From contig NZ_JAPYPC010000036.1 in the NCBI RefSeq assembly GCF_029937855.1, positions 1 through 33,360 of the forward strand: 33,360 nucleotides of DNA. The letters are read 5' to 3'. The notes beneath the pieces were generated by a model. The model made no database searches, was not told the origin of the DNA, and saw only the letters and a list, made by a program, of their open reading frames with translations. The position numbers were made by a program, and so were the translations under genes. Source of the stretch: Christiangramia sp. GTDB lineage: Bacteria > Bacteroidota > Bacteroidia > Flavobacteriales > Flavobacteriaceae. Positions 1 to 33,360 of this stretch are shown here, piece by piece. Position 1 is the first letter of the stretch. Each line of letters begins with the position of its first letter.

Positions 1-59
1 ATTATATCGAATCATCGAGAAAAATTTCTAGGGTGTTGCAACGCTGAAGACAGGATGAT

Positions 60-659
60 CTAAGAAATAATGTTTTTCATTTTTACCTTACCTTTTTCAT
101 TAGTTATAGCATTCATATAAAACATTAACGATTCATGCTGATAGTGGGCCCTGGATATTTCAGTGGTATCCAAAAAGGGTGAATTATCATAGGTCATCGT
201 TAATTGAAAATAAAGTTTTGAATATAGATTAGCATCAAAATCTTCCCTGTAGAGTCCCTGTTTTCTACCTCTTTCAATATTATGCACAAGAATTTCCGAA
301 AGCTTTTCTGAAAAATATAGCATGTGTCTATTAAATATCTCGGGATAATATTTTATTAGCTGCCTTAGCATAATGGAATCGTTAGTTCTTGAAGCTCTTT
401 CAATATCCTCATCTCTGGCAAACATCCTTTCCACGGCGTTATCTATGGTTTCATCTAGATTTCTCATCTTTAAAAGAACTTTTTCCAACTTATACGTTAG
501 CACCTCTTCCAGCAGAACTTCCTTATTTTTATATTTCTGGTACAACGTCTTTTTAGAAATTTTTAGTTTCTGGGCTATGTCATCCATGGTCACTGTCTTG
601 GCTCCATAATAGATGAAAAGATCTGCTACCTTCTCTAGTAATTCAATATCTTTCACCAT
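60..659 (-). CDS. TetR/AcrR-family transcriptional regulator
   Basis: A 199-residue TetR-type repressor. The N-terminal helix-turn-helix is clear at about residues 23-54 (TMDDIAQKLKISKKTLYQKY). The rest is an all-helical ligand-binding domain without a recognisable inducer signature, as usual in this family. The gene lies downstream of the RND efflux operon on the same strand, separated from it by a terminator hairpin, so it probably has its own promoter or depends on read-through. By family precedent it should repress the neighbouring efflux operon and release DNA when a toxic ligand binds. A palindrome overlapping the operon promoter at 6398-6420 is a possible target. The family call is secure; the target and ligand are inferred. 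Confidence 0.9.
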   Translation of the reverse strand: MVKDIELLEKVADLFIYYGAKTVTMDDIAQKLKISKKTLYQKYKNKEVLLEEVLTYKLEKVLLKMRNLDETIDNAVERMFARDEDIERASRTNDSIMLRQLIKYYPEIFNRHMLYFSEKLSEILVHNIERGRKQGLYREDFDANLYSKLYFQLTMTYDNSPFLDTTEISRAHYQHESLMFYMNAITNEKGKVKMKNIIS

Positions 660-736
660 TTGTTCTGGTTTTAAAAATTTTATTTAGGTAATTGGTTTTA
701 TAAAAATATTCCTTTTTATGCTTTAGTACAAAAAGG

Positions 737-762
737 AGCTGACTGCCCTTTAACAGTCAGCT
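737..762 (-). terminator. Intrinsic terminator of the RND efflux operon
   Basis: A perfect 9-bp stem AGCTGACTG/CAGTCAGCT (737-745 with 754-762) encloses an 8-nt loop. It starts 9 bases beyond the pump stop codon. On the minus strand it is followed by CCTTTTTG, a short U-tract. It separates the pump gene from tetR. Confidence 0.85.
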
Positions 763-770
763 ATTGCACT

Positions 771-3700
771 TTAATCAAATTCTAATTCCTGTTCAGGATG
801 AATGTGCTCATAATCTGCTACCATCAGCTCCTCATAATTCTTTTCCTCTTTAGAAGAGAATTTCTCCTCCAGGCGTACAAAAATCATATATACCACCGGT
901 ACGATTACCAGGGTAAGGAATAACGATGATAATAATCCTCCAATAATTACAATTGCCAGACCATTATTCATCTCCGCAGCCGCTCCCGAGGCCAGTGCAA
1001 TAGGAAGCATCCCGAAAACCATGGCAATGGTCGTCATTAAAATTGGACGCAGCCTCGCATGGTTTGCCTGGATTAAAGCTGTTCTTATTTTTTCTCCATG
1101 GTCCAGCCTATGATTGGCAAAATCTACCAGTAAAATCGCGTTTTTAGCAACTAACCCAATAAGCATTATTATCCCCAAAATGGTGAAAATGTTTAAACTT
1201 TGGTTGGTAAGAGCCAGTGCCCATAATGCTCCAATGAAGGATAGAGGAATAGAGAACAGCACTATAAACGGCTTCACGAAATCATCATACAGTACCACCA
1301 TGATCATGTACACCAACATAATAGCTGCCAGTAAGGCAATTCCCAGCGTACCAAAACCTTCGCTTTGGCGTTCCATATCTCCGCCCCAGGTCCATTCCAC
1401 ACCTTTAGGCTGCTCGATATTCCCAAGTTTTTCTTCCCACTCCTGGGCCACTGCTCCCGTAGTTTTACCTACTGTTTGTGCCGAAACGGTTACAGAAGGC
1501 GAACGGTCGTAACGTTCAAGCAGGGAAGGGCCTGATTCATAATTAATATCCGCAAACTGGGCCAAATTAATCCTTTGCCCACTGTTATTTACAAACTGGA
1601 TATTTCTTACATCTTCTATATCATTTCTCGCTGCTTCATCAAAAATAATATTAATGTCATACTCGTTGTCTCCGGTTCTAAATTTATTGTCTGTATTGCC
1701 ACTAAACGCTGTGCGCAAAGTTTGCCCAACTGTGGCTACATTTAATCCCAGGGAAGCCATTTTATCCCTGTCTGCACTTACCGAGATTTCAGGATTACCA
1801 TCTTCCACACTTGTCTCCACTTCGGTGGCACCATCCACAGTCCGTAAGACTTCCTCAGCAGCCTGGGCATAGGCGAAAGCTTCTTCAAATGAATTACCAG
1901 TAACAGTCATTTGGAGTGGGGCTGCCTGGGCCCCCATTATTCCCACAGGGACGACAGTTACTTCAGCACCCACTAGTTTCTGCTCAAGATCACGTTGTAA
2001 TTTAGCGGAAAAGACATTGGTTTTATCTTCTCTTTCAGATCTGTCAACTAAAGTAACATTGATCTCAGATTTATTAGTGGTAGCCTGCGCAGCGCCCATT
2101 CCTCCACTACTGGACTGGCCAACTGTGGTAAGAAGACTCTCCACCTGTGGCATGTCCTGCAGATAAGCTTCTGCTTGTTGAGTGATAAAGTTGGTTTCTT
2201 CAATGGAGGCATCTTTATCAATTTCTAACTGAACAAGAAACTCTCCCCTATCTGTTTCCGGAAAGAAATCAGATCCAATATAGCCCATTGCAACAAGAGC
2301 AATAGAACTTACAAATAAACCAATCACTACCAGAAAAGTCTTAATTTTATTGTCAAGAGACCAGTTCAGGATATTTGTTACTTCTGCAGTAAACCAGGAA
2401 ATCCCTGCTTCGAACTTATTTATTATCTTTCCGAAGAAAGATTTATCGGTTATAAGCTCCAGTTTTCCATATCTGGAAAATAACCATGGCACCACCGTAA
2501 AGGAAACCAATAGGGACAAGAGGGTCGCAATGATTACCGTAACACAAAACTGCGCAATAATATTTGCCACAAGGCCGGTACTCATCGCAATAGGGAGGAA
2601 AACCACCACGATTACCAGGGTGATCGCTGTTACCGTGAACCCAATTTCTGAAGCACCGTCATATGCGGCACGGATTTTATTTTTACCCATCTCCATATGG
2701 CGATGAATATTTTCGATAACCACAATGGCATCATCCACCAGGATTCCCACTACCAGGGAAAGTGCGAGTAAGCTCATCAGGTTGAGGGTGTATCCCATCA
2801 AATACATTCCTATAAAAGTGGCAATAAGCGAAGTAGGAATGGAAACCATTACGATAAGGGCATTTCGATAGCTATGCAGGAAGAAAAGCATTATGAATGC
2901 TACAAGTGCAATAGCGATAAATAAATCTTTTATTACTGAATTTGCCGCTTCAAGTGTAAATTCTGAAGAATCATCTGCTATTGTTATCTGTACTCCCTGC
3001 TCGGCATATTGCTGCTCCATTTCATCAATTTTCTCCTGCACAAGTTCACTTACAGTCACCGCATTCGCATCGGTTTGTTTTTGAACCTGAAGTAAAATGG
3101 TATTTTGACGATCAATACGTGCAATCTTTTCTACTTCCTTTTGCGTATCCTGAACTTCGGCAACATCAGAAAGTTTAATATTCTGTCCGTTTTGAGAAGC
3201 TATTGTAAGATTTCTCAATTCCTCTACAGACTGAATTTTTCCAGAGAGCCGGATAAGCGTAGTATTCTCTCTGGTGGTAAGGTTTCCAGTAGGAAAATCC
3301 AGGTTTGAAGCACTTATTATTTGCTGCACCATTGGAACGGTAAGCCCGTAACCCTGAAGCCTGTCAGGATCCAAATTTACCCTGATTTCTCTTTCCTGTC
3401 CTCCCACAAGATTCACCTGTGCGACACCCCGAAGCCGTGAAAAGGCAGGTTCTATTTTTTCATCAATTAGATCATAAAGTTCACTTTCTGTGAGATTTGC
3501 GGTTACTCCCATACTCATTATAGGTAGATCTGAAATTGAGAACTGTGAGAGCGAAGGTTCCTCTACGTCATCAGGAAGATCAGAGCGAATGGCGTTTATT
3601 TTTCGCTGTGCTTCATTGAGCGAAAAATCGACATCCGCTTCGTTTTCAAATTCAATAGTCACCAACGACAGGCTTTCAAAAGATTTCGACTGGATCTTTT

Positions 3701-3932
3701 TAATGCTCTCAAGGGAAGACACTGCATCTTCTATTTTACGGGATACGGTGTTTTCCACCTCGGCAGGAGCTGCACCGGGATAAACGGTCATGACGGTAAC
3801 CACCTTTACTTCAAATTTTGGGATCAACTCATAGCTGAGTTGGCTATAGCTAAAAAGACCACCAATAATTAGTAATGCGAGCATTACAATTACAAGGCTG
3901 GGCCTTTTTATAGATACTTCTGCTAATTTCAT
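771..3932 (-). CDS. RND efflux transporter permease, HAE1 (AcrB/MexB-like) family
   Basis: The inner-membrane pump subunit of a tripartite efflux system; it exchanges protons for drugs or other amphiphilic compounds. At 1053 residues it has the usual length for the family. The first membrane segment is at about residues 13-30 and is followed by the first periplasmic pore/docking domain. Then come the central membrane helices, with the proton-relay aspartate pair D400-D401 in GILVDDAIVVIENIH, the second periplasmic domain, and a C-terminal helix bundle ending near residue 1030. The intact Asp pair marks it as HAE1-type rather than a heavy-metal pump. It is third in an operon after the outer-membrane channel and the adaptor (10-base gap to the adaptor). 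The substrate cannot be read from sequence. Confidence 0.95.
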   Translation of the reverse strand: MKLAEVSIKRPSLVIVMLALLIIGGLFSYSQLSYELIPKFEVKVVTVMTVYPGAAPAEVENTVSRKIEDAVSSLESIKKIQSKSFESLSLVTIEFENEADVDFSLNEAQRKINAIRSDLPDDVEEPSLSQFSISDLPIMSMGVTANLTESELYDLIDEKIEPAFSRLRGVAQVNLVGGQEREIRVNLDPDRLQGYGLTVPMVQQIISASNLDFPTGNLTTRENTTLIRLSGKIQSVEELRNLTIASQNGQNIKLSDVAEVQDTQKEVEKIARIDRQNTILLQVQKQTDANAVTVSELVQEKIDEMEQQYAEQGVQITIADDSSEFTLEAANSVIKDLFIAIALVAFIMLFFLHSYRNALIVMVSIPTSLIATFIGMYLMGYTLNLMSLLALSLVVGILVDDAIVVIENIHRHMEMGKNKIRAAYDGASEIGFTVTAITLVIVVVFLPIAMSTGLVANIIAQFCVTVIIATLLSLLVSFTVVPWLFSRYGKLELITDKSFFGKIINKFEAGISWFTAEVTNILNWSLDNKIKTFLVVIGLFVSSIALVAMGYIGSDFFPETDRGEFLVQLEIDKDASIEETNFITQQAEAYLQDMPQVESLLTTVGQSSSGGMGAAQATTNKSEINVTLVDRSEREDKTNVFSAKLQRDLEQKLVGAEVTVVPVGIMGAQAAPLQMTVTGNSFEEAFAYAQAAEEVLRTVDGATEVETSVEDGNPEISVSADRDKMASLGLNVATVGQTLRTAFSGNTDNKFRTGDNEYDINIIFDEAARNDIEDVRNIQFVNNSGQRINLAQFADINYESGPSLLERYDRSPSVTVSAQTVGKTTGAVAQEWEEKLGNIEQPKGVEWTWGGDMERQSEGFGTLGIALLAAIMLVYMIMVVLYDDFVKPFIVLFSIPLSFIGALWALALTNQSLNIFTILGIIMLIGLVAKNAILLVDFANHRLDHGEKIRTALIQANHARLRPILMTTIAMVFGMLPIALASGAAAEMNNGLAIVIIGGLLSSLFLTLVIVPVVYMIFVRLEEKFSSKEEKNYEELMVADYEHIHPEQELEFD

Positions 3933-3942
3933 TTGTTTTTCT

Positions 3943-4998
3943 TTATTTTATGATTCTCACCGCTGCATTGTCAGTAAGATTGATTTGTCCACTGGTCACG
4001 ATCACGTCACCCTCTGAAAGACCGTTGGTAACCTGAACCTTATCGCCATAATTTATACCTGTCTTAATGGTAGTAAGATGTGCGATACTATCTTTTACAA
4101 GAAATATTTTATTATCACTTACACTACCAACAAATGCTTTTCTTGGGATGGTCAAAATGTTATCCAGCCCTGCTTCGTTAAACACTGCAGTAGCATACAT
4201 TCCTGCTCTTAAATTTCCTCCGGAATTGTCCACAGTAATTTCCACAGGAAACTTAAGGGCTCCATTAGAGGCAGGCGCAATGAAACTGATCTTCCCACTA
4301 ATGGTATCTTTGGTCACGCTGGGTACCATTTTTACAATGTCGCCCCTTTGTAACTGGCTTACCAAAGCTTCATCTACCTCTACGCGTAATTTAAGGGAAG
4401 AAATATCCACTACTTCTAGGATTGGATTGCCCGGAGCTACAACCATTCCTACTTCCACCATTTTTTCATTTACAATTCCGCTGATTTTGGAGCGGATGTT
4501 GGTGTCTCCGGAGCTTATTTGTGCAGATTGATACTGTGCTCTCGCATTTTCTACCTGCAACCTCGCCTGGTCCAGTTGTGCTGCGGTTACACCTCCTGTT
4601 TTAAAGGCTGCTTCGAACCTATTCAAACTGGAAATGGCATTATCAAGATTGGCTTTTGCATTAGTCACGTTTACATTAGTCTTATCACCAGAAAGCTTTG
4701 CTACAACCTGTCCCTCTTTGACCCGGCTTCCTTCCTCAACATAAATTGCCACAACCTGTCCATTCATTTCGGCTGAAATCTGCACCCTTGTCTGAGGTTC
4801 ATAAGTACCATTTACAGTGAACATTCCACTAAGGCTTTCTTTTTGAACGGTGGCAGTTCTTACAGCTACTTCTGAATTTTTCTGAGCAACTATTTCCAGT
4901 TCTTCTTCATTGTTTTTTTTATTGTTTTGCAGGATCAGGAAGAAAGCTACGGCGACGCCGATTAGCACTACAATGGTTATGATTGTTTTCTTTTTCAT
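3943..4998 (-). CDS. RND efflux periplasmic adaptor (membrane fusion protein)
   Basis: A 351-residue HlyD/AcrA-type adaptor that bridges the pump and the outer-membrane channel. Residues 5-23 form an N-terminal membrane anchor. A lipoyl-like half at about 70-105 (ISAEMNGQVVAIYVEEGSRVKEGQ) is followed by a short alpha-helical hairpin rich in Ala, Gln and Asn at about 110-165. The second lipoyl half, a beta-barrel and a C-terminal membrane-proximal domain follow. The start codon lies one base after the stop of the tolC-like gene, so the two are translationally coupled. There is no lipobox cysteine, so anchoring is by the N-terminal helix rather than by lipid. Confidence 0.93.
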   Translation of the reverse strand: MKKKTIITIVVLIGVAVAFFLILQNNKKNNEEELEIVAQKNSEVAVRTATVQKESLSGMFTVNGTYEPQTRVQISAEMNGQVVAIYVEEGSRVKEGQVVAKLSGDKTNVNVTNAKANLDNAISSLNRFEAAFKTGGVTAAQLDQARLQVENARAQYQSAQISSGDTNIRSKISGIVNEKMVEVGMVVAPGNPILEVVDISSLKLRVEVDEALVSQLQRGDIVKMVPSVTKDTISGKISFIAPASNGALKFPVEITVDNSGGNLRAGMYATAVFNEAGLDNILTIPRKAFVGSVSDNKIFLVKDSIAHLTTIKTGINYGDKVQVTNGLSEGDVIVTSGQINLTDNAAVRIIK

Positions 4999-4999
4999 C

Positions 5000-6340
5000 T
5001 TAAAGCTTATTTTCTTTTAGTATTTCTAGTTTCCCCTGTGACTTTAATAGCTCCACTTCGGCTAATTTATAATCAAGGCGGGCATTGGTTAGGTTATTTT
5101 TTGCTTCGGCGAGATCCCTTTCAGCATCAAGCATGTCATTTAAGCTTGCCAGTCCCAATTCATAATTGTTTTGGCTGTCTTCGAGCACTCCCTGCGCAAG
5201 CTCTACATTTTCTACCTGGGTTTCGATCGTGAGAAAACTGTTCTCTAGCTGTGCCACAGCATTGCTGTAGGCCAGTTGTAACGCAAGTTCTGTTTCCTGG
5301 AAATCTGCCTGCGCCTTTTCAATGTCGATCTGGTTTTGTTTTACCTTGGATTTGGTAGCAAAACCGTTAAAAATGGGAATTCTGATGTTAATTCCAACAG
5401 ATGCAAGATCCGACCAGAAAACGCCTTTATCTTCACCGTTCCAAAGGGGTACCTCATCACCCTGGCCAAGCCAGCCATAATTAGCGGAAAGAGATGCCGA
5501 AGGATAATATTCGGCAAGGGTCGCTTTTTTCTGCCAGTTTAAAAGCTCGATCTGCTTTGCCAACAATTGAAGCTCTGTTCTTTCAGTCATTTCCAGACTT
5601 TCATTGGGGAGCAATGAAGGCTGAAAATTTTGTTCTGGTAGTTTTATTTCCTGACTAATAGGCATCCCGATCATAAATTTCAAGGTATTTTCACTCAGCT
5701 CAACGGCATTAATCATCCGCTGCCTGTTTGCGATAAGATTATTCAATGCTACTTTACTTCTGTCATAATCAATCTTTTTTGCCAGTCCGGTTTCATAAAG
5801 ACCTTTTACGATTTCAACAGTTTGCTCTGTTAGCTCCAGATTGCTCTCCAAATTTTCAAGCATTTGCAGGGTTTGATATACCTGGTAATATGCAGTTGCA
5901 ACCTTTTCAATAATTTCTTCGTTCGTAAGCTGTGCATTCAGTTGATAAAATTCCTTTGTGGATTTAGCCGCTTTAAGGCCGGTAAATACCGCCTGGTCAA
6001 ACAGTGTTTGCGTCAACTGCGCCGTGGCAGTCGAGTTCCATTTTCTTCCAAATGCCACAGCTATATCTTCGCCCGGCCTTCCAAAGAATTCCCCGGGCAG
6101 GATATTCTCCTGCAAAAGAGGATTATAAGATGTATTTGCACTTCCGTTAAGATGTGGCAGTGCGTTAGATCTTACTTCGGCGATTTGCGCATTGGCCTTA
6201 ATAATATCCAGACGTGCTTTTTCTGCTTCGGCTTTATGATCTAAAGCATAAGAAACAGCCTCTGGCAGGCTTAAAATAACTGGTTCCTGCCCAGAAGTAA
6301 GGCTCGTTACCAGAAGAAAACATATCAGTATTTTTTTCAT
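5000..6340 (-). CDS. TolC-family outer-membrane efflux protein
   Basis: A 446-residue TolC/OprM-type channel protein. A signal peptide is seen at about residues 1-17 (MKKILICFLLVTSLTSG) and is probably cleaved just before QEP. The remainder shows two homologous long-helix repeats rich in Ala, Leu, Glu and Asn, for example near 145-225 and 345-440, with AKNNLTNARLDYKLAEVELLKSQGKLE near the end. It is the first gene of the efflux operon, and the operon promoter is about 40 bases upstream. Length and architecture are normal for the family. Confidence 0.93.
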   Translation of the reverse strand: MKKILICFLLVTSLTSGQEPVILSLPEAVSYALDHKAEAEKARLDIIKANAQIAEVRSNALPHLNGSANTSYNPLLQENILPGEFFGRPGEDIAVAFGRKWNSTATAQLTQTLFDQAVFTGLKAAKSTKEFYQLNAQLTNEEIIEKVATAYYQVYQTLQMLENLESNLELTEQTVEIVKGLYETGLAKKIDYDRSKVALNNLIANRQRMINAVELSENTLKFMIGMPISQEIKLPEQNFQPSLLPNESLEMTERTELQLLAKQIELLNWQKKATLAEYYPSASLSANYGWLGQGDEVPLWNGEDKGVFWSDLASVGINIRIPIFNGFATKSKVKQNQIDIEKAQADFQETELALQLAYSNAVAQLENSFLTIETQVENVELAQGVLEDSQNNYELGLASLNDMLDAERDLAEAKNNLTNARLDYKLAEVELLKSQGKLEILKENKL

Positions 6341-6381
6341 TTAAACTTTATTTTTAATTTCTGCTTTTCTGAAATCAGGCG

Positions 6382-6412
6382 CAAAGGTAAACAAAGGAAA
6401 CTATGATACAAA
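6382..6412 (-). promoter_or_regulatory. Bacteroidota-type promoter of the efflux operon
   Basis: Read on the minus strand, a -33 element TTTG (6409-6412) is followed by exactly 19 bases and then the -7 element TACCTTTG (6382-6389), matching TAnnTTTG. Transcription would start near 6375, about 35 bases before the tolC-like start codon. This is one of the best promoter matches in the window. Confidence 0.75.
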
Positions 6413-6420
6413 AATAGTTT
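6398..6420. promoter_or_regulatory. Candidate TetR operator over the efflux promoter
   Basis: A perfect 7-bp inverted repeat AAACTAT (6398-6404) / ATAGTTT (6414-6420) with a 9-bp spacer overlaps the -33 element of the efflux promoter. Position and symmetry suit a TetR-type dimer. Assigning it to the regulator at 60-659 is inference. Confidence 0.45.
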
Positions 6421-6760
6421 TATTGTTTTTTTTAAATTAGTCTCCAAGTAAAAATGAAAATTTTTTTTTAATGGTGGAATGCCCCACTAGAACCGGTTGT
6501 TTTCGTTCTGATCAAATAGGATCATGTCAATTAAAAATGAAGAAATTTATGCCTATGATTTAAAAGGAAGTCATGTACTGACCCAAGATCATTTCTACTA
6601 TATGATACAAACGATCTCATATATGATCGGGATCCAATAGCATCTGTCATACGTCAGGACGCTGTAGGAAACAGGTGTCTGAGCTGGTAGTCGACCTATC
6701 ATTATCACCAAAAATTGTACAATGTTACTAGTTTAGTTAAGTTATCTGTAAGCTTCATTG
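6421..6760. other. Gene-poor relic region with broken reading frames
   Basis: No complete gene is seen. One short frame, 6524-6640 (+, 38 codons, beginning MSIKNEEIYAYDLKGSHV), is in the same frame as the Cas12f-like gene that follows. It is separated from that gene by several stops. A second open stretch in another frame ends at a stop near 6691 (residues DRDPIASVIRQDAVGNRC). The switch between frames suggests decayed coding sequence, possibly the lost 5' part of the Cas12f-like gene or an older gene. I do not recognise either peptide. Confidence 0.4.
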
Positions 6761-7467
6761 ATGAATTTCAAAAGAGATCTGGCTTTTCCTTTTGATATGG
6801 AAGGTATCAGTGGATTAACCTATAACGAAGAGAAAAAAGCATTCTGTTTTCGTTTATTTTCAGTTCCTATGAAAACCTACTTAGGAAAAGATTACACCGA
6901 TAAACGTAGATTGCTAGAGCGGTTAGTAGCAGGCGAAACTAAGCTATGCGCCTCGCAGATTCAACTGAAAGATAATAAAACCTATTTACTGGCGGTTTTT
7001 GAAATTGAAAAGGAAAGGCATACCCTGAAACCGGATGTTATTGCCCAGGCTTCTTTATCCCTTGAATACCCGATTGTTGTAAAAATCGGAATGACAAAAC
7101 TTAGCATTGGTACCAGGGAAGAGTTTTTATATCGGAGGTTAGCCATACAGGCTGCACGGAAAAGGGCAGAGGCAGGAGCTACTTTTTCCAGATCAGGACA
7201 AGGACGTAAAAGAAAAACAAAAGCAGTGCAAAGATTCCATGAAAAGGAAAAGAATTATGTTAGTCATCGCCTCCACCTATACAGCCGGAAATTAATTGAT
7301 TTCTGTGTGAAACACCAAGCAGGAACGCTAATTTTAATAAACCAGGAAAATAAGATAGGCATTGCCAAAGAGGAGGAATTTGTCCTAGAAATTGGAGTTA
7401 TTATGAGCTGACCACTAAAATAAAATACAAGGCTGAGAAAGCCGGGATTGAACTTATTATAGATTAA
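6761..7467 (+). pseudogene. Truncated, frameshifted, nuclease-dead Cas12f/TnpB-like protein
   Basis: Two overlapping frames join into one family-like protein of about 235 residues. From ATG 6761, codons 1-209 run to EEEFVL and frame is then lost; a one-base loss near 7386 moves the rest (RNWSYYELTTKIKYKAEKAG...) to 7387-7467. Residues 27-85 look like the WED beta-domain of Cas12f. Residues 102-135 correspond to RuvC-I, but the expected GIDxG reads VVKIGMTKLSIG with no acidic residue. Residues 155-195 carry the helical segment RFHEKEKNYVSHRLHLYSRKLIDF and the RuvC-II strand, where the catalytic Glu is replaced by Ile193 (TLILINQ). The zinc ribbon and RuvC-III Asp are absent, and about 150-200 N-terminal residues usual for Cas12f are missing. 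A TTG at 6758 could also start the frame; a stop at 6749 blocks anything earlier. Family membership is from motif recognition only. Confidence 0.7.
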
Positions 7468-7470
7468 AGT

Positions 7471-7567
7471 TTTGGTTATGAGGGTGCTTGTACACCCGTA
7501 ATGTGAGGCATTAGTTGCACTCACTAAATGCGTAAAGCATATACAACGGCGTGGGCTTTCTTATTTT
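7471..7567 (+). ncRNA. Candidate Cas12f/TnpB-type guide RNA (scaffold, repeat, guide)
   Basis: Three small hairpins begin within 20 bases of the Cas12f-like stop: GGGTG/CACCC (7482-7486 with 7493-7497), GTGAG/CTCAC (7503-7507 with 7520-7524), and ATGC-GTAAA-GCAT (7528-7540). Between the first two lies TAATGT (on GTAATGTGAG). Segment 7514-7547 is a 34-nt repeat-like unit that begins GTTGCA and ends ATACAAC. From memory, Un1Cas12f1 tracrRNA has a GCTTG hairpin followed by TAATGT and GAG, and its repeat begins GTTGCA and ends CAAC, so the order here is the same. The next 20 bases (7548-7567) would be the guide. There is only one repeat copy, so it is not an array. A TnpB omega-RNA is the main alternative. 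Confidence 0.5.
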
Positions 7568-7757
7568 ATTTTCTTCGTGCATGGAACCTTTTTACAAATT
7601 CCATCTGGTTCTGGAACAAACACAAATATTTATTTTACGAGGAAGTCACAATTTATGGCCCCATATCTCCCATAACTAACCTTGCGCGTGGTTCCTGTGC
7701 TGTTTTTATAGTGTACGGAAAGTTAAGCGTAAAGTAAAAACAGCATAGGGCGCATAC
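7568..7757. other. Non-coding flank with a long inverted repeat, island left edge
   Basis: No convincing gene. A 69-codon frame (7528-7737, +) overlaps the RNA candidate and is rich in Trp and Phe without any family signature. The stretch holds ATGGAA/TTCCAT (near 7579-7602) and a perfect 11-bp inverted repeat TGCTGTTTTTA (7698-7708) / TAAAAACAGCA (7735-7745) with a 26-base loop. It also has GCATA/TATGC at 7752-7767. The 11-bp repeat lies just past the last gene of the mobilization operon, so it may be its terminator or part of an element end. Confidence 0.4.
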
Positions 7758-8216
7758 TTACTTATGCCACTGTTCCAGCCAATTGCAATAACCTTCTTTT
7801 ATTTCCAGATTTTCCGAGAAAAAGATTTGATAGGATTCAAGTTTTGATTCAGAAATAGTTCGATAGATCCAAAATTTCTCTCCTTCGGTTATTTTGGAAG
7901 AGTAAATAAAATATCCCAATCCGGATAAAAGCAGGATCAGAATACTCCCAAATAACACAAGAATATAGTTGGGGATCAGACTGGCTCTTTCCAACTGGAT
8001 ATTGATATCTCTAAATAATTCATTTTTTAATTCATCAGCCTCTTCCTGTTTTTGAAGAAAGCTCTTTAGATTCTCATCAATAGCAGCTGTACTGATAGGA
8101 ATACTCATTTTATTGAGCTTTTTGGATAATAAATCCAGTTTTAAAATAGAAACTTTAAAATCGGCCATTTCATCAGCCATCAGTTCCATGATCTCATCTA
8201 GTTTTTTCATACTCAT
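7758..8216 (-). CDS. Small membrane protein of the mobilization operon, function unknown
   Basis: A 152-residue protein. The N-terminal 80 residues are charged and probably coiled-coil (MKKLDEIMELMADEMADFKVSIL). One membrane segment follows at about 83-105 (IPNYILVLFGSILILLLSGLGYFIY). A short polar tail contains EGYCNWLEQWHK. It begins 6 bases after the relaxase stop, so it is the last gene of the mobC-mobA unit. By position it may help the relaxosome reach a conjugation channel, but no known domain was recognised and that role is inference. Confidence 0.7.
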   Translation of the reverse strand: MSMKKLDEIMELMADEMADFKVSILKLDLLSKKLNKMSIPISTAAIDENLKSFLQKQEEADELKNELFRDINIQLERASLIPNYILVLFGSILILLLSGLGYFIYSSKITEGEKFWIYRTISESKLESYQIFFSENLEIKEGYCNWLEQWHK

Positions 8217-8222
8217 TAATAT

Positions 8223-9101
8223 TTAGTAGCCCATTCCCATACCCATACCGGTATCAAGTCCTCGCTTGATCACCTGTTTAGCCAGATCTTTAGCTATTTT
8301 ACTGGCCATGTTTGTGCTAAGTTGTACGGTGTTATTCACCAGCTTTAAAGTCTTAGGTACTTCCCTGAGTTTACTGTAACAATTATTCTGAGAAATTTCT
8401 GCGATTAGTTTACTACCACTCATGGACCGGTGGACCTCACTTCCTTTTAAATTGGCGCCCTGATATTCGAACCGGAAGCCCTGCAGCTGATTGGATTTGT
8501 TGATACTGGGAATGACCTTTACATTACGTGCATTCATTTTTTGTATGTACTCATCCAGGGTTTTGGGCCTTGATTCCAGAACTTTGTTATGGATATGTTT
8601 AATGGCCAGTCGCTGCCATTTTAACTCCTGTAGCTTTCCCTGTTGTACTTCTCTTACCCGGGTTAGCCCTAATTGTTTGGCTACATTATCTGCGGCGATC
8701 TGACTTCGTTTTCCTATAAAGCTATCTTTATAAACTTCCCCTTTTAAGCTGATACGATTTGCATAGATGTGAATATGGGTATGTTCCTTGTCTTTATGGA
8801 CAAAACCAATGGCCTGATTATTCTGGAGATTCATTTCCTTTATAAATCCCTGGGCAATCTTTTCTAAATCCTGGTGGCTTAATTCCTTCCCGTCTTTGAT
8901 GGTTGGACTTACTATAAAACTCAGGGTATTTTTAGTACAGCGGTCATTTTGAGATTGAATGATCTTAAACTCATCGGTGATCTGCCCGGGCGTATCACCG
9001 GCCAGGTGTTGTTTGAGAACTACTTCTGCTTCTTTTTCCTGATTCCATCCATAGTCGAGGGAAGCCTTGGTGCTTGCTATAGACTGTCCTTTGCCAATCA
9101 T
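8223..9101 (-). CDS. mobA: Relaxase/mobilization nuclease (MOBP-like)
   Basis: A 292-residue relaxase that should nick one strand at oriT and pilot it during conjugal transfer. The three-His metal motif is clear at residues 102-111 (HKDKEHTHIHIYANRI; H102, H107, H109 and H111). A tyrosine near the N terminus (Y17 in DYGWN) is a candidate nicking residue. The C-terminal quarter ends in a Gly/Met repeat (GMGMGMGY). The start overlaps the mobC stop by 4 bases (9098-9101), indicating coupled translation. At this length it lacks the extra C-terminal helicase or primase domains of larger relaxases. No coupling protein or type IV secretion gene is present, so the element would need a helper. Confidence 0.9.
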   Translation of the reverse strand: MIGKGQSIASTKASLDYGWNQEKEAEVVLKQHLAGDTPGQITDEFKIIQSQNDRCTKNTLSFIVSPTIKDGKELSHQDLEKIAQGFIKEMNLQNNQAIGFVHKDKEHTHIHIYANRISLKGEVYKDSFIGKRSQIAADNVAKQLGLTRVREVQQGKLQELKWQRLAIKHIHNKVLESRPKTLDEYIQKMNARNVKVIPSINKSNQLQGFRFEYQGANLKGSEVHRSMSGSKLIAEISQNNCYSKLREVPKTLKLVNNTVQLSTNMASKIAKDLAKQVIKRGLDTGMGMGMGY

Positions 9102-9394
9102 TTTTTAAAGTTTTGAAGGTGCGTTCTAATTTCTTCAGCGAGATCTTCAACGTTTTTCGCCAGCCGGGGATCACTTTTTTTAAACATATTAGTGATTCGC
9201 ATAAAATTGTTTTTATACTGGATCAGTAGCTGGTAGCATTCTACTTGTTCCGGAGTTAATCGTTCCACGATATTGATTTTAAAAGCGGTAGCCCGGAGAT
9301 ATTCTGAAAGGGAGATTCCTGCCCGGGCCGCTCTTTTTTTGAGTAGCTTTTTCTCGTAGATCGAGCAGCGTATCTGGATGTATTCCCGTTTCAT
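9098..9394 (-). CDS. mobC: Mobilization accessory protein MobC
   Basis: A 98-residue relaxosome protein that binds near oriT and assists the relaxase. The N terminus looks like a ribbon-helix-helix (KREYIQIRCSIYEKKLLKKR followed by AGISLSEYLRATAF). The C-terminal helix contains TNMFKKSDPRLAKNVEDLAEEIR. Size, charge and position immediately before mobA match the MobC family. An oriT-like inverted repeat lies 34 bases upstream of its start. Confidence 0.85.
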   Translation of the reverse strand: MKREYIQIRCSIYEKKLLKKRAARAGISLSEYLRATAFKINIVERLTPEQVECYQLLIQYKNNFMRITNMFKKSDPRLAKNVEDLAEEIRTHLQNFKK

Positions 9395-9427
9395 TTTTAA
9401 TATTTATTTTCTTTGCAACCTCCGGGC

Positions 9428-9468
9428 GCAAAGCAAGATTGTCATGACAATGACACATCTTGCTTTGC
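9428..9468. promoter_or_regulatory. Candidate oriT: perfect 12-bp inverted repeat upstream of mobC
   Basis: GCAAAGCAAGAT (9428-9439) and ATCTTGCTTTGC (9457-9468) form a perfect 12-bp inverted repeat. The 17-base spacer itself contains the palindrome TGTCATGACA. It sits between the primase and mobC genes, where relaxase origins usually lie. The nick site cannot be fixed by eye. The repeat could also serve as a MobC operator. Confidence 0.6.
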
Positions 9469-9501
9469 TACTCAAAACGATTTATGGCCACTGTAAATCG
9501 A

Positions 9502-10353
9502 CTACCCACAAGCTAGTTTTTCATTAAGGTCTTTATAGTTTTTATAGCGATTACTCTGGTCTTTTAAGTGGGGATAATACTGAAATAATTTCTTTGCGTT
9601 TTTCTTCCCGGATTGATCATTATCCAGGTAGAGATCAACCGACGTATAGTTTTTGAAATAGGATGTTATCTGTTGTAAAAATGAAAGCGAGTTTAAAACG
9701 ATGATATCCGAACCATTTAATTCCTCCGGATATATTTCAGCAATGGATAATAGATCAAACATTCCTTCACAGACGACCAGGTTATCATTTTCATTCTGGA
9801 GGTAGGTATAGCTTTTAGGAGAACTGGAAGTTTTAAAATAGAGACTGCGCAGTTCCCAGCCACCATCCTTATTTTGAAGTCCGATGGCATAATAAGATTT
9901 TTCCCGGCATTCGTACCAGACTTCCTTACAGTAGCTTCTGGCAACTTCAAGGGAAATACCTCTAGATCTTACATACTTCTTTAGGTAGCTCTTGGTGATC
10001 GGTTTTACTTGTATGATGGTATTACCGCATTCCTTTTCTGAAGTATCGGTTATAGTACCCTGGAAGCTAAATACAGGCAATTCATCCGAGAGAAACTGCA
10101 GTGCTTCTCCAACGCTGCAATTTGATAGTAGACACACCAGATCAATGATATTCCCACCTTCACCAATTCCGAAGTCATACCATCGGTTCAGTTTTAAAGA
10201 CACTTTGAAAGAGGCCTGTGTTTCTGACCGAAGGGGACTCAGAAACCAGGCTTCTTTCTCCGTTTTCCTACTGGGGAAGTGGCCCAATTTTGCGAGGGTT
10301 TCCACGATGCAAATATTGCGGGCTCTTTCACAGGTTAGTTTTTGAAGTTTCAT
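9502..10353 (-). CDS. Toprim-domain DNA primase-like protein
   Basis: A 283-residue protein of the DnaG-like N-terminal plus Toprim type common in Bacteroidota mobilizable elements. Residues 5-90 resemble the primase N-terminal fold (RSETQASFKVSLKLNRWYDFGIGEGGNIIDLVCLL), but the CHC2 zinc cysteines are not visible. The Toprim motifs are present: E196 in LVVCEGMFDLL, and D244 and D246 in VDLYLDNDQSGKKNA. It probably primes lagging-strand or transfer replication of the element together with the VapE-like helicase. An iteron-like cluster lies between the two genes. Confidence 0.85.
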   Translation of the reverse strand: MKLQKLTCERARNICIVETLAKLGHFPSRKTEKEAWFLSPLRSETQASFKVSLKLNRWYDFGIGEGGNIIDLVCLLSNCSVGEALQFLSDELPVFSFQGTITDTSEKECGNTIIQVKPITKSYLKKYVRSRGISLEVARSYCKEVWYECREKSYYAIGLQNKDGGWELRSLYFKTSSSPKSYTYLQNENDNLVVCEGMFDLLSIAEIYPEELNGSDIIVLNSLSFLQQITSYFKNYTSVDLYLDNDQSGKKNAKKLFQYYPHLKDQSNRYKNYKDLNEKLACG

Positions 10354-10365
10354 TTTTCTATAATT

Positions 10366-10551
10366 TTAGTTACCTACTTACCTTTTCCAGTCATAGCAAG
10401 GCTTTTCAAATAAAAATGCTAGTTACCTTTAGTTACCTATCTTACCTAAATTCCAGGTTTTAGGTAACTTAGGTAAGATGAATTAAGTTTTACTTACCTG
10501 GTCTTAAGCCTTGTCATAAAAGGGATGATCTAACTTTAGGTAAGTAGGTAA
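10366..10551. repeat. Iteron-like cluster of TTACCT/AGGTAA repeats, candidate origin
   Basis: About ten copies of TTACCT or its complement lie in 186 bases. Forward copies are near 10370, 10378, 10423, 10433, 10442 and 10494. Reverse copies are near 10462, 10471, 10538 and 10546. Many are spaced 8-10 bases apart. Two nested inverted repeats stand out: ATCTTACCTAA (10439-10449) with TTAGGTAAGAT (10469-10479), and TTACCTAAA (10442-10450) with TTTAGGTAA (10459-10467). The position between a primase and a VapE-type helicase suggests the replication origin of the excised element. An alternative is an operator array for the HTH protein. Confidence 0.6.
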
Positions 10552-10558
10552 GTAGTAT

Positions 10559-11743
10559 TTATGTTATTTCCCAAGGGCTCGATGTAAACAATTGTTTTGT
10601 CAAGAAACCATAGACCTGTCGTTTAGGGTGTTTCACTCGTTGAAAGTTCAAAGCATTCAGAGCTCTGCCGATAAAAACTACATTCAATCTTATATTGAGG
10701 CATGAAAGTTTAGCTAGAATTTCGGAAGAGGTATGAAAATCTTTTATATCCTGGCTCGGTTCAAAATATTTGGTGATTAATTCTTCTTCCGTAGATAACT
10801 GACGAAACTCGCGATTTCTTTCTTCGTTTTCCTCAATATCTTTTAGAGTTAGTTCCGGAGAAAAATCAGGATCAGAATAGGCCAAATGATATGCCTGTGA
10901 CCAAATCTGGTTAACCTGAATTTCCTTGGAATAATTAAAATCAATTTTCCTAAGAAGTTTAAAGCATAACCAACGGACAGAACCTGTTTCGTCATTCAGG
11001 AAATTAGCCTGATTGGTTGAACCAATAAATGAACAGGTCCTAGATAGCGTTGAATTTTTTCTGTCATAAGGCAATCGTTCATTTATGAATGTTTTAGAAA
11101 AATATGCTTTAAGACTATTTATGTCTTTTTTGTTTAGCATGGAAAGTTCATCGAGGTTAATAATAAAATTTCGGGTTAACTGAATTCGGGCATCTTTATC
11201 ATTACTAATGTCTTCTGCTATATATTTAGAGAGAGGGGGAGGACATATAAAGCGACACCAGGTTGATTTGCCTGAATTCTGTTGGTTGTGGACTAAAACT
11301 AGACATTGCTTATTAAAATAACTCTCCTCCAGGGCACATCGAATAGTTCTAACCAACCATTTTTTAAAATGATAGGAGAAATTATCAGAATCCTGAACTG
11401 GAACATAGGAACATAATTTGGAAATATAATCTTGACCATCCCAATCTTCTAAATCTTCAAAATATTTACTAATAGGATTAAAATGCGGAACAACATATGA
11501 TCTTAAAAAGATCTCAAGTTTACTGGGAGGGACCTCAATATTACATTTGGCCAATTCAATAAGAACTGAGTTAACTTCAAGTTCTTCCCAATTATTAGAA
11601 TTTTTCAATGAGATTTGAAAATCCTGGCTTATCTCATTATATCGAATTTGGTATTTATCAAATAAATATTCCTCCATATAATCGTAAATGGTTTTCTTCT
11701 TGGGATTCTCGACCATATAGATATTTGGTGGTTTACTGTCCAT
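10559..11743 (-). CDS. VapE-like P-loop ATPase/helicase
   Basis: A 394-residue protein of the virulence-associated E family, superfamily-3-like replication helicases found on phage satellites and integrative elements. Walker A is at about 152-160 (HNQQNSGKST, Lys159). It lacks the usual first glycine of GxxGxGK. Walker B is FIINLDEL (D198, E199). Other family marks are DARIQLTRNFIINLDEL and the sensor-like SFIGSTNQANFLNDETGSVRW. The N-terminal 120 residues contain the family's WDGQDYI segment. It lies 15 bases after the excisionase-like gene in one minus-strand operon and probably unwinds the element origin. Confidence 0.88.
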   Translation of the reverse strand: MDSKPPNIYMVENPKKKTIYDYMEEYLFDKYQIRYNEISQDFQISLKNSNNWEELEVNSVLIELAKCNIEVPPSKLEIFLRSYVVPHFNPISKYFEDLEDWDGQDYISKLCSYVPVQDSDNFSYHFKKWLVRTIRCALEESYFNKQCLVLVHNQQNSGKSTWCRFICPPPLSKYIAEDISNDKDARIQLTRNFIINLDELSMLNKKDINSLKAYFSKTFINERLPYDRKNSTLSRTCSFIGSTNQANFLNDETGSVRWLCFKLLRKIDFNYSKEIQVNQIWSQAYHLAYSDPDFSPELTLKDIEENEERNREFRQLSTEEELITKYFEPSQDIKDFHTSSEILAKLSCLNIRLNVVFIGRALNALNFQRVKHPKRQVYGFLTKQLFTSSPWEIT

Positions 11744-11758
11744 AACTGATCAAGAAAA

Positions 11759-12043
11759 TTATCTCCTGTTTCGGAAAGTATAGTTAAGCGCTTCCTGTTG
11801 AATTTCAGCTTTTGATTTACTGGGACTGGATAGCAGCCATTCATCCAGTTTTTCTCTTGAGAAGTAAATCATTTTACCACGAGGTTTTGAAAATGGAATG
11901 TCTCCGTTGGCAGTTAGTTTATACAGGTAGCTACGTGAGATACCAGTATACTCCGCAGCCTCTTCAATGGTTAACACATTCTTATTGGCGCGAACCATAT
12001 TTTCTATTCGGTCAAGTTTTTCAAGTATTTGTAATGAGTCCAT
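11759..12043 (-). CDS. Excisionase-type helix-turn-helix protein
   Basis: A 94-residue DNA-binding protein with an HTH_17/excisionase-like winged helix at about residues 24-70 (TIEEAAEYTGISRSYLYKLTANGDIPFSKPRGKMIYFSREKLDEWL). An N-terminal coiled segment (residues 1-22) may dimerise. It leads the replication and mobilization operon. In such elements this protein directs excision by bending DNA at the att site or activates the replication genes; the sequence does not separate these roles. Confidence 0.85.
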   Translation of the reverse strand: MDSLQILEKLDRIENMVRANKNVLTIEEAAEYTGISRSYLYKLTANGDIPFSKPRGKMIYFSREKLDEWLLSSPSKSKAEIQQEALNYTFRNRR

Positions 12044-12134
12044 GATTAAAGTGTTATTAGTTAGAGATTGATTTTCGCTTTATGAGCGATTCATGGAGCC
12101 AAACTAGCAAGTGAAATAAAAGGGAAGGTGTGCT

Positions 12135-12248
12135 ATGCGTGCTGGGTATACAAATCTATTTGAATGGTATGTAAGAGAAAATATGTGGCAGGAGGATAAT
12201 AGGGATAATGGAGTTCGTATATTTATGAAAAAGAAAGACCTTCCTTAA
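12135..12248 (+). CDS. Possible small protein of 37 residues
   Basis: An ATG frame (MRAGYTNLFEWYVRENMW...KKKDLP) lies in the 290-base gap between the divergent excisionase-like and hipB genes. It is preceded by AGGGAAGG 9 bases upstream, a plausible ribosome binding site. The composition looks protein-like, with no low-complexity bias. No family was recognised. It may be a leader peptide or chance frame. Confidence 0.25.
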   Translation: MRAGYTNLFEWYVRENMWQEDNRDNGVRIFMKKKDLP

Positions 12249-12308
12249 AACATTGCATTCTAATAGTGAAAAATATACCATAATGTAGTTTATTTATATC
12301 ATAATATA

Positions 12309-12325
12309 TATATTTGATGCAAATA
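12309..12325 (+). promoter_or_regulatory. hipBA -7 promoter element and overlapping operator
   Basis: TATATTTG (12309-12316) matches the Bacteroidota -7 consensus TAnnTTTG and would start transcription about 10 bases before the hipB start. A perfect inverted repeat TATTTG-ATG-CAAATA (12311-12325) overlaps it, as expected for autoregulation by HipB. No good -33 TTTG was seen at the right distance, so promoter strength is uncertain. Confidence 0.5.
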
Positions 12326-12333
12326 AGCGACAT

Positions 12334-12621
12334 ATGAATTCTAAAAAAGCATTAATTCTTCCGAGATATCAAAAGATATTCGCAGGATTAGGAGAAAATA
12401 TTAAGCTTGCTCGTAAACGCAGAAAACTAACTGCTGAACAGGTGGCTGAACGAGCGGGCATCCATCGTGCAACATTACATAGAGTAGAAAAGGGAGATCC
12501 TTCCGTTGCAATAGGTATCTATTTTAATGTACTGAAAGTATTAAATCTTGAAAAGGATTTTGCTAATCTGGCAAATGATGATAAACTTGGTCGTAAACTT
12601 CAGGACCTGGATTTACTCTAA
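12334..12621 (+). CDS. hipB: HipB-like XRE-family antitoxin
   Basis: A 95-residue DNA-binding protein with a canonical XRE/Cro helix-turn-helix at about residues 17-70 (LGENIKLARKRRKLTAEQVAERAGIHRATLHRVEKG). It ends 3 bases before the HipA-like toxin kinase, so the pair forms a type II toxin-antitoxin operon. HipB normally neutralises HipA by binding and represses the operon through inverted repeats; a matching palindrome lies at 12311-12325. Confidence 0.85.
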   Translation: MNSKKALILPRYQKIFAGLGENIKLARKRRKLTAEQVAERAGIHRATLHRVEKGDPSVAIGIYFNVLKVLNLEKDFANLANDDKLGRKLQDLDLL

Positions 12622-12624
12622 ATT

Positions 12625-13881
12625 ATGGCGGAAGGAAAAATCAATATATACGTGTATGCCGACTGGAAAGGACTAGAAGCTCCCACCGAGATCGGAGTAC
12701 TTTCAGCACAATTTGCTAAAGGCAAAAAGGCATTCAGCTTTGAGTACAACAAAGATTGGTTGAAGCGCAATTCTTATCAATTACTGGACCCTGAAATTAA
12801 TTTTTTTTCCGGGCCTCAGTATCCGACAGATAAAGAAAATTTTGGAGTTTTCTTAGATAGTATGCCCGATACATGGGGTAAAACTTTGATGAAGAGGAGG
12901 GCGGCACAGGAGGCCAGATCTAGAAATGAAAAAATACCCAAACTCTATGAAATTGATTACTTGTTAGGTGTTTATGATGAAAGTAGAATGGGGGCTTTAC
13001 GATTTAAGACCGATAGGAAGGGACCATTTTTAGATAACGATACTAAGAATCCAACTCCGCCGTGGTCCTCTTTGGGCGATCTGCAGGAGGCGGTAAATCA
13101 CATAGAAAGTGATTCTGAAACTAATACTATCAGACAATGGCTTGCTGTACTGATTGCTCCAGGATCTTCTCTTGGCGGTGCCAGACCAAAGGCCAATGTA
13201 TTAGGGAAAAATGGAGATCTTTGGATTGCAAAATTTCCTTCTAAAACGGATACAATTGACAAGGGGGCATGGGAATTCCTAACATATAGACTAGCCCTTG
13301 ATTGTGGGATAGAAATGGCAGAATCGAAAATTGAAAAAATTACAGGACCTTACCATACATTTTTGACAAAGAGGTTCGATCGTGAAGACGGACAAAGAAT
13401 TCATTTTTCTTCAGCAATGACAATGACCGGTAATACCGAAGAATCTTTAAAAAATGTTAGTCCAAGTTATCTTGATATCGTTGATGTAATTGAAAATTAT
13501 GGTATTAATGTGGAGGAGAATTTACATCAATTATGGCGCCGTTTAATTTTTAATATCGCTGTATCAAATACTGATGATCATTTAAGAAATCACGGCTTTA
13601 TAATGAATGAAAAAGGATGGGAGTTATCACCGGCTTATGATATAAATCCTTCTGTGGAAAAGGATGGACTAGCATTGAATATCGATGCAGACGACAATGC
13701 ACTCGATTTAGATCTAGCCATAGGCGTTGGAGAATATTTTCGTTTAGGGGAAGATGATATGAATCAGATTATTGAAGAAATTTTATCTGTAATAAGTAAT
13801 TGGAAACACTATGCAAAAAAGATTGGTATTGCCCAGAAAGAGCAATTAATTATGGAACCCGCTTTCAAAGTGGAACTATAA
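12625..13881 (+). CDS. hipA: HipA-like serine/threonine kinase toxin
   Basis: A 418-residue HipA-family kinase of full length. The N-terminal subdomain covers about residues 1-120. The Gly-rich loop SSLGGARPKA is at 181-190. The catalytic loop is NTDDHLRNHGF (about 315-325, with D317 and D318), and the metal-binding Asp is D339 in SPAYDI. All key residues are intact, so an active toxin is likely. In Escherichia coli HipA inhibits growth by phosphorylating glutamyl-tRNA synthetase; the target here is unknown. It is cargo of the mobilizable element, probably acting in its maintenance. Confidence 0.88.
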   Translation: MAEGKINIYVYADWKGLEAPTEIGVLSAQFAKGKKAFSFEYNKDWLKRNSYQLLDPEINFFSGPQYPTDKENFGVFLDSMPDTWGKTLMKRRAAQEARSRNEKIPKLYEIDYLLGVYDESRMGALRFKTDRKGPFLDNDTKNPTPPWSSLGDLQEAVNHIESDSETNTIRQWLAVLIAPGSSLGGARPKANVLGKNGDLWIAKFPSKTDTIDKGAWEFLTYRLALDCGIEMAESKIEKITGPYHTFLTKRFDREDGQRIHFSSAMTMTGNTEESLKNVSPSYLDIVDVIENYGINVEENLHQLWRRLIFNIAVSNTDDHLRNHGFIMNEKGWELSPAYDINPSVEKDGLALNIDADDNALDLDLAIGVGEYFRLGEDDMNQIIEEILSVISNWKHYAKKIGIAQKEQLIMEPAFKVEL

Positions 13882-13888
13882 AAAGCCT

Positions 13889-14608
13889 TTATTTAAACTT
13901 CTGAAAAATGGCTTCTAATGCTTCATGTTGCTTAGAAATAGGAGAGCGGGTAGGAGCATTTTTCAACGTGTTATAATTGTATTTCTTGCCATCAGGTCTA
14001 ATAAGTAATCCAGAGGTAACAAATAGATTTTTCAAGGTTATTGAATTGTGTGGAAATGTTTTAATTAGGTGATCATAAAATTCTCTGCAACTAGGACCGT
14101 CCATTTTTAAATGAATTCTCGAGCGTTGATTACCCCAATCCTCTAGTAAAACGTTTTTAAAATCTAGTAGGGAAGTTGCTTCCTGGTCAATTAAATCAAA
14201 GCGTACCATTTCATTATATAATTGAGTTAAATGAATATCCGAAATGGATAGATTGAAATTATTTGGAGACTTATCCGAATTAGAGATTATTTTTTTTAAG
14301 AAAGAAGATTTAAAATTTTCTCTCCAGGAAGTAAGGCAGAAATATAATCCTAGCAAATAGACTAATACTATTATAAGCTGGACGGCCAAATTTGAAGTTT
14401 GATTTGAATGATGAAAATTAGACATCAAATGCATAAAACTTAGTCCAGTAAAATGAAATAATAATCTTGGTTTTTCTACTGAATTGACTAAGCTTAAATT
14501 TTCATTTAAAAAGTGTGAATAAATTACGGGGAGATAATGAATAGCTAAACGACTATAGACGTATATAAATGCAAAGAAAGATAGATATGTAATTATATCA
14601 AAATTCAT
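13889..14608 (-). CDS. Unknown membrane protein adjoining the integrase
   Basis: A 239-residue protein with two or three predicted membrane segments in the first 95 residues (about 5-24, perhaps 47-63, and 74-94). The C-terminal part of about 145 residues is soluble and ends KYNYNTLKNAPTRSPISKQHEALEAIFQKFK. It overlaps the integrase 3' end by 11 bases on the same strand, so it is translated with it, and it converges on hipA with a 7-base gap. The soluble half resembles C-terminal domains often seen in Bacteroidota element cargo, but I cannot name the family. Its role is unknown. Confidence 0.65.
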   Translation of the reverse strand: MNFDIITYLSFFAFIYVYSRLAIHYLPVIYSHFLNENLSLVNSVEKPRLLFHFTGLSFMHLMSNFHHSNQTSNLAVQLIIVLVYLLGLYFCLTSWRENFKSSFLKKIISNSDKSPNNFNLSISDIHLTQLYNEMVRFDLIDQEATSLLDFKNVLLEDWGNQRSRIHLKMDGPSCREFYDHLIKTFPHNSITLKNLFVTSGLLIRPDGKKYNYNTLKNAPTRSPISKQHEALEAIFQKFK

Positions 14609-15740
14609 AATCCATTTGTAACTCTGGAATTAAATAGGCTGCTTCTTTTTTCTTTTTGTCTACGATTTTAGCATATACCTGAGTGGTTCTTATTTCTTTA
14701 TGGCCGAGTACTTTTGAAACCGTATAAATATCTGCTCCGTTTTCAAGTAATAGTACTGCATGAGTATGTCTGGCGCTATGAAAGGTAATATGCTTGGTAA
14801 TACCGGCCCGCATGCACCACCTTAGAATTTCTGCATTAAAATGTGCACCATACTTCAAACCTTGAAAAACCCGATCATTTTCTTTTCTTCTTTTTCCTAG
14901 TAAATTCCTGGCCTGACCTGAAATATACTGGTATTCCTGACCGGCAGTCTTTTTCTGTTTAAAAATAAGTCGGGAGCCTTCATCTTCATCTCGAACTTCG
15001 GCCCAGTTCAATTTATTAATATCGCTCCATCTTAAACCGGTTAAGCAGCTGAATAGAAATGCATTTTTTAGTATTTGATGTTTACATCTGGCTTTAGCAA
15101 GCCCCTGTAATTCTTCATGAGTTAAATACTCTCGGGAGGTTTCACCCTGGGCATATCCTTTGACCGTGGCAGCGAAATTTCTTCGCGTATAGCCATCATT
15201 AAAAGCTTGCCGTAAAGCTGCTTTAAATTTATTGTAATAAGTATACTTTGAGTTTTGAGATAGAGGAGTATTCGATTTTGTTCGGGATTTATGATTTAAA
15301 AACTTTTTGAAGCCTAGAACAAAATCTTCATCAACATCTTCAAATGTTATTTTTCTCTTACCTATATAATCCTCAAGGTGATTTTGAGCAGCATCCCAAT
15401 TGTCGTAATTACCTTTGCTTTCATAACGCTCCTCTTTAAGTTTATCATAATAAGTGATAAAGAGTAGTCTATCCTTATTTTTATCTTTTATACCATATTT
15501 GCCTTGTGCATATTCAGCCTTACGGATTGATAGCACCTGCTCGGCTCTCAACAGGACCTCAGCATTTTCTTGGCGTTCTTTAGTTGTCTTTGGTTCAATA
15601 ATAAGGTATTCTTTTAAATATTCAAATTCCCTATTATGTTCAATCTTACCTTTATCATTCTGGATGAAGCCTTTATAATATTCAATATAAAGGCTATACT
15701 TTCCAGTCTTTAATTTTTTCTTTTTGAGTTTGATTTTCAT
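14598..15740 (-). CDS. int: Tyrosine-type site-specific integrase
   Basis: A 380-residue phage-type integrase. The arm-binding domain is at about residues 1-75, a SAM-like core-binding domain at about 95-190, and the catalytic domain follows. The active-site set is complete: R237 (LTGLRWSDINKL), K264 region (KQKKTAGQ), H321 and R324 (HSARHTHAVLL), H347 (VLGHKEIRTTQVY) and Y356. It should integrate and excise the element. It is the outermost gene of the island and lies about 220 bases from the 3' end of mnmE, with clustered repeats between them. Confidence 0.93.
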   Translation of the reverse strand: MKIKLKKKKLKTGKYSLYIEYYKGFIQNDKGKIEHNREFEYLKEYLIIEPKTTKERQENAEVLLRAEQVLSIRKAEYAQGKYGIKDKNKDRLLFITYYDKLKEERYESKGNYDNWDAAQNHLEDYIGKRKITFEDVDEDFVLGFKKFLNHKSRTKSNTPLSQNSKYTYYNKFKAALRQAFNDGYTRRNFAATVKGYAQGETSREYLTHEELQGLAKARCKHQILKNAFLFSCLTGLRWSDINKLNWAEVRDEDEGSRLIFKQKKTAGQEYQYISGQARNLLGKRRKENDRVFQGLKYGAHFNAEILRWCMRAGITKHITFHSARHTHAVLLLENGADIYTVSKVLGHKEIRTTQVYAKIVDKKKKEAAYLIPELQMDYEF

Positions 15741-15779
15741 AACTGGTTAATTTCTATAAATATAAGAAAAATAAATATT

Positions 15780-15853
15780 GAGGTGTAAAAAAATACACCT
15801 CATTGATGAAATTTAACAACGAGGTGTAAATTAAGTGTAAAGAAAGGTGTAAA
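15780..15853. repeat. Arm-type repeat cluster GAGGTGTAAA near the integrase
   Basis: GAGGTGTA at 15780-15787 and its complement TACACCTC at 15794-15801 form an 8-bp inverted repeat with a 6-base loop. Direct copies follow: GAGGTGTAAA at 15821-15830, a partial AGTGTAAA at 15834-15841, and AGGTGTAAA at 15845-15853. Repeats of this spacing upstream of an integrase gene are typical of arm-type binding sites. They could also be promoter-proximal operators, since they precede the integrase start. Confidence 0.6.
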
Positions 15854-15882
15854 AAGAAATTAGATTCGGAAAATATGAAAAT

Positions 15883-15910
15883 AAAATAGAGGCTCTTAAG
15901 CCTCTATTTT
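15883..15910 (-). terminator. Intrinsic terminator downstream of mnmE
   Basis: A perfect 12-bp stem (AAAATAGAGGCT 15883-15894 with 15899-15910) encloses a 4-base loop and has flanking A/T runs on both sides. On the minus strand it stops mnmE transcripts before the integrase. It could work in both directions. Confidence 0.85.
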
Positions 15911-15914
15911 AGTA

Positions 15915-15952
15915 TTATTTGGTGTTATTTGATGTCATTTGGTATCAAATAA
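15915..15952. repeat. Three tandem 10-bp repeats and a 9-bp inverted repeat at the island edge
   Basis: TTATTTGGTG, TTATTTGATG and TCATTTGGTA occur back to back at 15915-15944. Their 10-base period places each copy on the same face of the helix. TTATTTGAT (15925-15933) and ATCAAATAA (15944-15952) form a perfect 9-bp inverted repeat with a 10-base spacer. The site is 11 bases from the mnmE stop and may be the core attachment site or an excisionase site. Confidence 0.55.
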
Positions 15953-15962
15953 AATCTTCTGT

Positions 15963-17378
15963 TTATTTTCCAATACAAAAATTCGCAAAAATATTCCCTA
16001 ACAGGTCGTCATTTGTAATTTCTCCGGTGATCTCTCCAAAATGGTGCAGCGCCTGGCGTATGTCAATAGCTAAAAGATCTCCCGAAAGTTCAGCATTTAA
16101 ACCATCTTCTACCTTGTTGATCTCTTCGAGAGCTTTTAAAAGTGCGGCATAATGCCTTGAATTCGTCACGATGGTATCACTGTTTCGCAGCGCACCGGTA
16201 TTTACATATTCAAGGAGCTTTTGTTTCAACTCTTCAACTCCTTTGCCTGTTTTAGCTGAGAGTAATAAATATTGAGATCTTTCACGTTCATTGGAGATGA
16301 CTTTCAACTCAGATCTCAATTCCTGTAATTGCTCTTCAGAAAGCCTGTCTACTTTATTGGCAATGATCAAAAGTGGTTTTTGAGGGAAATTATTTTTTAT
16401 TTTCTCTATTTCCACTCTGAACTCCGAACTCCGAACTCCGAACTTTTCTGAGTTTATCAGAAACACCACTACCTGCGCCTGGCTTATCTTTTCAAAGGTC
16501 TTTTTAATCCCGATACTTTCTACCACATCCTTTGTTTCCCTTATTCCAGCGGTATCAATAAACCTAAACCCAACACCGCCAATACTCATTTCATCTTCAA
16601 TGGTATCACGGGTAGTTCCGGCAATTTCTGAAACGATGGCGCGCTCCTCATTTAATAAAGAATTCAACAGAGTAGATTTACCCACATTAGGCTCTCCCAC
16701 AATGGCCACCGGAATTCCGTTTTTCAATACATTTCCGGTAGCAAAAGAATCAATTAGTCTTTTTAATACGCTTTGAATTCTGGAAACCAGCTCTTTAAAC
16801 TGATCTCTATTAGCGAATTCCACATCTTCTTCAGCGAAATCGAGTTCCAGTTCAATAAGCGAAGCAAAATTCAGCAATTCTTCACGCAGTTTTTGAATTT
16901 CATTTGAAAAACCACCACGCATCTGCTGCATCGCCATCTGGTGAGAAGCGGCATTTTCAGAATTGATAAGATCGGCCACGGCTTCGGCCTGACTAAGATC
17001 CATTTTTGCGTTCAAAAAAGCACGCAGGGTAAATTCTCCGGCTTCCGCAGCGCGACAACCGTTCCGAATCAACAACTGGATGATCTCCTGCTGGATATAC
17101 GGACTCCCATGACAGGATAACTCCACCGTTTCCTCACCAGTATAGGATTTAGGAGCACGAAAAACCGAAGCCAGCACTTCATCAATAGTCCTTTCGCCCT
17201 CCATCACATTTCCCAAATGAATAGTATGGGTGGGCTGCTCAGCTAAATTCTTCTTGCTTTTAGCTTTGAATAAAGGAGCAACGATCTTTATTGCATCAGG
17301 GCCTGAAACTCTAATTATGGCAATAGCACCAGCACCAGAAGGTGTGGCAAGAGCAACAATGGTGTCATTCAATTTCAT
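15963..17378 (-). CDS. mnmE: tRNA modification GTPase MnmE
   Basis: A 471-residue MnmE (TrmE/ThdF) that, with MnmG, installs the cmnm5 or nm5 group on U34 of certain tRNAs. The N-terminal folate-binding domain spans about residues 1-118, a helical domain surrounds the G domain, and all G motifs are intact: GEPNVGKST (228-236), GTTRDT (254-259), DTAG (275-278) and NKVD (341-344). The essential C-terminal FCIGK is present. The gene is undamaged although the mobile element lies just past its 3' end. A short tandem repeat is embedded between G3 and G4 (about residues 311-322). Confidence 0.95.
   Translation of the reverse strand: MKLNDTIVALATPSGAGAIAIIRVSGPDAIKIVAPLFKAKSKKNLAEQPTHTIHLGNVMEGERTIDEVLASVFRAPKSYTGEETVELSCHGSPYIQQEIIQLLIRNGCRAAEAGEFTLRAFLNAKMDLSQAEAVADLINSENAASHQMAMQQMRGGFSNEIQKLREELLNFASLIELELDFAEEDVEFANRDQFKELVSRIQSVLKRLIDSFATGNVLKNGIPVAIVGEPNVGKSTLLNSLLNEERAIVSEIAGTTRDTIEDEMSIGGVGFRFIDTAGIRETKDVVESIGIKKTFEKISQAQVVVFLINSEKFGVRSSEFRVEIEKIKNNFPQKPLLIIANKVDRLSEEQLQELRSELKVISNERERSQYLLLSAKTGKGVEELKQKLLEYVNTGALRNSDTIVTNSRHYAALLKALEEINKVEDGLNAELSGDLLAIDIRQALHHFGEITGEITNDDLLGNIFANFCIGK
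16414..16445. repeat. 7-bp tandem repeat inside mnmE
   Basis: Four consecutive 7-bp units (ACTCTGA, then ACTCCGA three times) followed by a partial unit lie inside the mnmE coding sequence. On the coding strand they read TTCGGAG. They encode FGVRSSEFRVE in the MnmE G domain, between the G3 and G4 motifs. Three units make 21 bases, so the reading frame is kept when three units are gained or lost. Confidence 0.8.
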
Positions 17379-17392
17379 AGGGCAAAGATAGG

Positions 17393-17421
17393 CCTCCCCC
17401 CAACCCCCTCCAAAGGAGGGG
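17393..17421. repeat. C-rich hairpin repeat upstream of mnmE
   Basis: A run of CCTCCCCCC is followed by the perfect hairpin CCCCTCC-AAA-GGAGGGG (17405-17421). Such C/G-rich hairpins are interspersed between genes in many Flavobacteriia, a statement from general knowledge. It sits in the 120-base gap between the divergent mnmE and DUF4870 genes. Confidence 0.5.
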
Positions 17422-17510
17422 AGAAAAAAATGAAGCCGAGAGTATGTAACAAAGCTTAATTCTGCTCGTCTTTTATATAGAGACCATCAATAACCATCAA
17501 AAAATTGAAA

Positions 17511-17849
17511 ATGAGAGAAGACAAGCAATTGTTAGTAATAACACATTTAAGTCAGTTACTGGACCTGGTAACAGGAATTGGGGGATTTATCGTTCCGCTC
17601 GTACTTTGGTTAACCCAAAAAGATAAAGTAGCCGGAATGGATATGCACGGTAAAATGATCCTGAATTTCCAAATTAGCCTGTTCATTTATTCTATCATCT
17701 GTATTCCGCTTATCATATTGTTAGGGCTGGGAATACTTCTATTAATTATTATAGGCTTGATAGCGCTTATTCTACCTATAATGAATGCAATAAAGGTAAG
17801 TAATGGTGAAATGCCTTATTATCCATTAACCATACAGTTTTTGAAATAG
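17511..17849 (+). CDS. DUF4870 (Tic20-like) small membrane protein
   Basis: A 112-residue membrane protein starting at ATG 17511; a TTG at 17505 could also start it. The pattern matches DUF4870: a first hydrophobic segment with LLDLVTGIGGFIVPLVLWLTQKD, then an amphipathic HGKMILNFQISLFIYSII segment, and a last pair of hydrophobic stretches ending NAIKVSNGEMPYYPLTIQFLK. Function is unknown for the family. It lies alone between mnmE and dnaN and ends in a shared terminator. Confidence 0.85.
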   Translation: MREDKQLLVITHLSQLLDLVTGIGGFIVPLVLWLTQKDKVAGMDMHGKMILNFQISLFIYSIICIPLIILLGLGILLLIIIGLIALILPIMNAIKVSNGEMPYYPLTIQFLK

Positions 17850-17880
17850 AGTTTTAGTTTTCATTTAATTAGTTAGTAAG

Positions 17881-17914
17881 AAAAAGCCCATTCAAATCAA
17901 TGAACGGGCTTTTT
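17881..17914. terminator. Bidirectional terminator between DUF4870 gene and dnaN
   Basis: A 14-bp stem with one mismatch (AAAAAGCCCATTCA 17881-17894 with TGAACGGGCTTTTT 17901-17914) has A and T runs at its ends. It can serve both converging genes. Confidence 0.85.
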
Positions 17915-17957
17915 ATATTATATTTTTTTTCTGCCTACTGCGACTAAAAACTGTCGA

Positions 17958-19076
17958 CTAATTATTCAGCATCACCGGCATTACCAGCATAGTGATCTTC
18001 TCACCCGGATCCAGTCCGTCTACCGGCGTAAGGATGCCAGCTCTGTTTGGTAAGCTCATTTCCAGCATAACTTCATCTGCAGTTAAATTACCCAACATCT
18101 CAATAAGGAATCTTGAGTTGAAACCAATCTGCATATCATCGCCCTGGTAAGAACAGGTTAAACGCTCTTCTGCTTTATTGCTGTAATCTACATCTTCTGC
18201 GGAAATATTCAGTTCAGCACCGGCGATCTTCAATCTTACCTGATGCGTGGTTTTATTAGAGAAAATAGAAACCCTTCTTACAGAGCTTAAGAACTGGTTT
18301 CTTTCAATTGTAAGTTTATTTGGATTTTCCTTCGGGATTACCGCTTCGTAATTTGGGTACTTCCCATCGATCAATCTACAGATCAGCTGAGTTTCGTCAA
18401 AGGTGAACTTCGCATTGGAATCGTTGTATTCTATCAATACTTCAGATTCGCTTCCCGCAAGGATTCCTTTCAGAAGGTTCAAAGGTTTTTTAGGCATGAT
18501 GAATTCGGCAGCCTGATTTGCTTTGATATCTTCTCTGGAGTATTTTACCAGTTTATGAGCATCTGTAGCTACGAAAGTAAGTCCGTCTTCAGTGAACTGA
18601 AAGAAAACACCACTCATTACGGGTCTAAGATCATCATTTCCTGAAGCGAAAATAGTTTTGGAAATTGCAGAAGATAAAATATCAGCCTCTACAATTGTAC
18701 TGCTTGGATCTTCAAGTTCTACCGGGTTAGGAAATTCCTCGCCATCGGCATATGCAAGTGCATACTTACCGTGGTTAGAGCTTAATTCTATGGTATTGTT
18801 ATCTTCAACTACAAAAGTCAGGGGTTGCTCCGGAAAGGTCTTTAAAGTATCTAAAAGTAATTTTGCAGGAACGGCAATTTTTCCTTCAGAATCTGATTCT
18901 ACCTTAAGTTTCGCAGACATCGTTGTTTCAAGGTCTGAAGCGGAAACCGTTAGTTCGTCGTTATTAAGATCGAAAAGGAAATTGTCTAAAATCGGTAACG
19001 TATTACTGTTGTTAATTACCCCTCCAAGTATTTGTAGCTGTTTCAGCAGATAGTTGCTGGATACAATAAATTTCAT
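17958..19076 (-). CDS. dnaN: DNA polymerase III beta sliding clamp
   Basis: A 372-residue beta clamp, the ring that tethers polymerase III and many repair enzymes to DNA. The three-domain clamp fold is recognisable from MKFIVSSNYLLKQLQILGGVINNSNTLPILDNFLF at the N terminus. It continues with FVATDAHKLVKYSRE and RLIDGKYPNYEAVIP in the middle, and ends in the family's LVMPVMLNN, whose PVM/L tail forms part of the partner-binding pocket. Length is normal. It is transcribed alone; dnaA is not adjacent, as in many Bacteroidota. Confidence 0.97.
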   Translation of the reverse strand: MKFIVSSNYLLKQLQILGGVINNSNTLPILDNFLFDLNNDELTVSASDLETTMSAKLKVESDSEGKIAVPAKLLLDTLKTFPEQPLTFVVEDNNTIELSSNHGKYALAYADGEEFPNPVELEDPSSTIVEADILSSAISKTIFASGNDDLRPVMSGVFFQFTEDGLTFVATDAHKLVKYSREDIKANQAAEFIMPKKPLNLLKGILAGSESEVLIEYNDSNAKFTFDETQLICRLIDGKYPNYEAVIPKENPNKLTIERNQFLSSVRRVSIFSNKTTHQVRLKIAGAELNISAEDVDYSNKAEERLTCSYQGDDMQIGFNSRFLIEMLGNLTADEVMLEMSLPNRAGILTPVDGLDPGEKITMLVMPVMLNN

Positions 19077-19107
19077 CGGCTTTTATTGATTTATTTTGAA
19101 TCAATTA

Positions 19108-19115
19108 CAAATATA
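19108..19115 (-). promoter_or_regulatory. Possible dnaN -7 promoter element
   Basis: Read on the minus strand, TATATTTG matches TAnnTTTG 32 bases before the dnaN start. The nearest upstream TTTG lies only 11 bases away instead of about 19, so this is a weak call. Confidence 0.35.
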
Positions 19116-19278
19116 TTTTAATAAGTCAAAAATAGAGGGATGTTCAGGGAGTTTTTATTAACAGACTTTGGTAATGAAAATGATTCAAAACCCTGTAAAA
19201 TAAGGTTTTATAAAATTAAATAAAATTGAAATTGTTAATATGTATCTGTTAAAAGCTTCTCTGGATGCTGCGGAAGCC

Positions 19279-20949
19279 TTACTTCACGTATTTCTGTTTT
19301 CGGTAGAACCTGAAAACGACCCCAAAGATCAGGAGTAAAAGGAGAGGCCCTGCAATATTGATCAATTGCCATTGTTCCCTTTGAGCAGCAGTTTTTTCTT
19401 TATCCAGGAAAGCCAGGTTGATCTCTTTGGAACGAATTTCTATGAGCCCGGTATCGTCCAAAAGATAATTCACAGCGTTAAGAAGAAATTCTTTGTTTCC
19501 GTAAGTATTTCCGGTATAACGCTGAAAACCGAGTTCCATAGGTTTTCCTCCCTGTAGATCATTTTTAATCACATCGCCATCAGATATTACCAGCATTTTT
19601 GAATCTATTCCCTGGTCTTTATGTTCTGAAATTTTAAAAGGTTTTACCCTGTTTTTATATACAGACTTAAATTGCCCTTCCAGTAAAACAGCCAGAGGTT
19701 GTTCACCGGCATCATAAGATGAAATCTCTGGCTTTTCGCCAACCATATCCAGGCTTATTTGCGCCGGAACGCCTTCCAGTTTAGTTTTTGGCGAACTGCT
19801 CAAAAGAATGGTCTTTTGAATGTTATTGGCCAATGTATCAATAGGATTGGCATACTCGAATTTTACCGCTTCAATATTGTTGATGATCGGGTGCTCGTTT
19901 GGAGAACTGGTTAACGGACTATAGAACCAGGGATATGGATTGAACCTCGTATTTTGTCCGCTACCGCTTGCCAGGATGATAGGAGCAGAATAGAGGTCGT
20001 TCACAATTTCAGGATTTATACGAACTCCGTAGGAGAAAAAGTAATCGCCCAGGTTGAGGTTTCTTGGCAGTGCAATAGCAGTGCCTCGTTCGTTAAAAAG
20101 ACTGTCGGTTTCCATATTGGTAACTTCAGCCAGCCATAACATTTTCCCGCCATTCATGAGATATTGGTCTAAAACATACTTTTCATTTTCAGAATATGGC
20201 TGAGTTGGCTTGGGTTCCAGGATAAGGTCGTATTCCTGAAGATCTTCCAGTGTTTTTTGTGGATTGATAGCTGCGGAATCCAGCGTAAAAGGAGCCATAA
20301 AATAATACTCCTGAATGGTTTTAACGAAATCTGCAATTTTAGCATCGGGCAATTCACCGTTTCCACGCATCACTGCGATCTTCTTTTCCCGGGGATAGAT
20401 AAGCTTACTCAATCCGTCTGCAAGGGAATATTCCAGTTGTTGTACCGAAGCATTTACACGTTCTTCATCGGTAGCGCCAATCTGATTTTTCAGCAACGGG
20501 ATCTTTACGGTTTTATCTCCATAATTGGCGATCGCCCATGGGAAAATGATGCTTTCGCTGTTCTTTCCATTTTCCTTAACATTCAATCGGGCCGGGGTCA
20601 TTCCCATTTTATAGAATTCTTCAGCAATGGCGTTCGCATCGCCTCCTTCTTCCAGCGGATCTACAAAATTGAATTTTATATTGCGGTTATAGGCTGAAAA
20701 TTCTTCCAGCATCTGTCTCGTTTCATTTTGTAATCTTCTGAATTCAGATGGAAAATTTCCTTCCAGGAATACGTCGAAAATAACCGGTTGTTCTACATCT
20801 GCCACGATCTCTTTAGCTGCGGGAGAAAGGCTATATCGCTGATCCTGGGTTAGATCGAATCTGGAATAAACTTCCGAAGCCAGGAAATTCACCGCGATAA
20901 GGATAACCAGCAAAATAAGTAAAGATTTTATTTTCTGATATTTCTTCAT
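19279..20949 (-). CDS. gldG: Gliding motility-associated ABC transporter substrate-binding protein GldG
   Basis: A 556-residue protein with one membrane helix at about residues 10-28 and another at about 526-547. Between them is a large periplasmic domain of the GldG/ABC-type unknown transport family (DLTQDQRYSLSPAAKEIV near the start, and GNGELPDAKIADFVKTIQEYY later). With GldF and the ATPase GldA it is needed for gliding in Flavobacterium. Its start abuts the gldF stop at 20949, so the two are translationally coupled. gldA is not in this window, which is common. Confidence 0.93.
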   Translation of the reverse strand: MKKYQKIKSLLILLVILIAVNFLASEVYSRFDLTQDQRYSLSPAAKEIVADVEQPVIFDVFLEGNFPSEFRRLQNETRQMLEEFSAYNRNIKFNFVDPLEEGGDANAIAEEFYKMGMTPARLNVKENGKNSESIIFPWAIANYGDKTVKIPLLKNQIGATDEERVNASVQQLEYSLADGLSKLIYPREKKIAVMRGNGELPDAKIADFVKTIQEYYFMAPFTLDSAAINPQKTLEDLQEYDLILEPKPTQPYSENEKYVLDQYLMNGGKMLWLAEVTNMETDSLFNERGTAIALPRNLNLGDYFFSYGVRINPEIVNDLYSAPIILASGSGQNTRFNPYPWFYSPLTSSPNEHPIINNIEAVKFEYANPIDTLANNIQKTILLSSSPKTKLEGVPAQISLDMVGEKPEISSYDAGEQPLAVLLEGQFKSVYKNRVKPFKISEHKDQGIDSKMLVISDGDVIKNDLQGGKPMELGFQRYTGNTYGNKEFLLNAVNYLLDDTGLIEIRSKEINLAFLDKEKTAAQREQWQLINIAGPLLLLLIFGVVFRFYRKQKYVK

Positions 20950-21701
20950 TATCTCCTGTTCTTTGTTGCTGAAAGGTTGATCTCTGTTAGTTTGAGAAAC
21001 AGAAATATCAGACTCAGAAAATAAATAATATCACGGGTGTCTATCACTCCGCGGCTAATGCTTTTATAATGAAAACTGATTCCGAAGGATTCCAGAATAT
21101 AGCTTGAAGTGCCAAAAATGTTGGTTTCGCCAAGTCCTTCAAAAGCATAATAGCAAATAAAACATAGAAATACTCCTAGTAGAAATGAAACGATCTGGTT
21201 TGATGATAGGCTGGAAGCAAATATTCCGATGGCGGCATAACAACCACCTAAAAATATAAGTCCAATATAAGAACCAATAGTAGCGCCAACATCAAAATTG
21301 CCAACGGGACTGCCCAGTTGAGAAATTGTTAAAACATATAAAAGTGTTGGAATAATTGCCAGAATCACTAAAAAAAGAACACCCAGGTATTTTCCTGTAA
21401 TCAATTTCCAGAGTCTTATTGGTTTGGTAAGCAGGATCTCCATGGTTCCCATTCTGTTTTCATCGGCAAAGCTTTTCATGGCGATAGCCGGGATTAGTAA
21501 TAGAAAGATCCAGGGAGCAAGGGTGAAAAATGGCTTAAGATCTGCAAAACCGCTGTCCAGAATATTATAACCTCCGGAAAATACAAAGAGAAAAAATCCG
21601 CAGGCAATTAGAAATAGTCCAATAACAAGATATCCCGTAAGGGATGAGAAAAAGGATTGTATTTCTTTATTCAGTATCGCCAGCATACTTTTAATTATCA
21701 A
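20949..21701 (-). CDS. gldF: Gliding motility-associated ABC transporter permease GldF
   Basis: A 250-residue ABC-2 type permease with about six membrane segments. Its N terminus reads LAILNKEIQSFFSSLTGYLVIGLFL, and the conserved FADENRMGTMEILLTKPIRLWKLITGKYLG follows. It forms the membrane channel of the GldA-GldF-GldG transporter linked to gliding motility. It is the first gene of the gldF-gldG pair. The 210-base region upstream contains short repeats and no clear promoter. Confidence 0.93.
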   Translation of the reverse strand: MIIKSMLAILNKEIQSFFSSLTGYLVIGLFLIACGFFLFVFSGGYNILDSGFADLKPFFTLAPWIFLLLIPAIAMKSFADENRMGTMEILLTKPIRLWKLITGKYLGVLFLVILAIIPTLLYVLTISQLGSPVGNFDVGATIGSYIGLIFLGGCYAAIGIFASSLSSNQIVSFLLGVFLCFICYYAFEGLGETNIFGTSSYILESFGISFHYKSISRGVIDTRDIIYFLSLIFLFLKLTEINLSATKNRR

Positions 21702-21740
21702 TTATTATTTATCAGTTGTGTGTTGTGTCTTTGGTGTTTT

Positions 21741-21913
21741 GTCATTTCGACCGCAGGGAGAAATCTCGTTTTTATTTCGATCTAAGTAATTTATTTCAAT
21801 TTAAACTTTTCACTCTTCACTCTTTACTCTTCACTTTTCACTTCCACATTTTGACTGCGCTCAATGTGACACTGTTCGCTGTTCACTCTTCACTCTTCAC
21901 TTTTCACTTTTCA
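21741..21913. repeat. Mixed interspersed repeats between gldF and the ABM gene
   Basis: Three repeat types lie together. GTCATTTCGACCGCAGGGAG with AAATCTC (21741-21768) resembles interspersed Flavobacteriia repeats. Runs of CTTCACTCTTCACTTTTCAC-like 7-8 base units occupy about 21807-21845 and 21881-21913. Between them TTGACTGCGCTCAA with flanking CACATT/AATGTG forms a hairpin. The second run reaches the stop codon of the next gene. Confidence 0.6.
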
Positions 21914-22210
21914 CTACTCCAAACTAACCAATTTATCCACACTCCAGGCTTCAGGTTTTTCATTGAATAAAACCTTTGTGTTTGCCCACACATTTTTAAA
22001 AAGTTCAGAATTTCTATAGTTTTCTAAAGATTCCTCATCTTTCCAGTAACTATACGTGAAAAACTGGTTTGTATTGTCTTTACCTCTATAGAGTTCTAAA
22101 AAAAGGCAACCTTCAAAACCTCTTATTTTTGATTTGTTTTCTTCAAAATTAACCAGGAATTCATCGATCTTATCAGCTTGAAATCCCATTTTGACTATAC
22201 GTACCAACAT
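21914..22210 (-). CDS. Antibiotic biosynthesis monooxygenase (ABM) domain protein
   Basis: A 98-residue ferredoxin-like ABM-domain protein. The pattern is typical: MLVRIVKMGFQADKIDEFLVNFEENKSKIRGFEGC, then FFTYSYWKDEESLENYRNSELFKNVW. Members are small dimeric quinol monooxygenases or of unknown activity. Its start codon directly follows the stop codon of the SAM adenosyltransferase gene (TAG then ATG), so the two are coupled, but a shared pathway is not evident. Confidence 0.82.
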   Translation of the reverse strand: MLVRIVKMGFQADKIDEFLVNFEENKSKIRGFEGCLFLELYRGKDNTNQFFTYSYWKDEESLENYRNSELFKNVWANTKVLFNEKPEAWSVDKLVSLE

Positions 22211-23044
22211 CTATTCAAAATTTACTGTTATCGTATCCAGATATTCCAGTCCGAAGAGACTTGCCGCACTTCCTACCGTACTTGGATTACTTTTATAAAT
22301 AGCTAATTCAATATAACCGGCCGAATTAAAAACTGCCAGTTTTTTGCCGTCTTCTTCTTTTCGTTTTTCCTTTTCCACCTCAAAATTAATGGCATGGCTG
22401 TAAGTTTCATATATCGTACTGAAATTCACTGTTCTTGCACTGATTTTAAAGGTTCTCCCTTTCCCTACAGTTTCGAAAAGTTTCCTGGAAATATTGGTGA
22501 TCACATTTCCGTAGTTGTCAATATAGATCACATGACCTAAGATCTGATTCTTTTCAGAATTGATAATAGGCTCAAATTGTTTAAGATGCCTGATCTCACT
22601 AACGCTTTTACCTATGACTTCCAGGGTTCCGCCTCTGGAAATATGGCAGGCAACTTTTACAAAAACGTCCAGCACCGGGAAATTGGTCTGGATCTTATCA
22701 TGAATATTGATCTCTACGATTTTTTCAGGTCTTATTTCTGAAGCCAGAAGTGAAAGAATCCCGTTATTGGCGCAAATAAAATAATGTTCATCCAGTTTAA
22801 CCGCGAGGTGTTTGTTTTCCGGGGTTAATTCAGAATCTATGCCAATAATATGTATGCTTCCTTTTGGAAAACTTTTATAGGCATTCTTTATGATGTAAGC
22901 AGCTTCACTAATATGAAAGGGAGAAACAGAATGGGAAACATCAACAATCCTAACATCACTTAATTCACTATAGATAGCTCCTTTAACCGCACCAGCGAAA
23001 TAATCTTTCTCCCCGAAATCGGTCGTTAAAGTGATGATTGCCAT
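22211..23044 (-). CDS. SAM hydroxide adenosyltransferase (DUF62 family)
   Basis: A 277-residue member of the DUF62/SAM hydrolase family, related to fluorinase and chlorinase, which converts S-adenosylmethionine plus water to adenosine and methionine. The N-terminal motif TTDFGEKDYFAGAVKGAI with Asp10, and the VDVSHSVSPFHISEAAYII segment, match the family. The central IGIDSELTPENKHLAVKL and C-terminal barrel (IYIDNYGNVITNIS) are also typical. The halogenase-specific insertion was not recognised, so a hydrolase is more likely. It is the first gene of a pair with the ABM protein. Confidence 0.9.
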   Translation of the reverse strand: MAIITLTTDFGEKDYFAGAVKGAIYSELSDVRIVDVSHSVSPFHISEAAYIIKNAYKSFPKGSIHIIGIDSELTPENKHLAVKLDEHYFICANNGILSLLASEIRPEKIVEINIHDKIQTNFPVLDVFVKVACHISRGGTLEVIGKSVSEIRHLKQFEPIINSEKNQILGHVIYIDNYGNVITNISRKLFETVGKGRTFKISARTVNFSTIYETYSHAINFEVEKEKRKEEDGKKLAVFNSAGYIELAIYKSNPSTVGSAASLFGLEYLDTITVNFE

Positions 23045-23254
23045 AGGCGATTGTTAATATTTTTTTAATCTGAGACTGGTAATTTTCCTTAAGTTTGTAT
23101 AGAAGGCGAATATAATTTTATTTTTAGTGATTCGCTTAGGCTAAAAGCTAAAAAATACCATAAATTCGGTTTCAAAATTAGGATATTGAAATGCGAAGGA
23201 CAAATAAAAATGAACTGAAAATTGCATAATGCTTCATCTTAAAAAACATAGCTT

Positions 23255-24208
23255 TTGAACGAACTTCTTATTGAACTCTCAGAAATTAGCCCTCGAGAAT
23301 TTTTCGGGCAACAGAATGAACACATTGAACTCCTAAAAAAGTATTTTCCGAAACTAAAAATTGTCGCCAGAGGTAGTAAAATACGCGTCTTTGGAGATGA
23401 AGAAATGCTGGAAGAATTCGATAAGCGTTTTTCCATGCTGATGGATCATTTCGGAAAGTATAATAAGCTGGACGAAAATACCATCGAAAGGGTGTTAACC
23501 AGTGAGAGTGAAGAAGATTATGCAAGTTCAAAGGAAAGTGGTGAAACTATAGTGCATGGGATAAGCGGGAAGGTGATTAAAGCTCAGACCGTTAATCAGC
23601 GGAAACTGGTAGAACTTTCTAAGAAAAATGATCTGGTATTTGCTATTGGTCCTGCAGGTACCGGGAAAACGTACACTGGAGTTGCCCTCGCAGTAAAAGC
23701 ACTGAAGGAGAAGCAGGTAAAAAGGATCATTCTAACCAGGCCGGCGGTGGAAGCAGGAGAGAATCTTGGTTTTTTACCGGGTGATCTTAAAGAAAAACTG
23801 GATCCTTACATGCAGCCGTTGTACGATGCTTTAAGGGATATGATCCCTCATGAAAAACTTGAAGTTTTTATTGAGAAAGGGGTGATTCAAATAGCACCAT
23901 TAGCATTTATGCGTGGACGTACTCTGGATCATGCATTTGTAATTCTTGATGAAGCACAAAATACCACCCATGCTCAAATGAAAATGTTTTTAACCCGAAT
24001 GGGGAAGAGTGCAAAATTCATGATCACAGGAGATCCGGGACAAATTGATCTTCCCAGGAGAACAATTTCAGGATTAAAAGAAGCGCTATTAGTACTCAAA
24101 GATGTAAAGGGAGTTGGAATGGTATATCTTGATGATAAGGATGTAATTCGTCACAGATTAGTGAAAAAAATAATCGCCGCCTACAAAACAATAGAACATA
24201 ACGATTAA
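23255..24208 (+). CDS. PhoH-like P-loop ATPase
   Basis: A 317-residue PhoH-family protein of the long bacterial (YbeZ-like) type, thought to act in RNA metabolism with the RNase YbeY. An N-terminal KH-like segment covers about residues 20-75. Walker A is GPAGTGKT (132-139) and Walker B is FVILDEAQNTT. The start is TTG 23255, because an in-frame TAG lies 2 codons upstream and the conserved N terminus begins exactly there (NELLIELSEISPREFFG). purC follows after 21 bases. Confidence 0.93.
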   Translation: MNELLIELSEISPREFFGQQNEHIELLKKYFPKLKIVARGSKIRVFGDEEMLEEFDKRFSMLMDHFGKYNKLDENTIERVLTSESEEDYASSKESGETIVHGISGKVIKAQTVNQRKLVELSKKNDLVFAIGPAGTGKTYTGVALAVKALKEKQVKRIILTRPAVEAGENLGFLPGDLKEKLDPYMQPLYDALRDMIPHEKLEVFIEKGVIQIAPLAFMRGRTLDHAFVILDEAQNTTHAQMKMFLTRMGKSAKFMITGDPGQIDLPRRTISGLKEALLVLKDVKGVGMVYLDDKDVIRHRLVKKIIAAYKTIEHND

Positions 24209-24229
24209 TTATAAAAGTTCAAACTCTTT

Positions 24230-25183
24230 ATGAGTAATACGATTACTAAATCAAATTTTAATTTTCCCGGACAGCAATCTGTTTATAAAGGCAAAGTGAG
24301 GGATGTCTATTTTTTAGAAAATGATCTTCTTGTGATGATCGCTTCAGACAGGCTTTCGGCTTTTGATGTGGTGATGCCAAAAGGTATTCCTTACAAGGGA
24401 CAAATCCTGAACCAGATCGCTACCAAGATGATGGAAAAAACCAGCGATATTGTTCCAAACTGGCTGGAGGCAACACCAGATCCTAATGTCGCGATCGGTA
24501 AAAAATGTGAACCTTTTAAGGTAGAGATGGTGATTCGCGGTTATATGTCTGGCCACGCAGCCAGGGAATATAAAGCCGGTAAAAGGGAATTATGTGGGGT
24601 GGCGATGCCTGAAGGTTTAAAAGAGAATGATAAATTTCCGGAACCGCTTATAACTCCTGCCACCAAAGCAGAACATGGAGATCATGATGAAGATATTTCA
24701 CGGGAAAACATCATTAAGCGAGGAATTGTTTCTGAAAAAGATTATTTAAAACTTGAAGATTACACCAGGAAGTTATTTCAACGTGGAACTGAAATAGCTG
24801 CAAAGCAGGATCTAATTTTAGTGGACACCAAATATGAATTCGGAAAAACTGCTGATGGTAAAATTGTCCTTATAGACGAGATCCATACCCCAGATTCTTC
24901 CAGGTATTTTTACAAAAATGGATACCAGGAGAGACAGGAAAAAGGAGAAGCCCAAAAGCAACTTTCAAAAGAATTTGTTCGCCAATGGTTGATCTCAAAT
25001 AATTTTCAGGGATTAGAAGGACAACAGGTTCCTGAAATGAGCGATGAATATATCGAGTCTGTTTCTGAAAGGTATATTGAGCTTTACGAGAATATTACCG
25101 GTGATAAATTTGAAAAGGCTGATGTTTCTAATATTGAAGAGAGAATTCAAAAAAATGTAGAATCTTATCTAAAAGCTCAATAA
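24230..25183 (+). CDS. purC: Phosphoribosylaminoimidazole-succinocarboxamide synthase (PurC)
   Basis: A 317-residue SAICAR synthase catalysing the ATP-dependent joining of CAIR and aspartate in de novo purine synthesis. Family marks are [39 protein letters not shown] near the N terminus, [16 protein letters not shown], and [27 protein letters not shown]. The longer C-terminal tail is that of the Bacteroidota type. It follows phoH by 21 bases on the same strand and is probably co-transcribed. Confidence 0.95.
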
Positions 25184-25204
25184 AATAATTTTTAAAAACG
25201 AATT

Positions 25205-25229
25205 GGCAGATTGAGCCTGTCGAAATCTA
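25205..25229. repeat. Interspersed repeat fragment downstream of purC
   Basis: AGATTGAGCCTGTCGAAATCT has 5-bp inverted ends. GAGCCTGTCGAAATC-type sequences recur between genes in many Flavobacteriia, a statement from general knowledge; only one copy is in this window. The region 25184-25320 otherwise holds nothing I can identify. Confidence 0.4.
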
Positions 25230-25320
25230 AAGAATCAGTTTAACAAAAAAAATTTACCAGATAGAATAGAATATTTTTACCTGTTATAACTTTTTTGATT
25301 CCTTACGATTTAATAATTTT

Positions 25321-25353
25321 AAAGACAGAACCGGTTTAACCGGTTCTGTCTTT
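25321..25353 (+). terminator. Strong intrinsic terminator just upstream of acs
   Basis: A 14 to 16-bp perfect stem (25321-25336 with 25338-25353, core GACAGAACCGG/CCGGTTCTGTC) is followed by a run of T. It terminates purC transcription. The acs start is only 21 bases beyond it. Confidence 0.9.
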
Positions 25354-25374
25354 TTTCATTTAACCAACTTAACC

Positions 25375-27288
25375 ATGAGCAATTATCACATAAAGAATCT
25401 AGAGGAATATTTTCAGGTATATCGTAAATCTGTTCGGGAACCGGAAAATTTCTGGCAGGAAGTAGCCGAAGAACATTTTGTCTGGAGAAAAAAATGGGAT
25501 AATGTGTTGAGCTGGGATTTTTCAAAACCAGAGGTGAAATGGTTTGAAAATGCTAAACTTAATATTACTGAAAATTGTATAGATCGTCACCTTCTGGCAC
25601 ATGGAGATAAAACAGCGATCATTTGGGAGCCTAACGATCCAAAAGAAGAGGCTTTACATCTTAGTTTTAATGAACTTCATAAAAAGGTAAATCAATTTGC
25701 CAATGTGCTGAAAGATAACGGGATCCAGAAAGGTGATAAGGTATGTATTTATTTACCAATGATTCCCGAGTTGGCTTTCGCTGTTTTAGCCTGTGCAAGG
25801 ATTGGAGCTATACATTCCGTGGTATTTGCTGGATTCTCAGCTTCGGCCCTCGCCACCAGAACTGTGGATGCCGATTGTAAAATGTTGCTTACTTCAGATG
25901 GTTCTTTCCGCGGGGAAAAGACAATAGATCTGAAAGGGATTGTTGACAAAGCGCTGGAAGACTGCCCCGATGTAGAAACAGTCTTAGTAGCCAAAAGAAC
26001 CGGTGCAGATGTTAATATGAAAGAAGGTCGCGATAAATGGCTGGAACCATTGATGGAAGAAGCTTCAAAAAAATGTGCTCCCGAAATAATGGATGCTGAA
26101 GATCCTTTATTTATCCTTTATACTTCAGGATCTACCGGAAAACCCAAAGGCATGTTGCATACCACTGCCGGATATATGGTGTATTCTGCCTATACATTTA
26201 AGAATATTTTCAATTACCAAGATGATGATGTCTATTGGTGTACAGCAGATATTGGCTGGATTACCGGGCATTCCTACATCGTTTATGGCCCCTTGTTAAA
26301 TGGAGCAACTACAGTAATGTTCGAAGGAGTGCCATCCTATCCCGATTTTGGCCGGTTTTGGGAGATCGTGGAAAAACATAAAGTAAATCAATTTTATACT
26401 GCTCCAACGGCTATCAGGGCGCTGGCAAAAAAGAACCTTGATTTTGTAGATAAGTATGATCTTTCTTCCCTTAAAGTTCTGGGAACTGTGGGTGAGCCAA
26501 TTAATGAAGAAGCATGGCACTGGTACGATAATAATATCGGTAAAAATAAAAGTCCGATTGTAGATACCTGGTGGCAAACTGAAACCGGAGGAATTATGAT
26601 CTCGCCAATTCCGTTTGCTACTCCAACAAAACCGACTTTTGCTACTTTACCATTTCCTGGAATTCAACCCCTTTTGATGGATGAAGAAGGAAAAGAGATC
26701 AAAGGAAATCAGGTTGATGGTAGGTTGTGTATAAAGTTTCCATGGCCTTCCATGGCACGAACTATTTATGGAAATCATGATCGTTATAAAGAAACCTATT
26801 TTTCAACCTTCGAAAATAAATATTTCACTGGTGATGGTGCCTTACGAGACGAAACCGGATATTACAGGATTACAGGTAGAGTAGATGATGTAATTATTGT
26901 TTCCGGTCATAATTTAGGGACTGCTCCAATTGAAGATGCAATTAACGAGCATCCGGCGGTGGCAGAATCTGCTGTGGTTGGTTTTCCTCATGAAGTGAAG
27001 GGAAATGCGCTATACGGATTTGTGATTTTGAAGGAATCCGGGGAGTCAAGAAATCAGGATAATCTCCGAAAAGAAATCAATCAGCAGATCGCAGATAAGA
27101 TAGGACCTATTGCCAAACCCGAAAAAATACAGTTTGTGGAAGGCTTACCGAAGACCAGAAGTGGTAAGATCATGAGAAGGATACTTAGAAAAATTGCTTC
27201 AGGGGATACTTCAGATCTAGGGGATACTTCTACTTTATTAAATCCTGAAGTGGTAGAAGATATTATTGCAGGTGCAGAAATGTACTAA
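25375..27288 (+). CDS. acs: Acetyl-CoA synthetase (AMP-forming)
   Basis: A 637-residue acetate-CoA ligase that activates acetate through acetyl-AMP. The AMP-binding signature YTSGSTGKPKG is at 249-259, and TWWQTETGG follows in the middle. The C-terminal catalytic lysine is in RSGKIMRR (Lys598), the site of regulatory acetylation in the family. Length and domain order are normal. A terminator ends 21 bases before its start, so its promoter must be very close or within that hairpin region. It converges with the exonuclease gene with only 4 bases between stops. Confidence 0.96.
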   Translation: MSNYHIKNLEEYFQVYRKSVREPENFWQEVAEEHFVWRKKWDNVLSWDFSKPEVKWFENAKLNITENCIDRHLLAHGDKTAIIWEPNDPKEEALHLSFNELHKKVNQFANVLKDNGIQKGDKVCIYLPMIPELAFAVLACARIGAIHSVVFAGFSASALATRTVDADCKMLLTSDGSFRGEKTIDLKGIVDKALEDCPDVETVLVAKRTGADVNMKEGRDKWLEPLMEEASKKCAPEIMDAEDPLFILYTSGSTGKPKGMLHTTAGYMVYSAYTFKNIFNYQDDDVYWCTADIGWITGHSYIVYGPLLNGATTVMFEGVPSYPDFGRFWEIVEKHKVNQFYTAPTAIRALAKKNLDFVDKYDLSSLKVLGTVGEPINEEAWHWYDNNIGKNKSPIVDTWWQTETGGIMISPIPFATPTKPTFATLPFPGIQPLLMDEEGKEIKGNQVDGRLCIKFPWPSMARTIYGNHDRYKETYFSTFENKYFTGDGALRDETGYYRITGRVDDVIIVSGHNLGTAPIEDAINEHPAVAESAVVGFPHEVKGNALYGFVILKESGESRNQDNLRKEINQQIADKIGPIAKPEKIQFVEGLPKTRSGKIMRRILRKIASGDTSDLGDTSTLLNPEVVEDIIAGAEMY

Positions 27289-27292
27289 AATT

Positions 27293-27964
27293 CTATATTT
27301 TATAAATATCCTTTAAGCTCGTGTCTTTTCCTTTATTAAGACGGCCCAGCAATTTCATAAAAACCAGCGCGGTTATAAAAGCGTCCCCAGCTGCGGTATG
27401 CCTATCGGTAAGATCGATGTTATAATCCTCTGCGATTTCATCAAGAGAATATATTTTATTCTTATCTATCAGGTTAGTGGTAATTCTTGTTTTCTTATAA
27501 AGGATAGCGGTGTCCAGGAATTTGTTTTTTAGCCCGGGAAGCCCTTGTCTTTTCAATGCCTGATTGATCATTTTTTTATCGAATCCTGCATGATGTGCTA
27601 CTAAAACTGAGTTTTGAATATAGCTGAGAAATTTCTTTAGTGCTTCTTGCTCTGAGAGTTTGGTGAATTTCTCATTCTGAATAATCCCATGGATTTTTAC
27701 GGTTTCCGGATTAAATTTTTCCTGGTCAAGAAATACCTCAAAATTATCACTGATCTCTATGCTTTTATTTTGAATCCTCACCGCTCCAATACTTAATATT
27801 CTATCTTCCTCATAATCGAATCCCGTAGTTTCGGTATCGAAGCTTACAAAGTTAATTTCTGAAATTTTTGCCGGGAGCTTTTCTTCAAAACTTTGAGAAT
27901 AATTTTGCCAGAAAAAAGGAAGTTCCTGCTCATTTTTATTTTTCTTAAACCATTCTCTAATCAT
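27293..27964 (-). CDS. DnaQ-like 3'-5' exonuclease
   Basis: A 223-residue DEDDh exonuclease related to the polymerase III epsilon subunit. ExoI is FVSFDTETTGFD (D43, E45), ExoII lies around VLVAHHAGFDKKMI, and ExoIII is DRHTAAGDAFITALVF with the His and Asp. Its start overlaps the stop of the CBS/DUF294 gene by 4 bases. The pairing of this exonuclease with a cNMP/CBS/DUF294 protein, next to acs, is also found in many Proteobacteria, where it accompanies acetate genes. Confidence 0.9.
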   Translation of the reverse strand: MIREWFKKNKNEQELPFFWQNYSQSFEEKLPAKISEINFVSFDTETTGFDYEEDRILSIGAVRIQNKSIEISDNFEVFLDQEKFNPETVKIHGIIQNEKFTKLSEQEALKKFLSYIQNSVLVAHHAGFDKKMINQALKRQGLPGLKNKFLDTAILYKKTRITTNLIDKNKIYSLDEIAEDYNIDLTDRHTAAGDAFITALVFMKLLGRLNKGKDTSLKDIYKI

Positions 27965-29883
27965 AAGTAGTATGTAATTTCGAACCTGACTTTAATAAGT
28001 TCCTGGATCTCCTTAATAGTTTTAAAACATCGTTTAAGCTTAATTTTATCTTCTTTTCCCAGATCTTCGAGATTTATAAACCTTCCGTTATCTTTATTTT
28101 TTAAACCCTGCTTTGTCCTGAACTTTATAAGAACTTTGGAAGAATAAGCACAGGCCTGGTAGATTTCTTTATTATTAGGTTCCAGTTGAGCCAATTTTTG
28201 AAATCTTTCTGCAGTATTACTTATATTTTTTACCTGGTGTTCCAGGATTAAAACCCGGGCAGCATCTGTAAGCGGCAGGATTCCACGCTTTTTAATATCA
28301 AAAAGATCCTTTTTCTCTCCATCGTGTTCTACTAAAAACTGCCGGAAGAACCCAAGTGGCGAAGGATTCCTCAATGCCTGTGCTGCGAGTCTATTTAAAA
28401 AATTTCTATTTCCTTTTAAAATTTCAAACACATGATCTGAAAGTTGATTTGTAAGCCTTACATCTCCATAACTGATGTCAAAATCAAAAAATATCTGGCA
28501 AAGCAGGATTTCATCTTTCCCCGAGCTAGTCACCCATTGGGAGAATTGATCTTTCCATTCTGAAAGTGATAAACAATATTTAGGATTTCTGGCCATCATT
28601 TCTGCAGGACAAAATTGATAACCTATAATATTTAATCTTTTAGTAATCTTTTTAGCAAGTTTCAGAAAATAAAGTCTGGTTTCTTCTAGTTTTTCTTCAG
28701 GAACATCTTCAAATATTAAAGCATTATCCTGATCTGTATGCAGTAATTGTTCTTTTCTTCCCTGACTTCCTAAAGACATCCATGCAAACCTGACAGGAAC
28801 AGGAGACTCCATTTTTTCAATGCACCTTTCAATGGTTCGTTTAATAGTGGCGTCGTTCAGTTCAAAAATGATATTGGAGATATGGGTTAAGGGGATATTA
28901 CTTTTTAAATATCCATTTAAAAGAGTGCTTATTTTATTCCTTATCCGCTTAAGTTTCTTTGTACTACCAGCCCTTTTGATCGCTTTCATTAAAACCGCAG
29001 GATTATTTCCCTGTGATACCATAATATCATGTTCAGATACTATTCCCTTTACTTTGGTATTAGGGGTGCCATCTTTAGTGATGCAAATGTGGTTAATATT
29101 GTGTTTCATCATTGTAAGCTGAGCCTGGGAAATAGTTAGCTCTTTAGAATAACAGATTACGGGGGAATTCATAACTTCACTAATGGTTTTTTCGATAGGA
29201 AATTTACCTGTAACCACCAATTCCCGAAAATCAACATCAGTTACTATTCCTACAGGTTTTTTATTTTCTACTACAATAACGGATCCCACATTTTTATTGC
29301 TCATTAAAATGGCAGATTTTTTAATACTGGTTTCAGGGGAAACCGTCACGATCTTTTTAATTATGTTAATAGGCTGTAATTCGAAAAGTGCCTCCTGCTT
29401 AAAGCTTATGTCTTCATCTTCTGAAATAAGTTTACCTCTATTTTCCGTAGAATAAGGGTTTCTCGTGTTGGAGGCAAAACTCTCCATAAGAAAATTACCA
29501 ACATTTGCATTGCTTATTGCATAAGGTCTGAAAATGTGTAATGGGATAGCGTAAATCACGCTTTCTTCATCGGTTATTGCATTAATTTGGTAATTCTCTT
29601 TTGCAAAAAGGGGGCGTAATCCAAAAATATCGCCTTCGTCACATTTATCGATCGTTTCAGGATTATGGTTCTCATCTATTTTTTGAAGATCCACGGCTCC
29701 TTTCTGAACGATGTAGAAATATTCATGAACATTTTCGTCCTTAGCAAAAATTGTTTCCCCCTGCTTAAAATATATTACTTTAATTTCACGGGCAACAACC
29801 TCTAATTGCGAATTTTCCAGCAACGAAAAAGGAGGGAAGTTCCGTAGAAAATCAGCAATACGTGTGGCAATAGAATTTGGCAT
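27961..29883 (-). CDS. cNMP-binding/CBS/DUF294 nucleotidyltransferase-like protein
   Basis: A 640-residue multidomain signalling protein. A cyclic-nucleotide-type binding domain spans about 15-130. A CBS pair is at about 170-295 (SPETSIKKSAILMSNKNVGSVIVVENKKPVGIVTDVDFRELV, then a second copy). A DUF294 nucleotidyltransferase-like domain follows with SLGSQGRKEQLLHTDQDNALIF, whose GS...TDQD motif resembles GlnD and GlnE. A C-terminal DUF294_C helical domain completes it. It probably senses adenine nucleotides or cyclic nucleotides. It is the first gene of a pair with the DnaQ-like exonuclease; the target of the nucleotidyl transfer is unknown. Confidence 0.88.
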   Translation of the reverse strand: MPNSIATRIADFLRNFPPFSLLENSQLEVVAREIKVIYFKQGETIFAKDENVHEYFYIVQKGAVDLQKIDENHNPETIDKCDEGDIFGLRPLFAKENYQINAITDEESVIYAIPLHIFRPYAISNANVGNFLMESFASNTRNPYSTENRGKLISEDEDISFKQEALFELQPINIIKKIVTVSPETSIKKSAILMSNKNVGSVIVVENKKPVGIVTDVDFRELVVTGKFPIEKTISEVMNSPVICYSKELTISQAQLTMMKHNINHICITKDGTPNTKVKGIVSEHDIMVSQGNNPAVLMKAIKRAGSTKKLKRIRNKISTLLNGYLKSNIPLTHISNIIFELNDATIKRTIERCIEKMESPVPVRFAWMSLGSQGRKEQLLHTDQDNALIFEDVPEEKLEETRLYFLKLAKKITKRLNIIGYQFCPAEMMARNPKYCLSLSEWKDQFSQWVTSSGKDEILLCQIFFDFDISYGDVRLTNQLSDHVFEILKGNRNFLNRLAAQALRNPSPLGFFRQFLVEHDGEKKDLFDIKKRGILPLTDAARVLILEHQVKNISNTAERFQKLAQLEPNNKEIYQACAYSSKVLIKFRTKQGLKNKDNGRFINLEDLGKEDKIKLKRCFKTIKEIQELIKVRFEITYYL

Positions 29884-29923
29884 AGTTCAAATTTATCTGA
29901 ATTATAACAATTATGCCCCTATA

Positions 29924-31006
29924 TTAATCTTCAATTTCTATTTTATAATCCTTAATTAATTTGTGAATTGCTTCTTCTGTTTCTGAGAGCTGCGTATAGG
30001 TTGGAGCTTTATCCTGCTTTACTTTTTTAAAATAAGGAACAATCTCACCGGTTTCATAGGTTTCAATAATCTTTGGATGCACATAATAACTTCTGCAAAC
30101 TGCACGGGTATTTCCCAATCCTTCAGCGGCAGCATCAAAGCCTTTAAGAATATTCTTTTTATTCTCTTTCTCGTCCTTTGTAAAGCCTATTTCCCGTAAG
30201 GTTTCAAAGAAAATTTTGGAAGCAGACCATGTTCTGAAATCTTTAGCAGAATACATTTCACCACTCAATTCGTGGATATATTCATTAATCATCCCGCTAT
30301 CAATACTTTGCTTTTCCCCATTTTCATTATAAAACTTGAAAAGCTCCCACCCGGGAATCTCTTCGCATTGATTTATTAATTCTACAAGTCCCTGGTCTTC
30401 GATGCTAATAGAATGTTCTTTCCCTTTCTTGCCCACAAATTCAAATTTAATTCCGCCCTCGAAGGTCTTAACATGCCGGGTTCTAAAAGTGGAAAGTCCA
30501 TACGTTTTATTTTGCCTGGCATAGTAATGATTTCCAATTCGTATATGGGTTTCTTCCATTAAACGAATTACAAGCGCCAACACTTTTCTTTTGGGCATTC
30601 CTTCAAGATCCAGATCTTTATCAACCTGTTTCCTGATTTTTGGAAGGATCTTTCCAAAAGCGGTCATTTTGAAAAATTTGGTCTGATTTCTAATTCTAGA
30701 CCAGGTGGGGTGATACATATATTGCTTACGATCCTTTTCATCCCTACCAACCGCTTGTAGGTGCCCATTTGAGAGGTGGGTTATCTTCACATTTTTCCAT
30801 GCAGGAGGAATCACAAGTTTTTTTATTCTTTCAATAGTATCCGGATCAGAAATTTTCTCCTCTTTCTTATAATAAGCAAAACCACGCCCTACTTTTTTTC
30901 TTTGAATGGATAAGTGGTTTTCTGAAACGTATCTCAGATTGGCAATTTTTACGGCTTGGTGAGGATCGTTTAGTAAAGTTTCAACATCATCTGGCGACAG
31001 CGTCAT
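29924..31006 (-). CDS. DNA topoisomerase IB (eukaryotic-like)
   Basis: A 360-residue type IB topoisomerase that relaxes positive and negative supercoils through a 3'-phosphotyrosine link. The N-terminal segment matches the bacterial TopIB lobe (IPPAWKNVKITHLSNGHLQAVGRDEKDRKQYMYHP). The catalytic domain holds HIRIGNHYYARQNKTYGLSTFRTRHV, R258 in DFRTWSAS, and the active-site Tyr in SYYVHP (Tyr308 most likely). Length fits the family. It is transcribed alone and lies between two signalling or housekeeping genes. Confidence 0.9.
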   Translation of the reverse strand: MTLSPDDVETLLNDPHQAVKIANLRYVSENHLSIQRKKVGRGFAYYKKEEKISDPDTIERIKKLVIPPAWKNVKITHLSNGHLQAVGRDEKDRKQYMYHPTWSRIRNQTKFFKMTAFGKILPKIRKQVDKDLDLEGMPKRKVLALVIRLMEETHIRIGNHYYARQNKTYGLSTFRTRHVKTFEGGIKFEFVGKKGKEHSISIEDQGLVELINQCEEIPGWELFKFYNENGEKQSIDSGMINEYIHELSGEMYSAKDFRTWSASKIFFETLREIGFTKDEKENKKNILKGFDAAAEGLGNTRAVCRSYYVHPKIIETYETGEIVPYFKKVKQDKAPTYTQLSETEEAIHKLIKDYKIEIED

Positions 31007-31085
31007 AGTTTTTCAGTTAAAGATAAGCTGAAATTGTCCTTACATTATTTAAAATATTGTGAAAATATGTCCGCTATAAAAAAGT

Positions 31086-31109
31086 AAACTCCCTGAATTC
31101 AGGGAGTTT
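31086..31109. terminator. Perfect palindrome terminator between M42 peptidase and topoisomerase IB
   Basis: A perfect 24-base palindrome (core CTCCCTGAATTCAGGGAG) folds into a hairpin and is followed on the minus strand by CTTTTTTATAG. It lies 24 bases past the peptidase stop. It may also act as a two-way element. Confidence 0.75.
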
Positions 31110-31133
31110 AACACATAATTAAACAATGTTGTA

Positions 31134-32222
31134 CTAATCGAAATAACTAAAACGCTCCCCTTCTTTAATATTTAGAAGTGATTCGTAGATAAGATTGATC
31201 ACATTTTCAACATCATTGCGATGCACCATTTCTACAGTAGTGTGCATGTACCTTAAAGGTAGTGATATCAATGCGGAGGGAACACCACCGTTACTGTATG
31301 CAAAAGCATCAGTATCGGTACCCGTAAATCTGGACGAAGCATGACGCTGAAAAGGAATTTTCTTGTTTTCAGCGGTCTCAATGATCAATTCCCTTAATCT
31401 ATTCTGAACTGCGGGAGCATAAGAGATCACCGGGCCAGCACCAATCTTATTCAATCCATTGGTCTTCTTTTCGATCATGGGTGTAGTGGTGTCGTGGGTT
31501 ACATCTGTAACAATGGCCACGTTTGGCTGAATTCTATGTGTGATCATTTCTGCACCACGTAACCCAATTTCTTCCTGAACGGAATTAGTAATGTAAAGAC
31601 CAAAAGGTAATTCTTTTTTATTTTCTTTCAGGAGTCTTGCTACCTGGGCGATCATAAAGCCCCCAATTCGGTTATCCAGCGCACGGCAAACGAATTTATC
31701 TTCATTAAGAACAAAGAATTCATCTGGATAGGTGATAACGCATCCCACATGAACCCCTAATTTTTCCACATCCTCCTTATTATCACACCCAACATCAATA
31801 CATATATTGTCCATCTTCGGAGATTGCTCTTTTTCCTTATCTCTGGTATGAATGGCCGGCCAGCCAAAAACGCCTTTTACAATGCCGTTCTTAGTATGAA
31901 TATTTACTCTTTTTGAAGCGGCAATTTGATGATCACTACCTCCGTTTCTTACCACATAGATCAATCCTTCATCATTAATATAGTTCACGTACCAGGAAAT
32001 CTCATCAGCATGACCTTCTATTACTACCTTGTATTCAGCTTTAGGATTTATAACGCCAACTGCGGTCCCGTAGGTATCAGTAATGAATTCATCTACATAA
32101 GGCTTAAGATATTTCATCCATAATTTTTGACCTTCAGATTCATAACCGGTTGGAGCTGCATTATTTAGATAGCTTTCTAAAAACTCTAATGATTTTTTGT
32201 CCAGTATTTCGTTTTTCTTCAT
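31134..32222 (-). CDS. M42-family metallopeptidase (glutamyl aminopeptidase/endoglucanase-like)
   Basis: A 362-residue dinuclear zinc aminopeptidase of the M42 family. The metal ligands are visible: H71 and D73 in VIEGHADEISW, the Asp of RALDNRIGG, the Glu pair in QEEIGLRGA, the Asp in TDVTHD, and the final His in LRYMHTTVE. These cytosolic enzymes remove N-terminal residues and often form large tetrahedral complexes. It is transcribed alone and ends in a strong palindromic terminator. Confidence 0.92.
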   Translation of the reverse strand: MKKNEILDKKSLEFLESYLNNAAPTGYESEGQKLWMKYLKPYVDEFITDTYGTAVGVINPKAEYKVVIEGHADEISWYVNYINDEGLIYVVRNGGSDHQIAASKRVNIHTKNGIVKGVFGWPAIHTRDKEKEQSPKMDNICIDVGCDNKEDVEKLGVHVGCVITYPDEFFVLNEDKFVCRALDNRIGGFMIAQVARLLKENKKELPFGLYITNSVQEEIGLRGAEMITHRIQPNVAIVTDVTHDTTTPMIEKKTNGLNKIGAGPVISYAPAVQNRLRELIIETAENKKIPFQRHASSRFTGTDTDAFAYSNGGVPSALISLPLRYMHTTVEMVHRNDVENVINLIYESLLNIKEGERFSYFD

Positions 32223-32341
32223 AGTTCAAATTAATTTTTACGAATTTAAAAAGTTTTAGATGGGTAACAACTTGCTATTGATTAATTTTGGAATGATTTT
32301 GGTGAAATTTAATTCTGTAATAGTTTGAAATTAGACTTTTA

Positions 32342-33052
32342 GTGATCAAATATTTATACATATTAATTGGAATAATAGGATTGAATGGATTTGCTCAGGA
32401 GAGAAGATCAGAGCCTCAAGACACTGTTGAAAATGATACTATTGAAAAACGGTACATGATTATCGCGGGGGATTCTATTCCTCGAGAGACCATAGATCTT
32501 GAAGAAGTGGTGCTGCTGCGTAAACTTAAATTCGATAGTAATACAGATAGGAAGCGCTATTTAATATTAAGGAGAAAAACCAGAAAAGTGTATCCTTATG
32601 CCAAACTGGCATCTGAAAGACTGGTAGAGTTGAATTCCAGATTAAACGATATAAAGTCCAGAAGGGAAAGAAAAAAATACACCAAAATCGTTCAGAATTA
32701 TATTGAAGATGAATTTTCAACTGAATTAAAAAAGCTTACCCGAACTGAAGGCCAGATTTTAGTAAAACTAATTCATCGGCAAACAGGCGTTACAACATTT
32801 GACCTGGTAAGGGAGCTTAAGAGTGGTTGGAGAGCTTTTTGGTATAATACTACGGCAAGTATGTTCGATATATCTTTGAAAGAGGAGTATCACCCTGAAT
32901 CTAATCAGGAAGATTTTTTAATCGAGGATATTTTACAAAGGTCTTTTCGAGATAATATTTTAGAAAGACAGTCAAGCGCATTAGATTTTGAGTATCTTGA
33001 TCTAAGCGATAAATGGAATAATCGCGAATCCCTTAAAAAAAGAAGCAGGTAA
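32342..33052 (+). CDS. DUF4294 domain-containing exported protein
   Basis: A 236-residue protein starting at GTG 32342; an in-frame stop lies 7 codons upstream and no earlier start fits. Residues 1-18 look like a signal peptide (IKYLYILIGIIGLNGFAQ), so it is probably periplasmic or exported. The conserved part begins at IDLEEVVLLRKLKFDSNTDRKRYLILRRKTRKVYPYAKLASERL. It ends in a helical segment with GWRAFWYNTTASMFDISL. The function of the family, which is restricted mainly to Bacteroidota, is unknown. Confidence 0.88.
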   Translation: MIKYLYILIGIIGLNGFAQERRSEPQDTVENDTIEKRYMIIAGDSIPRETIDLEEVVLLRKLKFDSNTDRKRYLILRRKTRKVYPYAKLASERLVELNSRLNDIKSRRERKKYTKIVQNYIEDEFSTELKKLTRTEGQILVKLIHRQTGVTTFDLVRELKSGWRAFWYNTTASMFDISLKEEYHPESNQEDFLIEDILQRSFRDNILERQSSALDFEYLDLSDKWNNRESLKKRSR

Positions 33053-33320
33053 TTCTACTTCAATCCTACAAATTTCCAGACGGCTCTGCCTGTGGACTGT
33101 TTGCTTTTTGGCAGAGGTTGGAACTGCTTTTTTGCAGTTCTGGATGAAGGAAAATAAAAAAAGTTTTTGGACGGGATACTAAAATGATACCGATAACTAT
33201 CGGTACGGTGAAATACCCTTACTGATTGTCTTGGGAGAGTCTTTTTTAAAAAATTTTGTTAACTCTGACCTTCAGAGGATTAAGTTTTAATCTTAATTTT
33301 ATCTAAAAAAACTCAAATTT
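33053..33320. other. Gene-less stretch with several inverted repeats
   Basis: No gene is seen. Hairpins occur at CTCTGCC/GGCAGAG (33084-33090 with 33110-33116), GAACTGC-TTTTTT-GCAGTTC (33121-33140) and TACCGATA/TATCGGTA (33188-33195 with 33198-33205). The first two may act as terminators for the DUF4294 gene, though no T-run directly follows. The third may be an operator for a gene to the right. Confidence 0.45.
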
Positions 33321-33323
33321 TTA

Positions 33324-33356
33324 TTTGGTGGAAAGGAAGAAGTTGGTGTATATTTG
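33324..33356 (+). promoter_or_regulatory. Bacteroidota-type promoter reading out of the window
   Basis: TTTG (33324-33327) is followed by 21 bases and TATATTTG (33349-33356), a clear TAnnTTTG match. Transcription would start near 33363, beyond the window, so the target gene is not visible. Confidence 0.7.
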
Positions 33357-33360
33357 CAGC

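Follow-up and report, generated by a model that had tools for sequence, protein, structure and literature searches.

A guide RNA beside a decayed dCas12f-sigE locus in Christiangramia, and the structured susC leader that its intact relatives probably target

Relation to known RNA-guided systems

In dCas12f-sigE systems, dCas12f, a guide RNA (gRNA) and sigE together initiate transcription, and the R-loop determines how far away the start lies; targets follow a 5'-G TAM rule. The RNA of the Cas12f1 nucleases consists of hairpins followed by the guide, and in TnpB/omegaRNA systems the RNA lies right after the gene; the TldR proteins are TnpB-derived RNA-guided regulators. Here we describe a stretch of 33,360 nucleotides from Christiangramia sp. 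(contig NZ_JAPYPC010000036.1), referred to as the window, in which a gRNA follows the remains of a dCas12f gene. We take this locus to be a decayed member of the known dCas12f-sigE RNA-guided transcription system, because two intact loci in the same genome match the solved 9n9c and 9n9q chains.

The two intact loci, C46 and C32, each have sigE directly upstream and a gRNA directly downstream of dCas12f, and C32 has three complete gRNAs in a row. This is also the layout of the solved dCas12f-sigE system (PDB 9n9c, 9n9m, 9n9o, 9n9q), and in alignments with it the intact paralogues cover positions 1-364 of 365. A profile of the family matches chain 9n9c ("Nuclease-deactivated Cas12f") with an E value of 3.3e-198, and the sigma partner matches chain 9n9q_C ("RpoE") at 3e-86; the sigma proteins of the intact loci match sigma-70 regions 2 and 4 in Pfam. 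The window copy differs in having lost the N-terminal third, the late reading frame and the linked sigE that is present at C46 and C32, so that it is homologous to 9n9c as a broken fragment only, and its gRNA alone looks intact. A scan with two peptide patterns of a contig collection covering 84,980 species (by the collection's own description), which may leave out genomes very near that of the window, yielded 57 relatives; judging by the record titles, most belong to flavobacterial genera. Three gRNAs occur also in L052, and in L006 (7140-7545) three complete gRNAs stand in tandem behind one dCas12f, two of them with guides unlike the family core.

Type V-F Cas12f1 nucleases (7c7l, 7l48, 9nzo) are distantly related in sequence (E 4e-6 to 6e-50), and the dCas12f family differs from them in being nuclease-dead and shorter and in having no array and a nearly fixed guide. 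Aligned to the active Cas12f 9nzo, the profile has no Asp in the RuvC-I Asp column (Ser in the window, Thr in C46, Ala in C32), and the protein stops some 90 residues sooner. Judged by sequence at the RuvC positions taken to be catalytic, the family is nuclease-dead. With TnpB/omegaRNA and TldR the family has in common an RNA right after the gene and regulatory use, and the NCBIfam model guided_TnpB matches it below its cut-off; it differs in that its closest solved relative is dCas12f, in its sigma partner and in the expectation of activation, not repression. An earlier reading of the window, made from its letters without database searches (the sequence-only reading), had favored regulation over adaptive immunity; the nuclease-dead character of the family and the sigma factor beside it bear this out.

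The gRNA and the dCas12f remnant

The gRNA scaffold occupies 7480..7547 on the + strand and consists of three hairpins, all on the same strand: hairpin 1 (GGGTG/CACCC) at 7482..7497, with stems 7482-7486/7493-7497; hairpin 2 (GTGAG/CTCAC) at 7503..7524, with stems 7503-7507/7520-7524, which holds GTTGCA; and hairpin 3 (ATGC/GCAT) at 7528..7540, with stems 7528-7531/7537-7540, 5' of ATACAAC. Folding and covariation support each of them and confirm the three hairpins that had been reported; the letters given for 7471-7567 are all present as placed. The scaffold folds at -22.2 kcal/mol (z = -3.1), and 1 of 200 shuffles was as stable. Across 67 aligned scaffolds, those of the window and L081 among them, 98.3% of helix cells are paired, and in 4 of the 14 pairs both sides have changed; double-change cells number 13 vs 4.2 in shuffles, a level reached by 0/500 shuffles, and a weaker covariation measure that takes in further pair types was reached by 55/500.

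A family covariance model (R2), built on the 67 scaffolds with the window's own included, matches the window once, at this scaffold, with 82.5 bits (E 5.9e-17). Rfam gave no family for the gRNA at its gathering score and none near that score even at E<=10. The genome as a whole has five such gRNAs, so that the claim of a single copy is true of the window and untrue of the genome. In 57/57 relatives, including the two with the same remnant (L080 and L081), a gRNA match lies 3' of the gene, and the description of the RNA as tracr-repeat-like, single and with a built-in guide was right.

The likeness to Un1Cas12f1 that had been seen in TAATGT (7499-7504) and GTTGCA (7514-7519) did not hold up. 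At the first spot nearly every relative has TAAGGT or something like CAAGGT, and at the second the letters vary; both motifs are peculiar to the window copy and its sister copies, and because they are absent from almost all relatives, the likeness at these two spots is a coincidence. Nor does GTTGCA...ATACAAC form a separate 34-nt repeat unit, since its opening stretch is part of hairpin 2. Codon entropy at the 3' end of the gene (0.67, vs 0.66-0.87 in the other bins) gave no support to the idea that the gRNA reaches into the gene there. Between 6341 and 7760, a sigma-70-type promoter scan found 5 promoter-like sites vs 4.0 (SD 1.9) in shuffles, and a terminator scan found 2 terminator-like sites vs 1.0 (SD 1.1).

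The gene beside the RNA is a dCas12f remnant at 6755..7387 (+), corresponding to residues ~137-347 of the C46 paralogue with 71% identity (tblastn) and without an intact 5' part; C46 residues 1-136 have no tblastn match at the locus. An open frame of 217 aa spans 6758-7411. After one frame break, the remnant ends in another frame at 7387..7464 (+; residues ~348-373). Christiangramia bathymodioli (L080) and Gillisia mitskevichiae (L081) have the same truncation and frame break in the same surroundings, so a sequencing error is unlikely. Between the window and L080, remnant and gRNA are identical; from L081, the window differs at 6/711 remnant sites, 2/72 scaffold sites and 0/20 guide sites. We found no trace of sigE in the window (best tblastn E 0.13, elsewhere in the window). 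At 113 near-invariant residues the remnant deviates 17 times, vs 0-11 in 50 relatives. What the sequence-only reading took for a Cas12f-like gene next to the RNA is therefore a 5'-truncated, frameshifted dCas12f remnant without sigE, a fossil and not a working Cas12f gene. Further remnants or broken copies of dCas12f (L214, L215, L216 and L082) likewise have a gRNA directly downstream.

A nearly fixed guide and its target leader

The guide, GGCGTGGGCTTTCTTAT, lies at 7548..7564 (+), with the family core GCGTGGGCTCTCTTAT at 7549-7564; the extra leading G before the core is found also in other relatives, L058, L072 and L075 among them. A guide-like segment does follow the scaffold, as had been proposed for 7548-7567, but the suggested comparison of related loci puts the end of DNA similarity to the intact C46 locus at 7564, 16-17 nt into the guide. 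Similarity to the three C32 gRNAs ends at 7548, 7553 and 7570. The core recurs with at most 3 mismatches in 16 in 51 of 72 gRNAs and with at least 5 in 19; with the reversed core as a control, no gRNA of the 72 had fewer than 7 mismatches. Guide conservation drops after ~19 nt, and target matches end at 16-18 nt at most. The guide is almost fixed across genera and not locus-specific. Some gRNAs have quite different guides (e.g. L039, L057, C32a, C32b), and for such divergent guides no targets were found. The genome search with the 20-nt guide, also proposed earlier, gave only two matches, both at 3 mismatches and in surroundings unlike the target element described below; a near-full target search with the C46 guide gave none at <=3 mismatches. 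Of the first guesses at targets, C59 was rejected, as it falls in a gene resembling gyrB by eye.

In the genomes of 24 relatives, the core at <=2 mismatches gave 67 matches, vs 9 with the reversed pattern. Most of the non-gRNA matches whose surroundings were inspected lie in one conserved element; L098 (G009), where the surroundings differ, was rejected as a target element. Stretches fetched from 25 genomes contain 46 distinct elements. A susC-like gene lies at most 3.5 kb downstream of 27, for 25 of these within ~720 bp, and the downstream neighbours of the rest are sigE-dCas12f (10), another sigma gene (2) or other genes (7). The element also lies ~1 kb upstream of dCas12f, before sigE, in 19/57 relatives, some of whose stretches are incomplete. 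An element model built from the same genomes matches 20 of the 25 and leaves 5 without an element. Two elements occur in the window's genome, on C55 (70611-70714) and C49 (26114-26218), each followed by SusC and, on C49, by SusD too; the window itself has none. A small ORF lies on the opposite strand 80-330 bp beyond 38/46 elements (e.g. L154, L168, L175, L224), and one of four such ORFs tested had a Pfam HTH match above cut-off. At L128, L129 and L140 (second site), the upstream half of the element is swapped for other DNA just before ACCCGG/ACCTAGG, perhaps by an insertion element that prefers the palindrome; the upstream replacing letters of L128 and L129, as displayed, are alike.

G precedes the core in both of the genome's own targets and in most listed targets (T in L173). 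From the TAM side, the contiguous match of the genome's own guides to its own targets is 12 for the window, 10 for C46, 9 for C32c, 5 for C32b and 2 for C32a, with a 2-nt indel after position 12 of the window guide. Across the 20 genomes that have both guide and element, the best such match is at least 8 in 11 and at least 12 in 6, vs 1-4 with reversed guides; it is 5 in G003, G005, G009, G012 and G018, and 2 in G002. Co-adaptation of guide and target within genomes was not seen (927/2000 genome shuffles reach the observed mean), and since guides match the targets of other genomes just as well as those of their own, the guide is generic.

The element is a conserved leader of ~180 nt, mostly before susC, with two mutually exclusive covarying folds in an alignment of 41 leaders (L136:2912-3122, L224:4091-4303 and L225:4027-4240 among them). 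One is a long rod that includes a 5' hairpin; of its 45 pairs, 92.9% of cells are paired, and double-change cells number 177 vs 61.9 shuffled, with 0/500 shuffles reaching this. Its weakest helix, helix 5, has 75% of cells paired. The other is a terminator-like stem (16 pairs, 97.4% of cells paired, 23 double-change cells vs 7.4 shuffled, again 0/500). As both structures were drawn from one aligned sequence, their shares of paired cells are biased toward high values; sliding the pairing partners destroys the support for both. The strand matched by the guide is common to the two folds and forms the 5' strand of the terminator-like stem, which in many leaders is followed by a T-rich run (by eye). 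The genome's own two leaders fold at about -51 kcal/mol as the rod with 5' hairpin; for the terminator part taken by itself the value is about -30 to -31. Some 80 bp upstream, 33/41 leaders, not including that on C49, have a TAnnTTTG box, which according to PMC9723704 is the consensus for flavobacterial sigma-A.

In having rod and terminator-like stems that exclude each other, the target leader resembles the riboswitches and attenuators in Rfam; unlike them, it matches no Rfam family, two tRNAs in L131 being the only matches at the gathering score and nothing coming near that score at E<=10. Among the literature search results listed, no known susC leader of this kind was recognized. Its strong covariation and lack of an Rfam match make the leader, quite apart from dCas12f, a candidate for a new cis-regulatory RNA, and we infer that it may act as an attenuator. 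Across 120 genomes of the family, the window's own included, dCas12f occurs in 6 (full-length in 5, a fragment only in G045), the gRNA in the same 6, and the target element, the core of the leader, in 22, with all 6 dCas12f genomes among them (Fisher p 2e-5; 2 of the 6, the window's own and G118, which has the same places as G006, served as sources of the models). As 16 of the 22 element genomes have no dCas12f match, the element has another primary role, and its presence in 22 genomes vs 6 makes it older or wider than the protein. dCas12f is layered over it.

Proposed mechanism and the standing of the window copy

Taken together, these data make it highly probable that the window RNA is the gRNA of a decayed dCas12f-sigE locus whose intact kin are guided to leaders of susC genes and of sigE-dCas12f operons, with bypass of a terminator as the inferred outcome. 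At intact loci, nuclease-dead Cas12f would bind the three-hairpin RNA and be led by the guide to DNA that has a G on the TAM side. RNA polymerase would be recruited by the linked ECF-like sigma factor, and transcription would start downstream of the guide site. Targeting of a conserved leader before susC genes and sigE-dCas12f operons would explain why the guide is nearly fixed. Within that leader, the terminator-like stem, whose 5' strand the guide matches, would compete with the rod-like stem, and a start downstream of the guide site would yield an RNA without the terminator's 5' strand, so that termination could be bypassed; covariation and geometry are what suggest the terminator and bypass steps. 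The guide might instead pair with the leader RNA itself, an alternative to DNA targeting with which a computed duplex of -17.9 kcal/mol is consistent. The most inclusive version, in which the near-universal guide is the terminator 5' strand of a bistable leader of susC operons and of the system's own operon, dCas12f-sigE serves as an attenuator bypass over an older cis-RNA switch and orphan gRNAs such as 7480-7564 feed the regulon in trans, is speculative and, in our estimate, rather unlikely.

To act at all, the window gRNA would have to be expressed and taken up by the dCas12f of C46 or C32. That it is instead an inert fossil, gene and gRNA decaying together and the RNA unmade or unused, we consider an evenly balanced proposition. 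The window has neither a target element nor sigE, and G022 and G023 carry the same remnant with no full-length dCas12f found in either. Set against L081, the scaffold (2/72) compared with the remnant (6/711) gives no sign of extra constraint on the scaffold, and in three independent remnants elsewhere the scaffolds deviate at 5, 4 and 2 of 47 conserved columns. Yet the window's hairpins are intact, and its scaffold, with 2 deviations at the 47 columns (4 in L081), is within the range of relatives, 13/65 of which reach or exceed that level, whereas the protein, at 17/113, is outside it (the sites are too few to give a difference in rate). The + strand of 6341-7480 has no TAnnTTTG box, but since only 10/71 other gRNAs have one 126-150 nt upstream, its lack is not telling. 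Somewhat less probable, and still a serious contender, is an orphan gRNA working in trans, loaded onto the dCas12f of C46 or C32 and directing sigE to the susC operons on C55 and C49. Two intact effectors are at hand in the genome, its guide has the longest TAM-side match of the five to both targets, those targets precede SusC (with SusD on C49), and a gRNA is kept at all 7 remnant loci in 25 genomes (5 independent). Weighing on the other side are the indel between guide and target past position 12, the lack of a visible promoter or selection signal, and the partial decay of other remnants' gRNAs.

Two further readings carry little weight. The 217-aa frame, kept in the window, L080 and L081, might encode a functional short protein that works with the window gRNA, but it lacks ~136 residues at the N terminus as well as the correct C terminus, conserved residues have changed in excess and there is no sigma partner, and we think this very improbable. 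Type V-F CRISPR-Cas immunity with a one-spacer array, suggested by the Cas12f-like protein family and the repeat-like GTTGCA...ATACAAC, was rejected as having a negligible chance of being right: there is no tandem array within 6300-8300, the extra C32 gRNAs are complete scaffolds and not repeats, the guide is nearly identical across genera, and the RuvC-I Asp is missing by sequence. The 16 window proteins scanned by Pfam include no cas1 or cas2, in agreement with the sequence-only reading. What the favored reading, that of a gRNA from a decayed dCas12f-sigE locus, adds is a family-level picture that links a single, nearly fixed guide with a defined target and a set of likely regulated nutrient-uptake operons. 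The kind of system was already known; the nature of the target is the unexpected gain. Should it prove to be an attenuator, this would be a case of an exapted CRISPR protein layered over an older RNA switch.

Beyond the guide, a spacer at 7565..7757 (no strand assigned), where similarity to C46 has ended, leads to mobilization genes and is common to L080 and L081, which carry the same element. Between 7758 and 15740 lie relaxase, NikA-like, Toprim/primase-like, VapE-like, HTH_17, HipA-like and tyrosine integrase genes, adjoined by mnmE at 15963-17378, and the region 7758-15740 looks like a mobilizable element; no direct repeats were convincing as its ends among the 20 of 46 repeat families listed. 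The neighborhood of the element is nearly identical to ~13400 in C. bathymodioli and G. mitskevichiae. On the other flank, the RND pump and adaptor genes at 771-6340 differ from L080 at 81/4228 sites, tolC at 2/1341 and the rest to ~13400 hardly at all, perhaps marking a recombination boundary near 5000.
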